This document shows positions 1-60,766 of a stretch of 60,766 bases of DNA, piece after piece. Position 1 is the first letter of the stretch. Every line of letters starts with the position of its first letter. The stretch spans positions 1-60,766 of the forward strand of contig JAFRLH010000039.1 of the NCBI GenBank assembly GCA_017431345.1, in the 5' to 3' direction. This stretch comes from Lachnospiraceae bacterium (GTDB lineage: Bacteria > Bacillota > Clostridia > Lachnospirales > Lachnospiraceae). Both the position numbers and the translations under genes were made by a program. The notes below the pieces were generated by a model. The model was given only the letters and a program-made list of their open reading frames with translations, searched no databases and was not told the origin of the DNA.

Positions 1-7
1 ATAGTAA

Positions 8-79
8 TCCTCGATAGCTCAATGGTAGAGCACTCGGCTGTTAACCGAGTTGTTGCAGGTTCGAGCCCTGCTCGGGGAG
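8..79 (+). tRNA. tRNA-Asn (GTT)
   Basis: A cloverleaf can be folded: seven-pair acceptor stem (TCCTCGA with TCGGGGA), anticodon arm CTCGG-CTGTTAA-CCGAG with anticodon GTT, and a perfect five-pair T arm closing on TTCGAGC. The discriminator base is G79 and no CCA follows, so the 3' end must be added by a nucleotidyltransferase. It is the first of five clustered tRNAs. Confidence 0.95.
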
Positions 80-84
80 CTTCT

Positions 85-156
85 GGCCCCGTGGTCAAGC
101 GGTTAAGACACCGCCCTTTCACGGCGGTAACATGGGTTCAAATCCCGGTGGGGTCA
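85..156 (+). tRNA. tRNA-Glu (TTC)
   Basis: The acceptor stem GGCCCCG pairs with TGGGGTC using two G-U pairs. The anticodon arm CCGCC-CTTTCAC-GGCGG carries TTC. The outer end of the T stem is weak (one mismatch and one wobble). CCA is not encoded. It lies five bases after tRNA-Asn and just before a hairpin terminator. Confidence 0.95.
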
Positions 157-159
157 CTG

Positions 160-196
160 CCTGAAAAATGCTTTTAGGAGCATTTTTCAGGTTTTT
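160..196 (+). terminator. Hairpin terminator inside the tRNA cluster
   Basis: A perfect 12-base inverted repeat (CCTGAAAAATGC at 160-171 and GCATTTTTCAGG at 180-191) is followed by five T. It would end the Asn-Glu transcript before the Met-Asp-Arg group. Confidence 0.8.
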
Positions 197-218
197 AAAA
201 GACTTCGTGTCCATTCTT

Positions 219-292
219 GGACCTTTAGCTCAGTTGGTCAGAGCAGTCGGCTCATAACCGATCGGTCCCGGGTTCGAGTCCCTGAAGGTCCA
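219..292 (+). tRNA. tRNA-Met (CAT), elongator type
   Basis: The acceptor GGACCTT pairs with AAGGTCC and the anticodon is CAT in loop CTCATAA. The first acceptor pair is G-C and the anticodon stem lacks the three G-C pairs of initiators, so it reads as elongator Met; a CAT tRNA-Ile modified by TilS is less likely. One C-T mismatch is visible in the T stem. No CCA is encoded. Confidence 0.9.
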
Positions 293-301
293 CTTGTGTA
301 A

Positions 302-375
302 GGCCCGTTGGCTCAGTTGGTTAGAGCGCCGCCCTGTCACGGCGGAGGCCATCGGTTCAAGTCCGATACGGGTCG
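302..375 (+). tRNA. tRNA-Asp (GTC)
   Basis: The acceptor GGCCCGT pairs with ACGGGTC. The anticodon arm CCGCC-CTGTCAC-GGCGG carries GTC, and the T arm ATCGG-TTCAAGT-CCGAT is perfect. The discriminator is G375 and CCA is not encoded. Confidence 0.95.
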
Positions 376-399
376 CTCGGCAGATACCTGCCAAAAAGT

Positions 400-473
400 G
401 TGCGTGTAGCTCAGCTGGATAGAGCACTTGGCTACGGACCAAGGTGTCGGGAGTTCGAATCTTCTCACGCACG
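400..473 (+). tRNA. tRNA-Arg (ACG)
   Basis: The acceptor GTGCGTG pairs perfectly with CACGCAC. The anticodon arm CTTGG-CTACGGA-CCAAG carries ACG, whose A34 would be deaminated to inosine by TadA to read CGU, CGC and CGA. No CCA is encoded. This is the last tRNA before a long terminator hairpin. Confidence 0.95.
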
Positions 474-476
474 TGG

Positions 477-539
477 AAAAATCCGAAATATTGCACTGGT
501 TACAAAATCAAATGTGCAGTATCTCGGATTTTTCTTTTT
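477..539 (+). terminator. Terminator of the tRNA cluster
   Basis: Two 20-base arms at 477-496 and 514-533 pair with only two G-U wobbles. The 3' arm runs into a T-rich tract ending at 539. Confidence 0.85.
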
Positions 540-710
540 GTTAAATAGCTGCAGTTGCATTTACATTTTTTTCGGGGACAGGATCTGCCAGAGTCATGGA
601 GGCAGCCGGCTATATCTACGCCATGGACGGCACTGCCTGGCACGTCTTCAAAATTCACGAAGTCTACGGGTAAAACAAAAAGAGAGAACGCATTAAATTA
701 TATAATTTGC
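540..710 (+). other. Intergenic region with a possible gene remnant
   Basis: No recognisable gene is present. A 25-codon reading frame at 596-673 starts with MEAAGYIYAMDGTAW and ends at a stop after EVYG. It has coding-like composition and stays open upstream (GTGSARV), but has no ribosome site of its own. It may be the degraded 3' end of an old gene beside the tRNA cluster. The rest is AT-rich with no feature I can name. Confidence 0.3.
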
Positions 711-739
711 TTGTATAAATCATTCAGTTATTGTATAAT
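711..739 (+). promoter_or_regulatory. Probable sigma-A promoter for the cyclic-nucleotide operon
   Basis: TTGTAT at 711-716 is followed after 17 bases by a perfect TATAAT at 734-739. The first good start codon is at 812, giving a leader of about 65 bases. Confidence 0.65.
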
Positions 740-811
740 TTTATTTACTTCGTGATGTGATCATTTACAATGATCCCGGCCGAAAAAGATGATTCCAGAA
801 GGAGAAATGGT

Positions 812-1816
812 ATGGATAAGAAGATGTACAATGCGGGCGATGTAATCATCAGAGAAGGCGATATCGGAAATCATATGTATGAGATCGTTTCCGGGACCGT
901 GGATGTTTATACCGGTTATCAGACCGGGAACGAGAAGAAGCTGGGTTCCCTGGGACCCGGCAGGATCTTCGGTGAAATGGCGCTTCTTGAGTACTATCCC
1001 CGCTCTGCGACGGTCGTCTGTACAAGCGACGGCGCGGAAATGACGGAAATCTCGGACAGCGAGCTGGAAACGTTCATAAAATCAGAGCCTGCACAGGTCA
1101 GAACGATCCTGACAAGCTTAAGCCACCGTTTGAGAGAACTGACAGCCGATTATTCGGAGGTCTGCGGGACGATCAAAGAGATGAAGGAAACGGATGTCGC
1201 TCAGCTGGACCGTGGTCTCGGACTTCTGGAGAAGATCGCCAAATTCCTGAACCTCTCGAAAATTGCGGAAGAGAAAGGCTTTAACAAACAGAAATCCGTA
1301 CAGCCGGCGGCTGATCTGACAGGCGTTTCGGGAAGCGGTCTTGTCGAGAAGAGGTGGAAAGAGGGAGAAGTGATTTTCCGCGAAGGCGATGCAGCAGACT
1401 GCATGTATTATCTGGGATACGGCAATGTTGACATCTACACCGGTTATAAGACAGAAAATGAAAAACTCCTCACTTCGCTCACGGAGAATAAATTCTTCGG
1501 CGAGATGGGGCTTATTGAGAAAGAACCCAGGAGTGCGACGGCTGTTGCTGCGTCGGATGTTGTTTTAGCCGATCAGATCACAGAAGATGATCTGGAATCG
1601 CTTACAAATTCTTCCCCGCTTATGACGCTGCTCCTTCTGCAGCATCTTTCTTCCAGATTAAGGAACCTTACAGGGGATTATCTCGGCGCGTGCCGGACTG
1701 TGCAGGAGATGGCGGAAGCGGAAGAGGAAGGACGCGGTCTTTCCAGGGAGCAGCTCGAGAAGATCGAGATGTATTCCCAGATCTCACTGATGCACAGTTA
1801 TACACAGCTTATCTGA
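812..1816 (+). CDS. Protein with two cyclic nucleotide-binding domains
   Basis: This 334-residue soluble protein has two Crp-type cyclic nucleotide-binding domains, at about residues 1-125 and 175-300. Each has a phosphate-binding cassette (FGEMALLEYYPRSAT and FFGEMGLIEKEPRSAT) with the Glu and the Arg-Ser pair that contact the cyclic phosphate in CAP. Each is followed by a helical stretch. I see no DNA-binding helix-turn-helix and no catalytic domain, so it is not a Crp-type regulator; it may sense a cyclic nucleotide and act through a partner. An in-frame ATG at 770 exists, but AGAAGGAG at 797-804 sits seven bases before the ATG at 812, so 812 is preferred. A class III cyclase follows 30 bases downstream, which suggests that enzyme supplies the ligand. 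The ligand is inferred. Confidence 0.85.
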   Translation: MDKKMYNAGDVIIREGDIGNHMYEIVSGTVDVYTGYQTGNEKKLGSLGPGRIFGEMALLEYYPRSATVVCTSDGAEMTEISDSELETFIKSEPAQVRTILTSLSHRLRELTADYSEVCGTIKEMKETDVAQLDRGLGLLEKIAKFLNLSKIAEEKGFNKQKSVQPAADLTGVSGSGLVEKRWKEGEVIFREGDAADCMYYLGYGNVDIYTGYKTENEKLLTSLTENKFFGEMGLIEKEPRSATAVAASDVVLADQITEDDLESLTNSSPLMTLLLLQHLSSRLRNLTGDYLGACRTVQEMAEAEEEGRGLSREQLEKIEMYSQISLMHSYTQLI

Positions 1817-1846
1817 TATTCTGTCAGGTTTCGGATCAATACTGAA

Positions 1847-3253
1847 ATGAATAAACAGGAGATCATTCGCAGGAATATTATCGCCGATCTGTCGGAAGGC
1901 GTGATGGCGATACGGTACAACGGCAGGATAGAGATCGTAAATGATGCCGCTCGGAAGATCCTGGGGATGCAGGAGGCAGAAGAACGGCTGGAAGGCCGCC
2001 CTTTTGCCTCCTTCTTCTTTTCGGATGAAAGGAACGACGCATTTACACAGACTGTGCTGGATACGATCTACGGCAGGGAAAAGAGCCAGGAGTCCTATGT
2101 TACCTATTATACAGGCGACACCGAGAAGCACCTCAGGATCGTCAGTTCCTATCTTCGGGACGAGGAGGAACTGATCGGGATCGTTCTTGTTATAAGCGAC
2201 ATATCAGAGCTTACAAGAATGCGGGACGCCATAAAGGCTATGGAAGCCATAAGGGCGCTTAATCAGAAGCTCGAATTGAGGAACCGGCTCTTAAAAGAGA
2301 CCTTCGGCCGGTATCTTTCGGACGACATTGTTCGCGAGATACTGGACACACCGGACGGTATGAAAATGGGCGGGCAGAGACGCAGGATCACGATCATGAT
2401 GAGCGATCTGCGCGGTTTTACGATGATGTGTGAACGCATGGAAGCCGCGTCTGTCGTTACCATGCTCAATCATTATTTTGCCTGTATGTATGAAGAGATC
2501 GAGAAATACGGCGGGACGATCATCGAATTCCTGGGGGACGGGATGTTCATTATTTTCGGTGCTCCGGTGGAAAAGGAGAACCATGCGAAAGACGCTGTGG
2601 CTGCGGCGATCGCCATGCAGAACCGCATGAAAGAAGTAAATGAATGGAATGCCTCCCACGGGTATGAACAGCTGTCAATGGGAATCGGTATAAACACGGA
2701 TGAAGTGATTCTCGGAAATATAGGTTCGGAACGCCGGACAAAATACGGCGTCATGGGATCAGCCGTGAACCTTGCCGGAAGGATCGAAAGTTATACCACG
2801 GACGGCCAGATCCTGATCTCGGAAGCGGTCAGGGCAGAACTGGGAGAGGATATCCGGATCAGAGGAGAGCTGAAGGTCTCTCCCAAAGGGGTGAAACATG
2901 AGATCAGTCTGTTTGACATATCCGGAATAGGAGCGCCATATCATATCCGTAAAGATGAGCATGCGGATAAAGCGGCGGAACCACTCAAAAAACCAGTAAA
3001 GATAAAATTCGCAGTCCTGGATGGAAAGCATGCGGGAAGCTTTGATCACACATGCTTCATAACAGCGTTGTCGGATGATATGGTCTGCATAAGCGGAGGA
3101 TCCGTAAACGTTTTTGATAATATTCTGATCGATGAAGCAGGCGGGATCTATGCGAAAGCTGTTCGTGCTGAAGATTGTACGGCGGAACTTGTTTTTACAG
3201 GAAAGCCGGCCGGATTCCGTCAGTGGAAAGAGGATTTGCTGAATGAAAAATAG
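1847..3253 (+). CDS. PAS-domain class III adenylate/guanylate cyclase
   Basis: The 468-residue protein starts with a PAS domain (about residues 10-125), continues with a helical linker (126-165) of the sort that joins sensor and catalytic domains, and has a class III nucleotidyl cyclase domain at about 175-360. Both metal-binding aspartates are present (D187 in MSDLRGF and D231 in FLGDGMF), with K299 (RTKYG) and the transition-state pair N308 and R312 (VNLAGR). It should make cAMP or cGMP. The residue at the second base-specifying position is Gly, so the product cannot be fixed by reading. The last 100 residues resemble a small beta-barrel, possibly PilZ-like; that is tentative. No membrane segments are seen. 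The gene lies in an operon with the double cyclic nucleotide-binding protein and overlaps the next gene by 11 bases. Confidence 0.85.
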   Translation: MNKQEIIRRNIIADLSEGVMAIRYNGRIEIVNDAARKILGMQEAEERLEGRPFASFFFSDERNDAFTQTVLDTIYGREKSQESYVTYYTGDTEKHLRIVSSYLRDEEELIGIVLVISDISELTRMRDAIKAMEAIRALNQKLELRNRLLKETFGRYLSDDIVREILDTPDGMKMGGQRRRITIMMSDLRGFTMMCERMEAASVVTMLNHYFACMYEEIEKYGGTIIEFLGDGMFIIFGAPVEKENHAKDAVAAAIAMQNRMKEVNEWNASHGYEQLSMGIGINTDEVILGNIGSERRTKYGVMGSAVNLAGRIESYTTDGQILISEAVRAELGEDIRIRGELKVSPKGVKHEISLFDISGIGAPYHIRKDEHADKAAEPLKKPVKIKFAVLDGKHAGSFDHTCFITALSDDMVCISGGSVNVFDNILIDEAGGIYAKAVRAEDCTAELVFTGKPAGFRQWKEDLLNEK

Positions 3254-4037
3254 GAACGTTTTTCTCGACACCTGCCTGTGCATGGCAGAGCATCTTCCGG
3301 AGGCAGGACGGTTTGCGGATCGGTGGGGAGAGAATCTGGGATTTGAGATCCTGCCGATGTTTGATCTGCCGGCCTATCAGGGAGCCCTGGATTCCTGCCT
3401 GCACATTTTCGAGGGACACCGGGTCTCTTTTCACGGCCCGGTCTTCTGCGCCGAACATTCCGCACCGAAAGGCAGTCCTGAATATGAGGAGACGATGCGG
3501 CATGTAAACCTGCTGCTTCCCTATATAAAACATCTGCACGGAGAGCACTTTGTCATGCATCTGAACAACTGCCGTGTGATACCGGAGAAGAAGGATGAAA
3601 TGCTGCGGAATGCCCTGGCAAGCCATGCGGAACTCTGTGAGATATTGGATCGGTACAGCTGTCCGGTTTGTGTGGAGAATACCGGCACCGCACTGCAGGA
3701 GAATATCCTGCTGGATCAGCAGGAATTCACGGATCTTTGCAGAAGCGAACATTTCAATGTGCTTGTGGATATCGGCCATGCAAATGCGAACGGCTGGGAT
3801 ATTCCGAAACTGATCCGGGATCTGAAAGGACAGATCACGGCTTATCATCTGCACAATAATGACGGTGTCCATGACCAGCATAACCGCGTGCACGACGGGA
3901 CGATCGATTATCTGAAGATATTGAAGGTGATCCGGGAGGAAACGCCTGACGCGAAAAAGATCCTTGAGTATACCAGACCGGTGCTCCTGGGAGACTGGAT
4001 CAATGAGGATATAGAGGAACTGCTGAGGGAGAGCTGA
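3243..4037 (+). CDS. TIM-barrel sugar phosphate isomerase/epimerase
   Basis: The 264-residue protein belongs to the AP endonuclease 2-like TIM-barrel family of sugar isomerases and epimerases. Visible metal-site candidates are Glu in VCVENTG, Asp/His in VDIGHANANGW, and the His cluster in AYHLHNNDGVHDQH. The C-terminal EYTRP segment also fits the family. The substrate cannot be told. The ATG lies within the end of the cyclase gene, so the two are probably translationally coupled. A terminator overlaps the stop codon and ends the operon. Confidence 0.75.
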   Translation: MKNRNVFLDTCLCMAEHLPEAGRFADRWGENLGFEILPMFDLPAYQGALDSCLHIFEGHRVSFHGPVFCAEHSAPKGSPEYEETMRHVNLLLPYIKHLHGEHFVMHLNNCRVIPEKKDEMLRNALASHAELCEILDRYSCPVCVENTGTALQENILLDQQEFTDLCRSEHFNVLVDIGHANANGWDIPKLIRDLKGQITAYHLHNNDGVHDQHNRVHDGTIDYLKILKVIREETPDAKKILEYTRPVLLGDWINEDIEELLRES

Positions 4038-4054
4038 GAGGGCTCTCCTTTTTT
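4028..4054 (+). terminator. Terminator of the cyclase operon
   Basis: GGAGAGC (4028-4034) pairs with GCTCTCC (4042-4048) and is followed by six T. The 5' arm includes the stop region of the isomerase gene. Confidence 0.75.
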
Positions 4055-4104
4055 ATATTTTTAGACTTTTTTTGTCAAAATATGATGCATGCAATGAACT
4101 TTCA

Positions 4105-4113
4105 TGGTATGAT
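4105..4113 (+). promoter_or_regulatory. Possible extended -10 promoter
   Basis: TGGTATGAT at 4105-4113 is an extended -10 element about 60 bases before the start of the secreted beta-helix gene. I see no convincing -35 box. Confidence 0.35.
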
Positions 4114-4174
4114 AAACATAAAGCAATATGTGTTTTATTGACGAGGGTTGGTGAATCATAAGGAGGAATGGGAA

Positions 4175-4984
4175 ATGCAAAAGTATTTGGGTATCTTGAG
4201 ATATCTGGCGGCACTGGTCGTTGTAGCCGGGCTGTTGGCTGCTGGCGGAGTAACAGTACAGGCAAAGGATATAAAATATGCTCATAGTATGAAATCTGGA
4301 GATAGTCTTACTCTTACTGATGATACTATAATTAATATGGATGCGGATCTTTCCGTCACGCAGATTAATGGATCTTCGTATGAACTGACGATTTTGGGCA
4401 ATAAGACACTAACCATTACACCGACAAACGGATATGGGATGTATGTGAACAGACTTAATACCAGCAATGCAAGGATAAAGATTGTTTCAGAAAATACAAG
4501 TGTTCAGGGAGGAATCAGAACTTTTGGAACGGATGCCGATGTGGATTTTAAAGATAGCCGGGTAGAGATCATCCTGAAATATGGATTTGGAATCCTGACT
4601 GCAATCAATGGAGAGTTCAATCTGACCAATTCTACTGTTACAGTAAAGACAGAGCACGATTTCGCAATCCGATCAAACGGAAAAATAACATTTGACGGTG
4701 GATCTGTTACTGCGGAAAGTGGTTCTGATACAGCACTGCGCTGTGGAAGTATATCGAAAATTACCGGAACAACTGTTTATGCTGATGGTTTCAAAGGGGG
4801 CATTTCCTCAGTTGGTGACTCCTCTATAACAGGATGCGATATAACAGCATTGGGACGAACAGAATGCGGTATTCAGGTCGGAATGACAAGTTATGATAAT
4901 TCTTTAGTAATCAGCAGCAGTAATGTTACTGCTTCCAGTGATGGTAATGCAGGGATATATGCTGAAAAAAAATTGTACCATTAA
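4175..4984 (+). CDS. Secreted beta-helix surface protein, N-terminal part of a frameshifted gene
   Basis: This is the 5' part of a gene interrupted at an A8 tract (4965-4972). The start is the ATG at 4175, eight bases after AAGGAGG (4160-4166). A signal peptide occupies about residues 1-30 (hydrophobic core LAALVVVAGLLAAGG, cleavage near VQA-KD). The rest is a repetitive Gly/Asn/Thr-rich array of short beta strands, as in right-handed parallel beta-helix proteins. It stops after AEKKLYH. Reading on in the +1 frame continues smoothly as KNCTIKDKSDINAEG, so the intact product would be a secreted protein of about 878 residues. It has seven N-X-S/T sequons in this part. The frameshift may be an assembly error, a fixed mutation or a phase-variable switch. 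No function beyond cell surface is assigned. Confidence 0.7.
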   Translation: MQKYLGILRYLAALVVVAGLLAAGGVTVQAKDIKYAHSMKSGDSLTLTDDTIINMDADLSVTQINGSSYELTILGNKTLTITPTNGYGMYVNRLNTSNARIKIVSENTSVQGGIRTFGTDADVDFKDSRVEIILKYGFGILTAINGEFNLTNSTVTVKTEHDFAIRSNGKITFDGGSVTAESGSDTALRCGSISKITGTTVYADGFKGGISSVGDSSITGCDITALGRTECGIQVGMTSYDNSLVISSSNVTASSDGNAGIYAEKKLYH

Positions 4985-6812
4985 AGATAAGTCTGATATA
5001 AACGCCGAAGGCTCAGTAGGTGGAATTGTAACTGCTGTAGGAGATATAAAACTAACAGACAGTCATATTAAGGCTGCTGCAAATGATACACATGCAGCGA
5101 TCATGGCAAAAGCTGGAACAATTACCTATAATGAAACAGACAAAAAAGATGATCTCTTTATAAAAGTACCAGATAATGGTCGTGTAAAGAAAAAATCCGG
5201 AGAGTCTGCTGTTTATGATAATGGCAAATATGCCCGGTATGTGGAGTTTGTCAAAGCAACGCTTGTCAAGGAGATTCGTTTTGAGATCCCGGTTCCATAT
5301 GATGGTGAAAAGCCTTGTGCAGATGTTAAGATTACGACGGTTCCTGCCGGAGCGATCAAGAATGACAAGTTTGTTGAATTCTTTAAGGCTAAAGAACTGA
5401 ACGGGACGCTTTATGACAACTTCTTAGTCTCTGATGATGGTAAGACTTACGAATTTCTGAAATCCAAGGATGATGTTTTTATTATAGATAAATACTATGG
5501 AACTGACATCCCGAGTCAGTGGATTGTAGAGCTGACAATTGGTGCCGGCGGTTGGAACAATGACCCTGAGGATACTTCTCAGGCTATATTCGATAGAAAC
5601 ATTGCACAGTTCTATTCTCAGAATTTAAAAGTATATGTCAATGGAATTCTGTACGAGGAAAAAACAACTGTCAAAGATAAGATGAACAATACGGTCGGCT
5701 TTTCTCTTGGCCGCTGCCTCGGCAGCATAAAGAAAGCCAAGATTGATGACATTGCAGCGCAGGAGTACACCGGCAAAGCCCTTACGCCGGAGCCCAAGGT
5801 GACCTACGGCAGCAAAACGCTTAAAAAAGGCACAGATTATACTTTGTCTTACAAGAGCAATACCGGATCGCCGACAAAGAAGACTGCTGCAACAGTTACT
5901 GTTACCGGCAAAGGTTCCTATGCATTATCAGCAAGCAAGACCTTCACGATCGAGCACACGAAGCATGTAAAGGATAAAGGAAAGACGGTAAAGGAACCTA
6001 CGGTAAAAGAAACCGGAACGAAGGAATATCACTGCACCGTCTGCGGAAAACTACTTGCGACGGAAGAGATCGCAAAGTTGCCGCCGGAAGCCGAAACCCA
6101 GCCCGAAACCCAGCCCGAAGCCGACACGCCTCAAGCTGACGCTCCGCTTTCTCCGGAGAAGGCGATCTCACTGAAGAAAGCAGAGAAAGCACTCAAAAAG
6201 GTCAAGGGCTATAAGGATCCCAAGAGCGCGAAATTCGGTCTTCTGCAGGCAAAGGCCAAGAAGATCGGGAAGAATTACGTAAAGCTCGGCTGGACAAAAG
6301 TCCAGGGTGCCGAATACTATGTCATTTACGGTAACAAATGCAGTAAGAAGAATCAGTATCTGAAGCTCACTAAGGCCAAGGCTTCAGCTAAATCCAAGAA
6401 GATCAAAAAGATCGCAGGCAAGAAGCTGAAGAAAGGAACTTACTATAAATTCATCATTGCTGCTGTCGCAAAGGATTCCAAGGGCGTTGATAAGGTGATC
6501 GCCTGCAGTAAATCCGTCCATTTCATTACAAAAGGGAATAAAAAATACGGCGATTTCACCAAGGTAAAACTGAAAACACCGAAAGAAGTAACCATCAAGG
6601 CGGGAGAGACCAGCAAGATCAAGGCAACGCAGGTCAAGCCGAAAAAGCTGAAGGTGCAGCAGCACAGAAAGCTTTCGTTCGAATCCAATAATACCGCCGT
6701 TGCCACGGTCACAAAGAAAGGTGCCGTGAAAGGCGTGTCCAAGGGAACGGCAGTCATCTATGTATATGCACAGAACGGCCTGTTCGCAACAGTCAGTGTT
6801 ACAGTCGAATAA
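4923..6812 (+). CDS. Ig-like surface protein, C-terminal part of the same frameshifted gene
   Basis: The reading frame opens at 4923 but probably continues the preceding gene from about 4973; no ribosome site precedes the internal ATG. In order it holds the end of the beta-helix, a unique region, a bacterial Ig-like segment (GKALTPEPKVTYGSKTLKKG), a Cys-containing segment around EYHCTVCGK common in clostridial surface proteins, a Glu/Thr/Pro linker, a fibronectin III-like domain (WTKVQGAEYYVIYG) and a C-terminal BIG2-like domain (SNNTAVATVTKKGAVKGVSKG). It is very lysine-rich. No LPXTG signal or transmembrane anchor is seen, so attachment may be through charge or wall binding. Six further N-X-S/T sequons lie here, thirteen over the joined protein. 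A terminator follows directly. Confidence 0.7.
   Translation: MLLLPVMVMQGYMLKKNCTIKDKSDINAEGSVGGIVTAVGDIKLTDSHIKAAANDTHAAIMAKAGTITYNETDKKDDLFIKVPDNGRVKKKSGESAVYDNGKYARYVEFVKATLVKEIRFEIPVPYDGEKPCADVKITTVPAGAIKNDKFVEFFKAKELNGTLYDNFLVSDDGKTYEFLKSKDDVFIIDKYYGTDIPSQWIVELTIGAGGWNNDPEDTSQAIFDRNIAQFYSQNLKVYVNGILYEEKTTVKDKMNNTVGFSLGRCLGSIKKAKIDDIAAQEYTGKALTPEPKVTYGSKTLKKGTDYTLSYKSNTGSPTKKTAATVTVTGKGSYALSASKTFTIEHTKHVKDKGKTVKEPTVKETGTKEYHCTVCGKLLATEEIAKLPPEAETQPETQPEADTPQADAPLSPEKAISLKKAEKALKKVKGYKDPKSAKFGLLQAKAKKIGKNYVKLGWTKVQGAEYYVIYGNKCSKKNQYLKLTKAKASAKSKKIKKIAGKKLKKGTYYKFIIAAVAKDSKGVDKVIACSKSVHFITKGNKKYGDFTKVKLKTPKEVTIKAGETSKIKATQVKPKKLKVQQHRKLSFESNNTAVATVTKKGAVKGVSKGTAVIYVYAQNGLFATVSVTVE
4965..4972 (+). 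repeat. A8 homopolymer at the frameshift
   Basis: Eight consecutive A separate two reading frames that together make one protein. Loss of one A would restore a single 878-codon frame; so would gain of two A. Slippage during transcription at this tract could also yield some full-length product. Confidence 0.85.
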
Positions 6813-6821
6813 CAGAATTAT

Positions 6822-6857
6822 GGAGAGAAAAGGGGATGTCCTCTTTTCTCTCTTTTT
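6822..6857 (+). terminator. Terminator after the surface protein gene
   Basis: The arms GAGAGAAAAGGGGA and TCCTCTTTTCTCTC (starting at 6823) form a 14-pair stem followed by six T. Confidence 0.85.
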
Positions 6858-6902
6858 TATTGCAGTGGACAGGATCTGTCTCCGTCTCCGCGATTAAATA
6901 GC

Positions 6903-6932
6903 TTGCACAGGCAGCGGCACTTATGCTATATT
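6903..6932 (+). promoter_or_regulatory. Probable promoter of the secreted protein-STT3 operon
   Basis: TTGCAC at 6903-6908 and TATATT at 6927-6932 are spaced 18 bases apart, with TGC just before the -10 box (extended -10). The start codon is at 6986. It would drive the secreted protein and, with only 21 bases to the next gene, the STT3 homologue. Confidence 0.55.
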
Positions 6933-6985
6933 TTATATGTATAGATATGTTTGTTTACTGATCCTCTTTCAGAAAGGAGGCAGAT

Positions 6986-8146
6986 ATGAAAAAACGTTCC
7001 ATAGCTTTTATTACTGCAATATGCGTTTGCGCAGTTCTTTCCTGCATGGGGCAGATGCCGGTGCATGCGGATGATATTCCCGGGATCCTGCCCTATAAAA
7101 CGGGTGTCAACAATGCAACTTATTTGGATGTTCCGGGAACCGTAACTCCCGGAACAGAGGGAACAAATACCGATCCTGAAATATCCCAGGGAGATAATGG
7201 CGGCAGCGGTAATGTTAATGGTGCCGTGGTTAATCCTGTTATCTTCAGCAACATTACAGAAGTCGTTGTGATTGGAGACAATACTAATACTACGGGAGGC
7301 GGTTCCGCGGCAGCCGATGGCGGGAATTCGGGAGATAACTCCCAGACTTCCGAGGCCGGAAATTCGGGAAGCAATTCTCAGGCAAACGAAGCCGAGAATA
7401 CGGCCAAAGAAAAGGAACGTGCAATCTACAACAGCAATTTTTCGAGTATCGAAAATGGTTTTAACATTCACAACAATACCGCGATAATTGATATTAAAAC
7501 GGATAACAGAACGGATACCAAAACGGATACCAGAACGGATATCATAACGGATAACAATATCACAGGCATAAGACCGGTCGTCAAAAAAAACAGGCCGGAT
7601 CCTGCAGCTGTCAACTTAAGCGGAGCAGCCGTTTCCTTTACAAAGATCAAGGGAAAGATGACTTATACCGGGAAGAAACTCCGTCCAGCGGTAAAGGTCG
7701 TGCTGAAGGGTAAGACACTTGTAAAGGACACGGACTACACGGTCAAATACAAAAATAATATCAAAGCAGGAACAGCTTCTGTCATCATTTCCGGCAAAGG
7801 CGGTTACATCGGTTCTGCAAAGAAAAATTTCAAGATCCTTAAGGCGAAGAATACCATCAAGCTGAAGTCAAAGAAAAAGACGCTGAAATACAGTAAAGTA
7901 AAAAAGAAGAGTGTATCCTTTGCCATCAAAGCATCTGTAAAGGGAAAAGCAAAGAAGAAGTTTAAGAAGATCCGCATCCCCAAAGCGGTGAAGGAGTATA
8001 TTAAAGTATCATCCCGGGGGAAGGTCACGGTTAAGCAGGGAATTCCAAAAGGAACCTGGAAGATCAAGGTAAAAGTAACAGCCTCTGCCGTTAAGAACTA
8101 TAAGAAGACCGCTGTGAAAAAAACATATAAGATCATTGTGAAGTAA
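6986..8146 (+). CDS. Secreted Asn/Ser/Thr-rich protein with lysine-rich Ig-like C-terminus
   Basis: The 386-residue protein has a signal peptide (residues 1 to about 29, ending PVHA-DD) and an excellent ribosome site (GAAAGGAGG before 6986). Residues 30-200 are low-complexity, rich in Gly, Asn, Ser, Thr and Asp, and include a repeat of Thr-Asp units encoded by 12-base repeats. Residues 210-386 form one or two Ig-like domains (YTGKKLRPAVKVVLKGKTLV) with very high lysine content. I count eight N-X-S/T sequons (NAT, NIT, NTT, NFS, NNT, NRT, NIT, NLS) between residues 42 and 215; one of them (DNNIT) also fits the stricter D/E-X-N-X-S/T form. The STT3 oligosaccharyltransferase gene begins 21 bases after its stop with no terminator between, making it a candidate glycosylation substrate. 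Its function is unknown. Confidence 0.8.
   Translation: MKKRSIAFITAICVCAVLSCMGQMPVHADDIPGILPYKTGVNNATYLDVPGTVTPGTEGTNTDPEISQGDNGGSGNVNGAVVNPVIFSNITEVVVIGDNTNTTGGGSAAADGGNSGDNSQTSEAGNSGSNSQANEAENTAKEKERAIYNSNFSSIENGFNIHNNTAIIDIKTDNRTDTKTDTRTDIITDNNITGIRPVVKKNRPDPAAVNLSGAAVSFTKIKGKMTYTGKKLRPAVKVVLKGKTLVKDTDYTVKYKNNIKAGTASVIISGKGGYIGSAKKNFKILKAKNTIKLKSKKKTLKYSKVKKKSVSFAIKASVKGKAKKKFKKIRIPKAVKEYIKVSSRGKVTVKQGIPKGTWKIKVKVTASAVKNYKKTAVKKTYKIIVK
7498..7555 (+). repeat. 12-base tandem repeat, about five units
   Basis: The unit AACGGATACCAR occurs at 7498, 7510, 7522, 7534 and 7546 (last copy partial) with small changes at the 3' end. It encodes four-residue Thr-Asp-X-X units. Being a multiple of three, changes in copy number keep the frame. 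Confidence 0.9.
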
Positions 8147-8167
8147 CAACGGGAAAACAGCTGTGTT

Positions 8168-10300
8168 ATGAAATCAGAGAATAGATCACGGATCCTCAAT
8201 TTCATATGTATCATGAACGTTATGGCAGCCGCAGTATTCGTGCGGCTGCCTTCTGCATATCTGCACAGTACTTCGCCCGAAAACAGGGAAGCCTGGTGCA
8301 GGGAGGACGGTATACCGTACCTTGCGGAACCGGATTCCTATTATCATGTGAGAATAACGGAGAATTATCTGAAGACAGGACACATAGAGGATGCAGTGAC
8401 AGAAGACGGAAACGCCTGGGATACACAAAGCTTTTATCCGGAAGGACGGACTGCGGATTATCCGCCTGGGATCGTCGTGCTTACAGCAGCGGTTTACAGG
8501 ATCCTACATCCGCTTTGCGGTGCAGATCTGTACAGGATCGAATTTTGTCTGGCCGCATGCATGAGCGCGGTTACGGCGGCAGCTGCTTTTGCCGCTGCCG
8601 GACGGTTCAGCGGCAAAGCAGGCGGTTTTGTAGCCGGCATTGCGGTATCCTGTGCGTCCGGATTCGCAGCCCGCACTTCATTCGGCAGATTTGACACGGA
8701 TATGTTCGTTGTTCTGATGGATGTTCTCCTGATCCTGTTCATGGCGGAAGCGCTGCGGGAAAGAGAATTCATAAAACAGCTGGTCTATTCTGCCTGCTAT
8801 GGTTTCTCTGCACTTCTGTATACGGTCTGCTGGACGCCTCGTTATGCCATGCTGTATGTCTGTCTTGTACTGGCAGGAGGCGCTGTGTTCACAGCATCGC
8901 TGCTGTTCGCAGGGGGGACACAGAGGCGGCTCACGCAAAGAATCCTGCGGGTGATCAAAGGCACTGAGCTGCGGGGCATTGTGCTGTCGGCGGTTATATC
9001 CGCAGTACTCATTCTATGGAGATTCGGAACCGGCTTTATCGGTTCGATCATTTACGCTGCACGGTATACAACGTTTGTAACAGCGCAGGGGGAATTGCCG
9101 AATGTCCTTGTATCCGTATCGGAACTGGAAGTCCCGTCGCCCGTTCCGGAAAAACTCATTCAGTGGTTTTCGGGTTATGTTCCGGGACAGAAATTGAGCA
9201 TGATCAACGGTGTCGGCGGTGTGGCAGTTTTTGTACTGGCAGCGGCAGCATTGATCATGCTGGCTTACGGCTTCATCAGGAAACCTGCTGAAGGTATGTC
9301 TGTCTATCTGGACCGCAGGAGCTGTTCTTTATATTTCTGTATTCTGTTCCTGCTTTTTGCCGGAAGTGTCTATGCCTGCGGACGCGGCATGCGCTTTATA
9401 GAGCATCTGTCGGTTCCGGTCGGGCTGCTTGCGGGGGCGCTGATCGGATGGTTCTGCGCCGGTATCATAAAGGAAGGTACCGGCAGTGCAGTTGGAAGAG
9501 CTGTGCCGGTCGTCATTCTCTGTATAGCCGCCGGCATTCCGGTCATTACCGGATCCCGTGCCTGTTCTGCCGATGTCCGGCCTTGCGTCAGCGATGCATA
9601 TGCTATGGCAATGCAGTGGATCAGAGAGAACGCGGATGACCCGGAAAGCGTGATCGCATCGTGGTGGGACCAGGGATATTTTTTTGAGAGCGAATCCGGA
9701 CACCCGTGTTTCTGGGACGGCGGAACAACGGAATCAATACGCGCAATACTGATTGCCAAAGCGCTTACTGCAGACAGCAGGGAACTTTCCGAACGGATCC
9801 TGCATATGCTTTCCGCTTACGGAAACAGACCTGTGGAACTGCTCAGGGAATACACGGATACCCGGACGGCATTTGACGCGATCTGGGAAACGCTCCTTAT
9901 GGACAGGCAGGGAGCAGAGGATTATCTGATAAAAAACTGCGCAATGCCGGCGGACAAGGCCTGTGAAGCGGCGTGCATGCTGCATCCGGAAGCACAGACC
10001 GAATCCTGGCTTGTCGTGACAGAAAGGATGATGCAGCTGATCGGATGGATCGAATATTTTTCCGACTGGGATTTTACCGGGAACATGCCGCGTCCTGCCG
10101 CTACGGTATACAAATATACGCCGGACGGGAAATCTGTCTATGATACGGAAGAAGGCAGAGAATATTTAGAAAAAAGAAATAAGGAGACGCTCTGGAAGCT
10201 GTTCTTTGACAAAGACGGCGGGAGCAGCTTCAGGTTGGTATTTGAGAAAGAGGACGGCATAGATCATGTCATGGTATGGCGTGTGGGAGAAGGAGATTAA
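8168..10300 (+). CDS. STT3-type oligosaccharyltransferase
   Basis: This 710-residue polytopic membrane protein has the hallmarks of the STT3/AglB/PglB family, which moves a lipid-linked glycan to Asn in N-X-S/T at the outer membrane face. D56 sits in the first external loop (EPDSYYHVR). The second acidic motif is FDTD at 175-178 in SFGRFDTDMF. The external-loop-5 motif SVSE is at 316-319 with its Glu at 319. The acceptor-binding motif reads WWDQG at 499-503 (usually WWDYG) and is followed by a DK/MI-like helix (TESIRAILIAKAL). The first two-thirds is membrane segments, the last third a soluble domain. The loop motifs look archaeal or eukaryotic rather than Campylobacter-like. It follows a sequon-rich secreted protein by 21 bases, and a glycosyltransferase starts four bases after its stop. 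The ribosome site is weak, consistent with coupling. The family call is firm; activity, glycan and targets are inferred. Confidence 0.9.
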   Translation: MKSENRSRILNFICIMNVMAAAVFVRLPSAYLHSTSPENREAWCREDGIPYLAEPDSYYHVRITENYLKTGHIEDAVTEDGNAWDTQSFYPEGRTADYPPGIVVLTAAVYRILHPLCGADLYRIEFCLAACMSAVTAAAAFAAAGRFSGKAGGFVAGIAVSCASGFAARTSFGRFDTDMFVVLMDVLLILFMAEALREREFIKQLVYSACYGFSALLYTVCWTPRYAMLYVCLVLAGGAVFTASLLFAGGTQRRLTQRILRVIKGTELRGIVLSAVISAVLILWRFGTGFIGSIIYAARYTTFVTAQGELPNVLVSVSELEVPSPVPEKLIQWFSGYVPGQKLSMINGVGGVAVFVLAAAALIMLAYGFIRKPAEGMSVYLDRRSCSLYFCILFLLFAGSVYACGRGMRFIEHLSVPVGLLAGALIGWFCAGIIKEGTGSAVGRAVPVVILCIAAGIPVITGSRACSADVRPCVSDAYAMAMQWIRENADDPESVIASWWDQGYFFESESGHPCFWDGGTTESIRAILIAKALTADSRELSERILHMLSAYGNRPVELLREYTDTRTAFDAIWETLLMDRQGAEDYLIKNCAMPADKACEAACMLHPEAQTESWLVVTERMMQLIGWIEYFSDWDFTGNMPRPAATVYKYTPDGKSVYDTEEGREYLEKRNKETLWKLFFDKDGGSSFRLVFEKEDGIDHVMVWRVGEGD

Positions 10301-10304
10301 GAAC

Positions 10305-11270
10305 GTGGATCCTAAGAAAGTGTCAGCGCTGATCGTTACACATAACAGAAAGAATGCGCTTCTGAGATGTCTGAAGGCTGTTCTCGGACAGACGTTTCAA
10401 GTGGATTCAGTCATTCTCGTGGACAATGCTTCTGCAGACGGGACGCTGGAACTGCTTCAGAAGGAAGGAATCGTCAACGGAACGGTATTTCCGGCTGATA
10501 CGCTCGTGCCTGCGGGAACTGCGGAGGGAACGAAGATCTGTGTTCTCCGGAAGGAAAGCAACACCGGAGGTTCCGGCGGATTCTTTGCCGGCATGAAGGC
10601 AGTGGATGAAAATCTGGAGTATGATTATTTTTGGCTGATGGATGACGATGGCTATCCGGACAAAAACTGCCTGAAAAAACTGGTGCGCATTGTCGATACG
10701 TACGGCTATGTCATGCCGGTGTCCTTTGATATAAACGATCCGGGAAAGCTGTCCTGCCCGATCCGGAAAAAGAACGGCAGAAAGACGACGGATTTCAGAG
10801 CGCTGTACGCCGACTACGGCGAGATTCTGCACTTTGTAACGCCCTTCAACGGCGTGCTGCTTACGAAGGAATGTGTAAGAAAAACAGGCTATATAGATCC
10901 GAAATACTTCCTTTGGGGAGATGAATATGACCACTGCTACCGCTGCAGGAAACAGGGGTTTGAGCCGGTAACTTATCTGCGGGCCAGGTTTTTCCATCCG
11001 GCGGACGGCCTTATGCACGTACCGATCCTGTTTGGGCTGATCAAGGTCCCTTATACGGAATCAAAGCTGCGGATGGTCTGCCTCGCAAGGAATTACACAT
11101 ACATTTATCTGCATTATGGACAGCAGTACAGAATTCCGCTGAAACTGATGCTTTACGCGTGGCTGTTCCTTGTAAAAAGAAGAGGGGACATCGGGGGATT
11201 CCTCCTGTATCTTGCCTCTGTGGCGGACGGATTCCGCGGGGATTTTACACGGCATCTTCAATATCTCTGA
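10305..11270 (+). CDS. Glycosyltransferase family 2 (GlfT/rhamnosyltransferase-like)
   Basis: The 321-residue product is a GT-A fold glycosyltransferase. SALIVTHNRK and VILVDNASADGT form the nucleotide-binding start, WLMDDDGYPDK carries the DDD metal site, and the ...GDEYDHCYR segment is the usual catalytic/acceptor region of galactofuranosyl and rhamnosyl transferases. I take GTG 10305 as start: AAGGAG at 10290-10295 is nine bases upstream and the preceding STT3 stop is at 10298-10300. An ATG at 10266 would overlap STT3. It probably transfers a sugar onto a growing glycan, possibly the one used by STT3; that link is from position only. Its 3' end overlaps the opposite-strand glycosyltransferase by 26 bases. 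Confidence 0.85.
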   Translation: MDPKKVSALIVTHNRKNALLRCLKAVLGQTFQVDSVILVDNASADGTLELLQKEGIVNGTVFPADTLVPAGTAEGTKICVLRKESNTGGSGGFFAGMKAVDENLEYDYFWLMDDDGYPDKNCLKKLVRIVDTYGYVMPVSFDINDPGKLSCPIRKKNGRKTTDFRALYADYGEILHFVTPFNGVLLTKECVRKTGYIDPKYFLWGDEYDHCYRCRKQGFEPVTYLRARFFHPADGLMHVPILFGLIKVPYTESKLRMVCLARNYTYIYLHYGQQYRIPLKLMLYAWLFLVKRRGDIGGFLLYLASVADGFRGDFTRHLQYL

Positions 11271-12078
11271 TCCGGCCGGGAAGGGCGCTGCGCACTCGGC
11301 AGGCAAATGTCTTAAGATAATAATGTCTGTGTTTTATGACGCCTGACAGTGCCCAGCGTATCAGATTGACTGCTGCTTCGGGAGGGGATTCCTGCAGGTA
11401 TTTTCTGTAGAATCTGTACTGCGGTCCTATGATTCTGGTCTTGTCTGTGGAAGCACGGCTGCCGGTCAGACGGTGCTTTGCGAGTACCCGCTGATTGCCG
11501 CATGCACTGCCTTCCAGCGAGACAGCCTGAAACCAGAAGGCGTAATCGTCTCGGAGGCTGCCGAGTTCTTCGGGAAGATAGAGCGTGCCGTATTTTGAAC
11601 AATCATAAAGCCCCGTAAGGCAGCCTATATGATTCTGAACTTTCATATCCCGTACAGTAATGTGTTTTTTGACACGCACTGTTCCGGGCAGGAGATGGGA
11701 GTCTCCGTCTATATGTTTATAAGAAGCGGCAGCACAAATGCTGCCTGTTTTTTTCAGCAATGAGATCTGGGAAGCCAGAAAGTCCGGAAGCCAGAGGTCG
11801 TCTGCATCCAGCAGTGCTATATACTGGCCCTGCGCATGACGGATGCCCGTGTTGCGGGCAGAGGCGGACCCGGCGTTATCTTGCCTGAAGTAACGGATCC
11901 TGCTGTCGAGTGATAAAAAACCGCGCACTATCTCTGCTGATCCATCTGCAGAGCCGTCGTCAACAATGATCATTTCCCAGAATGGATATGTCTGGGAAAG
12001 GACTGACTCGATGGTTTCTGCAATATAACGCTCGTCGTTATAGCAGGGCGTGATGATCGATACAAGACCTTTTTTCAT
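11245..12078 (-). CDS. Glycosyltransferase family 2
   Basis: This is a 277-residue GT-A enzyme. VSIITPCYND starts the fold, MIIVDDGSADGS and IALLDADDLW give the nucleotide and DxD metal motifs, and LRDDYAFWFQA near residue 180 resembles the catalytic ED motif region. It resembles TuaG-like transferases that modify surface polysaccharides. The start is the ATG at 12078, with GGAG nine bases upstream. A longer frame from 12123 is unlikely because the -10 box lies only about nine bases before it. It is transcribed towards the STT3-linked glycosyltransferase and overlaps its end. The sugar donor cannot be told. Confidence 0.85.
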   Translation of the reverse strand: MKKGLVSIITPCYNDERYIAETIESVLSQTYPFWEMIIVDDGSADGSAEIVRGFLSLDSRIRYFRQDNAGSASARNTGIRHAQGQYIALLDADDLWLPDFLASQISLLKKTGSICAAASYKHIDGDSHLLPGTVRVKKHITVRDMKVQNHIGCLTGLYDCSKYGTLYLPEELGSLRDDYAFWFQAVSLEGSACGNQRVLAKHRLTGSRASTDKTRIIGPQYRFYRKYLQESPPEAAVNLIRWALSGVIKHRHYYLKTFACRVRSALPGRIRDIEDAV

Positions 12079-12131
12079 TTCTGATTTCTCCGGTAAGGCA
12101 GGCATGCCGAAATTTGTTTGCATTTGACAGT

Positions 12132-12160
12132 ATTATACCATATTGGTGAAACCGGCACAA
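12132..12160 (-). promoter_or_regulatory. Probable promoter of the reverse-strand glycosyltransferase
   Basis: On the minus strand TATAAT (12137-12132) lies 17 bases after TTGTGC (12160-12155). This places the RNA start after the ATG at 12123, supporting the start at 12078. Confidence 0.55.
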
Positions 12161-12222
12161 TCGGGCAGGGGTCTGCCGCGTCCGGCATCTGTCACCAATT
12201 TCCCCTTTTATTGTCCCGAAAA

Positions 12223-12251
12223 TTGTGATATTATTAACTGTACCTTATACA
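12223..12251 (+). promoter_or_regulatory. Probable promoter of degV-serC
   Basis: TTGTGA at 12223-12228 and TATACA at 12246-12251 have a 17-base spacer. The DegV start codon is 45 bases downstream. Confidence 0.5.
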
Positions 12252-12296
12252 CATACCGGTTTTTGTATAACAAAACGATATGGAGAGTGGGATATC

Positions 12297-13139
12297 ATGA
12301 GTTACAAGATCGTAGTAGACAGCTGCTGTGACCTGACGCCGGAAAAAAAGAAGGATCCGCATTTTCAGATCGTTTCCCTGACGCTGGAAGTCGGCGGCGT
12401 GAGTTATATAGACGACGAGACGTTCGACCAGGCAGTGTATCTGAAAGCAGTTGCTGCATCAAAGGAATGCGCGCATACTGCATGTCCTTCGCCGGAGAGC
12501 TACAAAAGAGCCTATGAAGGGCCGGAGGAAATGGTCTTTGTCGTAACACTTTCCCAGCATCTTTCGGGGAGCTACAACAGCGCGTTGGTCGGCAAGAGCC
12601 TGTTCGAGGAGGAGAATCCCGCGAGCACGAAACGCATTCATGTTTTCAGTTCGGATTCAGCCTGCTGCGGGGAGTCGCTGGTCGCTTTTAAGATCCAGGA
12701 GCTGTGTGAAGCAGGATGTACTTTTGAAGATATTGTTGCAGGCACGCAGGATTTTCTGTATAATATGAAAACATATTTTGTGCTGGAGGACATGGAGCCG
12801 CTGCGCAAGAACGGCAGACTGACCGGGCTTGCAGCCCTTGTGGTCTCCGCACTGAATATCCGGCCGATCATGGCCGGCGACCATGGCGTGATCGTCCGTG
12901 TCGGGCAGAAGAGAGGGATCGCCAGGGCATTGAAAGCAATGGTCGATCACGCCCTTTCCGATGATCCGAAAACAGAGGACAAAATCCTTGCCGTTACCCA
13001 TGTCAACTGCCGTGAAAGAGCGGAATGGGTGATCAGTCTGATCACCGCAAAAGCAAAATTCAGGGAAGTGTATCTGGTGGATGCTGCCGGCGTGGCGACC
13101 ACTTATGCAGGGGACGGCGGAATCGTTTTAACATTTTAA
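12297..13139 (+). CDS. DegV family fatty acid-binding protein
   Basis: The 280-residue protein matches the DegV (FakB-like) family, whose members bind a fatty acid and, in the best-studied cases, present it to the FakA kinase for acyl phosphate formation. It opens with the typical KIVVDSCCDLTPE segment, has THLSGSY-like VTLSQHLSGSYNSA in the middle, and RKNGRLTGLAALV plus NIRPIM, all family landmarks. The start ATG at 12297 follows a GGAGAG site. Whether it works in fatty acid uptake here is inferred. serC follows 20 bases downstream with no terminator, so the two are likely co-transcribed. Confidence 0.88.
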   Translation: MSYKIVVDSCCDLTPEKKKDPHFQIVSLTLEVGGVSYIDDETFDQAVYLKAVAASKECAHTACPSPESYKRAYEGPEEMVFVVTLSQHLSGSYNSALVGKSLFEEENPASTKRIHVFSSDSACCGESLVAFKIQELCEAGCTFEDIVAGTQDFLYNMKTYFVLEDMEPLRKNGRLTGLAALVVSALNIRPIMAGDHGVIVRVGQKRGIARALKAMVDHALSDDPKTEDKILAVTHVNCRERAEWVISLITAKAKFREVYLVDAAGVATTYAGDGGIVLTF

Positions 13140-13159
13140 GCAACAGGGGGAACTATAGT

Positions 13160-14239
13160 ATGAGCAGAGTGTACAATTTTTCAGCAGGTCCGGCCATGCT
13201 TCCGGAAGAGGTGCTTAAGACTGCAGCGGCAGAGATGCTTGATTATCATGGCAGCGGGCAGTCTGTCATGGAAATGAGCCATCGTTCCGCAGTATTTGAA
13301 GGCATCATCACACAGGCGGAGGCTGATATCAGGGAACTGCTTTCCGTACCGGATAATTACAAGGTGCTTTTCATGCAGGGCGGCGGGAACCAGCAGTTTG
13401 CGGCTGTACCGCTTAATCTGATGCGGAACGGCGTTGCCGATTATATCCTTACCGGACAGTGGGCCAAGAAGGCGGCAAAAGAAGCCGAAAAATACGGAAA
13501 AGTCAACATCATCGCGTCAAGCGCTGACAAGACATTCTCCTATATTCCGGACTGCTCTGATCTGCCGGTCGATCCGATGGCGGATTATGTATACATCTGT
13601 GAGAACAATACGATCTACGGAACAAAATATCATCAGCTTCCCGACACCAAAGGGAAGACCCTGGTAGCGGACGTATCCTCCTGCTTCCTTTCGGAGAAGC
13701 ACGATGTGGAAAAGTACGGCATCCTCTGGGGCGGCGTCCAGAAGAACGTCGGTCCTGCAGGCTGCGCCATCGTGATCATCAGGGATGACCTGTTAAGGGA
13801 AGACATCAATCCCATGACGCCTGTCATGATGAATTACAAGGTGACTGCCGACAACAGATCACTCTACAATACGCCTCCCTGCTACACCATCTATATCTGC
13901 GGCCTGGTCTTCCAGTGGCTGAAGAAGATGGGCGGCCTGGATGAGATGAAACGCAGGAACGAGGAAAAGGCAGCCCTGCTTTACAACTATCTTGACAGCA
14001 GTGCCATGTTCTCCTCTACCGTAGAGCCCGGTTCCCGTTCTCTTATGAACGTTCCGTTCGTGACCGGAAACAAGGATCTGGATGCAGAGTTCATCAAGAA
14101 AGCGACAGAATCAGGATTTGTCAATCTGAAAGGCCATCGTACCGTCGGCGGTATGAGAGCCAGCATCTATAACGCCATGCCCATGGAGGGCGTGAAGGCG
14201 CTCGTGGAATTCATGAAGGATTTCGAGGCGGCGCACTGA
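13160..14239 (+). CDS. serC: Phosphoserine aminotransferase
   Basis: SerC converts 3-phosphohydroxypyruvate and glutamate to phosphoserine in serine synthesis, and can act in vitamin B6 synthesis. The 359 residues fit the family length. It begins with the diagnostic YNFSAGPAMLPEEV, has the PLP phosphate region QGGGNQQF, and the Schiff-base lysine in GGVQKNVGPAG. The end carries the MRASIYNAMP signature. The ATG at 13160 follows AGGGGG. No serA or serB lies nearby. A GC-rich hairpin follows the stop. Confidence 0.95.
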   Translation: MSRVYNFSAGPAMLPEEVLKTAAAEMLDYHGSGQSVMEMSHRSAVFEGIITQAEADIRELLSVPDNYKVLFMQGGGNQQFAAVPLNLMRNGVADYILTGQWAKKAAKEAEKYGKVNIIASSADKTFSYIPDCSDLPVDPMADYVYICENNTIYGTKYHQLPDTKGKTLVADVSSCFLSEKHDVEKYGILWGGVQKNVGPAGCAIVIIRDDLLREDINPMTPVMMNYKVTADNRSLYNTPPCYTIYICGLVFQWLKKMGGLDEMKRRNEEKAALLYNYLDSSAMFSSTVEPGSRSLMNVPFVTGNKDLDAEFIKKATESGFVNLKGHRTVGGMRASIYNAMPMEGVKALVEFMKDFEAAH

Positions 14240-14264
14240 TTAAACCGTAATGAAGCAGATCATT

Positions 14265-14300
14265 CCCGCGGGGCGCATCGCGTTTCCGCGGGTTCGTTCT
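14265..14300 (+). terminator. Possible terminator after serC
   Basis: CCCGCGG (14265-14271) pairs with CCGCGGG (14286-14292), followed by a weak T-containing tail. It could end the degV-serC message just before uvrC. Confidence 0.5.
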
Positions 14301-14316
14301 AAATGGGAGATCACGG

Positions 14317-16215
14317 TTGGAATTTGACTGGGAAAAAGAACTGAAAGAGCTGCCGGACAAGCCGGGCGTGTATCTGATGCATGATGCCATGGATCATATT
14401 ATTTACGTGGGCAAAGCGATCGTTCTGAAGAACAGGGTCAGGCAGTATTTCCGGAAAAGTACGAAAAAATCTCCCAAGATCGAAAGAATGGTCTCCCAGG
14501 TGGCGTGGTTCGAGACCATCGTGGTGGATTCGGAAGCGGAAGCGCTCGTACTGGAATGCAACCTGATCAAAGAGCACCGTCCGAAGTACAACACGATGCT
14601 GAAGGATGACAAAGGTTATCCGTATATCCGGGTCACCGTCGGCGAAGCATTTCCGAGGATCATGCTGGCGAGACGGATCCGGAAAGACGATTCGAAATAT
14701 TACGGACCGTATACGAATGTCACGGCGGTAAGAGATACGATCAGCCTGACCCACAAGCTGTTTCGCATCAGGGACTGCGCAAGAAAACTGCCGGAGGATA
14801 TCGGGAAAGAACGTCCGTGCCTGAATTATCATATTCATCAGTGCGACGCCCCCTGCCAGGGGAAGATCACCCCGGAAGAATACCGGAAGCATATAAAGAA
14901 AGCACAGGATTTCCTGGACGGGAAATATGACGGGCTTCTCGCTGAGATCGAACAGAAGATGCAGCAGGCATCGGAACGGATGGATTTCGAAGCGGCGATC
15001 GCGCTGCGGGAGCAGTATTATTCGGTGCAGAGACTGTCCGAGCGGCAGAAGCTTTCTGATGTGAACGGGGAGAACCGGGATCTGGTCGGCATTGCCGTCG
15101 AGGGCGAAGATGCGATCGTACAGATCTTCTTTATCCGGCAGGGGAAGCTGATCGGAAGGGATCATTTTCATGTCAGAGTTGCCGAGGGAGACGACAACAG
15201 GGAGATCCTGTCCGGGTTTGTGAAACAGTTCTATTCCGGCACCCCTTTTATGCCGTCAGAGATTTTCCTTCCGGCAGAGATCGAGGATGAAGACCTGATC
15301 AGCGGCTGGCTGTCCGCAAAAGCCGGACACAAGGTGACGATCAGGGTGCCGAAGATCGGAGAAAAGCACCGTCTGATGGAACTTGCGGAACAGAATGCAA
15401 AGATCACACTGGACCGTGACCGTGAAAAGATCAGGCGTGAGGAAGCCCGTACGAAAGGCGCCGTGAAGGAGCTCGCGGATCTGATCGGACTGACAGACGT
15501 TGTCAGGATGGAGGCGTACGATATCTCCAATATTTCGGGATTTGCCTCGGTCGCATCCATGGTCGTCTATGAGAACGGCAAACCGAAGCGGAACGACTAC
15601 CGCAAATTTCGGATAAAGACCGTCGTCGGAGCGAACGATTATGCTTCCTTAAAGGAAGTGCTGATCAGACGTTTTGCCCACGGACTGGAAGAGACCAGGA
15701 CCCTGGAAGAAAAGGGAATGCCGGCAGAATACGGAAAATTTGCCAATTTTCCGGATCTGATCCTGATGGACGGCGGAAGAGGACAGGTGAACATCGCCCT
15801 GGAAGCGCTGGAAGAAGTGGGCGTGGACATTCCCGTGTGCGGGATGGTAAAAGATGACAATCACAGAACGAGGGGATTGTTCTATAATAATATTGAAGTA
15901 CCGATGGATACATCCGGAGAAGCGTTCAAACTGATCACCAGGATCCAGGATGAAGCCCACCGGTTCGCGATCACTTTCCACAGAGATCTGCGAAGCAAAG
16001 AGCAGGTGCATTCGATCCTTGACGATATTCCGGGCGTCGGCCCGAAGCGCAGGAAAGCGCTCATGCGGACGTTCGGCGGGATCGACGCGCTGAAGGCAGC
16101 AGGCGTGGAGGAACTTCTCGCGATTCCGGAGTTCAATAAAAATGCAGCAATTTCCGTTTATGCGTTTTTCCATGACGGAGAGATACCGGATCTTCCGGAT
16201 GATAATGAAGTATAA
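14317..16215 (+). CDS. uvrC: Excinuclease ABC subunit C
   Basis: UvrC makes the two incisions in nucleotide excision repair after UvrA and UvrB find damage. The 632-residue protein has an N-terminal GIY-YIG nuclease (GVYLMHD...IIYVGKA, residues 14-33), a UVR UvrB-binding motif near 205-235, the RNase H-like second nuclease domain ([21 protein letters not shown]) and a C-terminal helix-hairpin-helix ([13 protein letters not shown]). Start is TTG 14317, six bases after GGGAGA; no better ATG exists. hprK follows 17 bases on, consistent with one operon through whiA and perhaps dnaE. Confidence 0.96.
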
Positions 16216-16232
16216 ACAAGGAGGAGTAGGTC

Positions 16233-17165
16233 TTGGAAAGCATCACTTTAGCGCAGATCGTACGGGATCTGAATTTTAAGTGCCTGAACCCGGATGTGGA
16301 TCTGGAATCCGTTTCCATCAGCCATCCTGACATCAACAGGCCGGCGCTGCAGCTGGCAGGCTTTTTTGAACATTTTGACAACCACAGGATCCAGATCATC
16401 GGAAATGTTGAGATGGCATATATGCGCACGCTTTCTTCGGAAAAGCGCACTGCCGTTATGGAGGAACTTTTTAAACGGGGAATTCCCTGCCTGATCTACT
16501 GCAGAGAGCATGAACCTTCGGAGGAAGTGCTGATCCTGTCCGGAAAATACAAGGTGCCGCTGCTGTCCTCCAGACATTTTACTTCGGATGTCTATGCAAG
16601 CATCCTCCGGTATCTGCAGGAGAAACTCGGCCCGGTGCAGACCATTCACGGCGTACTGGTCGATGTAGCCGGTGTGGGCGTGCTGATCGCCGGTGAGAGC
16701 GGCATTGGTAAGAGTGAGGTCGCGCTGGAGCTGATCAAGAGGGGCCACAGACTGGTCGCGGACGATGCTGTCGAACTGCACCGCATCAATGATGCCAGGA
16801 TCGTCGGAAGGGCGCCGGCAGTAACGGAGAACCTGATCGAACTCCGCGGCGTCGGCATTATCGATGTGAAGGCGCTGTTCGGCGCGCAGAGCATTAAGAT
16901 GGAGCAGGACGTCGACATGGTCATCAAACTGGAAGACTGGGATAAGGAGAAGGTATACGACCGCCTCGGATCCCAGGAGGATTATGTCAAATATCTCGGC
17001 AATAAGATCACCTGTTACAAGATCCCCGTGCGTCCCGGCCGGAATGTCGCCATCATTGTGGAAGCAGCAGCGCTGAATTTCCGGCAGAAGAGCATGGGCT
17101 ATGACGCAGTGGAAGAGCTCTATAAGAGAGTACAGAACAATATGATCAGATCCATGGACAGATAG
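16233..17165 (+). CDS. hprK: HPr kinase/phosphorylase
   Basis: HprK phosphorylates and dephosphorylates Ser46 of HPr, setting carbon catabolite repression through CcpA in Firmicutes. The 310-residue protein has the N-terminal domain, a Walker A loop GESGIGKSE at about residue 153, the LVADDAVEL motif, and the C-terminal family signature region around ELRGVGIIDVKALFG. The start is TTG 16233, after a strong AAGGAGGA. Its presence implies a cre/CcpA system; one cre-like site is seen near 40761. HPr is not encoded here. Confidence 0.95.
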   Translation: MESITLAQIVRDLNFKCLNPDVDLESVSISHPDINRPALQLAGFFEHFDNHRIQIIGNVEMAYMRTLSSEKRTAVMEELFKRGIPCLIYCREHEPSEEVLILSGKYKVPLLSSRHFTSDVYASILRYLQEKLGPVQTIHGVLVDVAGVGVLIAGESGIGKSEVALELIKRGHRLVADDAVELHRINDARIVGRAPAVTENLIELRGVGIIDVKALFGAQSIKMEQDVDMVIKLEDWDKEKVYDRLGSQEDYVKYLGNKITCYKIPVRPGRNVAIIVEAAALNFRQKSMGYDAVEELYKRVQNNMIRSMDR

Positions 17166-17168
17166 AAT

Positions 17169-18104
17169 ATGATGAACGAGATGAAGAAAAGGGAAACAGC
17201 GGATCTGCTGCGGAAGGCAGCGCCGGAAGCAGCTGTAAGGACCGATGAGAGAATGGCCGAACATACGACATTCCGGACCGGCGGACCGGCTGCGGTCTTT
17301 GTCGAACCGGCTTCTGCAGAGGACATCAAAAGCGTGATCCGCATCTGTCGGGAGACCGGCACAGATCATTTCGTGCTCGGCCGCGGCAGCAATCTGCTTG
17401 TCAGTGACAGCGGATATGACGGTGTAGTGATCCATATCGCCGACAGCATGTCGGATATTGCATGTTATGACGATGTGATCAAAGCAGAGGCGGGCGCTTC
17501 GCTTGCTGCGATTGCGGCAGCTGCCAAAAAGAATTCACTGACAGGCCTGGAGTTTGCCGGCGGCATCCCGGGCAGTCTGGGCGGCGGTCTCAGGATGAAT
17601 GCGGGCGCATACGGCGGTGAACTGAAGGATGTGCTCGTTTCCGCTGTGGTAATGGACAAAGACGGGAATATCAGCGAACAGAAACTGGAAGATCTCGGTA
17701 TGAGGTACCGGGGAAGCCGGATCGCGGATGATGATCTGATCGCTCTTTCGGGCGTGTTCAGGCTTCATCCGGGAGATATTACGGAGATCACAGAGTACAT
17801 GCAGGAGCTTGCCGGGAAGCGAAGATCCAGACAGCCGCTGGAATATCCCAGTGCAGGGAGTACATTCAAGCGTCCGGAAGGATATTTTGCCGGCAAACTG
17901 ATCGAGGACGCCGGCCTGAAAGGTTTCCGTGTCGGCGGCGCGTGCGTTTCCGAAAAACACTGCGGATTCGTTGTCAATGACAGAAACGGTACATCACAGG
18001 ATGTTCTTGCCGTGATGAGAGCAGTCAGGGAGAAAGTGCTCTCAGAATACGGTGTGCTGCTGGAGCCCGAGGTGCGTTTCCTTGGAAACGGCATGGAGAT
18101 CTAA
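17169..18104 (+). CDS. murB: UDP-N-acetylmuramate dehydrogenase
   Basis: MurB reduces UDP-GlcNAc-enolpyruvate to UDP-MurNAc for peptidoglycan. The 311 residues include the FAD-binding start (EHTTFRTGGPA), GRGSNLLVSDSGYDGVVI, the flavin loop GLEFAGGIPGSLGG, and the C-terminal YPSAGSTFKRP and Glu-containing end (LLEPEVRFLG) typical of the type IIb enzyme. Two consecutive ATGs at 17169 make the exact start uncertain. It begins three bases after hprK. In related bacteria rapZ often lies between murB and whiA; here it is missing. Confidence 0.96.
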   Translation: MMNEMKKRETADLLRKAAPEAAVRTDERMAEHTTFRTGGPAAVFVEPASAEDIKSVIRICRETGTDHFVLGRGSNLLVSDSGYDGVVIHIADSMSDIACYDDVIKAEAGASLAAIAAAAKKNSLTGLEFAGGIPGSLGGGLRMNAGAYGGELKDVLVSAVVMDKDGNISEQKLEDLGMRYRGSRIADDDLIALSGVFRLHPGDITEITEYMQELAGKRRSRQPLEYPSAGSTFKRPEGYFAGKLIEDAGLKGFRVGGACVSEKHCGFVVNDRNGTSQDVLAVMRAVREKVLSEYGVLLEPEVRFLGNGMEI

Positions 18105-18116
18105 GGAGTGATGAAA

Positions 18117-19058
18117 ATGTCCTTTTCAGGGACGGTCAAGGAAGAACTTGCAGAGATCATCCCGTCCGCAGAACACTGCAGAAGGGCGGAACTGGCCGCG
18201 ATTCTGGGAGCCGCCGGTGAAGCCGGTTTCGGTCCGGGCGGCAGGATCATGCTGATGATCACGAGCGAGAACAGGATCCTTGTAAAAAAGGCGGCATTGC
18301 TGATCGCGAAGACAACGGGATATATTCCGGAAGTCTCTGTGACTGCGGGAAAAGAGAGAAAAGGCCGGACGTATCTTCTCGCCGTTACGGACGGGACGGC
18401 AGCTGCCAGGCTGCTGAAAGATACCGGATTCCTCACTGCGAAAGGCGTGTTCAGGGATTTTTCGGTGCCTCCGAAGGAACAGGTCATCCGGAAGAACTGC
18501 TGCAGGAAGGCGTATCTGCGCGGAATGCTCCTGGCGGCCGGTTCAGTCAGCGATCCGGCCAGATCTTATCATCTGGAATTTATCTGCCAGGGCGAAGAGA
18601 CTGCCGCGGAAATCCAGCACATTCTTACCGGGTTCGGGATCCCCTCGAAGACGACCGTCAGAAAACAGACGGATATCGTGTATATAAAGGAAAGTGAGGG
18701 GATCGCGGATACACTGAGCCTGGTAGGAGCGCATAAAGGCCGCCTTGCAATGGAAAATGTCCGGATCATGCGCGGAATCAGTGCAAATGTGAACCGCAAG
18801 GTCAACTTTGAAACAGCAAATCTTAACAAGACAGTCTCCGCTTCCCTGTCACAGATCGAAGGCATAGAGCGGATCAGAGATACCATCGGACTGTCCTCCC
18901 TTCCGCTGCCTTTAAGAGAGATGGCGGAAGTGAGATTGGAGAATCCTGAGCTGCCGCTGAAGGAACTCGGGGAACTCCTCTTCCCGCCGGTCGGAAAATC
19001 CGGCGTGAACCACCGACTGAGGAAACTGAAACAGATAGCGGATTCTTTACAGGTCTGA
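18117..19058 (+). CDS. whiA: DNA-binding protein WhiA
   Basis: WhiA is a Firmicutes/Actinobacteria protein with a LAGLIDADG homing-endonuclease-like N-terminal fold that lost cleavage and a C-terminal helix-turn-helix; it affects division and sporulation. Seen here: the MSFSGTVKEELAE start, RGMLLAAGSVSDP in the fold, FETANLNKTVSAS, and the C-terminal LKELGELLFPPVGKSGVNHR helix-turn-helix. The ATG at 18117 lies eight bases after AAGGAG and gives the usual family start; upstream GTG/ATG codons are too close to that site. It lies 12 bases after murB. Confidence 0.94.
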   Translation: MSFSGTVKEELAEIIPSAEHCRRAELAAILGAAGEAGFGPGGRIMLMITSENRILVKKAALLIAKTTGYIPEVSVTAGKERKGRTYLLAVTDGTAAARLLKDTGFLTAKGVFRDFSVPPKEQVIRKNCCRKAYLRGMLLAAGSVSDPARSYHLEFICQGEETAAEIQHILTGFGIPSKTTVRKQTDIVYIKESEGIADTLSLVGAHKGRLAMENVRIMRGISANVNRKVNFETANLNKTVSASLSQIEGIERIRDTIGLSSLPLPLREMAEVRLENPELPLKELGELLFPPVGKSGVNHRLRKLKQIADSLQV

Positions 19059-19080
19059 ACAGGAAAACAAGGAGAAAACA

Positions 19081-22000
19081 GTGGCCTTTACACCTCTTCA
19101 TGTGCATACAGAATACAGTCTTCTGGACGGCTCCGCGAAAATAAAGGAGCTGGTCGCGCGTGCGAAAGAACTGGGGATGGATGCCCTGGCAATCACGGAT
19201 CACGGCGTCATGTACGGCGTTATAGATTTCTATACAGCGTGCATGGATGCCGGCATAAAGCCGGTGATCGGCTGTGAAGTCTATGTCGCCCCGGGATCCA
19301 GGTTTGACAGAGAGCCGGGCGCAGGGGATGAGCGATACTATCATCTGGTGCTGCTCGCCGAGAACAATACCGGTTATCATAATCTGATGAAGATCGTGTC
19401 AAAGGGCTTCACCGAAGGCTATTATTACAGACCGCGGATCGACCGGGAGATCCTGAAACAGTACCATGAGGGCATTATCGCGCTAAGTGCCTGCCTGGCC
19501 GGCGAGGTAGCCAGGAACCTGTCGCGCGACATGTATGAGGAAGCCTGCAGGGCAGCGCTTGCTTACCGGGATATTTTCGGAGAGGGGAACTTCTTCCTGG
19601 AGATGCAGGATCACGGGATCCCCGCGCAGAAAAAGGTCAATTCCTATCTGATGAAAATGAGCGATGAGCTGGGGATCCCGCTCGTTGCGACCAATGATTC
19701 CCATTACATCAAAGCGGAAGACTGGGAGGCGCACGATATCCTTCTCTGCCTGCAGACCGGAAAGAAGCTTTCCGATGAGAACCGGCTGCGCTATGAAGGC
19801 GGACAGTATTATCTGAAATCAGAGGAAGAAATGAGGACGCTGTTCCCGTTCGCGCCGGACGCGGTCGAAAATACGCATGAGATCGCGATGCGCTGCAATG
19901 TTGAGATCAGGATGCACGAATCGCATCTGCCGCATTTTGAAGTTCCGGAGGGATATGATTCCTGGAGCTATCTGAATAAGCTGTGTGACGAGGGGCTGAA
20001 AAAACGGTATCCGGATGAAAACGGGGCAGTGCGGGCGCAGCTGGACTATGAGCTCTCGGTCATCCGGAATATGGGATTTGTGGATTATTTCCTGATCGTC
20101 TGGGATTTTATCCACTATGCGAAACAGAACGGCATTGCGGTCGGTCCCGGAAGAGGATCGGCGGCGGGAAGCATTGTTTCCTACTGTCTGGAGATCACGA
20201 ACATCGATCCGGTCAGGTATCAGCTTCTGTTTGAGCGGTTCCTGAACCCTGAACGTGTCAGTATGCCGGATATCGATGTGGATTTCTGCTACGAACGCCG
20301 CGGGGAAGTGATCGATTATGTCACCCGGAAATACGGCGCGGACAGAGTCGTGCAGATCGTTACTTTCGGTACGCTGGCAGCGAGGGGTGTGGTGCGCGAC
20401 GTCGGCAGAGTCATGGATCTTCCGTACGCGCTCTGCGACCAGATTGCAAAGACCATTCCGCGGGAACTGAATATTACGCTGAAAGAAGCGATCGCAAAGA
20501 GCTCCGATCTCCGGAAACTGATGGAGGAAGACCAGCGTGTCGCGAAGCTCATCGAGATGGCAATGCGTCTGGAAGGACTTCCCAGGCATGCTTCCATGCA
20601 TGCGGCCGGCGTTGTGATCGGCCCCGGACCGATGGACGAATACGTGCCGCTTTCCCGATCTGCTGACGGCCAGATCACCACACAGTTCACGATGACGACG
20701 ATCGAGAAACTGGGACTGCTCAAGATGGATTTCCTGGGGCTACGCACGCTGACCGTCATCAGGGATGCGCTTGCGCTTCTGCAGAAAAGAGGGAAACGCA
20801 TCGATATCCAGCGCATCGATATGAACGATAAGAATGTGTATGAATACATTTCGACCGGAAAGGATGAAGGCATCTTCCAGCTTGAAAGTGCGGGCATGAA
20901 GAGCTTCATGAAGGAACTTTCGCCGAGAAACCTGGAGGATGTTATCGCCGGCATCTCGCTGTACAGACCAGGCCCGATGGATTTCATCCCCCAGTATATA
21001 AAAGGGAAGAATGATCCGAGACACGTCTCGTACCATTGCCCCCAGCTCGAACCCATCCTGAAGCCTACCTACGGCTGCATTGTCTACCAGGAACAGGTCA
21101 TGCAGATCGTGCGTGATCTGGCCGGCTTTACTCTTGGCAGAAGCGACACGCTGCGCCGCGCGATGAGCAAGAAAAAGCAGGATGTGATGATCGCCGAGCG
21201 GAAGAATTTCGTTTACGGCAATGAGGAACTGGACATCCCGGGGTGTGTTGCGAACGGGATCTCCGCACAGGTCGCCAACCAGATCTATGACGAAATGTTC
21301 GATTTCGCGAAGTATGCTTTCAACAAGTCGCACGCTGCCTGCTATGCAGTCGTTGCCTATCAGACGGCGTATCTGAAATATTATTATCCGGTTGAGTTCA
21401 TGGCGGCGCTGATGACATCCGTGATAGAGAATCCGGGGAAAGTGACTGAGTATATCGATGTCTGCCGCGGTATGGGCATTAAGATCATGCCGCCCGATAT
21501 CAACAAAGGCGAATGGGGGTTTTCCGTATCGGACAAGACCATTCTTTACGGCCTTTCCGCGATCAAGGGGCTGGGCCGCTCCGTCATCGAAAGCATAACG
21601 GAAGAGCGCAGGAACGGGGGACCGTTCAGAAATCTTTCCGATTTTATCAAACGGCTCAGTACGAAGGAAGTCAACAAACGTACGGTCGAGAGCCTGATCA
21701 TGGCAGGTGCGCTGGATTGCCTGCCCGGAAACAGAAGACAGAAAATGATGGTCTATGCATCCATCATGGATGACCGGAACCGCAGACAGAAAGACGGCAT
21801 CAGCGGTCAGATGTCCCTGTTCGATATGATGGAGCCAGAACAGGCTGCCGCGTTTGATATCAGGTTCCCGGATGTGGAGGAATTCCCCAAACAGGAGCTG
21901 CTGGCCTATGAAAAAAGCGTGCTGGGCATCTATGTCAGCGGACATCCGCTGGATGAGGACCGGAGCCTGCTGGAAGCGAATATAACAGCCAGGACGTCAG

Positions 22001-22566
22001 ACTTCGAGGTGGATGAAGAGACCGGAAAAGCAGCCGTGAGGGATTCGCAGCAGGTGACGCTCGGCGGTATGGTGACCGATATCAATATGAAGCTGACCAA
22101 GAATAACCAGAACATGGCCTTTGTGACCATCGAAGATCTCTGGGGAAGCCTGGAAGTGATCTTCTTCCCGAGAGACTTTGAAGCGAACAGGGATAAACTG
22201 TTCCCGGAGAGCAGGCTTTTCTTCAAAGGACGCGTCAGCATGTCAGCCGACGATGACAGGGGAAAACTGATCTGCGGAATCACCGTCCCGGTCAGTGCGC
22301 TGCTGGGGGATATCTGGCTGCAGTTCGCGGACAAGGAAACATTTGATGCAGGCAGGGAGACTCTTCAGGAGTTGAGAGGAGAACTGGCAACGGTCATCTA
22401 TCTGAAAAAGGAAAGAGCCATAAAGAGGCTTCCCGGAAGAGGATTTATGGACAGAAAAGAGCGAAATGAAACCGTGCTGGCTTATAACGCCGCGTTCGGA
22501 GCCGAGAATGTCGGCGTTGTAGAAAAAAATCTTGAAGAGCTGCTGAAAAAGGGTTATACTAGATAA
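19081..22566 (+). CDS. dnaE: DNA polymerase III alpha subunit
   Basis: The 1161-residue protein is DnaE. The N-terminal PHP domain is visible (PLHVHTEYSLLDGSAKI, ITDHGVMYG). The polymerase core includes VGPGRGSAAGSIVSY and PDIDVDFCYERR, which bears the catalytic aspartates. LYRPGPMDFIPQYI and NKSHAACYAVVAYQTAYLK follow. A helix-hairpin-helix and an OB fold (LGGMVTDINMKLTKNNQ) occupy the C-terminal third. Start is GTG 19081 after AAGGAGAAAA. Clostridia usually also have PolC for the leading strand; none is seen here. The length fits the DnaE1 type. Confidence 0.96.
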   Translation: MAFTPLHVHTEYSLLDGSAKIKELVARAKELGMDALAITDHGVMYGVIDFYTACMDAGIKPVIGCEVYVAPGSRFDREPGAGDERYYHLVLLAENNTGYHNLMKIVSKGFTEGYYYRPRIDREILKQYHEGIIALSACLAGEVARNLSRDMYEEACRAALAYRDIFGEGNFFLEMQDHGIPAQKKVNSYLMKMSDELGIPLVATNDSHYIKAEDWEAHDILLCLQTGKKLSDENRLRYEGGQYYLKSEEEMRTLFPFAPDAVENTHEIAMRCNVEIRMHESHLPHFEVPEGYDSWSYLNKLCDEGLKKRYPDENGAVRAQLDYELSVIRNMGFVDYFLIVWDFIHYAKQNGIAVGPGRGSAAGSIVSYCLEITNIDPVRYQLLFERFLNPERVSMPDIDVDFCYERRGEVIDYVTRKYGADRVVQIVTFGTLAARGVVRDVGRVMDLPYALCDQIAKTIPRELNITLKEAIAKSSDLRKLMEEDQRVAKLIEMAMRLEGLPRHASMHAAGVVIGPGPMDEYVPLSRSADGQITTQFTMTTIEKLGLLKMDFLGLRTLTVIRDALALLQKRGKRIDIQRIDMNDKNVYEYISTGKDEGIFQLESAGMKSFMKELSPRNLEDVIAGISLYRPGPMDFIPQYIKGKNDPRHVSYHCPQLEPILKPTYGCIVYQEQVMQIVRDLAGFTLGRSDTLRRAMSKKKQDVMIAERKNFVYGNEELDIPGCVANGISAQVANQIYDEMFDFAKYAFNKSHAACYAVVAYQTAYLKYYYPVEFMAALMTSVIENPGKVTEYIDVCRGMGIKIMPPDINKGEWGFSVSDKTILYGLSAIKGLGRSVIESITEERRNGGPFRNLSDFIKRLSTKEVNKRTVESLIMAGALDCLPGNRRQKMMVYASIMDDRNRRQKDGISGQMSLFDMMEPEQAAAFDIRFPDVEEFPKQELLAYEKSVLGIYVSGHPLDEDRSLLEANITARTSDFEVDEETGKAAVRDSQQVTLGGMVTDINMKLTKNNQNMAFVTIEDLWGSLEVIFFPRDFEANRDKLFPESRLFFKGRVSMSADDDRGKLICGITVPVSALLGDIWLQFADKETFDAGRETLQELRGELATVIYLKKERAIKRLPGRGFMDRKERNETVLAYNAAFGAENVGVVEKNLEELLKKGYTR

Positions 22567-22637
22567 CCAATCATATGAGAATCACAGCGTTTACGTAATT
22601 AATAATACGACAAATTATTCCTCAGGGGGTTCTGAAT

Positions 22638-23618
22638 ATGGCAGAAAACATCAAAACCATCGGCGTGCTTACCAGCGGAGGCGATGCTCCGGGAATGAAC
22701 GCTGCGATCAGGGCGGTCACGCGTTCCGCCATCAAATCCGGTTTTAAAGTGAAAGGTATCCGAAGAGGTTATGCAGGCCTGCTGGATGAGGATATTGTGA
22801 GTTTCAATACCCGCAGTGTGGCGGATATCATCAACAGAGGCGGAACGATCCTCTACACCGCAAGATGCATGGAATTTATGTATGAAGAAGGACAGCAGAA
22901 AGCTGTAAAGATCCTGAAAAAGCACGGGATCGATGCCCTTGTCGTCATAGGCGGAGACGGTTCCTACAGAGGGGCAAGAGCCCTGGCAAGACTCGGTGTG
23001 AAGGTGATCGGCATCCCTGCCACCATCGATCTGGATATTGCAAGTTCTGATTATACGATCGGTTTTGATACTGCCATCAATACCGCGATGGAAGCGATCG
23101 ACAAGATCAGGGATACTTCCACATCGCACGAAAGAGTCAGTATTATCGAAGTCATGGGAAGACATGCCGGATATATTGCGCTCTGGTCGGGCATTGCCTG
23201 CGGCGCGGAGAATATTCTCATTCCGGAGATGTATGATTATAATGAAAAGAAGCTGATCGATCAGATCATCAAACTCAGGAAGATCGGAAAGAAACACCAT
23301 ATCATTATCAACGCCGAAGGCATCGGGAACTCGATGGATATGGCAAAACGTATCGAGGCTGCGACCGGGCTGGAGACCAGAGCCTGTATTCTCGGATATC
23401 TGCAGAGAGGCGGCACGCCGACCTGCAAAGACAGGGTCTATGCATCGATCATGGGCGCCAGGGCAGTCCATCTGCTGAGCCAGGGGATCACCGGAAGGAT
23501 CATTGCGCATTCCGGCGGCGTCTTTACGGATTACGATATCGAGTCAGCGCTTGAAATGAAGAAGGAGATCCACTCCGACTTCATGACTGTCGGAAGCGAA
23601 CTTGTACGTTTTGACTGA
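22638..23618 (+). CDS. pfkA: 6-phosphofructokinase, ATP type
   Basis: PfkA phosphorylates fructose 6-phosphate, the committed step of glycolysis. The 326 residues contain the ATP site (LTSGGDAPGMNAA), GGDGSYRGA with the Gly that marks ATP rather than pyrophosphate use, and the catalytic PATIDLDIASSDYTIGFDTA segment. The two aspartates of the T-I-D-x-D motif are kept, while the usual Asn between them is Leu and the usual PGT is PAT. EVMGRHAG and LGYLQRGG are also present. AGGGGG precedes the ATG. It lies 71 bases after dnaE, a common neighbour in Clostridia. Confidence 0.94.
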   Translation: MAENIKTIGVLTSGGDAPGMNAAIRAVTRSAIKSGFKVKGIRRGYAGLLDEDIVSFNTRSVADIINRGGTILYTARCMEFMYEEGQQKAVKILKKHGIDALVVIGGDGSYRGARALARLGVKVIGIPATIDLDIASSDYTIGFDTAINTAMEAIDKIRDTSTSHERVSIIEVMGRHAGYIALWSGIACGAENILIPEMYDYNEKKLIDQIIKLRKIGKKHHIIINAEGIGNSMDMAKRIEAATGLETRACILGYLQRGGTPTCKDRVYASIMGARAVHLLSQGITGRIIAHSGGVFTDYDIESALEMKKEIHSDFMTVGSELVRFD

Positions 23619-23651
23619 TCAGACACTGCATTGAAAGGAGGTGATGAGCCC

Positions 23652-25940
23652 ATGGATAATACGGAGATCAAAGACAGATCGTCAGTGACCAACTGCAATC
23701 TGCATTCTCTGGTAAAGGATGATCAGAAGACACCGGATGAACTCTATGAAGAGCTCATCGCCACAATAAAGAAATATCACCCCTCGGACGATCTGTCGCT
23801 TGTTGAAAAAGCGTATAAGATCGCAAGAGAGCACCATGAGGGACAGTTCAGGAAATCCGGAGAACCTTATATCATCCATCCGCTGAAGGTCGCGATCATT
23901 CTGGCTGAGCTGGAGATGGACAAGGAATCGATCATTGCCGGCATCCTGCACGATGTTGTCGAAGATACCGACATGACGCTGGACGACGTCAGGGAACAGT
24001 TCGGCGGTGACGTGGCGATCCTGGTCGACGGCGTCACAAAGCTGACAAGGATCAACTGGACGAGCGACAGGAATGAGATCCAGGCGGAGAATTTAAGAAA
24101 GATGTTCCTGGCCATGGCCAAGGATATCCGCGTGATCATCATCAAGCTGGCCGACCGTCTGCATAATATGCGCACCCTGCAGTATATGAAGCCGGAGAAG
24201 CAGAAAGAGAAATCCAGAGAGACGCTGGAGATCTTCGCACCGCTCGCCAGCAGGCTCGGTATTTCAAAACTGAAAGTCGAGCTGGATAATCTTGCGCTCC
24301 GGTATCTGCAGCCGGAGGATTATAAAAAGCTGGTCGAGGATATTGACCAGAAGAAGGAAGCCAGAGAGGAATATATCCAGCAGATCGTCGAAGAAGTCCG
24401 CGGCCATCTTGAAAAAGCGGGCATCGAGGCGGAAGTCTACGGAAGGGTAAAGCATTATTTCTCCGTTTATAAGAAAATGACGGTCCAGAAAAAGACGCTG
24501 GATCAGATCTACGATCTTTTCGCGGTGCGCGTCCTGGTAAAGACCGTGCCGGAATGCTATGCGGTGCTCGGCATCATCCATGATATGTATACGCCCATGC
24601 CCGGGCGCTTCAAGGATTATATCGCGATGCCCAAGCTGAACCGGTACCAGTCGCTGCATACGACGCTGATCTCGAAGAACGGCATCCCGTTCGAGATCCA
24701 GATCAGGACCTACGAAATGCATAAGATGGCTGAGTACGGTATCGCGGCGCACTGGAAATACAAGGAAGGAAAGTCGTCTGAGACAAATCTGTCCGGAGAA
24801 GAAGAGAAGCTTTCCTGGCTCCGCCAGATCCTGGAGTGGCAGAAAGAACTGTCGGACAACAGCGAATTCCTGTCTTCCGTAAAGAGTGATCTGAACCTGT
24901 TTTCGGAGAATGTCTACTGCTTTACGCCGAACGGAGAAGTCAAGAACCTTCCGAAAGGCTCCACGCCGATCGATTTCGCGTACAGCATCCACAGCGCTGT
25001 CGGAAACAAGATGGTGGGCGCACGCGTCAACGACAAGCTCGTGCCGATCAACTATGAGATCCAGAACGGCGACAGGATCGAGATCATCACTTCCCAGAAT
25101 TCGAAGGGACCGAGCCGCGACTGGCTGACGCTTGTCAAAAGCACGCAGGCCAGGAACAAGATCAACCAGTGGTTCAAGGCGCAGAACAAGGAAGACAATA
25201 TCGTCAGGGGCCGCGAACTCTTTGAACACTATGTAAAAGGAAAAGGGTATCAGGTATCCGACCTGATGAAGCCCGAATATATAGAAAAGATCCTGAAGAA
25301 ATACGGTTTTCAGGAGTGGAACGCGATCCTTGCGGCGATCGGCCACGGGGGCTTAAAGGAAGGACAGGTAGCCAACCGCCTGATCGAGGAGAAAAAGAAG
25401 GATGACAAGATCCACCTGACGGATGAAGAGGTGATGAATACCGTCACCGAGAATCCCGAACATAAGCCGGAACTGGTGAAAAGCAAGAACGGCATTATCG
25501 TAGAGGGACTTGACGACCTGGCGGTGCATTTTTCCCATTGCTGCAATCCGATCCCCGGCGATGAGATCGTGGGCTTCGTGACCAGAGGCAGAGGCATCTC
25601 CATCCACAGGACCGACTGCGTCAATGTCCTGAATCTTCCGGAAAATGAACGCAGCAGGCTGATCGAAGCCGAATGGCAGGACGACGGCGCCAAATCCGAC
25701 AGATATAAAACGGCGATCACTGTATTTGCCAACAACCGCATCGGCCTGATCGTGGACGTATCGAGGGTACTCGCCGAAGCGGAAGTGGATATCAAAACGC
25801 TCAATACCAGGGTGAGCAAGCAGGATATTGCGTCTGTTACCATCGAGTTCATGACTTCAGGCGTGAATGAGATCAATTCCATCATCGGGAAGCTCAGGCA
25901 AATCGACAGCGTGATCGACATCCAGAGAAATACAGGCTGA
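23652..25940 (+). CDS. rel: Bifunctional (p)ppGpp synthetase/hydrolase
   Basis: This is the long Rel/SpoT stringent-response enzyme (762 residues) that makes and breaks (p)ppGpp. The N-terminal HD hydrolase is intact (ILHDVVEDT, then IKLADRLHNMRTL). The synthetase domain has GRFKDYIAMPKLNRYQSLHTT. A TGS domain (VYCFTPNGEVKNLPKGSTPIDFAY) and a C-terminal Cys-containing region (HFSHCCNPIPGDEIVG) and ACT domain follow, so both activities are expected. Start is ATG 23652, about ten bases after a near-perfect AAAGGAGGTGAT; no other nearby start codon is in frame. Confidence 0.95.
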   Translation: MDNTEIKDRSSVTNCNLHSLVKDDQKTPDELYEELIATIKKYHPSDDLSLVEKAYKIAREHHEGQFRKSGEPYIIHPLKVAIILAELEMDKESIIAGILHDVVEDTDMTLDDVREQFGGDVAILVDGVTKLTRINWTSDRNEIQAENLRKMFLAMAKDIRVIIIKLADRLHNMRTLQYMKPEKQKEKSRETLEIFAPLASRLGISKLKVELDNLALRYLQPEDYKKLVEDIDQKKEAREEYIQQIVEEVRGHLEKAGIEAEVYGRVKHYFSVYKKMTVQKKTLDQIYDLFAVRVLVKTVPECYAVLGIIHDMYTPMPGRFKDYIAMPKLNRYQSLHTTLISKNGIPFEIQIRTYEMHKMAEYGIAAHWKYKEGKSSETNLSGEEEKLSWLRQILEWQKELSDNSEFLSSVKSDLNLFSENVYCFTPNGEVKNLPKGSTPIDFAYSIHSAVGNKMVGARVNDKLVPINYEIQNGDRIEIITSQNSKGPSRDWLTLVKSTQARNKINQWFKAQNKEDNIVRGRELFEHYVKGKGYQVSDLMKPEYIEKILKKYGFQEWNAILAAIGHGGLKEGQVANRLIEEKKKDDKIHLTDEEVMNTVTENPEHKPELVKSKNGIIVEGLDDLAVHFSHCCNPIPGDEIVGFVTRGRGISIHRTDCVNVLNLPENERSRLIEAEWQDDGAKSDRYKTAITVFANNRIGLIVDVSRVLAEAEVDIKTLNTRVSKQDIASVTIEFMTSGVNEINSIIGKLRQIDSVIDIQRNTG

Positions 25941-25950
25941 GGAGAAAAAC

Positions 25951-26583
25951 ATGGCAGAACTTGAGATACAATACCGCGTGCTTGGCGCCATCGGAACAAA
26001 TGTATACTTCCTGATCAACAAGGAAACGATGGAAACGATCCTTGTGGATCCGGCGGACAATGCGCCGTATATCGAAGAACAGTTCAGGCTGCGAGGCTTC
26101 AAACCGGCCGCGATCCTGCTGACGCACGGACATTTTGATCATATTTATGCGGTTAACGATCTGAAAGCAGCCTGGCCGGATGTAAAAGTATACGCCTATA
26201 TTGATGAGAAACCGCTGCTTGCGGATTCCTGGGCAAACAGATCCGCCGCCTGGGCATCGCCTTATACCACGACAGCGGATGTATGGGTAAAGGATAACGA
26301 GATGCTTCATATCGCGGGATTTGATATCCAGGTATTCCATACGCCCGGGCACACAGCGGGAAGCTGCTGCTATTATCTCGAGGAGCAGGGCGTGCTGATC
26401 TCGGGAGATACGCTTTTCCTGGAATCCTACGGCAGGACAGACCTGCAGACGGGAAGCGAGGCGGCTATTTTCCGCTCTGTTGCCAGACTGCTGAAACTGC
26501 CGGAGGATGTCTATGTATATCCCGGCCATATGGACATGACAAGCATCGGACATGAGCGAGAATACAATCCGGCTGCATTCTGA
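25951..26583 (+). CDS. Metallo-beta-lactamase fold hydrolase (glyoxalase II-like)
   Basis: The 210-residue protein has the metal motif HGHFDH (in LLTHGHFDHIYAV), the later His in HTPGHTAGS, Asp in ISGDTLF and the final His in YPGHM, which together form the two-metal site. It resembles the small YcbL/glyoxalase II-like hydrolases that act on thioesters or similar substrates; the real substrate is unknown. It starts ten bases after rel with GGAGAAAA before the ATG, so it shares that operon. A strong terminator follows. Confidence 0.88.
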   Translation: MAELEIQYRVLGAIGTNVYFLINKETMETILVDPADNAPYIEEQFRLRGFKPAAILLTHGHFDHIYAVNDLKAAWPDVKVYAYIDEKPLLADSWANRSAAWASPYTTTADVWVKDNEMLHIAGFDIQVFHTPGHTAGSCCYYLEEQGVLISGDTLFLESYGRTDLQTGSEAAIFRSVARLLKLPEDVYVYPGHMDMTSIGHEREYNPAAF

Positions 26584-26594
26584 ACAGATCACAT

Positions 26595-26627
26595 AAGGAC
26601 GCGGATGGGTTCCGCGTCCTTTTTTCC
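26595..26627 (+). terminator. Terminator after the MBL hydrolase
   Basis: AAGGACGCGG (26595-26604) pairs perfectly with CCGCGTCCTT (26612-26621), followed by T. Confidence 0.9.
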
Positions 26628-26664
26628 TTTTTTACTGTAAAAGGGACGCTTTTGTCCCGGATCG

Positions 26665-27246
26665 TTGCATGACAGACTGCAGGCGGTGCGTTACTATCAA
26701 AGGATGAAGAACATGCTTTTATCCGATGAAGAAATACAGGCTGCGGTCACGGATCACGAGGAACAGACCATGATGATCCGCGAAAAGATCAATGCGCTGA
26801 ATCATGAGATCGCGAAGCTTTCGGAAGCGGTTTATGAGTATCTTTCCTGGTATGACGGAGGAGAAGCCGGGACGGGACAGGCAAAGCCCGGAACGCAGGA
26901 TCCCGTCAACCGTATTGTGGAAAAGAAGGAAAGAGAGTACAGAAGGTTCAGAAGGGAATTCGCGAATGCGCTCGCAGAGCAGGAGGAACGCCTTGCGCGC
27001 ATACAGGAAATAAGGCTTGCCTATCTGTCGCTGCCGGCGGATGAGTATCTGGTCATGCGCACGCTCTATGAAGAAAAGACCCCGTGGAAGGCAGCAACGG
27101 GAAAACTCGGCGTGTCCAGGAGGACCCTCGCGGAAACCAGAAAACGAGCCATGGATCATATCAGGGCTTCGGTCAGCAGGATGGAACGCGCCGCGGAAGA
27201 ACTGACAGCCGCCGAGACCGGCGTGCTGTACGGGAAACAGGAGTAG
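26665..27246 (+). CDS. Coiled-coil protein with sigma-like C-terminal helix-turn-helix
   Basis: I do not recognise this 193-residue protein with confidence. Most of it is charged helix with heptad character (residues 15-135). The C-terminal 50 residues (LPADEYLVMRTLYEEKTPW, then AATGKLGVSRRTLAETRKRA) look like a sigma-70 region 4 helix-turn-helix, as in small phage-type regulators such as the DUF1492 group. The likely start is TTG 26665; an ATG at 26704 is the alternative and neither has a good ribosome site. It lies six bases before hemZ, so it may affect or share that operon. It has no phage neighbours. Confidence 0.55.
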   Translation: MHDRLQAVRYYQRMKNMLLSDEEIQAAVTDHEEQTMMIREKINALNHEIAKLSEAVYEYLSWYDGGEAGTGQAKPGTQDPVNRIVEKKEREYRRFRREFANALAEQEERLARIQEIRLAYLSLPADEYLVMRTLYEEKTPWKAATGKLGVSRRTLAETRKRAMDHIRASVSRMERAAEELTAAETGVLYGKQE

Positions 27247-27252
27247 ACAGGT

Positions 27253-28641
27253 ATGAGGATCGGTTTTGAACTGCATCATGACGAGTTCGAATATGACATC
27301 AGGGGACTTCTGATGGCTTTTTTTCCGGGCGCGGAGATCGTATACAGACCGGAAGACAAGACCGGATTCGATCATTACATCGTGTTCCCTGCTTCGGAAT
27401 GCGCGCGGAAGCTGGACCGAAAAAATGAGATCAAGGAAAGATCCTATCATATGCTTAAAGCGCTTACAGGGAAGGAACTTCCCTGGGGCGCGCTTACCGG
27501 GATCCGCCCGGTGAAGCTGGCCTCTGCCATGCTGCATGAAGGAGCGGATCCGGAGGAGATCACCGCGCGCATGATGAAGGAGCACATGGTAAGCCGGGAG
27601 AAAGCTTCCCTTGCGGCGGATATCGCAGTATATGAAGACAGGATCCTGAAGGATATTGATTATGACGGCGGATACAGTTTGTATGCCGGCATTCCGTTCT
27701 GCCCGACCACCTGCCTGTACTGTTCGTTCACTTCTTATCCGATCGGCAAATGGGCGGCACGGGCGGACGAATATCTGGACAAACTGGAGACCGAGATGGA
27801 GACAGTGAGCCGCCTGATGTCCGGAAAGAAACTGCAGACGGTCTATATCGGCGGCGGGACGCCTACAAGCCTTTCCCCGCAGCAGCTTGACAGACTGCTG
27901 TCAGATCTCCGGAAGCATTTCGATATCAGCGGACTGCTTGAGTGGACGGTGGAGGGCGGACGGCCGGATTCGATCACGCCGGAAAAGCTGCAGGTGCTGA
28001 AGGACCATCCTGTCACCCGCATCTCGATCAATCCGCAGACCATGCAGGATGAAACACTGCGGCGGATCGGCCGCAGACATACGGTCGCGGATCTGATCTC
28101 TGCCTATGAACTCGCGAGGAGCATGGGCTTTTCCAATATCAACATGGATACGATCCTGGGCCTTCCGGGAGAAACGGTGGAGGATGTGCAGGATACCTTT
28201 GAAAAGATCAAAGCGCTGTCGCCGGATTCCCTTACCGTGCATTCGCTTGCGGTAAAGCGCGCTTCCAGACTGAAAATGGAAGCGGAAGGCACTGTCGTAG
28301 CCGGCGGCACCCAGGAAGAGTCGGAAGAAATGATGCGCATTGCGGCTGCTGCTGCAGCGGATCTGGGCATGTCTCCGTATTATCTCTACCGGCAGAAGAA
28401 CATGGCGGGCAATCTGGAGAATGTCGGTTACTGCAGGCCCGGCGCGGAAGGCATCTACAATATCCTGATCATGGAAGAGGTGCAGACGATCTGTGCAATC
28501 GGGGCCGGCACCGTCAGCAAGGGCGTTTTCCCGGACGGAAGGATCGAGCGGTGCGAGAATGTAAAGGATATCGCCCAGTATCTGGAGCGCATCGATGAGA
28601 TGAATGAAAGGAAGATCCGGCTTTTCGGCTGCAGCGATTGA
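27253..28641 (+). CDS. hemZ: Coproporphyrinogen III oxidase-like radical SAM protein HemZ
   Basis: The 462-residue protein is a HemN/HemW-related radical SAM enzyme of the HemZ type. An N-terminal domain of about 140 residues precedes the 4Fe-4S motif CPTTCLYCSF (CX3CX2C); YIGGGTPTSL, ISINPQTMQDETL and NMDTILGLPGE are the SAM-binding and barrel motifs. HemZ is annotated as oxygen-independent coproporphyrinogen dehydrogenase, but many HemN relatives work instead as heme chaperones or on other substrates, so the reaction is not certain. No other heme genes lie in the window. Confidence 0.85.
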   Translation: MRIGFELHHDEFEYDIRGLLMAFFPGAEIVYRPEDKTGFDHYIVFPASECARKLDRKNEIKERSYHMLKALTGKELPWGALTGIRPVKLASAMLHEGADPEEITARMMKEHMVSREKASLAADIAVYEDRILKDIDYDGGYSLYAGIPFCPTTCLYCSFTSYPIGKWAARADEYLDKLETEMETVSRLMSGKKLQTVYIGGGTPTSLSPQQLDRLLSDLRKHFDISGLLEWTVEGGRPDSITPEKLQVLKDHPVTRISINPQTMQDETLRRIGRRHTVADLISAYELARSMGFSNINMDTILGLPGETVEDVQDTFEKIKALSPDSLTVHSLAVKRASRLKMEAEGTVVAGGTQEESEEMMRIAAAAAADLGMSPYYLYRQKNMAGNLENVGYCRPGAEGIYNILIMEEVQTICAIGAGTVSKGVFPDGRIERCENVKDIAQYLERIDEMNERKIRLFGCSD

Positions 28642-28712
28642 CGTACTGAAAATTGTAAGCTAAACTCTATTATTAACAGGCAATCACAATAAAATATAAA
28701 AGGAGAACTGTC

Positions 28713-29699
28713 ATGAAGATCAGCAAAGGGAAAATGTCAAGTGAGATCATCAACTACGGCGGTGCTGTCAGAACGCTCCTCGTTCCGGACAGGGACGGGA
28801 ATCCTGTGGACGTCGTGCTCGGATTCGACAGGATCAAGGATTATGAGGATCACGGCGACCATTTCGGCGCCCTGATCGGCAGATTCGGCAACCGGATCGG
28901 CGGAGCGGCGTTTGAACTGAACGGAAAGACATACGAGCTGACCGCCAATGACGGGAGAAACCATCTGCACGGCGGTCCTGGCGGCTTTGACAGGCAGGAC
29001 TGGGAGACTGTGTCGCTGACAGAAGACTCCGTGACCTTAAAGCTCTTCAGTCCGGACGGCCAGGAGAACTATCCCGGGAACATGACGGTCAAAGTGACTT
29101 ATACGCTGACAGAGGATTCCCTTATCATCGACTACCATGCCGAATCGGATGCGGACACGCTCTGCAATCTGACCAACCATTCCTATTTCAACCTGAACGG
29201 CCATGACGGCGGCAGCATAAGAGATCATTATGTAAAGCTGAACGCAGATCATTATACCGATGCGGATGCTGAACTTATCCCTACCGGCGTGATCGCTTCC
29301 GTTGCGGGCACCCCGCTGGATCTCAGGGAACTGACCAGGATCGGCGACGGCATCGATGACAGTTTTGAGATGATGCAGAACGCGGGAGGATACGATTTCA
29401 ACTTCGTGATCAATGATCATGACGGCAGCATGAAGAAGGCGGCAGAGGTCTGCTCAGAGAAGAGCGGCATCAGGGTGGAAGTCTTTACGGATCTGCCGGG
29501 CATCCAGTTCTACACAGGCAATTTCCTCGGAAACACCCCTGTCGGCAAGGGCGGTGCCGTGTATAAGAAGCAGGATGCGTTCTGCCTGGAGACGCAGGTC
29601 TTCCCGGATGCGCCGCATCATGAGAACTTCCCTTCGGCTGTGCTGAAAGCGGGAGAGGAATACAGGACAAGAACGATCTACAGATTTTCAACGATCTGA
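28713..29699 (+). CDS. galM: Aldose 1-epimerase (galactose mutarotase)
   Basis: The 328-residue protein is of the GalM family, which interconverts alpha and beta aldoses. Family residues are visible: NRIGGAAFELNGKTYELTAND, NHLHGGPGGFDRQDW (first active-site His), LTNHSYFNLNG (second His) and LETQVFPDAPHH with the catalytic Glu. It has AAAGGAG before the ATG and lies 15 bases upstream of hisS. No galactose operon genes are near, so the sugar it serves is unknown. Confidence 0.92.
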   Translation: MKISKGKMSSEIINYGGAVRTLLVPDRDGNPVDVVLGFDRIKDYEDHGDHFGALIGRFGNRIGGAAFELNGKTYELTANDGRNHLHGGPGGFDRQDWETVSLTEDSVTLKLFSPDGQENYPGNMTVKVTYTLTEDSLIIDYHAESDADTLCNLTNHSYFNLNGHDGGSIRDHYVKLNADHYTDADAELIPTGVIASVAGTPLDLRELTRIGDGIDDSFEMMQNAGGYDFNFVINDHDGSMKKAAEVCSEKSGIRVEVFTDLPGIQFYTGNFLGNTPVGKGGAVYKKQDAFCLETQVFPDAPHHENFPSAVLKAGEEYRTRTIYRFSTI

Positions 29700-29714
29700 C
29701 CGAAAGGAGCAAAC

Positions 29715-30962
29715 ATGGCATTATCCAAGAAACCTGTCAACGGCATGAAGGACATCATGCCCGATGAGATGAAGATCAGGGACTACCTGATCGACCTGAT
29801 CAAGAAAACCTACAGGGAATTCGGCTTCACCCCCATGGAAACGCCGGTGGTAGAGCATCTTGCGAACCTTACCAGCAAGCAGGGCGGAGACAACGAAAAG
29901 CTGATCTTCAAGATCCTGAAAAGGGGAGAGAAGCTTAAAATAGAGGAAGCAAAGACAGACAACGATCTTTCCGACTCCGGTCTCCGTTATGATCTTACGG
30001 TACCGCTCGTCCGCTATTATTCGAATCACATGAACGATCTGCCCAAGCCTTTCAAGGCGCTCCAGATCGGACCGGTGTTCCGTGCGGACAGGCCTCAGAG
30101 AGGGCGTTTCCGCCAGTTTTATCAGTGCGATATCGATATTCTCGGAGAACCGTCCAATATCGCGGAGATCGAACTGATCCTGGCGACCACCAAGCTGCTT
30201 TCAAGAGTCGGATTCGACGGCTTTACAGTCATTATCAATGACAGAAGGCTTCTGAAGGGAATGGCGGCATTCTGCGGTTTTCCGGAGGAATCCTATGATC
30301 AGGTCTTCGTCGAACTTGACAAGATGGATAAGATCGGCATGGACGGCGTAAAGGAAGGGCTCACGGAACTCGGCTTCGAACCTGCCGCCATTGAAAAACT
30401 TGGCTGGCTGTTCGCGGAGCTTGCACAGAAAGAGGATCAGGTCGGCTGGCTGAAGGAGACCCTCTCCGGATGCATGGATGACAATGCGGCGGATTCGCTT
30501 GCTTTCATCATGAAGAACGTCGGAGAGCTTTCGACGGGATTCCGCCTGAAATTCGATCCTACGCTGGTCCGCGGCATGAGTTACTATACCGGAACCATTT
30601 TCGAGATCCAGATCGACGGCCTGAACGCTTCCTGCGGAGGCGGCGGCAGGTACGATAAGATGGTCGGCAAGTTCACCAACATCGAAACGCCGGCAGTCGG
30701 ATTCTCCATCGGCTTTGAGCGGATTATTACGATCCTGATGGAGCAGGGCTTCAAAGTGCCCGGCGAGGAAGGCGCGACGGCGTTCCTGCTCGAAAAGAAC
30801 ATGCCGGCAGAACGCATGACAGAGATCATGAAAGAAGCGCAGGCGCTCAGGGAGGACGGAAAACGCGTGCTGGTCTCCGTCATGAATAAGAACAAGAAGT
30901 TCCAGAAAGAGCAGCTTGCGAAGGAAGGATATACGGAGTTTAAGGAATTTTTTGTCAGATAA
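29715..30962 (+). CDS. hisS: Histidyl-tRNA synthetase
   Basis: HisS charges tRNA-His. The 415 residues show class II motif 1, motif 2 around IGPVFRADRPQRGRFRQFYQ, the histidine-binding LVRGMSYYTGTIFE, and motif 3 (GFSIGFERI) before the C-terminal anticodon-binding domain. AAAGGAG precedes the ATG. Only 15 bases separate it from galM, so there is no room for the T-box leader often found before hisS in Firmicutes. A terminator follows. Confidence 0.95.
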   Translation: MALSKKPVNGMKDIMPDEMKIRDYLIDLIKKTYREFGFTPMETPVVEHLANLTSKQGGDNEKLIFKILKRGEKLKIEEAKTDNDLSDSGLRYDLTVPLVRYYSNHMNDLPKPFKALQIGPVFRADRPQRGRFRQFYQCDIDILGEPSNIAEIELILATTKLLSRVGFDGFTVIINDRRLLKGMAAFCGFPEESYDQVFVELDKMDKIGMDGVKEGLTELGFEPAAIEKLGWLFAELAQKEDQVGWLKETLSGCMDDNAADSLAFIMKNVGELSTGFRLKFDPTLVRGMSYYTGTIFEIQIDGLNASCGGGGRYDKMVGKFTNIETPAVGFSIGFERIITILMEQGFKVPGEEGATAFLLEKNMPAERMTEIMKEAQALREDGKRVLVSVMNKNKKFQKEQLAKEGYTEFKEFFVR

Positions 30963-30972
30963 AAGGACATTG

Positions 30973-31007
30973 CAGGGGGATGCCGTGAGGCGTCCCCCTG
31001 TTTCCTT
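30973..31007 (+). terminator. Terminator after hisS
   Basis: CAGGGGGA (30973-30980) pairs with TCCCCCTG (30993-31000), followed by a short T-rich tail. Confidence 0.7.
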
Positions 31008-31195
31008 TCGGAAGAAAGCAGATATTTCAACAACCATTCCGTGAACCATTCCGGCTATTGTTTTGCCGTTGCTGAAATTGCGTTCAACCTGCCGTGAATT
31101 ATTAGAGATTATCTCTATATATTGAATTCATTTGGCGTTTTTTCACTAATATTCATATCTTATTTTTTTACGGGTAAAAAAGTATGACTATTTCA

Positions 31196-31224
31196 TTGCT
31201 TTTGGTGTAAAGAAATGATAAAAT
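31196..31224 (+). promoter_or_regulatory. Promoter of the V-type ATPase operon
   Basis: TTGCTT (31196-31201), a 17-base spacer and TAAAAT (31219-31224) preceded by TGA (extended -10) lie about 55 bases before the first gene. The rest of the 317-base gap from hisS is AT-rich with no gene or other element I can support. Confidence 0.6.
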
Positions 31225-31279
31225 ATTCTCAAATTTATGTTCAGGCATAATGAGAATAAATTGTAAAGGAGGGAAATGA

Positions 31280-31594
31280 GTGTCTTTAGATGTTATTTCT
31301 GAGATAGAAGAGGCAGAGGCTGCCGCGGCGAAGATCAGAAGCGACGCGAAAGCAGAAGCTGCCGCCATTGTCTCAAAAGCAGAAGCTGACGGGAAGGCGC
31401 TTATTGCTGCTGCAAAGAAGAGAGCCTCGGAGGAAGCGGCTGCCGCCATGAAGGAGAAGGATGAGGAGGCTGCTGCAAAAAGGCTCGAGATCATCCAGCA
31501 GACAAAGAAAGAGACCGAACTGCTGACCTTTATGGCGAAAGGACGGATGGATACGGCGGCCAGATTTATCAGAGAAAGGATTGTTGAAGGGTAA
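31280..31594 (+). CDS. ntpF: V-type ATPase subunit G/H (peripheral stalk)
   Basis: This 104-residue protein is almost entirely Ala/Glu/Lys-rich coiled coil, as expected of the small peripheral-stalk subunit (NtpF of Enterococcus hirae, subunit G/H elsewhere) that pairs with subunit E. Start is GTG 31280, seven bases after AAGGAGGG; the ATG at 31276 is in another frame and soon stops. It is first in the operon, the usual place. Identity rests on composition and position more than on motifs. Confidence 0.85.
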   Translation: MSLDVISEIEEAEAAAAKIRSDAKAEAAAIVSKAEADGKALIAAAKKRASEEAAAAMKEKDEEAAAKRLEIIQQTKKETELLTFMAKGRMDTAARFIRERIVEG

Positions 31595-34104
<2,510 letters not shown>

Positions 34105-34127
34105 GCTTAAGCTCGTGGAGGTAAGCG

Positions 34128-34727
34128 ATGAAAGGTATTGAAAAAATAACGAACCGCATCCGTGAAGAAGCCGAGGCTGATGCCGCCGCCGTGATCGCGG
34201 AAGCGAATGCGAAAGCGGAAGAGATCCTCGGCGGATACAGGGAGCAGGCAAAGCAGCTTTACAATGAGCTGCACGAGGCCGGACTGGCGGAAGCAGCTGC
34301 TTCTGCGGAAAGAAAGATCCGCAACGATCAGCTCGGAGCCAGGAAAGCGACGCTGGGTATTAAGCATGTCCTTGTAAAAGATGCCTACAGGCAGGCTCAC
34401 CAGGAGATCCTGGATCTTCCCGAAGAGGACTATCTGGAGCTTCTGACTTCTTATGCCTTAAAGGCATCGTCGTCGGGAAATGAAAAGGTGCAGCTGAACG
34501 AAAAGGACAGGGCCCGCCTCGGAGAAAAACTGATCAGACAGGTCAATGCCCGACTTGCGGAAGCCGGCAGACCTGCCGGGCTTACGCTGGATGACCGTGC
34601 CGTAGATATAGACGGCGGCCTGCTTCTTACAGAGAATGACATTTCCGTGAACTGCTCCATTGATGTACTCGTGGATACGCTTTGCGAGAAGCTGGACAGA
34701 TCTGTGGCCGGAATCCTGTTCGGATAA
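34128..34727 (+). CDS. ntpE: V-type ATPase subunit E (peripheral stalk)
   Basis: The 199-residue protein has a long N-terminal Ala/Glu-rich helix (residues 1-85) and a globular C-terminal part with VDIDGGLLLTENDISVNCSI, the typical end of subunit E, which binds the top of the catalytic head. With the first gene product it makes the peripheral stalk. GTGGAGG precedes the ATG. A 12-base palindrome (34103-34114) lies in the short gap after ntpK. Confidence 0.92.
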   Translation: MKGIEKITNRIREEAEADAAAVIAEANAKAEEILGGYREQAKQLYNELHEAGLAEAAASAERKIRNDQLGARKATLGIKHVLVKDAYRQAHQEILDLPEEDYLELLTSYALKASSSGNEKVQLNEKDRARLGEKLIRQVNARLAEAGRPAGLTLDDRAVDIDGGLLLTENDISVNCSIDVLVDTLCEKLDRSVAGILFG

Positions 34728-34751
34728 GCAGAGACGAAAGGAACATAGAAC

Positions 34752-35825
34752 ATGTTTGTAAATAAGATCGCATATGATCCGGTCGGATATGTGTCCTTCA
34801 GGGACTATATGTTCATGGCGTCGAAGCTGAATTACCGGCTGCAGACAATGATCCGGTATGAAAGGCTTGAACAGGCTGCCATGACGGAAGACGCGGAGAC
34901 CGCGGCCCGTCTTGTTGCGGAAGCCGGATGGCCGAACATGGCCGGGATGAGCGTTCCGCAGATAGATGCGGTCCTTAACGAAAGAAGGAACAGCATCTTT
35001 AAAGACATCGAGCAGGTCTGTCCGGAAGAGCAGGTCGTCCAGATGATGCGTCTTAAATATGACTATCACAATATCAAGGCGCTGGTAAAGGGCGCGGAAG
35101 CCGGCACGGATGCCGACCAGGCTTTTATCACGGCAGGCAGATATACTCCGGAAAATATCAGGGAGGATTATCTGAACAATGATTACCGGGACCTGACTTC
35201 CATGATGGCGGAAACCATCAGGGACGCGCGGGAGATGATGGCCAGGACCCAGAATCCGACGGCTGTGGACCTTTACATCGACCGGATGTATTTTAAGGAA
35301 ATGTTTGAACTGGCTTCGGAACTGGAGCCCAAGGTGGAGCCGGAGACGCCCATGATGGCACCGGAACCCGGTGAGCATTATGCGGTGGATCTGATCCGCA
35401 AGCTGATCGACAGAGCCAATCTGATCACCTGCGTCCGTGTCATGAGGATGGGAAAGAGCCAGGATTATCTGAAGAGCGTGCTGATCGAAGACGGCACCTG
35501 TTCGCCCGACCTGCTTGCGGCGGCAGCCTTCGGAGGAGACGGCCTGGCAGGAGTATTCAAGGATACGTTCCTCTCTGAAGCGGCCCAGATGGCGCAGGAT
35601 ACGGTAAAGGGCGGGCCGATCACACCTTTTGAAAAAGAGTGCGCCGAAGCCTGGCTGAAGTATCTGGCAAACTTAAGGAAGATGTATTTCGATGCCAGAG
35701 CCGTGATCTGGTATCTTACGGCCGTGGACGCCAACATACTGAATGTACGTATGCTGCTTACAGGCCTGATCGCCGGCGTATCTGCCGAAAAACTGAAAGA
35801 AAGGCTGCGCGAGACCTATGTATAA
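34752..35825 (+). CDS. ntpC: V-type ATPase subunit C (central socket)
   Basis: This 357-residue helical protein corresponds to NtpC (subunit d in eukaryotes), which joins the central stalk to the K ring. Family features are the YDYHNIKALVKG segment, repeated three-helix units and the C-terminal NILNVRMLLTGLIAG region, an RxxxxG-type motif. GAAAGGAA precedes the ATG. Its last eight bases overlap the start of the next gene. Confidence 0.9.
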   Translation: MFVNKIAYDPVGYVSFRDYMFMASKLNYRLQTMIRYERLEQAAMTEDAETAARLVAEAGWPNMAGMSVPQIDAVLNERRNSIFKDIEQVCPEEQVVQMMRLKYDYHNIKALVKGAEAGTDADQAFITAGRYTPENIREDYLNNDYRDLTSMMAETIRDAREMMARTQNPTAVDLYIDRMYFKEMFELASELEPKVEPETPMMAPEPGEHYAVDLIRKLIDRANLITCVRVMRMGKSQDYLKSVLIEDGTCSPDLLAAAAFGGDGLAGVFKDTFLSEAAQMAQDTVKGGPITPFEKECAEAWLKYLANLRKMYFDARAVIWYLTAVDANILNVRMLLTGLIAGVSAEKLKERLRETYV

Positions 35826-36132
35826 AGTAGCGGTAATAGGCGGGAGAGATACGATCCTGTGCTTTAAGGCGCTCGGGCTTGATGTCTACGCGGCAGATAA
35901 GCCTGAAGAAGGAAGAAAGATCTTAAAGGAGATCACAGGGCCGGAGAGCTCCTACGCCATCATTTACATATCGGAAAATCTGGCTGTCGGCATGAAACGC
36001 GAGATCGACAGATTCAAGGACAGTCCGATGCCTGCCATTATCCTGATCCCCGGAAGGGAAGGATCCCTGGGCATCGGCAAAGAGGCGCTGCAGTCGGCTG
36101 TTGAGCGGGCTGTCGGTATTGACATCTTGTAA
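35818..36132 (+). CDS. ntpG: V-type ATPase subunit F (central stalk)
   Basis: The 104-residue protein is the small Rossmann-like central-stalk subunit (subunit F; NtpG in E. hirae). It starts with VAVIGGRDTILCFKALGLDV and includes AIIYISENLA and PAIILIPGREGSLGIG, all usual. It overlaps ntpC by eight bases, so translation is probably coupled. Confidence 0.92.
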   Translation: MYKVAVIGGRDTILCFKALGLDVYAADKPEEGRKILKEITGPESSYAIIYISENLAVGMKREIDRFKDSPMPAIILIPGREGSLGIGKEALQSAVERAVGIDIL

Positions 36133-36149
36133 GAAAGAAGGGTGAGACT

Positions 36150-37919
36150 TTGGGAAAAGTTGTTAAAGTTTCGGGACCGCTTGTTGTGGCGAACGGACTT
36201 TCCGAAGCGAATGTTTCGGACGTTGTCCGTGTCGGAAGCCAGAACCTGATCGGCGAGATCCTGAATATGAGCGGTGATTCCGCTTCCATACAGGTATATG
36301 AAGAGACCTCAGGCCTCGGCCCCGGAGCAGAGGTGGTCACCACAGGACTTCCCCTGTCGGTGGAACTGGGACCCGGCATGCTGGAGAATATCTACGACGG
36401 TATCCAGAGACCGCTGCCGGAGATCAAGGCGGCGACCGGCGATACCATTGCAAGAGGTATCAGCATACCGGCTCTGAACAGAGATAAAAAATGGGAATTC
36501 GTCCCCGCGGTACAGGAAGGCGCCAAGCTGATCGGCGGCGATGTGATCGGAACCGTGCAGGAAACGAGCGCAATCCTTCACAAGATCATGCTTCCGCCCA
36601 GAACGGGAAACTGCACGCTGAAATGGATCAAACAGGGTGCATTCCATGTGGATGAGACGGTCGCATGCGTTGCGCTGGCGGACGGCAAAGAGCTGGAAGT
36701 CAGCATGATGCAGCGCTGGCCGGTGCGAATCGGGCGTCCCTATCAGCAGAAATACACACCTGCCCGTCCTCTGAACTCCGGACAGCGTATCATCGATACC
36801 ATGTTCCCGGTGGCAAAGGGCGGAACAGCTGCCGTACCCGGCCCGTTCGGTTCCGGAAAGACGGTCGTACAGCACCAGCTTGCAAAATGGTCTGATGTGG
36901 ACATCGTTGTCTATATCGGCTGCGGCGAGCGCGGAAATGAGATGACAGACGTTCTGAACGAGTTCCCGGAACTGAAGGATCCGCGTTCCGGCGAATCCCT
37001 GATGAAGAGGACCGTGCTGATCGCGAATACCTCCGATATGCCGGTGGCCGCCCGTGAGGCGTCTATCTATACAGGAATTACCATTGCGGAATATTTCCGT
37101 GACATGGGTTATGACGTTGCCGTTCTTGCAGACTCCACATCCCGGTGGGCAGAAGCGCTCCGTGAGATGTCCGGACGTCTGGAGGAGATGCCCGGTGAAG
37201 AAGGATATCCCGCTTACCTTGCCAGCCGTATCGCCCAGTTCTATGAAAGAGCGGGCAGCGTGCAGTGCATGGGAACGGATGACAGAAAGGGATCGATCAC
37301 CGCGATCGGTGCTGTATCCCCGCCCGGCGGAGATATTTCCGAACCCGTATCACAGGCTACGATGCGTATCGTAAAAGTGTTCTGGGCGCTGGACAGCTCG
37401 CTGGCCTATGCCAGACACTTCCCTGCCATCAACTGGCTGACATCTTACTCCCTGTATACGGACGCACTGTCGCCGTATTATGAGAAGGAATTCGGTCCGG
37501 AATATATGCAGAACCGCAACAGAGCGCTGAGAACGCTGCAGGAAGAAGCCGAACTGCAGGAGATCGTCCGTCTGGTCGGTCAGGATGCGCTTTCCGCAGG
37601 AGACCAGCTGACATTGGAAGTTGCGCGTATGATCCGTGAGGACTTCCTGCAGCAGAATGCTTTCGTAACGGAGGATGCGTATTCCACCTATGGAAAGCAG
37701 TACCGTCTGCTGGATCTGGTCCTGAAATATGAGGACAAGTGCCGTGAGGCGCTGGATGCGGGCACCGAACTGCAGCCGCTGTTCGCGATCGCTTCCCGTG
37801 AGGCGATCGGACGTGCGAAGATGGCCGATCCTGATAAGTATGAAGAAATTTACGATGAGATCATTGCAAAGATGAACGCAGAGATCGATGCAGTCAAGGC
37901 GGGAGGTGAAGACGAATGA
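36150..37919 (+). CDS. ntpA: V-type ATPase catalytic subunit A
   Basis: The 589-residue catalytic subunit hydrolyses or makes ATP. The Walker A loop is [13 protein letters not shown] at about residue 230, preceded by the non-homologous insertion typical of V-type A subunits. [31 protein letters not shown] carries the catalytic Arg/Glu region; shorter stretches such as [12 protein letters not shown] are diagnostic. Start is TTG 36150 giving [14 protein letters not shown], the usual N-terminus. It overlaps ntpB by four bases (ATGA). Confidence 0.96.
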
Positions 37920-39301
37920 TCAAAGAATATAAGACCATAAGAGAGATCGCCAATCCCCTGATGATCGTTGACAATGTTGAGGGCGTTACCTTTGACGAAC
38001 TTGGCGAGATCGAACTTCCCGACGGTTCCGTAAGACGCTGCAAAGTGCTTGAGGTGGAAGGAAAACATGCTGTGCTGCAGCTCTTCGAAGCAGCACAGGG
38101 CATCAATCTGGCGGAGAGCAAAGTCCGTTTCCTGGGACATCCGCTGCAGCTTGGCGTATCGGAAGACATGCTGGGACGTGTTTTCAACGGCATGGGCGAG
38201 CCGATTGATGACGGTGCAGAGATCATCGCGGATGATTACCGGGATATCAACGGACTGCCCATGAATCCTGCAGCAAGAGCCTACCCGGCAGAGTTCATCC
38301 AGACCGGTGTATCCGCAATCGATGGACTGAATACCCTGGTCCGCGGACAGAAGCTGCCGATCTTCTCTGCTTCCGGTCTGCCGCATGCCAATCTGGCCGC
38401 GCAGATCGCCAGACAGGCAAAGGTTCTTGGAAAAGGAGAGAACTTCGCTGTTGTATTCGCCGCCATCGGTATCACTTTTGAAGAAGCGGAATTCTTCGTA
38501 AGCGATTTCCGCCGCACGGGCGCGATCGACAGAACGGTCATTTTCACCAACCTGGCAAATGACCCGGCTGTTGAACGTATCGCTACGCCCCGTATGGCGC
38601 TGACTGCCGCTGAGTATCTGGCCTTTGACAAGGGCATGCACGTACTTGTTATCCTGACGGATATTACGAACTACGCGGAAGCGCTGCGTGAGGTTTCGGC
38701 AGCAAAGAAGGAGGTCCCCGGACGCCGTGGCTATCCCGGTTATCTGTATACCGACCTTGCTACCATGTATGAGCGTGCAGGAAGAAGACTGGAGAATCCC
38801 GGATCCATCACCATGATCCCGATCCTGACAATGCCGGAAGATGACAAGACGCACCCGATCCCCGACCTTACGGGATATATTACAGAGGGGCAGATCATCC
38901 TTTCCCGTGATCTTCACAGAAAGGGAATCGTGCCGCCGATCGATGTACTGCCGTCCCTGTCGCGACTGAAGGATAAAGGTATCGGCGAAGGCAAGACCAG
39001 AGCCGATCATGCGGGCACGATGAACCAGCTGTTCGCAGCTTATGCCAGAGGAAAGGAAGCCAAAGAGCTGATGACCATCCTCGGTGAAGCCGCGCTGTCG
39101 GATGATGATAAGCTGTATGCGAAATTCGCTGATGCCTTTGAGAAGGAGTATGTCTCCCAGGGCAATGAGACGGACCGCAGCATTATCGATACCCTGACGA
39201 TCGGCTGGAAGCTGCTGTCGATCCTGCCGGAGAGAGAACTTAAGAGGATCAAGCCCGAATTCATTGAGAAATATCTTCCCAGGGAAGAAGCGAAGGAGTA
39301 A
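37916..39301 (+). CDS. ntpB: V-type ATPase subunit B
   Basis: The 461-residue non-catalytic partner of subunit A in the A3B3 head. It begins [21 protein letters not shown], lacks a full Walker A ([20 protein letters not shown] in its place, as is normal for B), and has [22 protein letters not shown] and [16 protein letters not shown]. It is coupled to ntpA by an ATGA overlap. Confidence 0.96.
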
Positions 39302-39304
39302 TGC

Positions 39305-39964
39305 ATGGCGACCATAACCCCGACCAGAATGGTCCTGAATCAGATGAAAGGCCGGCTGCGGACCGCTGTCCGAGGGCATAAGCTCTTAAAGGACAAGCGG
39401 GACGAGCTGATGCGCCAGTTCATGGATGTGATCCGTCTGAACAAGGAGCTCAGGGACAAGGTGGAAGCCGGCTTATCCGAAGCATTTGCCGCGCAGTCCG
39501 TGGCATCCGCCGTTATGACGCCGGAAATGATGGAGCAGGCACTGATCTATACCAAACAGCATATCGAGCTGGACGTTGCCTATAAGAATGTAATGTCGGT
39601 CAATGTGCCGCGCTATTCCTTTACGACAGGCGGGGAAGAGGAGGGCGGAGATATCCATCCCTACAGCTTCCTGCAGACATCAGGTGAACTGGATGATGCC
39701 ATGACTTCACTGCAGTCGGTGTTCAATGACATGCTGGAGCTGGCGGAGGTGGAGAAATCCATGCAGCTGCTCGCCCAGGAGATCGAAAAGACAAGAAGGC
39801 GTGTAAACGCGCTGGAATATGTCATGATCCCCGAGCTCCAGGAAAATATCAAGTATATTACCATGAAGCTTGCCGAGAATGAGAACTCTACGAAAGTAAG
39901 GCTCATGAAGGTGAAGGAGATGGTGCTCGAACAAGCGCACCATTACAAGGAAAGAGGCGCCTGA
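39305..39964 (+). CDS. ntpD: V-type ATPase subunit D (central shaft)
   Basis: The 219-residue protein forms the rotating central shaft. TPTRMVLNQMKGRLRTAVRGHKLLKDKRDEL is the family start (short form PTRMVLNQMKGRL), and the C-terminal helix has RRRVNALEYVMIPELQE, the second half of the antiparallel coiled coil. It is the last gene of the operon. A terminator shared with the opposing gntR gene follows. Confidence 0.95.
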   Translation: MATITPTRMVLNQMKGRLRTAVRGHKLLKDKRDELMRQFMDVIRLNKELRDKVEAGLSEAFAAQSVASAVMTPEMMEQALIYTKQHIELDVAYKNVMSVNVPRYSFTTGGEEEGGDIHPYSFLQTSGELDDAMTSLQSVFNDMLELAEVEKSMQLLAQEIEKTRRRVNALEYVMIPELQENIKYITMKLAENENSTKVRLMKVKEMVLEQAHHYKERGA

Positions 39965-39993
39965 AGCGCAAAGACAATATAGGATCACAAAGG

Positions 39994-40030
39994 AAAAGAC
40001 ATCTTCCAAATGCCGGAGGATGTCTTTTTT
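39994..40030. terminator. Bidirectional terminator between the ATPase operon and gntR
   Basis: AAAAGACATC (39994-40003) pairs perfectly with GATGTCTTTT (40019-40028). T runs on the plus strand and A (T on the minus strand) flank it, so it can serve both convergent units. Confidence 0.8.
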
Positions 40031-40034
40031 CTTC

Positions 40035-40733
40035 TCAGTTCCCGTCAGAAGATGGAATGAGTCCTGCTGCCCATTCAATATGTTCTATGATTGCTTCACT
40101 TAAAGCATCGGGATCCCTTTTTCGTATGAGATCAAGAAGCAGGAGATGCCGTTCCGTGCTTTCTCTGATATTGTTCAGGGTGTCGACAGAGAGTCTTTGG
40201 TATGTCCGCAGATTCTGATTATTGGTCTCCATAATGGATCGGATATATCTGTTGTGACAGCGGCTGATGATGAGGGAGTGGAACGCCCAGTCCAGATCAA
40301 AGAACCGCTGTTCATCGCTTTCTCCGTCAAGCATATTTTCACAGAGTGCTTTAAAGCGCCGTTCGAAATCATCGATCTCTTCATTGGTGATCTCAAAAAC
40401 TGCCGTTCTGGCAGCCTGTGATTCCAGGAGCCGCCGTACTTCGAAAAGATCTGCGATATCTTTCGGGGACAGCTGTTTTACATAGGTGCCGACGCCGCTT
40501 TGCACTTCCAGCCAGCCTTCCTGTACCAGCCGGTGGATCGCTTCACGGACCGGCGTGCGGCTCATGCTGTATTCCTTTGCCAGACTGTTCTCGCTGAGGA
40601 CAGTACCGGGTTTTAATTCCCCCTGGCAGAGCGCGTTCTTGATTTTGTTGTAAGCCTCTTCCGAGAGAGAATACCCTGTGCTTTTCCTGCTCATTTTCTG
40701 CGGGAGAACCTTTCGATCAAATAGGACAGCCAT
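40035..40733 (-). CDS. GntR family regulator, FCD type
   Basis: This 232-residue regulator has an N-terminal winged helix-turn-helix (EEAYNKIKNALCQGELKPG, MSRTPVREAIHRL) and a C-terminal all-helical FCD ligand domain (about residues 95-225; DLDWAFHSLII, RESTERHLLLLDLI with the usual Asp/His metal positions). FCD regulators commonly respond to organic acids. It is divergent from the LarA-AcnX-TRAP genes, so it probably controls them and responds to their substrate. The start at 40733 gives a very short leader; an ATG at 40694 just before the winged helix is an alternative. Confidence 0.88.
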   Translation of the reverse strand: MAVLFDRKVLPQKMSRKSTGYSLSEEAYNKIKNALCQGELKPGTVLSENSLAKEYSMSRTPVREAIHRLVQEGWLEVQSGVGTYVKQLSPKDIADLFEVRRLLESQAARTAVFEITNEEIDDFERRFKALCENMLDGESDEQRFFDLDWAFHSLIISRCHNRYIRSIMETNNQNLRTYQRLSVDTLNNIRESTERHLLLLDLIRKRDPDALSEAIIEHIEWAAGLIPSSDGN

Positions 40734-40747
40734 TCCGGAACGCTATC

Positions 40748-40776
40748 AATATACCACATGAGAAAGCGTTTGTTAA
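40748..40776 (-). promoter_or_regulatory. gntR promoter with a cre-like site
   Basis: On the minus strand TTAACA (40776-40771), 17 bases and TATATT (40753-40748, preceded by TGG) form a good promoter. Overlapping it, AGAAAGCGTTTGTT at 40761-40774 matches the core of the CcpA cre consensus (GAAAGCGTTT). This suggests catabolite control of the regulator. Confidence 0.45.
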
Positions 40777-40898
40777 GTGACCGCCCGACTGTTCATACAA
40801 AAAATCCCGGAGGCGCTGACGCGCAGATACATCATATTGTTCTTACAGGCCTGAATGGTCCGGGTGTGCAGTTGAACCTGTATTTATAAAAAAACAAG

Positions 40899-40927
40899 TT
40901 GAAAGATGCAAAATCAGTTTTTATAAT
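40899..40927 (+). promoter_or_regulatory. Promoter of the LarA-AcnX genes
   Basis: TTGAAA (40899-40904), 17 bases and a perfect TATAAT (40922-40927). The start codon at 41079 leaves a leader of about 145 bases. I see no riboswitch in it. The remaining bases between 40777 and 41078 hold no other gene, and I could not pick out a clear GntR operator. Confidence 0.7.
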
Positions 40928-41078
40928 TAAGTTATCAGACATAATGGAAGAAAACTATTGATTAGCAGATTATCTTGGACGATTCCGCCAAATAAGATTG
41001 TCAAACAGCAGTGAAATTGCTGCATTTCAGATAGCAGCAGGCGGATTATTCTTTCGTTCAGTATGGGAGGTGCAGTAT

Positions 41079-42320
41079 ATGCCGATCCTGCTTGATTCCG
41101 ATCTTAAAAGACCGCTGCCGGAATATATACGTGTAAGGCAGCATTTTGACAGTACGCATATTGAAGACGCAGATGTTCCCGGTGCAGTGCGTGAGCAGCT
41201 GGCAAAGCCGGAGATCACTGCTTTGGTGAAACCGGGCATGCGCATTGCCGTTGCAGCAGGAAGCCGCGGGATCAGGAATCTGTTCCCGATCATCCGGGAG
41301 ACCGTGCACTGCCTGAAGGATATGGGTGCGGAACCATTTATCGTATCGGCCATGGGAAGCCATGGCGGAGGTACGGAAGAGGGGCAGCGTGAGGTGCTTG
41401 CAGGGTACGGTATCACAGAAGCAGCACTGGGCGTGCCTGTGGTGACCACAGTGGATACGGTGCATCTGGGCGATTGTGCGAACGGGCGTCCGGTATGGTT
41501 CGACAGAGCGGCATTTGAAGCAGATATGATCGTTCCGGTGAACCGGGTGAAGCTCCACACCGATTTTGTCGGCCCCCTGCAGAGCGGTCTGTGCAAGATG
41601 CTCGTAATCGGCCTTGGCAATCACAAGGGCTGTTCGGCTGTCCATGAAGAGGATCCGGAGCATTTTGCCGATATCATTGAAGAGACAGCAAGACTGATCC
41701 TGGAAAAGGCACCGGTCGGGTTCGGTGTGGCAATCCTGGAGAACGCCTATGATCAGACATATGCGGTGGAAGCAGTCCCGGCAGACAGCCTGGTGGAGCG
41801 GGAAAAAGAACTGGTGCAGACCGCGAAAGGAAACATGCCGTACATTATGCTTCCGGAAGCGGATGTGATCGTCTGTCAGTATATCGGGAAGGATATTTCC
41901 GGTGCCGGTTTTGATCCGAACATTCTCGGGCGCAGTACACTGCTGAAGAAGTTCGTGCTGCATATCCCGAAGTACCAGAGACTGGTCCTGTCCGATATTA
42001 CGCCGTCGAGCCACGGCAACGGGATCGGTGCAGGCCTGTTCGATGTGATTACGAAGAAGGTCGCGGATCAGCTGGATCTGGAATCCATGTATGCAAATGC
42101 GATCGCCTGCAACTGCCTGCTGGATGCAAGCATTCCCTGCACGGTAGAGGATGAAGAGACGGCAGTCCGTGTGGCACTGAAATGCTGCCGGGGGATCAAC
42201 AGGGACGATCCGAAGATCATCCGGATCCACAGTACACTGCATCTGGAATATATAGAAGTTACACCGGCGCTGCTGCCGGATGTATATAAAACGCCCGGAC
42301 TGTCCGTCGCGGGTGAATAA
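41079..42320 (+). CDS. LarA-like (DUF2088) protein
   Basis: The 413-residue protein resembles the N-terminal domain family of the nickel-dependent lactate racemase LarA: KPGMRIAVAAGSRGIRN, SAMGSHGGGTEEGQREVL, NRVKLHTDF and SGLCKMLVIGLGNHKG are its visible conserved blocks. LarA relatives racemise or epimerise 2-hydroxy acids. LarA itself needs a nickel-pincer cofactor made by LarB, LarC and LarE, none of which is here, so the reaction is uncertain. Start is ATG 41079 after GGGAGGTG; the longer frame from 40998 has no ribosome site. It is first in a set with aconitase X and a TRAP transporter. Confidence 0.75.
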   Translation: MPILLDSDLKRPLPEYIRVRQHFDSTHIEDADVPGAVREQLAKPEITALVKPGMRIAVAAGSRGIRNLFPIIRETVHCLKDMGAEPFIVSAMGSHGGGTEEGQREVLAGYGITEAALGVPVVTTVDTVHLGDCANGRPVWFDRAAFEADMIVPVNRVKLHTDFVGPLQSGLCKMLVIGLGNHKGCSAVHEEDPEHFADIIEETARLILEKAPVGFGVAILENAYDQTYAVEAVPADSLVEREKELVQTAKGNMPYIMLPEADVIVCQYIGKDISGAGFDPNILGRSTLLKKFVLHIPKYQRLVLSDITPSSHGNGIGAGLFDVITKKVADQLDLESMYANAIACNCLLDASIPCTVEDEETAVRVALKCCRGINRDDPKIIRIHSTLHLEYIEVTPALLPDVYKTPGLSVAGE

Positions 42321-42353
42321 GGGAGAAGCGTTTTAAAAAGGAGATGATGCATT

Positions 42354-43568
42354 ATGATCCTGACAGATGAACAAAAAGCCATGCTGGAAGGCAAATACGG
42401 CGAAGGCGCCGCCTATGCCATGAAGATCCAGGTCGGTATCGGCGAGTGCTTCGATGCGCCCCGGATGGTCCCCATCAAGCGCGCCCATGTCGCGCTCAGC
42501 AATCAGGCCGGGGACCTGTGGTTCGCGGAGAAGATGGTCAAGGCCGGCGCGAAATGCCGTGTGGCGCCGACTGTAAATCCCGGTTTCTGCCTGTCGTATT
42601 TCTGCGGCAGCTGGCCGCATCCGGTCGAAAAAGCGGATTACGAGCATATGCAGAGAACGGATAATGCTTACCGTACCCTGGGAGCCGTGCTTTCCTATAA
42701 CTGCACGCCTTATATTGCCACGAATGTCCCGAATTTCGGAGAGGTGTGCGCGTTCTCAGAATCCAGCGCAACGCCTTATGTAAACGCTGTCTGGGGTGCG
42801 AGGTCGAACCGCGAGAGCGCGAACAGCGCGCTGTGTGCTGCGATTACCGGATGTGTTCCGGAATACGGACTGCTGCTGGATGAGAACCGTAAGGGCGATA
42901 TCGTTGTCCATGTGGAAGCGGACATGAAGACTGCTTATGAGTATCACCTGCTCGGTATGATGGGAGATCTGATCGGAGAAGGCATCCCGGTATTTGCCGG
43001 ACTTCCGAAAGTCATTACCCCGGAAGCACTCAGAAACTTCGGCGCGCAGCTGAACACTTCCGGTGCCTACGGAATGTATCATATTGTCGGTTTTACCCCG
43101 GAAGCACCGGATCTTGAGACGGCGCTCGGCGGAAATAAGCCGAAACACGAAGTGGTCATCACCGATAAGGATCTGAAGGATTTTGAAGAAAAGTTCAGCG
43201 ATGAAACGAGAGACGGAAAGATTGATTTCGCCATGTTCGGATGCCCGCACTTTACGCTGGAAGAAGCAATGCATATCGCGAAAGCGATCGAAGGAAAGAA
43301 GCTGGCTGTTCCGATGTATATTCTGGTATCCAGCCATGCGAAGCAGATGGCGGAACGCATGGGCATTGATAAGATCCTGACGGATGCAGGAGCGGATCTG
43401 ATTCCGGATACATGTCCCGACCAGCCGGTCTGGCATTATCTCATCGGTAAAGTGGGCGTTACAGAGTCTCCCAAGTGTGCTTATTATCCGCGCCGCCGCG
43501 GCATAAACTTTGTCCTGCGCGATCTGGATGACTGTATCGAAGCGGCTCTTACAGGGGAGGTGAAATAA
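42354..43568 (+). CDS. Aconitase X large (catalytic) subunit
   Basis: The 404-residue protein is the DUF521/AcnX catalytic subunit, a Fe-S dehydratase. Visible landmarks are LTDEQKAMLEGKYGEGAAYAM, TPYIATNVPNFGE, the ESSATPYVNAVWGARSNRES block, GCVPEYGLLL, FGCPHFTLEE and DTCPDQPVW; cysteines in NPGFC, GCVPE, GCPH and DTCP are candidate cluster ligands. Known AcnX enzymes dehydrate cis-3-hydroxy-L-proline in bacteria or mevalonate 5-phosphate in archaea. The substrate here may be another hydroxy acid, judging from the LarA-like and TRAP neighbours. The small subunit follows after one base. Confidence 0.88.
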   Translation: MILTDEQKAMLEGKYGEGAAYAMKIQVGIGECFDAPRMVPIKRAHVALSNQAGDLWFAEKMVKAGAKCRVAPTVNPGFCLSYFCGSWPHPVEKADYEHMQRTDNAYRTLGAVLSYNCTPYIATNVPNFGEVCAFSESSATPYVNAVWGARSNRESANSALCAAITGCVPEYGLLLDENRKGDIVVHVEADMKTAYEYHLLGMMGDLIGEGIPVFAGLPKVITPEALRNFGAQLNTSGAYGMYHIVGFTPEAPDLETALGGNKPKHEVVITDKDLKDFEEKFSDETRDGKIDFAMFGCPHFTLEEAMHIAKAIEGKKLAVPMYILVSSHAKQMAERMGIDKILTDAGADLIPDTCPDQPVWHYLIGKVGVTESPKCAYYPRRRGINFVLRDLDDCIEAALTGEVK

Positions 43569-43569
43569 G

Positions 43570-43974
43570 ATGGGAAAAAGATTTCCGTGCCATAAGATTT
43601 CAGAGGGCTGCGCGTCAGCGCCGGCGATCATTACCCATGACCGCGTAATGTTCTATCAGGTCCGTCCGGAAGACGGTATGATGGATGAGAAGAACCATGA
43701 GATCAGAGGAAAGATCATTGCGAAGAAAGTGCTGATCTTCCCCGGCGGGAAGGGGAGTTCGGTCGTACAGCAGGACGGTCTGTATCATCTGGACAAATAC
43801 GGGAACATGCCGTCTGCCCTGATCGTAAAGAATCCTGATCCGGTGCTGGTAGCCGGCGCGATCATCATGGAGATCCCGATGGTCGACAGACTGGGGGATG
43901 ATTTCTACGAAGCGGTGAAGGATGATGACATCATAACCGTCAATGCAGATGAAGGGTACGTGGAAATAAACTGA
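43570..43974 (+). CDS. Aconitase X small (swivel) subunit
   Basis: This 134-residue DUF126 protein is the swivel domain of AcnX, closing over the active site of the large subunit. GGKGSS corresponds to the family's Gly-x-Gly-Ser loop that holds the catalytic Ser, and NMPSALIVKNPDPVLVAGAIIMEIPMVD is the family core (short form NMPSALIVKNPDPV). It starts one base after the large-subunit stop with GGGGAGGTG upstream, so the two are made together. Confidence 0.88.
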   Translation: MGKRFPCHKISEGCASAPAIITHDRVMFYQVRPEDGMMDEKNHEIRGKIIAKKVLIFPGGKGSSVVQQDGLYHLDKYGNMPSALIVKNPDPVLVAGAIIMEIPMVDRLGDDFYEAVKDDDIITVNADEGYVEIN

Positions 43975-43990
43975 TAATAAAGAGAAAATG

Positions 43991-44019
43991 TTTAATTTAT
44001 TCGATTGATGTGGTATAAT
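43991..44019 (+). promoter_or_regulatory. Probable internal promoter for the TRAP genes
   Basis: TGGTATAAT at 44011-44019 is a strong extended -10. TTTAAT at 43991-43996 is a weak -35 with 17 bases between. It would allow separate expression of the transporter. Confidence 0.55.
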
Positions 44020-44080
44020 ACCCCATGGTGTATGTTCGCAGGCGTCGGGGGATCCTGCAGACAGATTCTTTTTAAGATCA

Positions 44081-44104
44081 TATCACCGGTCTAATCAGGT
44101 GATA
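44081..44104 (+). promoter_or_regulatory. Inverted repeat in the dctP leader
   Basis: TATCACC (44081-44087) and GGTGATA (44098-44104) form a perfect inverted repeat with a 10-base spacer, just before the AAAGGAGGT ribosome site. It could be an operator or an mRNA hairpin affecting translation. Confidence 0.4.
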
Positions 44105-44125
44105 CAATTTAAAGGAGGTAGCTTT

Positions 44126-45262
44126 ATGAAAAAGACACTGGCAATCCTAGTCGCGCTGGCAATGGTAATGAGCCTTGCAGCCTGCGGAGGCGGATCTTCC
44201 GCACCGGCAGAGACTACAGCAGCTGCAGAAACAGAGGCTGCTGCACCCGAAACCGAAGCAGCAGCGCCGGCTGAAACCGAAGCAGCGCCGGTTGAAACCG
44301 AAGCAGCAGAAACCGAGGCGGCAGCAGAGCCTGCTGCAGCCGGAGAATCCACTGTACTGAAGATCGGACATGTTGAGGCGGAAGACCGTTCCGTTCACAG
44401 AACACTGCTTAACATGAAGCAGAAACTGGAAGAGCAGACTGAAGGCCGCATCAAAGTCGAGATCTATCCCAACGCCGAACTTGGCGGAGACGAGGAACTC
44501 TGCGAAGCGGTCGCCATGGGCACCATCCAGATGGCGCTTCCGTCCACTTCCGTTCTCACCGCATACAACGAGCAGATCGGTGTTCTGGATATGCCGTATC
44601 TGTTCAATGATGCACAGTGCGCATTCGATGCTCTTGATGGAGCACTCGGAGATCAGATCGACGAGTGGATCGCCGGCAGCGGATTCGTATCCCTCGGCTA
44701 CATCTACAACGGACCCAGAAGCACGACGAACAACAAGCATCCGATCTATACGCCCGATGATCTTTCCGGCCTGAAGATGCGTGTCATGAACTCTCCTGTT
44801 TTCATCACGATGTACAATACGCTCGGCGCAAACGCTACGCCCATGAGTTTCTCTGAACTGTACACCGGTCTGCAGCAGAACGTTGTTGACGGACAGGAGA
44901 ACCCGCCGACACTGATCTATGCATCCGGATTCCAGCAGGTGCAGAAATATCTGACCATGGATGCGCATGTACATAACTTCCTGCCGATCCTGACGAACCA
45001 GGCCTGGCTTGATTCCTTAAGCGAAGGCGACAGAGCGATCCTTGAGCAGTGCTGCGCAGAGTTCGTTACCGAACAGCGTGAGATGGAGCTTGCAGACAAC
45101 GAGGATATCGTTTCCAAACTGGAAGCGGAAGGAATGGAAGTAAACTACCTGACAGACGAGCAGTATCAGGCGTTTGTTGACAAGGTACAGCCCATGTATG
45201 ATGAGTACAAGGGAAAATGGGGCACCGAGATCTTCGATCTTGCACAGTCCTTCAATAAGTAA
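44126..45262 (+). CDS. dctP: TRAP transporter substrate-binding lipoprotein
   Basis: The 378-residue protein is a DctP-type receptor. The signal peptide ends in the lipobox SLAAC (Cys at 22), so it is a lipoprotein on the outer face of the membrane. An Ala/Glu/Thr/Pro repeat linker of about 50 residues leads to the binding domain (KIGHVEAEDRSVHRTLLNMK). LSGLKMRVMNSPVF carries the conserved arginine that usually binds a carboxylate, and ELYTGLQQNVVDGQENPP is the family signature. Start is ATG 44126 after AAAGGAGGTAGC. It should capture the acid used by the AcnX cluster. Confidence 0.93.
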   Translation: MKKTLAILVALAMVMSLAACGGGSSAPAETTAAAETEAAAPETEAAAPAETEAAPVETEAAETEAAAEPAAAGESTVLKIGHVEAEDRSVHRTLLNMKQKLEEQTEGRIKVEIYPNAELGGDEELCEAVAMGTIQMALPSTSVLTAYNEQIGVLDMPYLFNDAQCAFDALDGALGDQIDEWIAGSGFVSLGYIYNGPRSTTNNKHPIYTPDDLSGLKMRVMNSPVFITMYNTLGANATPMSFSELYTGLQQNVVDGQENPPTLIYASGFQQVQKYLTMDAHVHNFLPILTNQAWLDSLSEGDRAILEQCCAEFVTEQREMELADNEDIVSKLEAEGMEVNYLTDEQYQAFVDKVQPMYDEYKGKWGTEIFDLAQSFNK

Positions 45263-45282
45263 TTGCCGGTTTTTTGGCGCAA

Positions 45283-45304
45283 CGGGGCGGCGCATGCCGC
45301 CCCG
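45283..45304 (+). terminator. GC-rich hairpin between dctP and dctQ
   Basis: CGGGGCGGC (45283-45291) pairs perfectly with GCCGCCCCG (45296-45304) around a GCAT loop, followed by only a weak T tract. Such hairpins after a binding-protein gene can stabilise its message and lower read-through, giving more receptor than permease. Confidence 0.6.
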
Positions 45305-45339
45305 CGTTTCTGTCTGACTTTGAAAGGAGAAAAAGCGTC

Positions 45340-45861
45340 ATGAAACAGGATAGCTTTTTTAAAAAGCTTGTTTACGGCTATGACAAGCTTGAAGAACGCG
45401 TGCTGTGCCTGAGCCTTGTCGCTACGACGCTTATCATTTTTGCGCAGATCATCATGCGTTCCGTATTCAACTCCTCCCTTACTTGGAGTGAGGAGCTGAC
45501 CAGATATATCTTCATCTGGCAGATCTGGCTGGGCGTCAGTATTGCCCAGAAAGAGAAACAGCATATCCGTGTGGAGCTGCTGTTCTCTGTTTTTAAAAAT
45601 GAAAAATTCAAAGATGTGATCGAGATCATTGCCACCCTTATACTGATCGGATTCAACATCTTTTTAGTGATTTACGGCAGGGAAGTCGTTCTGCAGATGA
45701 TCCAGCGAGGCAATCTCTCCGGTGCCATGCGTCTTCCCATGTGGCTGGTATTTCTGGCCCTTCCGGTTTCCTCCTTCGTCTTCTGCCTGCGTCTTATAGG
45801 AGACCTGGTAAATGATGTAAAAGATCTGATGGGAAAAGGTGAGAAGGGAGGGGAAGCGTAA
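45340..45861 (+). CDS. dctQ: TRAP transporter small permease
   Basis: The 173-residue DctQ protein has four predicted membrane helices and the central LTWSEELTRYIFIWQIWLG motif (short form WSEELTRYIFIWQ) typical of the family. AAAGGAG lies before ATG 45340; an in-frame upstream extension would run into the hairpin. Its stop overlaps the start of dctM (TAATG). Confidence 0.92.
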   Translation: MKQDSFFKKLVYGYDKLEERVLCLSLVATTLIIFAQIIMRSVFNSSLTWSEELTRYIFIWQIWLGVSIAQKEKQHIRVELLFSVFKNEKFKDVIEIIATLILIGFNIFLVIYGREVVLQMIQRGNLSGAMRLPMWLVFLALPVSSFVFCLRLIGDLVNDVKDLMGKGEKGGEA

Positions 45862-47135
45862 TGCAGGCGGTCATTCTTTTTGCAAGCTTTTTCATCCTTC
45901 TTATCCTGGCGGTTCCGATCGGCTATTCCATCGGAATCGCAACGCTGATCGCGCTCGTGTTCGGCGGCGACGGATCGATCCCGCTGCTGATGATCGCCCA
46001 GAAAGCGATCACGGGCTGCGACTCCTTCCCGCTGATGGCTGTCCCGTTCTTCATGCTCGCGGGCAATCTGATGAGCGGCGGCGGAATCGCCAAGCGTATC
46101 CTGGATTTCTTTGATACGTTCATGGGATTTATTACCGGCGGACTGAGTATGGTCACCACGATCACCTGTATGTTCTTTGCTGCCATTTCCGGTTCCGCCA
46201 TGGCGACGACATCGGCGGTCGGATCCTTCATGATACCCGCCATGAAAGAACATGGCTATGATGAAGGCTTCTCCGCGGGCATCTGCGCGGCAGCCGGTAC
46301 GATCGGCGTTATTATTCCGCCCAGCATTCCGTTCGTTATCTATGGCGTTGCTACCGGAACCTCCATTACGGATCTTTTCAAAGCGGGCCTTCTTCCCGGC
46401 ATTGCGATGGGCATTGCACTGATGATCTGCTGTTTTATCATCAGTAAGAAAGAGGGCTTCAAAGGAGAAACCAAGCAGTTCAGCCTGAAGGCTGTCTGGG
46501 TGAGTTTCAAGGAGGCTTTCTGGGCGCTGCTGTCCCCGATCATCATTCTCGGCGGAATCTATTCGGGGTATTTTACCCCTACAGAAGCTGCCGTGATCAG
46601 CGTAGTCTATTCCTATATCGTCGGTACATTTGTTTACCATGAACTGGATCTGAAGGGCGCTTATAAAGCCTTGAGGAGCACTATCATCGTAAACGGCGCC
46701 ACGACTTTCATGGTCGGGCTGTCCTCCGCTTTCGCTGCATATCTGAGCCTTGCGGGCATTCCCAGGCAGATCGCATCCGCCATGCTCGGCATTACGAGCA
46801 ACAGGATCCTTCTTCTGGTCATTATCAATGTGTTCCTGCTGGTGGTCGGTTGTCTGGTGGATAACATCCCCGCAACGATCATCCTTGCGCCGATTCTTCT
46901 GCCGGTTGTCACATCGCTCGGCATGAGCCCGATCACCTTCGGTATCATGCTTACCATGAACCTGGCGATCGGATTCTGCACACCGCCTTACGGCATCGAC
47001 CTGTTCGTGGCTTCCGCCATCTCGGGCGTGTCGATCGGAAAGATGATGAAATACATGATCTGGTTTATCTTCGCGCTGCTGATCGTGCTGGCGATGGTCA
47101 CGTACTGGCCGGCGTTCACGATGTTCGTGATGTGA
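45861..47135 (+). CDS. dctM: TRAP transporter large permease
   Basis: The 424-residue DctM protein is the ion-coupled transport subunit with about twelve membrane segments. FFMLAGNLMSGGGIAKRI, ISGSAMATTSAVGSFMIPAM, GTIGVIIPPSIPFVIYG and DNIPATIILAPILLPV are the recognisable repeats that form the two transport clamshells. TRAP systems use a sodium gradient, which would fit a sodium-type V-ATPase next door; that link is inference. Confidence 0.94.
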   Translation: MQAVILFASFFILLILAVPIGYSIGIATLIALVFGGDGSIPLLMIAQKAITGCDSFPLMAVPFFMLAGNLMSGGGIAKRILDFFDTFMGFITGGLSMVTTITCMFFAAISGSAMATTSAVGSFMIPAMKEHGYDEGFSAGICAAAGTIGVIIPPSIPFVIYGVATGTSITDLFKAGLLPGIAMGIALMICCFIISKKEGFKGETKQFSLKAVWVSFKEAFWALLSPIIILGGIYSGYFTPTEAAVISVVYSYIVGTFVYHELDLKGAYKALRSTIIVNGATTFMVGLSSAFAAYLSLAGIPRQIASAMLGITSNRILLLVIINVFLLVVGCLVDNIPATIILAPILLPVVTSLGMSPITFGIMLTMNLAIGFCTPPYGIDLFVASAISGVSIGKMMKYMIWFIFALLIVLAMVTYWPAFTMFVM

Positions 47136-47252
47136 TTGTGTACAGTTGAAAAAGTATGTAAAGAACTGATGCAAAGGTGTGATGCAGCACACAATATAAA
47201 CGTGGATTCCGGTCTTGAAAAAGAAGAAACGAAACAGGCGATCGCTGTGTAA
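47136..47252 (+). other. Possible 38-codon remnant after dctM
   Basis: Directly after the dctM stop a frame runs from TTG 47136 to TAA 47252 with coding-like composition (VCKELMQRCDAAHN, then VDSGLEKEETKQAIAV). It has no ribosome site. It may be the tail of a lost gene or noise. The rest of the gap to 47463 holds a terminator, twin palindromes and a promoter. Confidence 0.25.
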
Positions 47253-47255
47253 AAA

Positions 47256-47284
47256 GGAGCTGACAGCAGTGTCGGCTCTTTTTT
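47256..47284 (+). terminator. Terminator of the TRAP operon
   Basis: GAGCTGACA (47257-47265) pairs with TGTCGGCTC, with one G-U pair, followed by six T. Confidence 0.8.
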
Positions 47285-47354
47285 CATGTCCGAATACATT
47301 CAGTTCCTGCCTCTGTGATGCTGATATTCTGACTGCAGCAGGATTTCCGGATTC

Positions 47355-47386
47355 ATCCAATTGGATATAAAACAATCCAAATGGAT
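47355..47386 (+). promoter_or_regulatory. Twin palindromic operator-like sites
   Basis: A perfect palindrome ATCCAATTGGAT (47355-47366) and an almost identical copy ATCCAAATGGAT (47375-47386) lie exactly 20 bases apart, about two DNA turns, ending nine bases before a -35 box. This is the layout of a dimeric repressor or activator site. The helix-turn-helix of the next gene is the natural candidate. Confidence 0.65.
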
Positions 47387-47395
47387 GTTTAACGG

Positions 47396-47424
47396 TTGAC
47401 GGAAGACTGTAAAAATGGTATTGT
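47396..47424 (+). promoter_or_regulatory. Promoter of the HTH-Uma2 gene
   Basis: TTGACG (47396-47401), 17 bases and TATTGT (47419-47424) preceded by TGG (extended -10). The start codon is about 40 bases on. Confidence 0.7.
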
Positions 47425-47463
47425 AAAAGTGTGGAAAACGGGTAAAGGCGGAGGATCCGTTTG

Positions 47464-48288
47464 ATGGACGAGGAGGTGCGGAATTTGACACTGGAAGAAA
47501 TGATAGAAAGGAAAAAGGAACTGAGGCTCACAAATGAAATGATCGCTGCCCTGTCCGGTGTGCCGATCGGGACTGTGCAGAAGATCTTCAGCGGAGAAAC
47601 AAAAGCACCCAGAAAACTGACGATGGATGCGCTGGTAAGGGCGCTGGAACATTCCTCCGATCCATGGAATGGCGGCATGGAACTGCACGAATCTGCACCG
47701 GCTTATCATTTTGAAAGGAAATATACGGTCGCGGATTATTACGCACTTCCGGAAGACCGCCGTGCAGAACTGATCGACGGCGTGATCTATGATATGGCGG
47801 CACCGTCCACCATTCATCAGCTCATACTGGGAGATTTGTATGCGAAATTCCGGGGATGCGCAGAAGAGCATGATATGCCATGTGATGTTTATCTGTCTCC
47901 CTGTGATGTGAGATTGGATAGGGATGATTACACAATGGTTCAGCCGGATCTTCTGGTCGTCTGTGCGGAGGATGACGGATACTATGAACAGGTGGAAGGC
48001 GCGCCGGACCTGGCGGTCGAAATCCTGTCCCCTTCGACCAGACAAAAGGATATGGTCCTGAAGCTCTATAAATACCAGAATGCAGGTGTAAGAGAATACT
48101 GGATCGTCGATCCGCTGTATCAGAGAGTGTATGTGCATTGCTTTGAGAAGGCAGATTACGCCCCGGAACAGTATGGTTTTGACGCTGTGATACCGGTCGG
48201 GATCTCCGGCGGAAAATGCAGCATCGATTTTTCCGGGATCGGTGTTTCGAGACGAAAGAAAAAGGCGGGGCAGGAGGACCGGAAATAA
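47464..48288 (+). CDS. HTH domain fused to Uma2-type (DUF820) nuclease-fold protein
   Basis: The 274-residue protein has an N-terminal Xre-like helix-turn-helix (LTNEMIAALSGVPIGTVQKI, residues about 20-62) and a C-terminal Uma2/DUF820 domain of the PD-(D/E)XK fold. Catalytic-type residues are Glu in RAELIDG, Asp in VQPDLLVV, Glu in AVEILSPST and a following Lys; GVREYWIVDP is the family signature. Uma2 proteins are widespread and mostly uncharacterised. The start is uncertain: ATG 47464 follows GGAGG, but TTG 47485 follows GAGGAGGTG at good spacing. Twin palindromes upstream suggest autoregulation. Confidence 0.82.
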   Translation: MDEEVRNLTLEEMIERKKELRLTNEMIAALSGVPIGTVQKIFSGETKAPRKLTMDALVRALEHSSDPWNGGMELHESAPAYHFERKYTVADYYALPEDRRAELIDGVIYDMAAPSTIHQLILGDLYAKFRGCAEEHDMPCDVYLSPCDVRLDRDDYTMVQPDLLVVCAEDDGYYEQVEGAPDLAVEILSPSTRQKDMVLKLYKYQNAGVREYWIVDPLYQRVYVHCFEKADYAPEQYGFDAVIPVGISGGKCSIDFSGIGVSRRKKKAGQEDRK

Positions 48289-48311
48289 CAGCGGTGCAGG
48301 AAGCCGGCCCA

Positions 48312-48340
48312 TTGAATTATAACAGGGGAAGAATTATACT
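48312..48340 (+). promoter_or_regulatory. Promoter before the decayed oxidoreductase
   Basis: TTGAAT (48312-48317), 17 bases and TATACT (48335-48340). The promoter looks intact although the gene it serves does not. Confidence 0.5.
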
Positions 48341-48408
48341 GTATGAACAGGATGTCATGCGGAATCCTGCATCAGATGTTCTATCTTTATCAGCGGGGGT
48401 GAAAGATC

Positions 48409-49097
48409 ATGAGCAAAGTGAAATGGGGTATTCTGGGAACAGCTAATGTAGCCGGTTGGGGCGTGATCCCGGGGATGAAACAGGCGGATAACTGCGAACT
48501 GTATGCCATTGCGGGAAGAAATGCTGAGAAGGCGAAAAAGTATCAGGAGGACTACGGATTTCAAAAGGCTTATGGAAGCTATGATGAACTGCTTGCGGAT
48601 GAAGAAATCCAGGCGGTCTATATCCCGCTTCCGAACAATCTCCACAGGGAATGGGTGATCAAAGCCCTGCAGGCAGGGAAACATGTTCTGTGTGAGAAAC
48701 CGCTTGCTATAAACGCAGCGCAGAGTTTTCGGAACTGGGCGTGGATAAAATGACAGCAGGTCTGATCCGGTTTAAGAACGGCGTCAGAGCTTCCCTGAAC
48801 GTGGGCATGATCCTTGGAAAGAACACGAACTTCCGGTTTGACAGGCTTTACATTCACGGAAATAAGGGCTGCGTCAGATCTGATGCGGAATACAACCAGG
48901 AAGGGAATATAAGTTACAGGATCTTCACACTGGACGGCATGACGGAAAAGACCATTTCCGTCCGTAATAACTATGCGCTGGAAATCGAGCAGTTCGGACG
49001 GTGCATCCTGAATGGAGAGAAACCGCATATCACGCCGGCGTTCTCACTAAAGAATGCAGAACTGATGGACAGAATTCTTGAAAAAGCAGGCTATTGA
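48409..49097 (+). pseudogene. Gfo/Idh/MocA oxidoreductase with internal deletion and frameshift
   Basis: The first 105 codons are a normal Rossmann N-terminus of a Gfo/Idh/MocA dehydrogenase (KWGILGTANVAGWGVIPG for NAD(P), then HVLCEKPLA with the catalytic Lys). The frame then enters a stop at 48753. In another frame from about 48720 the C-terminal part continues (ELGVDKMTAGLIRFKNGVRA to the end at 49097). About 90-100 residues of the middle, which would include the substrate-binding start, are missing, so this is a deletion that also changed the frame. The join lies near 48712-48730. Both fragments lack a complete active site, so the gene is almost certainly dead. Confidence 0.85.
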
Positions 49098-49133
49098 TTT
49101 CCTTCCCCGGCAGGGGCTGCAGCGGCTCACAAA

Positions 49134-50483
49134 ATGGAAAGAATGAAGAAGAATGAGATTATCACGGGGACGATCTGGAAGCAGCTTCTGCTCTTTTTCT
49201 TCCCGATCCTGATAGGGAGCTTCTTTCAGCAGGTCTACAATACGACGGACACGATCATTGTCGGGCAGTTCGTGGGGACGCGGGCGCTGGCAGCGGTAGG
49301 ATCGACAGGATTCTTTCAGATGCTGGTCGTCGGCTTTTTCCTGGGTCTGTCTTCAGGCGGAACGGTGGTCATTTCTCAATATTATGGAGCGGGACATGAT
49401 GAAAATGTGAGGAAGGCAGTGCACACCTCCATTGCGCTGTCGCTTGCCTGCGGCGCTGCTATCATGGCTCTCGGTTATGTGCTGGCGCCCCGGGTGCTGC
49501 GGGTGATGAATACGCCTGCTGATGTGCTGGATCAGGCGGTAACTTATACCAGGGTGTGTTTTCTGGGCATGATCCCGGTCCTCACTTACAATATCGGCGC
49601 GGGAATCCTGCGGGCAGTCGGAGACTCCAGACGTCCGCTGTATTTTCTGATATTCTCCAGTGTGCTCAATATTCTGCTGGACCTTCTGTTCGTTGGCGGC
49701 TTCCATCTGGGCGTGGCCGGTGCTGCCCTTGCGACGATCCTTTCGCAGGCCATCAGCGCGGTACTGATCCTGATGCTTCTTGCGGCATCAGGGGAATCTT
49801 ATCGTTTCAGACCGGGGGAGATCCGTTTTCACGGATGGATCCTGATGAAGATCGTGCGGATCGGTATTCCTGCCGGCCTGCAGGCGGCAATGTATCAGAT
49901 ATCCAATGTCATTGTGCAGCGGTCTGTAAACGGATTCGGAACGGATACCGTAGCGGCATGGGCGGTCTATATGAGGATGGATTCCGTCTTCTGGATGATC
50001 ACAGGTGCTTTAGGCATTTCCGTCACCACATTCGTGGGGCAGAATTTCGGGGCAGGGCAGATCGACCGGGTGAAACGGAGCATAAAAGACGGCCTTGTGA
50101 TCTACACTGTTCTTACTGCTGCCATGTCATTTCTTTTGTTTGCGGGCTGCGGCTTCATTATTTCTCTGTTCACGCCGGATGAATCAGTGCGGGAAATCGG
50201 TGTCTGGCTGATGCGGCATTACTGTCTGTTTTATATTGTATTCATATTCGTGGAGATCTATTCAGGCGCCATGCGGGGGGTGGGCAATACATTCATACCG
50301 ACTGTACTTACGGCTTTCGGCGTCTGTGTGCTGCGGATCCTGTGGATCATGTTCGTCCTGCCTGCACATTATTCCCTGCTGACATTGGTCATGACATATC
50401 CGGTGACATGGTCTGCTACATCGCTGCTTTTCCTGATCTATTATCATACGGGCAGGTGGATGCCGGATCCTCCGCTGTCATAG
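49134..50483 (+). CDS. MATE family efflux transporter
   Basis: The 449-residue membrane protein has about twelve helices in two related halves. It starts with the family pattern WKQLLLFFFPILIGSFFQQVYNTTD and VGTRALAAVGSTG (short forms FPILIGSFFQQVYNTTD), with the second half repeating around RIGIPAGLQAAMYQISN and FVGQNFGAGQ. MATE exporters use sodium or protons to expel drugs or metabolites. The substrate is unknown. The ribosome site is poor; ATG 49143 is an alternative start. Confidence 0.92.
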   Translation: MERMKKNEIITGTIWKQLLLFFFPILIGSFFQQVYNTTDTIIVGQFVGTRALAAVGSTGFFQMLVVGFFLGLSSGGTVVISQYYGAGHDENVRKAVHTSIALSLACGAAIMALGYVLAPRVLRVMNTPADVLDQAVTYTRVCFLGMIPVLTYNIGAGILRAVGDSRRPLYFLIFSSVLNILLDLLFVGGFHLGVAGAALATILSQAISAVLILMLLAASGESYRFRPGEIRFHGWILMKIVRIGIPAGLQAAMYQISNVIVQRSVNGFGTDTVAAWAVYMRMDSVFWMITGALGISVTTFVGQNFGAGQIDRVKRSIKDGLVIYTVLTAAMSFLLFAGCGFIISLFTPDESVREIGVWLMRHYCLFYIVFIFVEIYSGAMRGVGNTFIPTVLTAFGVCVLRILWIMFVLPAHYSLLTLVMTYPVTWSATSLLFLIYYHTGRWMPDPPLS

Positions 50484-50530
50484 AAGTATTGCTGTGTATG
50501 GGAAAATGAATATCCGGAAAGGAGGAGAGG

Positions 50531-51064
50531 ATGAGAACGGTCATCATACAGGGCATCGGCTTTATCGCTGCCGGGCTGCTGATCGGTTCTTTTCAGTGCA
50601 AAAAGAGCCGGAAGATGTTCCTCATGCAGATGTGCTCCAGCCTGACGTATCTGATCCACTACTTCCTCCTGGATGCACTTTCCGGCTGCGGAAATATCAC
50701 TGCCAGCATGATCAGGGGTTTTGTGTATTCGCAGGGGAAGCATAAATGGGCGCAATGGAAAGCATGGCCTTTTATCCTGACCGGCCTGAATGTGCTGGTC
50801 GCTGTCCTGACATGGCGGAACCTTATGAGTATCTTTCCCTTCTTCGGAACGGTCGGAACTACGATCGCAGGCTGGGGAGGCAACGGGAAGAGGGTGCGCA
50901 TCGCGAATCTGTTCGTGTGCTGCCCGTCCTGGCTGATCTACAATTTTTATTCCCATTCGATACCCGGTGTGCTGTGCGAATCCTTCACGCTCTGTTCAAT
51001 TGCCATATCCGTGATCCGTTACGGATGGAAGGCGCTGGACGGGGATGGAGAGGAAATATCCTGA
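50531..51064 (+). CDS. YgjV family membrane protein
   Basis: The 177-residue protein has about six membrane segments in a YgjV-like pattern: GIGFIAAGLLIGSFQCKKSRK at the start, SSLTYLIHYFLLDA, and CCPSWLIYNF with EXXTLCSI near the end. These proteins have no known biochemical role. GGAAAGGAGGAGAGG precedes the ATG. A long bidirectional terminator follows. Confidence 0.8.
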   Translation: MRTVIIQGIGFIAAGLLIGSFQCKKSRKMFLMQMCSSLTYLIHYFLLDALSGCGNITASMIRGFVYSQGKHKWAQWKAWPFILTGLNVLVAVLTWRNLMSIFPFFGTVGTTIAGWGGNGKRVRIANLFVCCPSWLIYNFYSHSIPGVLCESFTLCSIAISVIRYGWKALDGDGEEIS

Positions 51065-51075
51065 TAAAGCAGCAA

Positions 51076-51119
51076 AAATACGGACGCATGAAGTGATTTA
51101 CAGTCATGCGTCCGTATTT
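51076..51119. terminator. Bidirectional terminator
   Basis: A perfect 16-base inverted repeat (AAATACGGACGCATGA at 51076-51091 and its complement at 51104-51119) separates two convergent genes. A/T flanks on both sides allow use from either direction. Confidence 0.9.
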
Positions 51120-51130
51120 AATCTTTATTT

Positions 51131-52417
51131 TTATTTTAACAGCAGTTCCGCCGCGGCGAGCCTGACGGCGATGACAAAAGCTTCCATGACCAGCGGGATA
51201 TTCTCCATATCCGCAAAGGAAGGCGCAAGCCGGATCGCGGAATCGTCCGGGTCATGATCGTGCGGGTAAGCCGCCCCGGCGGGTGTCAGGGTAACGCCCA
51301 TTTCGCTGCACAGTTCCACAATTCTCTTCGCGCAGCCCGGCATCGCGTAATAGCAGATGAAATATCCGCCCTTCGGGAACCGGCAATGACAGTACCCGCC
51401 CGGGATCAGCTCTTCGGAAATCACTTTCTCAATATATTCGAATTTCGGCCGCAGGATCGCTGCGTGCTTTTTCATGTGTTCCCGGACTGCTGCTTTGTCC
51501 GGAAGAAATCTCACATGGCGCAGATGATTGATCTTGTCGTAGCAGACCAGCTGATAAGTGAGAATACGGAATGCTTCGGCAATGTTCGCCGGGCTGGCGG
51601 CAAAGGCGCCCACTCCGCCCCCTGCGAGCGTGATCTTGGAGGTGGACGTAAACATCAGTACCCTGTCTTCATGGCTGCATTTTACGCATTCCTCATAGAT
51701 GTTCAGAAGATGATCCTGCTTCTCAGGCTCGTCGTACAGGTGATGGACACAATAAGCATTGTCCCAGAACAAACGGAAATCCGGCGCTGCAGTTTCCATG
51801 GAAGCCAGCGTGCGGACGACTACATCGGAATAGGTGACGCCGGAAGGATTTCCGTACTGCGGCACGCAGATCATGCCCTTCACATCAGGATCCTTCACGG
51901 CTTCCAGTACAGCTTCCATATCCGGCCCGTCATCAAATGTCTTCACAGAAATCATTTCGATCCCGAACTGGTCGAGTGTATGGAAATGCCAGTCATAGCC
52001 CGGCACCGGGCAGATGAACTTTACCTTCTCCAGTTTTCCCCAGGGCGTAAAGCCGGGGAGCGGACCGAAGATGAATGCACGGGAGAGCGCATCGTGCAGC
52101 ATCGCAAGGCTGGAATTCCCGCCGGGAATGACAAGCTCCGGCGCGACGCCGAACAGTTCCCCGAAGAGCCTGCGGACTTCGATCAGGCCGTGGATATCCG
52201 CGTCATAATTCCGGCAGTCGATGCCGTCCTCGCTGAAATAATCGCCGGGCGCCGGAAGCGAGAAAAGCTTTTCAGACAGATCCAGCTGGGCAAGAGAAGG
52301 TTTGCCGCGGGAAAGATCCAGGGAGAGGTTCCGCGCTTTGAAATCCCGATAGTGTGCAAGCTGTATTTCCTGTTCGCGAAGAAGTTCTTCGCGGGAAAGG
52401 TCGGTTATCTTTTTCAT
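51131..52417 (-). CDS. PLP-dependent aminotransferase (aspartate aminotransferase subgroup Ic-like)
   Basis: The 428-residue protein is a fold type I aminotransferase of the group typified by Corynebacterium AspT. Visible are SLDLSRGKPSLAQLDLS, VIPGGNSSLAMLHDAL for the cofactor phosphate, VPQYGNPSGVTYSD, FRLFWDNAYCVHHL with the Asp that binds the PLP nitrogen, and the Schiff-base Lys in FTSTSKITLAGGGVG. APSFAD near the end holds the arginine that binds the substrate carboxylate (IRLAPSF). Likely reaction: aspartate and 2-oxoglutarate to oxaloacetate and glutamate. AAGGAG lies eight bases before the ATG. Confidence 0.88.
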   Translation of the reverse strand: MKKITDLSREELLREQEIQLAHYRDFKARNLSLDLSRGKPSLAQLDLSEKLFSLPAPGDYFSEDGIDCRNYDADIHGLIEVRRLFGELFGVAPELVIPGGNSSLAMLHDALSRAFIFGPLPGFTPWGKLEKVKFICPVPGYDWHFHTLDQFGIEMISVKTFDDGPDMEAVLEAVKDPDVKGMICVPQYGNPSGVTYSDVVVRTLASMETAAPDFRLFWDNAYCVHHLYDEPEKQDHLLNIYEECVKCSHEDRVLMFTSTSKITLAGGGVGAFAASPANIAEAFRILTYQLVCYDKINHLRHVRFLPDKAAVREHMKKHAAILRPKFEYIEKVISEELIPGGYCHCRFPKGGYFICYYAMPGCAKRIVELCSEMGVTLTPAGAAYPHDHDPDDSAIRLAPSFADMENIPLVMEAFVIAVRLAAAELLLK

Positions 52418-52455
52418 TTCTGGTCTCCTTGACGGAAGGGTTGGTAAACGATTGC

Positions 52456-52464
52456 ATTATACCA
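52456..52464 (-). promoter_or_regulatory. Extended -10 promoter of the aminotransferase
   Basis: Minus-strand TGGTATAAT (52464-52456) is a full extended -10; no good -35 is seen. It lies about 40 bases before the start codon. Confidence 0.55.
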
Positions 52465-52515
52465 TAAAGAAAACAGAATGGTATGTATTTTTGTGTTCGG
52501 AAAGCTGTTAAGGTA

Positions 52516-52544
52516 TTGAAAAAGCAGACAGGATTTAGTAAAAT
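52516..52544 (+). promoter_or_regulatory. Promoter of the EF-G-like gene
   Basis: TTGAAA (52516-52521), 17 bases and TAAAAT (52539-52544), about 30 bases before the ATG. Confidence 0.6.
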
Positions 52545-52575
52545 GTTGATAACCTGTGCACAAGGAGGAACCAAA

Positions 52576-54663
52576 ATGAAAGTTTATGAAACAAAGGACA
52601 TCAGAAATGTAGCTGTATTGGGCCACGGTGGAGCCGGAAAGACGACCATCGTGGAAGCAATGGCAAACATTACCGGTGTTACCAACCGTATGGGTAAAGT
52701 CACCGACGGCAACACCATCAGTGATTTTGATAAAGAGGAGATCAAGCGTCAGTTCTCGATCGGCACATCTGTCGTTCCGATTGAGCATAACAATGTAAAG
52801 ATCAACTTCCTTGATACCCCCGGTTACTTTGATTTCGTCGGAGAAGTCGAAGAAGCGATGAGCGTTGCCGGTGCAGCTGTTATCGTTATCAACGGTAAAG
52901 CAGGCGTGCAGGTCGGCACACAGAAAGCATGGGATCTTTGCGAGAAGAAGCATCTGCCCCGCCTGTTCTTCGTGACCGGCATGGATGATGACAATGCGAA
53001 TTTCTCTAATGTCGTTGAGCAGCTGAAGGAGCTCTACGGAAACAAGATCGCTCCGTTCCATCTGCCGATCCGTGAGAACGAGAAGTTCGTCGGATTCGTC
53101 AATGTTGTCAAGATGGGCGGAAGAAAGTTCACCGAGAAGAGTGAATATACCCCTATCGATATCCCCGCTGACGTCCAGGATGATCTGGAGACAGTACGTG
53201 AAGAACTCATGGAAGCGGTCGCAGAGACCAGCGAAGAAGCCATGGAGAAGTACTTCGGCGGAGAAGAATTCACCTATGAAGAGATCGTGGATGCCTTAAA
53301 GGGCAGCGTGCGTACCGGCGATGTTGTTCCCGTTCTGCTTGGAACCGGTATCAACGGAAACGGCACCAAGATGCTGATGGAAGTCATCGAGCGCTACTTC
53401 CCCGCACCGGATGATCACGAGATCGTTGGTGAAGATCTTAAGAACGGCGGCGAATTCGTCTGCCATTATGAGAATGACAAGCCCGCCTCCCTGCGCGTGT
53501 TCAAGACCCTGGTCGATCCTTTCATCGGAAAGTATACGATCTTCAAGGTCTGCACCGGCACCGTAAAAGGCGATACTCCTTTATATAATGTAAACAAGGA
53601 ATCCGACGAGAAGCTCGGCAAGGTCTATGTGCTCCGCGGAAACAAGGCGATCGAAGTTCCCGCGCTGAAGGCCGGCGATATCGGCGCAGCCCAGAAGCTT
53701 TCCGTCACCCAGACCGGCGACACGCTTTGCGAGAAGAGCCTCATGGTGAAGTATCCGCCGATGGATATTTCCGTTCCTTACACCTGCATGGCTTATACCG
53801 CTCCGAAGAAGGGCGAAGAAGATAAGATCAACCAGGCACTTGTCAGGATCATGGAAGAAGATCCTACGATCAAGATGGTCAATGACAAAGAGAACCGTCA
53901 GCTTCTGCTCTACGGCATCGGCGATCAGCATCTGGAGATCGTTGCCAGCAAGATCCTTTCCCGCTACAAAGCGGAGATCGTGCTTGACCAGCCGAAGGTT
54001 GCCTTCCGTGAGACCATCCGCGGCAAAGTCAAGGTACAGGGTAAGCATAAGAAGCAGTCCGGCGGACACGGCCAGTATGGTGATGTCGTCATGGAATTCG
54101 AGCCCAGCGGCGATCTGGAAACCCCTTATGTCTTCGAAGAGAAGATCGTCGGCGGCGTTGTTCCGAAGAACTACTTCCCCGCTGTTGAAAAGGGTATCCA
54201 GGAAATGGTCCAGAAGGGACCGCTTGCCGGTTATCCGATCGTTGGCATGAAGGCTTCCCTCGTATTCGGTTCCTACCATCCGGTAGACTCCTCCGAAATG
54301 GCATTCAAGCTGGCGACCATTCTGGCTGTTAAGAATGCATTCGCAGATCCGGCCAGCAAGCCCGTGCTGCTTGAGCCGATCTCCAACCTGAAGGTCAGAG
54401 TACCGGACAAGTTCACCGGTGATGTCATGGGTGATCTGAACAAGAGACGCGGCCGTGTGCTGGGCATGAACCCCGATCACAAGGGCGGCACGATCGTGGA
54501 AGCGGATGTTCCTACCGCTGAGCTGTTCGGTTACAATACCGATCTTCGTTCCATGACCGGCGGTATCGGAAGCTTTGAGTATGAGTTCGTACGCTATGAG
54601 CAGGCTCCGGCTGATGTACAGGCCAAGGAGATCGCTGCAAGAGCGGCAGAGAAAGACGACTGA
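52576..54663 (+). CDS. EF-G-like translational GTPase
   Basis: The 695-residue protein has EF-G domain order: GTPase with G1 GHGGAGKTT and G3 DTPGYFD, then domains II to V (IFKVCTGTVKGDTPLYN, GIGDQHLEIVASKIL, GHGQYGDVVMEFEP, KNYFPAVEKGIQE). The G4 motif, normally NKxD, reads TGMD here, and switch regions differ from true EF-G, so it fits the second EF-G (FusA2-like) group rather than the main translocase. Its role is not known; relatives may act in ribosome recycling or stress. Codon use is strongly biased, implying high expression. Start ATG 52576 follows AAGGAGGAACC. Confidence 0.85.
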   Translation: MKVYETKDIRNVAVLGHGGAGKTTIVEAMANITGVTNRMGKVTDGNTISDFDKEEIKRQFSIGTSVVPIEHNNVKINFLDTPGYFDFVGEVEEAMSVAGAAVIVINGKAGVQVGTQKAWDLCEKKHLPRLFFVTGMDDDNANFSNVVEQLKELYGNKIAPFHLPIRENEKFVGFVNVVKMGGRKFTEKSEYTPIDIPADVQDDLETVREELMEAVAETSEEAMEKYFGGEEFTYEEIVDALKGSVRTGDVVPVLLGTGINGNGTKMLMEVIERYFPAPDDHEIVGEDLKNGGEFVCHYENDKPASLRVFKTLVDPFIGKYTIFKVCTGTVKGDTPLYNVNKESDEKLGKVYVLRGNKAIEVPALKAGDIGAAQKLSVTQTGDTLCEKSLMVKYPPMDISVPYTCMAYTAPKKGEEDKINQALVRIMEEDPTIKMVNDKENRQLLLYGIGDQHLEIVASKILSRYKAEIVLDQPKVAFRETIRGKVKVQGKHKKQSGGHGQYGDVVMEFEPSGDLETPYVFEEKIVGGVVPKNYFPAVEKGIQEMVQKGPLAGYPIVGMKASLVFGSYHPVDSSEMAFKLATILAVKNAFADPASKPVLLEPISNLKVRVPDKFTGDVMGDLNKRRGRVLGMNPDHKGGTIVEADVPTAELFGYNTDLRSMTGGIGSFEYEFVRYEQAPADVQAKEIAARAAEKDD

Positions 54664-54685
54664 TCTGTCATAATCAGAACAGAGT

Positions 54686-54718
54686 CCTCCCGGAAGAGAT
54701 TTTTCCGGGAGGTTTTTT
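54686..54718 (+). terminator. Terminator after the EF-G-like gene
   Basis: CCTCCCGGAA (54686-54695) pairs perfectly with TTCCGGGAGG (54703-54712), followed by six T. Confidence 0.92.
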
Positions 54719-54778
54719 AATGAGGGCGGAAAAAACATCCCGCAGTCCGTGTTCCCGGCCCTCTGACAGTTCTTTTGC

Positions 54779-54807
54779 TTGACAAAAACGTTTCGCAAAC
54801 GTACTAT
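54779..54807 (+). promoter_or_regulatory. leuS promoter with an embedded palindrome
   Basis: A perfect -35 TTGACA (54779-54784), 17 bases and TACTAT (54802-54807). The spacer contains ACGTTTCGCAAACGT (54788-54802), two 6-base arms around CGC, placed where a bound repressor would block polymerase. The leader to the start codon is about 65 bases, too short for a T-box. Confidence 0.75.
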
Positions 54808-54879
54808 GAAAAAAGCGAAAATTACAGATAAACATCAGCGGCAGCCTCTGAATACCGGCAGCCGAAAGGAGTTACAGTT

Positions 54880-57285
54880 ATGAGTGAAGCTTATAATCCC
54901 GAAGTGATCGAGAAAAAATGGCAGAAGATCTGGGATGACGAGAAAGCATTCCATGCGCCGAATGATTATACCAAGCCCAAGATGTATAATCTGGTAGAGT
55001 TCCCTTATCCGTCAGGCCAGGGCCTGCATGTGGGACATCCCAGACCCTACACGGCGATGGATATCGTTTCCAGAAAGCGCAGGATGCAGGGATACAATGT
55101 CCTGTTCCCGATGGGATGGGATGCATTCGGCCTGCCGACCGAGAACTATGCGATCAAGAACCATATTCATCCGAAGATCGTTACGAAGAACAATGTTGCC
55201 AGGTTCAAGGCACAGCTTCACCGCCTGGGATACTCGTTTGACTGGGACAGAGAAGTAAATACAACAGACCCGAATTATTATCACTGGACACAGTGGATCT
55301 TCCTGAAGCTGTTCAAAGCCGGGCTTGCCTATAAGACAGAGATGCCCATCAACTGGTGTACCTCCTGCAAGGTCGGCCTTGCGAACGAAGAGGTCGTCGG
55401 CGGCGTATGCGAGCGCTGCGGTTCCCCTGTCATCCGCAAGATGCAGAGCCAGTGGATGCTGAAGATCACTGCTTACGCCGATAAGCTCATCGATGATCTG
55501 GATCTGGTGGATTATATCGAGAGAGTCAAGATCCAGCAGAAGAACTGGATCGGACGTTCCCACGGTGCGGAAGTTGATTTTGCACTGAAAGGAAAAGAAG
55601 AGAAGCTCCGTATCTATACGACACGTCCGGATACCCTGTTCGGCGTGACCTACATGGTGCTTTCTCCCGAGCATCCTTATATCGAACAGTTCAAGGATGA
55701 AATCAGGAACTGGGACGAGGTCGTCGCTTACCGTGAAGCTGCTGCCCGCAAGTCCGATTTCGAGCGTACTGAGCTTGCAAAGGATAAGACAGGCGTCTGC
55801 ATTGACGGCATCTCCGCCTTCAATCCCGTTAACGGAGAAGAAATCCCGGTCTGGATCTCCGATTATGTACTGATGTCCTATGGTACCGGTGCGATCATGG
55901 CCGTTCCCGGACATGATGACAGAGACTGGGAGTTCGCGAAGAAGTTCAATCTTCCGATCATCGAAGTTATTGCCGGCGGAAATGTGGACGAAGCCGCCTT
56001 TACGGATGTGCAGACCGGCACGCTGGTCAACTCCGGTTTCCTGACCGGTATGTCCGTGGAAGAAGCAAAGAAGGCGATCACAGAGTTCCTGCACAAGAAC
56101 GGACTCGGTGAGCCGAAGACGAACTTCAAGCTGCGCGACTGGGTATTCTCCCGTCAGAGATACTGGGGCGAGCCGATCCCGATCGTAAAATGCGAGAAAT
56201 GCGGTTACGTGCCGATTCCGGAAGAGGAGCTTCCGCTGGAACTGCCGGATGTCAAGAGCTATATGCCCACAGATACCGGAGAATCTCCGCTTGCCCATAT
56301 GACAGAGTGGGTGAATACCACCTGTCCCTGCTGCTGCGGTCCTGCAAAGAGAGAGACCGATACCATGCCGCAGTGGGCTGGTTCTTCCTGGTATTTCCTG
56401 CGTTACATCGATCCTGAAAACGATACCTGCATTGCAGATCCCGAAGCCATGAAGTACTGGCTGCCGGTAGACTGGTACAACGGCGGCATGGAGCATACCA
56501 CCCTGCATCTGCTGTACTCCCGTTTCTGGCATAAATTCCTGTATGATCAGGGCGTTGTTCCGACTCCCGAGCCTTACCAGAAGAGGACTTCCCACGGCAT
56601 GATCCTCGGCGCGAACGGCGAGAAGATGAGCAAATCCCGCGGCAATGTTGTCAATCCGGATGATGTTGTAAACGATTTCGGCGCGGATACGCTTCGCACC
56701 TATGAAATGTTCATCGGTGCATTCGAACTTGCTGCAGCATGGTCGGAGGACGGCGTGAAAGGCTGCAGAAAATTCCTGGAGAGAGTCTGGAAACTGCAGG
56801 ATATCGTGAAAGACGGAGATGCTTATACGCCTGCGCTTGAGACCAGGATCCATCAGACGATCAAGAAAGTCTCCAATGATTATGAGGAGATGAAGTACAA
56901 CACCGGCATCGCTGCCATGATGACGCTGGTCAATGATTTCTACAAAGCAGGAAGCATCACGAAAGCCGATTATAAGGTACTCCTCGTCCTGCTCAATCCC
57001 GTTGCCCCGCATATCACGGAGGAACTCTGGGAGAGAATGGGATTTGCCGGAAGACTTTACAATACGGCATGGCCGGAGTATGATGAAGAAAAGACAGTCG
57101 AGGCCATGATCGAGGTCGTTGTTCAGATCAACGGCAAGGTCAGAGCGAAGATCACGGTTCCGAAGGATGTCGACAAGGATACTGCTATTGCAGCTGGAAA
57201 AGAAGCTGTCGCCGACAAACTTACCGGAACGATCGTAAAAGAGATCTATGTGCCCGGACGTCTTGTAAATATCGTTCAGAAGTAA
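54880..57285 (+). CDS. leuS: Leucyl-tRNA synthetase
   Basis: LeuS charges tRNA-Leu. The 801 residues fit the bacterial form. The class I HIGH motif reads HVGH (GLHVGHP at about residue 48), a CP1 editing domain follows (residues about 220-400, with [20 protein letters not shown]; short form [12 protein letters not shown]), zinc-type Cys pairs are in [13 protein letters not shown] and [11 protein letters not shown], and the KMSKS loop is [14 protein letters not shown]. The anticodon and C-terminal domains follow ([16 protein letters not shown]). GAAAGGAG precedes the ATG. No T-box is present. Confidence 0.97.
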
Positions 57286-57332
57286 GATAAGCAGCATTCG
57301 GGCGGACCGGTTCCGCCGGGAAAGGAGATCTT

Positions 57333-57470
57333 ATGACCATGACAAGAAAAGAAGTAATGCACAGAAACGGTGTTCTGGACATCGTGATGGGCAGCTTAAT
57401 GATCGTGATGGGCGCTGTCTGCGGAGGATTGGTGCTCGCAAGCGGTATCTCACTGCTGAAGAATAAATAA
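57333..57470 (+). CDS. Small single-pass membrane protein, 45 residues
   Basis: An ATG at 57333 lies six bases after AAAGGAG and opens a 45-codon frame ending at TAA 57470, followed at once by a strong terminator. A polar N-terminus (MTMTRKEVMHRNG) precedes one hydrophobic helix of about 28 residues (IVMGSLMIVMGAVCG then LVLASGISLL) and a KNK tail. The ribosome site, compact fit before the terminator and helix pattern support a real gene. I do not recognise the family. It lies 47 bases after leuS and may be co-transcribed with it. Confidence 0.7.
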   Translation: MTMTRKEVMHRNGVLDIVMGSLMIVMGAVCGGLVLASGISLLKNK

Positions 57471-57476
57471 GATCAT

Positions 57477-57510
57477 AAAAAGATCCGCCGGACATCCGGC
57501 GGATCTTTTT
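57477..57510. terminator. Bidirectional terminator
   Basis: AAAAAGATCCGCCGGA pairs perfectly with TCCGGCGGATCTTTTT around a tiny loop. It lies between the small membrane protein gene and the reverse-strand secreted protein and can serve both. Confidence 0.9.
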
Positions 57511-57538
57511 ATCGGGAGAAATCGGTTCTCTTTTCCGG

Positions 57539-58141
57539 TCACTTTTTAAATACGGCATTATAAGCTTTCAGGTAATTTCCGTTTACGACTTTATTATAAT
57601 TATCTGAAGCAGAAGTGATCAGCCATCCGCTGTCATAATGCTTCATTTTTATGGTCAGTACAGTACGCTTTGTATATTTGGATTTGGACGCTTTTTTATA
57701 GTAAGCGCTGGCATAGGAATAGACTTTATTATTGATTTGTGCAGCAGCGGCTTTTCGATTCTTGCTGTACCAGGTTATTGTGGATTTGAACGCTTTTTTG
57801 AAAATCTCATATCCGTCAAAGTAGGTGACTTTTACTTTCACGACAGCACGCTGATTTTTGATGGTGATCTTGCCAATGGAATATTTCAGATGTTTTTTGT
57901 TCATCTGTCTGACAGCTTTCCCAATGGGATTCGAGATAAAGGTGTAAGTGCTTGTTGATACGATGTTCTGTCCCAGCTTTTTCTTGTTATAGTTCTTCGC
58001 TGCTTTCATGAATTTCCCGGCTCGTGCTTTAATCATTTTCTTATCGCTGCCGGAAGAAGCACCAAATGCTGTGACTGTGGAGAACATAAGGACCAGCATT
58101 GCGGCAAAAAGCAGGATACGGGTATATTTTTTCATAAGCAT
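57539..58141 (-). CDS. Secreted lysine-rich protein, possibly NTF2-like
   Basis: The 200-residue protein has a signal peptide (residues 1 to about 28, ending TAFG-ASSG). The mature part is rich in Lys, Tyr and Ser and alternates helix and beta strands (KITIKNQRAVVKVKVTYFDG, TVLTIKMKHYDSGWLIT), somewhat like small NTF2-fold DUF4878 proteins; this is tentative. It has no N-X-S/T sequon, in contrast to the secreted proteins beside STT3. AAAGGAGGAG precedes the ATG at 58141; the ATG two codons later is an alternative. Confidence 0.75.
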   Translation of the reverse strand: MLMKKYTRILLFAAMLVLMFSTVTAFGASSGSDKKMIKARAGKFMKAAKNYNKKKLGQNIVSTSTYTFISNPIGKAVRQMNKKHLKYSIGKITIKNQRAVVKVKVTYFDGYEIFKKAFKSTITWYSKNRKAAAAQINNKVYSYASAYYKKASKSKYTKRTVLTIKMKHYDSGWLITSASDNYNKVVNGNYLKAYNAVFKK

Positions 58142-58187
58142 TTTTCTCCTCCTTTTCCCGGCACGTCAGGGCGCGCGGTGTAAAACT

Positions 58188-58215
58188 ATCATATCATATA
58201 TGCGGGATATTTCAA
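58188..58215 (-). promoter_or_regulatory. Promoter of the reverse-strand secreted protein
   Basis: Minus strand TTGAAA (58215-58210), 16 bases and TATGAT (58193-58188) preceded by TGA. Confidence 0.55.
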
Positions 58216-58255
58216 GGATAAAAATGACAGGATCCGCTTTGCTTCAGCCGGGAGG

Positions 58256-58284
58256 TTGTTTTCCGGATACGGAGTGCCTATAAT
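58256..58284 (+). promoter_or_regulatory. Promoter of the FMN enzyme gene
   Basis: TTGTTT (58256-58261), 17 bases and a perfect TATAAT (58279-58284). Confidence 0.6.
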
Positions 58285-58325
58285 AATTACAGCACATGCG
58301 CAGCAGCATACAGAAAAGAGGTTTT

Positions 58326-59234
58326 ATGATGTCAGAAAACAGTTTGAGACCAGGAGATTCCAACCGTATTGCGAGAGAATATATCGATTCCCTGCTGGTG
58401 GAGACCAGATGGATCGGAAGCAGAGAAGCAGATACTGCTTTTTCATTGTTCGGAAGAACATTTTCCACCCCGGTCATGACCGGCACCCTGTCGCATCTGA
58501 ATACATTTGCCAGGCCCGGCGGTATGATCGAACTGGCGGAAGGCGCGGCTGCAGCCGGTGCAGTCATGTGGATGGGCATGACGGAAGATGAGGAAGCGGA
58601 AAAGATTGCTCGGACCGGAGCATCTGTCATCGAGATCATCAAGCCGTATAAAGACAGGGAACTGATCAGGCACCGGCTGGATCTGGCGGCAGATCTGGGC
58701 CATCTGGCGGCAGGCATCGATATCGATATGGTCTATGACGCGGCAGGAGAGGAGAGGGTCTTTCATGGGTATCCGCTGCAGGAGATCACGCAGGATGAGC
58801 TTTACGATCTTTGCGATTACAGCAGGATCCCTTTTATCGTGAAAGGAATCCTGAGCGAGCGGGATGCACTGACTGCAGCGGCATGCGGAGCAGCCGGGCT
58901 GATGGTCTCTCATCATGGCGGGACGACGGAATATGCGATTCCCCCGCTTTACGCACTGGAACTGATCAGTGAGAACGAGGACTTCCTGAAGCACCCGGTG
59001 CCGCTGTTCGCAGACGGAGAGCTCAGGAGCGGGAGCGATGTGTTCAAGGCAATTGCCTGCGGCGCCTGCGCGGCAGGAATCGGCAGGCCGCTGATCGCTG
59101 CCATCAAAGAAAACGGCGCGGAAAGCGTTGCGGATTATATCAGGAAGACGACCGCGGAACTGAAAAAGATGATGATATCGACCGGCTGCGGAACCCTTTC
59201 GGAGATAGACGGAAGCATGCTGTATATAAAGTAA
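58326..59234 (+). CDS. FMN-dependent alpha-hydroxy acid dehydrogenase-like protein
   Basis: The 302-residue TIM-barrel protein resembles the lactate/glycolate oxidase family. FMN contacts seen are K173 in FIVKGILSERDA and the C-terminal phosphate region (LFADGELRSGSDVFKA, AAGIGRPLI). The active-site His is present at 197 in VSHHGGT, but the Arg three residues later that binds the substrate carboxylate (HGGR/HGAR) is Thr200. The family's first 30 residues are also shortened. It may therefore act on another substrate. ATG 58326 follows AAAAGAGG; two ATGs in a row make the exact start uncertain. It stands alone between a promoter and a terminator. Confidence 0.8.
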   Translation: MMSENSLRPGDSNRIAREYIDSLLVETRWIGSREADTAFSLFGRTFSTPVMTGTLSHLNTFARPGGMIELAEGAAAAGAVMWMGMTEDEEAEKIARTGASVIEIIKPYKDRELIRHRLDLAADLGHLAAGIDIDMVYDAAGEERVFHGYPLQEITQDELYDLCDYSRIPFIVKGILSERDALTAAACGAAGLMVSHHGGTTEYAIPPLYALELISENEDFLKHPVPLFADGELRSGSDVFKAIACGACAAGIGRPLIAAIKENGAESVADYIRKTTAELKKMMISTGCGTLSEIDGSMLYIK

Positions 59235-59257
59235 ATGGAAGATACAGGACAGAATGT

Positions 59258-59293
59258 AAAAGCTGCACGGAATATTTCTCCGTGCAGCTTTTC
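59258..59293. terminator. Terminator after the FMN enzyme gene
   Basis: AAAAGCTGCACGG (59258-59270) pairs perfectly with CCGTGCAGCTTTT (59280-59292). It can also serve the convergent secreted protein gene. Confidence 0.88.
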
Positions 59294-59331
59294 CGATTAG
59301 AGCATCATGCCCCCAAAATCCTGGCGGATGA

Positions 59332-60513
59332 TCATTTCCATTTAATCGTATAATAGCCGGTTCCTTTTTTATAGCTCTCGATCTTAAGATAATAAGTGCC
59401 TTTTTTCAGCTTGGGGCTCATTCCGATCGTATAAGGCTTGTAGGGCGTGGTGCGTAATCCGCTGTAGATTGTTCCTGTACCGGTATCATAGGATGCATAA
59501 AGCGTAAATTTCATTCCGCCAACAGCAGAACCTGCCCCGCAGAGTGATGTCTTGAAATTAATCGTAACTTTCTGATTCTTTTTCAGCTTGATCTTGTACC
59601 AGTGTGCTTTTGCTTTGCCGGCGGGGAGCAGTCCCTTGACTGTATTTTTCTTCTTCAGAGATACGGCTTTTGATTTTTTCTTTCCGTATTTGGATTCCTT
59701 GACTTTTGTGAATGACGCTTTGATGGCGTACACCGGTGCAGATGTTTTCACCGTAAATGTGTAAATGCCTTTTTTTACACCGATAAATCTGACATTGTCA
59801 GAGGAAGAGAGATATTCAAAATCCGTAAATCCCTTTGTTTTTACATTGATGGGATATTTGTAAGATCCGCCGCTGGCATCCCCCATTGCAAGTCTCAGAT
59901 AACCTGCAGAGGGCACATTGATCTTGAAAGTGCTGAGACCATTGTTCGCGGCGTGACCGCAGTACCGTTCTGAACCATCTGCAGGGATCGTCTTGCCGGA
60001 GGAAACATATGCAGGGGAAAAGACCACTGCTGAGCGGGTTCCGCTTCTGGTGGGATAGAGATTGAACGAAAGCGTGTAAGTGCCCGCACTGCATAAATAA
60101 TATTTTTCGGTTACCTCATCTTTGGTGTTTGTTCTGGAAGCGCTAAGATCTGTCCCTGCGGCATTCTTAAAATAAGCATAGGCATTTCCGCCGGAAGCGC
60201 CAAAGGCAACATAGAATGCTCCGGCTTTGGGCATCACGATCTTGTAGTTAATGGTGGCAGAGGAGGTGTAGACAGGGGATTGATATACGGGGGGATTTTT
60301 AAGTATTTCTTTGACCGTGATCTTTGTTCCGGCGGAAACGACAGAAGCTGCTCCGGCAGATAATAAATTTTTCTGGCCGGAAACAGCCTGTCCGACCGGG
60401 ATGGAAACGGCAGATTTGGATTCAGGCTGCGCCATGGTCTTTTCTGCATGGAAAAGAACAGTAAACGTCAGAAGCAGGCATGCAACGACAGAGAACAGAA
60501 TCTTTTTTTTCAT
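59332..60513 (-). CDS. Secreted protein with pre-peptidase C-terminal (PPC)-like domains
   Basis: The 393-residue protein has a signal peptide (MKKKILFSVVACLLL to about residue 28, TMA-QP). The mature part has beta-rich domains. The last 110 residues (KNTVKGLLPAGKAKAHWYKI ... KKGTYYLKIESYKKGTGYY) fit the PPC domain, a beta-sandwich often attached to secreted enzymes, and the middle looks like related copies (AFYVAFGASGGNAYAYF, AGTYTLSFNLYPT). No enzyme domain, anchor or LPXTG motif is seen. It has about 19 Asn but no N-X-S/T sequon. AAAAGGAGAAAG precedes the ATG. Its role is unknown, probably surface or wall binding. Confidence 0.78.
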   Translation of the reverse strand: MKKKILFSVVACLLLTFTVLFHAEKTMAQPESKSAVSIPVGQAVSGQKNLLSAGAASVVSAGTKITVKEILKNPPVYQSPVYTSSATINYKIVMPKAGAFYVAFGASGGNAYAYFKNAAGTDLSASRTNTKDEVTEKYYLCSAGTYTLSFNLYPTRSGTRSAVVFSPAYVSSGKTIPADGSERYCGHAANNGLSTFKINVPSAGYLRLAMGDASGGSYKYPINVKTKGFTDFEYLSSSDNVRFIGVKKGIYTFTVKTSAPVYAIKASFTKVKESKYGKKKSKAVSLKKKNTVKGLLPAGKAKAHWYKIKLKKNQKVTINFKTSLCGAGSAVGGMKFTLYASYDTGTGTIYSGLRTTPYKPYTIGMSPKLKKGTYYLKIESYKKGTGYYTIKWK

Positions 60514-60581
60514 AACTTTCTCCTTTTGATTTCATGAAATCTCCATATGTATCTACTCATATGGGTATAAATTTCTATATG

Positions 60582-60610
60582 ATTATATCATACAGAATAA
60601 TACCGTGCAA
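60582..60610 (-). promoter_or_regulatory. Promoter of the PPC-domain protein gene
   Basis: Minus strand TTGCAC (60610-60605), 17 bases and a perfect TATAAT (60587-60582) preceded by TGA (extended -10), about 70 bases before the start codon. Confidence 0.7.
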
Positions 60611-60692
60611 TTATAATCTGTTGCGGGACGGCGTAAACTAATCATCAGTTGATGGGGAATGAGAGACCTCTTGATGAGCTAATGGATGTGAT

Positions 60693-60766
60693 TTAGAATA
60701 CACTCATTCTACCATGCATCTTTATTTCGTCAATTCTTTCTTGAAGCGCTGGTGACCCTCCCGCAC
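60693..60766 (-). other. Possible 3' end of a gene cut by the window edge
   Basis: On the minus strand a frame is open from the window edge to TAA at 60695-60693, giving about 23 residues (GSPALQERIDEIKMHGRMSV). The composition is coding-like but the stretch is too short to identify. Confidence 0.25.

Follow-up and report, generated by a model that had tools for sequence, protein, structure and literature searches.

Does a Gram-positive bacterium of the family Lachnospiraceae possess a true STT3-type oligosaccharyltransferase, and which proteins would such an enzyme modify? The question is raised by an ORF at 8168-10300 of the window, by which we mean the whole stretch of DNA analysed (60,766 nucleotides, contig JAFRLH010000039.1). 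According to the accessible parts of earlier studies, the bacteria that carry out en bloc N-glycosylation are delta- and epsilon-proteobacteria (PMC5796085); the surveyed bacterial enzymes come from epsilon- and deltaproteobacteria and one aquificae, some of them accepting a minimal N-x-T (PMC4894442); and bacterial STT3 sit within euryarchaeal sequences, having been transferred at least twice (PMC4973528). Our literature search, with most subscription journals and preprints outside its reach, turned up no paper describing glycosylation by STT3 in Clostridia.

STT3 ORF and its conserved residues

The ORF and the codons of its landmark residues are as follows.

8168-10300, forward strand: STT3-type oligosaccharyltransferase, 710 aa plus stop, identified by two Pfam models, homologues and conserved residues
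8333-8335, forward strand: codon of D56 (EPDSYY), acid of the first external loop; invariant, aligned with STT3A EFDPY
8693-8701, forward strand: codons of D176-T177-D178 (DxD; context F175-D176-T177-D178); invariant, aligned with C. lari PglB GYYDTD
9122-9124, forward strand: codon of E319 in S316-V-S-E319; E invariant, assigned by motif and position
9662-9676, forward strand: codons of W499-W500-D501-Q-G503 (WWDQG); WWD and G503 invariant, aligned with PglB/STT3A WWDYGY
10028-10051, forward strand: possible MI-type motif M621-x-x-L624-x-x-x-I628, tentative; weak 0.8-bit alignment with the PglB MLRIMPVV region

A preliminary description of this DNA had placed an STT3 enzyme here and had named D56, FDTD at 175-178, SVSE at 316-319 and WWDQG at 499-503, all of which are present as it stated. 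It had also proposed a search against PF02516 (STT3). In Pfam, this model gave 146.3 bits against a cut-off of 24.5 (E 2.5e-42), and PF21436 (STT3-PglB_core) gave 35.6 bits against a cut-off of 23 (E 1.6e-8), so that both curated cut-offs are exceeded and the identification is confirmed. The ORF is the only STT3 match of its genome, and its reading frame is free of stops. Of nine further homologues scanned, all exceed the PF02516 cut-off and eight that of PF21436. The best NCBIfam match by score was TIGR04154 (archaeo_STT3), at 47.8 bits below its cut-off of 450, and NF050801, the PglB equivalog, reached 31.7 below its cut-off of 1300. On the STT3 homologue of locus L015, TIGR04154 gave 93 bits. 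A profile of seven Lachnospiraceae STT3 searched against the PDB matched human STT3A best (93.1 bits), followed by C. lari PglB (85.1) and archaeal AglB (47.5).

Across the STT3 family, D56, the DxD and E319-type acids and WWD are the catalytic residues, and WWD serves sequon binding. In an alignment of the query with six Lachnospiraceae homologues from other genomes, at 22-48% identity, D56, D176, D178, E319, W499, W500 and D501 were all invariant, as was G503. HMM alignment placed the DxD of the window enzyme on the DxD of both PglB and STT3A. The PglB alignment begins downstream of D56, whose counterpart is therefore given by STT3A only. In the loop of E319 the HMM alignment with PglB is unreliable, so this residue, which we take by its motif to be the equivalent of PglB E319, was assigned by motif and position only. 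WWDQG at W499-G503 is presumably the sequon-recognition motif, and M621-x-x-L624-x-x-x-I628 could be of the MI type (the DK/MI motif contacts the +2 Ser/Thr). The AlphaFold model of the enzyme, built from only two sequences (the window protein and that of locus L012), had a pLDDT of 34.4 and was discarded. A scan of viral contigs for further relatives gave 28 stretches that fitted a pattern, none of which coded for one. Judged from its sequence, the ORF at 8168-10300 codes for a genuine oligosaccharyltransferase of the STT3 type.

Distribution and selection

In its own genus, STT3 was found in 2 of 11 genomes, the window genome included. The family sample gave matches in 10 of 299 genomes; seven of these were over the cut-off and six were strong (E below 1e-24). 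The seventh (G291; 35.8 bits, 560-aa frame) had no blastp match to the query and was taken as another GT-C protein. A profile search of the order sample matched 2 of 295 genomes, both Lachnospiraceae. Of the 391 genomes in the class sample 13 had a match, six over the cut-off, and none except the window genome scored above 33.2 bits; the other five over the cut-off were likewise taken as other GT-C proteins. Within individual genera, counting the genome first found in each, STT3 occurred in 2/41, 2/6, 3/4, 15/22 (g190) and 8/8 (g253) genomes. STT3 is thus sporadic across Lachnospiraceae yet common or universal in some genera.

Comparison with the homologue in L012 gave dN 0.118, dS 0.655 and a dN/dS of about 0.18 (475 codons, residues 236-710), and the window STT3 is under purifying selection.

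Genes around STT3 in the window

We defined a sequon as N-x-S/T, derived expected counts from shuffles, and used the reversed motif as a control. The following genes surround STT3.

4148-4984, forward strand: ORF for a secreted product with 7 sequons; probable 5' portion of one gene broken in two at an A8 tract
4923-6812, forward strand: probable 3' part of the split gene, with a Big_2 domain; 6 sequons, 5 without the first 20 residues
6986-8146, forward strand: candidate acceptor, a secreted 386-aa protein with an N/S/T-rich linker (8 sequons) and a lysine-rich C-terminal domain; homologue in locus L013 at 7591-8568
10266-11270, forward strand: GT2 glycosyltransferase, GlfT1-like (PF00535 5.6e-21; sub-threshold NF050113 2.4e-37); with conserved homologues in both L012 and L013
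11245-12123, reverse strand: second GT2 glycosyltransferase, TuaG-like (PF00535 2.6e-40; NF047683 1.7e-50 but below cut-off); homologue beside the L013 cassette

A gap of 21 nt separates the candidate acceptor gene from the STT3 start, and the first GT2 gene overlaps the STT3 3' end by 35 nt. No Pfam model matches the lysine-rich C-terminal domain of the candidate acceptor. The overlapping ORFs within 4148-6812 look like one gene for a secreted beta-helix/Ig-like protein, with the break at the A8 tract at 4965-4972 due to phase variation, gene decay or a fault of the assembly.

Pfam found no flippase, no phosphoglycosyltransferase and no DUF2304 in the nine ORFs scanned around STT3 (770-13139, from a list of ORFs of at least 100 aa). 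The PF02397 matches of this genome, enzymes of the initiating kind, sit on other contigs (C13, C49 and C76). Elsewhere in the same genome (L032, 12611-16622), a PF02397 sugar-phosphate transferase gene and a GT2 gene adjoin one for an exported YkuD (L,D-transpeptidase)/fn3 protein. At 770-3253 of the window, a gene for a protein with two cNMP-binding stretches precedes one for a PAS/adenylate-guanylate cyclase; the two may form a cyclic-nucleotide signalling pair.

The cassette in related genomes

The candidate acceptor, STT3 and the two GT2 enzymes have homologues that again stand together in locus L013, from another genome of the same genus (G008), with identities of 39% (over 305 aa), 46%, 55% and 57%, respectively. 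Below 20 kb of the window, 4923-6812 is the only further called gene with a match in L013, through a domain common with the L013 candidate acceptor (45% over 76 aa). The cassette is therefore common to the two genomes and the flanks are not, so that it lies in a different context in the second genome of the genus. L013 also carries a GT4 gene (PF00534) and one for a 467-aa membrane protein that resembles a Wzx flippase by eye; no Pfam or NCBIfam model matches this protein, which is a probable flippase.

In L012, the STT3, GT2, DegV, serC, uvrC and hprK genes stand in the same order as in the window. Identity was 79-86% for STT3 (residues 236-710) and the two GT2 enzymes (window 8873-12078 against L012 1-3206), and 96-99% for DegV, SerC, UvrC and HprK. 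The dS values of the cassette (0.61-0.75) and the flanks (0.18-0.80) are comparable except for serC, and the dN values are 0.078-0.118 and 0.003-0.022, respectively. The cassette is under purifying selection, with its protein sequence changing faster than its surroundings.

Polysacc_synt (PF01943) and GT2 genes adjoin STT3 in L014, L015 and L144. At 7409-12245 of L015, a GT2 gene, a DUF2304 gene (both by Pfam) and the PF01943 gene lie beside STT3 in a layout resembling wall-polymer glycosylation systems. A similar resemblance is seen in L157 (7508-8582), with DUF2304 by Pfam and GT2 by eye; both loci belong to genera other than that of the window.

Sequons in proteins encoded beside STT3

The candidate acceptor in L013 has 14 sequons where about 5 are expected, and two reversed motifs. 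All 14 are N-x-T and eight have the form D/E-x-N-x-S/T; seven fall inside a 30-bp tandem array. Two secreted proteins of L015 (genome G062), encoded on the opposite strand beside the STT3 gene group, carry 41 sequons against 14.3 expected and 43 against 12.8 (the latter protein being incomplete at the end of the stretch), with 12 and 6 reversed motifs, respectively. Among 258 sampled G062 genes these two come second and first, respectively. Tandem Repeats Finder detected short arrays only, and without the beta-helix and array parts the counts are still 27 against 10.3 and 27 against 8.5, with 9 and 4 reversed. For a related protein in L144 (G954), which the end of the contig truncates, the count is 30 where 10.8 are expected, and outside the helix 22 against 7.6 with 11 reversed.

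Homology links the L144 protein to those of L015. Because of this, and because half of the L013 sequons lie in the tandem array, the three cases are not independent. When the two L015 proteins are compared, Asn is retained at 28 of the 39 sequon Asn positions that can be aligned, and at 17 of 44 other Asn positions. Between L144 and the first of them the numbers are 23 of 32 against 24 of 42, and between L144 and the second, 17 of 32 against 19 of 31. Preferential conservation of sequon Asn among these proteins is thus not consistent.

With a minimum length of 150 aa, 4 of 37 exported STT3 neighbours exceeded z 4, as compared with 0 of 93 exported proteins of the sampled background (Fisher P 0.006). 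The four belong to three loci, representing two genera, and are not independent. No neighbour at z>4 was found in 25 of the 28 STT3 loci examined, the window included; this set contains several short contigs and loci cut by contig ends, and STT3 itself was uncalled in four. The 18 loci of g190 (12) and g253 (6) all lack such a neighbour, though STT3 is common there, which indicates that linked acceptors are not general.

Sequons in the window genome and in controls

In the window, the candidate acceptor alone, with 8 sequons against 5.2 expected, is not significant (reached by 243 of 2000 shuffles). The three upstream ORFs together have a modest excess, with 20 against 11.7 (P 0.006, 4000 shuffles) and 9 reversed. 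The sampled exported proteins of the genome (639,348 bases, about a fifth of it) show no sequon excess, with a sequon to reversed ratio of 83:78 (1.06); the remaining 39 proteins give 75:75, which compared with the three window ORFs yields a Fisher P of 0.07. The STT3-less sister G003 gave 54:49 (1.10; 286,672 bases), and G062, its STT3 locus included, a ratio of 1.48 with an interval of 0.85-2.29 (348,949 bases). A genome-wide excess as a sign of N-glycosylation is therefore unsupported in the window genome. Gene calls, start choice and the signal-peptide rule came from simple custom scripts, which started the window STT3 late (8222) and missed genes in this genome (coding fraction 0.67).

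The preliminary description had suggested N-glycosylation of secreted proteins as a possibility in this organism. It had overlooked the candidate acceptors upstream of STT3 and the joint movement of these genes as a cassette. The retained WWD, the purifying selection and the sequon-loaded secreted proteins adjoining STT3 in relatives lend the suggestion indirect support; the exported proteins sampled from the window genome itself, at 83:78, lend it none.

In three genomes without STT3 over the cut-off, beta-helix proteins have 13-15 sequons where 6.0-7.1 are expected (z 3.9, 3.0 and 2.9), one of these genomes (G204) having a weak sub-threshold PF02516 match. Part of the sequon signal thus belongs to that fold. 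A membrane protein of the STT3-less G003, outside the exported background set, reached z 4.5 (7 against 1.7). Two giant proteins were rejected as sequon-enriched: a 5255-aa exported beta-helix protein of the window genome (L194/L195, contig C65, about 13222-28989), with 61 against 56.9, and one of G262, with 87 against 50.8 but 83 reversed, hence simply N/S/T-rich.

Function of the locus

On the evidence of these genes, the locus is probably a compact protein N-glycosylation cassette with linked preferred acceptors, its donor glycan and activity being predicted. GT2 and GT4 enzymes would assemble a glycan on undecaprenyl pyrophosphate as its lipid carrier, a flippase of the Wzx type would turn it outward, and STT3 would move it onto the Asn of N-x-S/T sites in exported proteins. 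The preferred acceptors would be the surface proteins encoded beside STT3, whose sequon-bearing parts would become glycan-coated.

We hold a bolder proposal tentatively, at somewhat short of an even chance. Some Lachnospiraceae would possess a self-contained N-glycoprotein module in which STT3 is inherited with a dedicated acceptor, a surface protein of mucin-like or S-layer-like character, densely N-glycosylated and loaded with N-x-T in a linker or along its whole length. Gram-positive bacteria would thereby gain their first en bloc N-linked system, one with enzyme and substrate co-encoded.

It is also conceivable, though unlikely, that the GT-C enzyme has left protein glycosylation and decorates cell-wall polysaccharide with sugars from undecaprenyl phosphate made by a GT2 enzyme paired with a small membrane protein. 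DUF2304 and GT2 genes do adjoin STT3 in L015 and L157, L015 has its PF01943 gene, and 25 of the 28 loci lack a strongly sequon-rich neighbour. The accessible part of PMC8035078 describes systems of GT-A, membrane protein, Wzx and GT-C that modify wall polymers. Such a role fits poorly with the sequon-loaded secreted proteins that adjoin STT3 in two genera and with the nine window ORFs, in which DUF2304 had no match. It also sits badly with the invariant WWD and acidic set, given the role of WWD in sequon binding.

Somewhat less likely again is a true but general N-oligosaccharyltransferase acting on many exported proteins, beside which sequon-rich neighbours stand by coincidence, Asn/Thr-rich repeats and beta-helices being common in Lachnospiraceae surface proteins. 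The sequon counts of beta-helix proteins in the three genomes without STT3 over the cut-off would agree with this, as would the frequency of STT3 in g190 and g253 without such neighbours at 18 loci. However, the excess in L015 and L144 remains outside helix and array parts, no background exported protein reached z 4, and the sampled exported proteins of the window genome show no excess.

That the gene is non-functional or was acquired recently, or that it reached this genome through a binning error in the metagenome assembly, is very improbable: the genome comprises 94 contigs with 5.14% estimated contamination and the distribution of STT3 is patchy, but the gene shares its contig with genes resembling serC, uvrC, hprK, murB, whiA and dnaE (names by eye), has a stop-free frame with the low dN/dS given above, and recurs in the same gene order in the separately recorded L012, which largely refutes this reading.

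Comparison with known systems

If the locus is an N-glycosylation cassette, Campylobacter PglB/pgl is one natural comparison. PglB too has about 710 aa, DxD and WWD, and glycosyltransferase genes alongside, and its sequon D/E-x-N-x-S/T, as given in the accessible part of PMC9561416, is matched by sites in the L013 candidate acceptor. Unlike pgl, the locus belongs to a Gram-positive host, a secreted candidate acceptor adjoins the enzyme, no pgl-type cluster is present among the window ORFs scanned, and the equivalog score lies far under the PglB cut-off (31.7 against 1300). Archaeal AglB gives the top NCBIfam match by score (TIGR04154), but the window STT3 lies far under that cut-off of 450 and in a bacterial gene context. 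Eukaryotic STT3A/STT3B share the WWDxG motif, and STT3A is the highest PDB profile match; the window enzyme, however, is bacterial. The multi-component transmembrane systems of Gram-positive bacteria (GacI/GacL, CsbB/YfhO), as far as PMC8035078 is accessible, have a layout of GT2, small membrane protein, Wzx and GT-C that resembles L015. Their GT-C enzymes act on wall polymers according to the same part of that source, whereas the window GT-C is an STT3 with WWD.

If the N-glycosylation reading is true, an intact STT3 with sequon-loaded secreted proteins would extend en bloc N-glycosylation to Gram-positive bacteria. The candidate glycoproteins would be directly testable by mass spectrometry, and an oligosaccharyltransferase so distant from PglB would be of use in glycoengineering.
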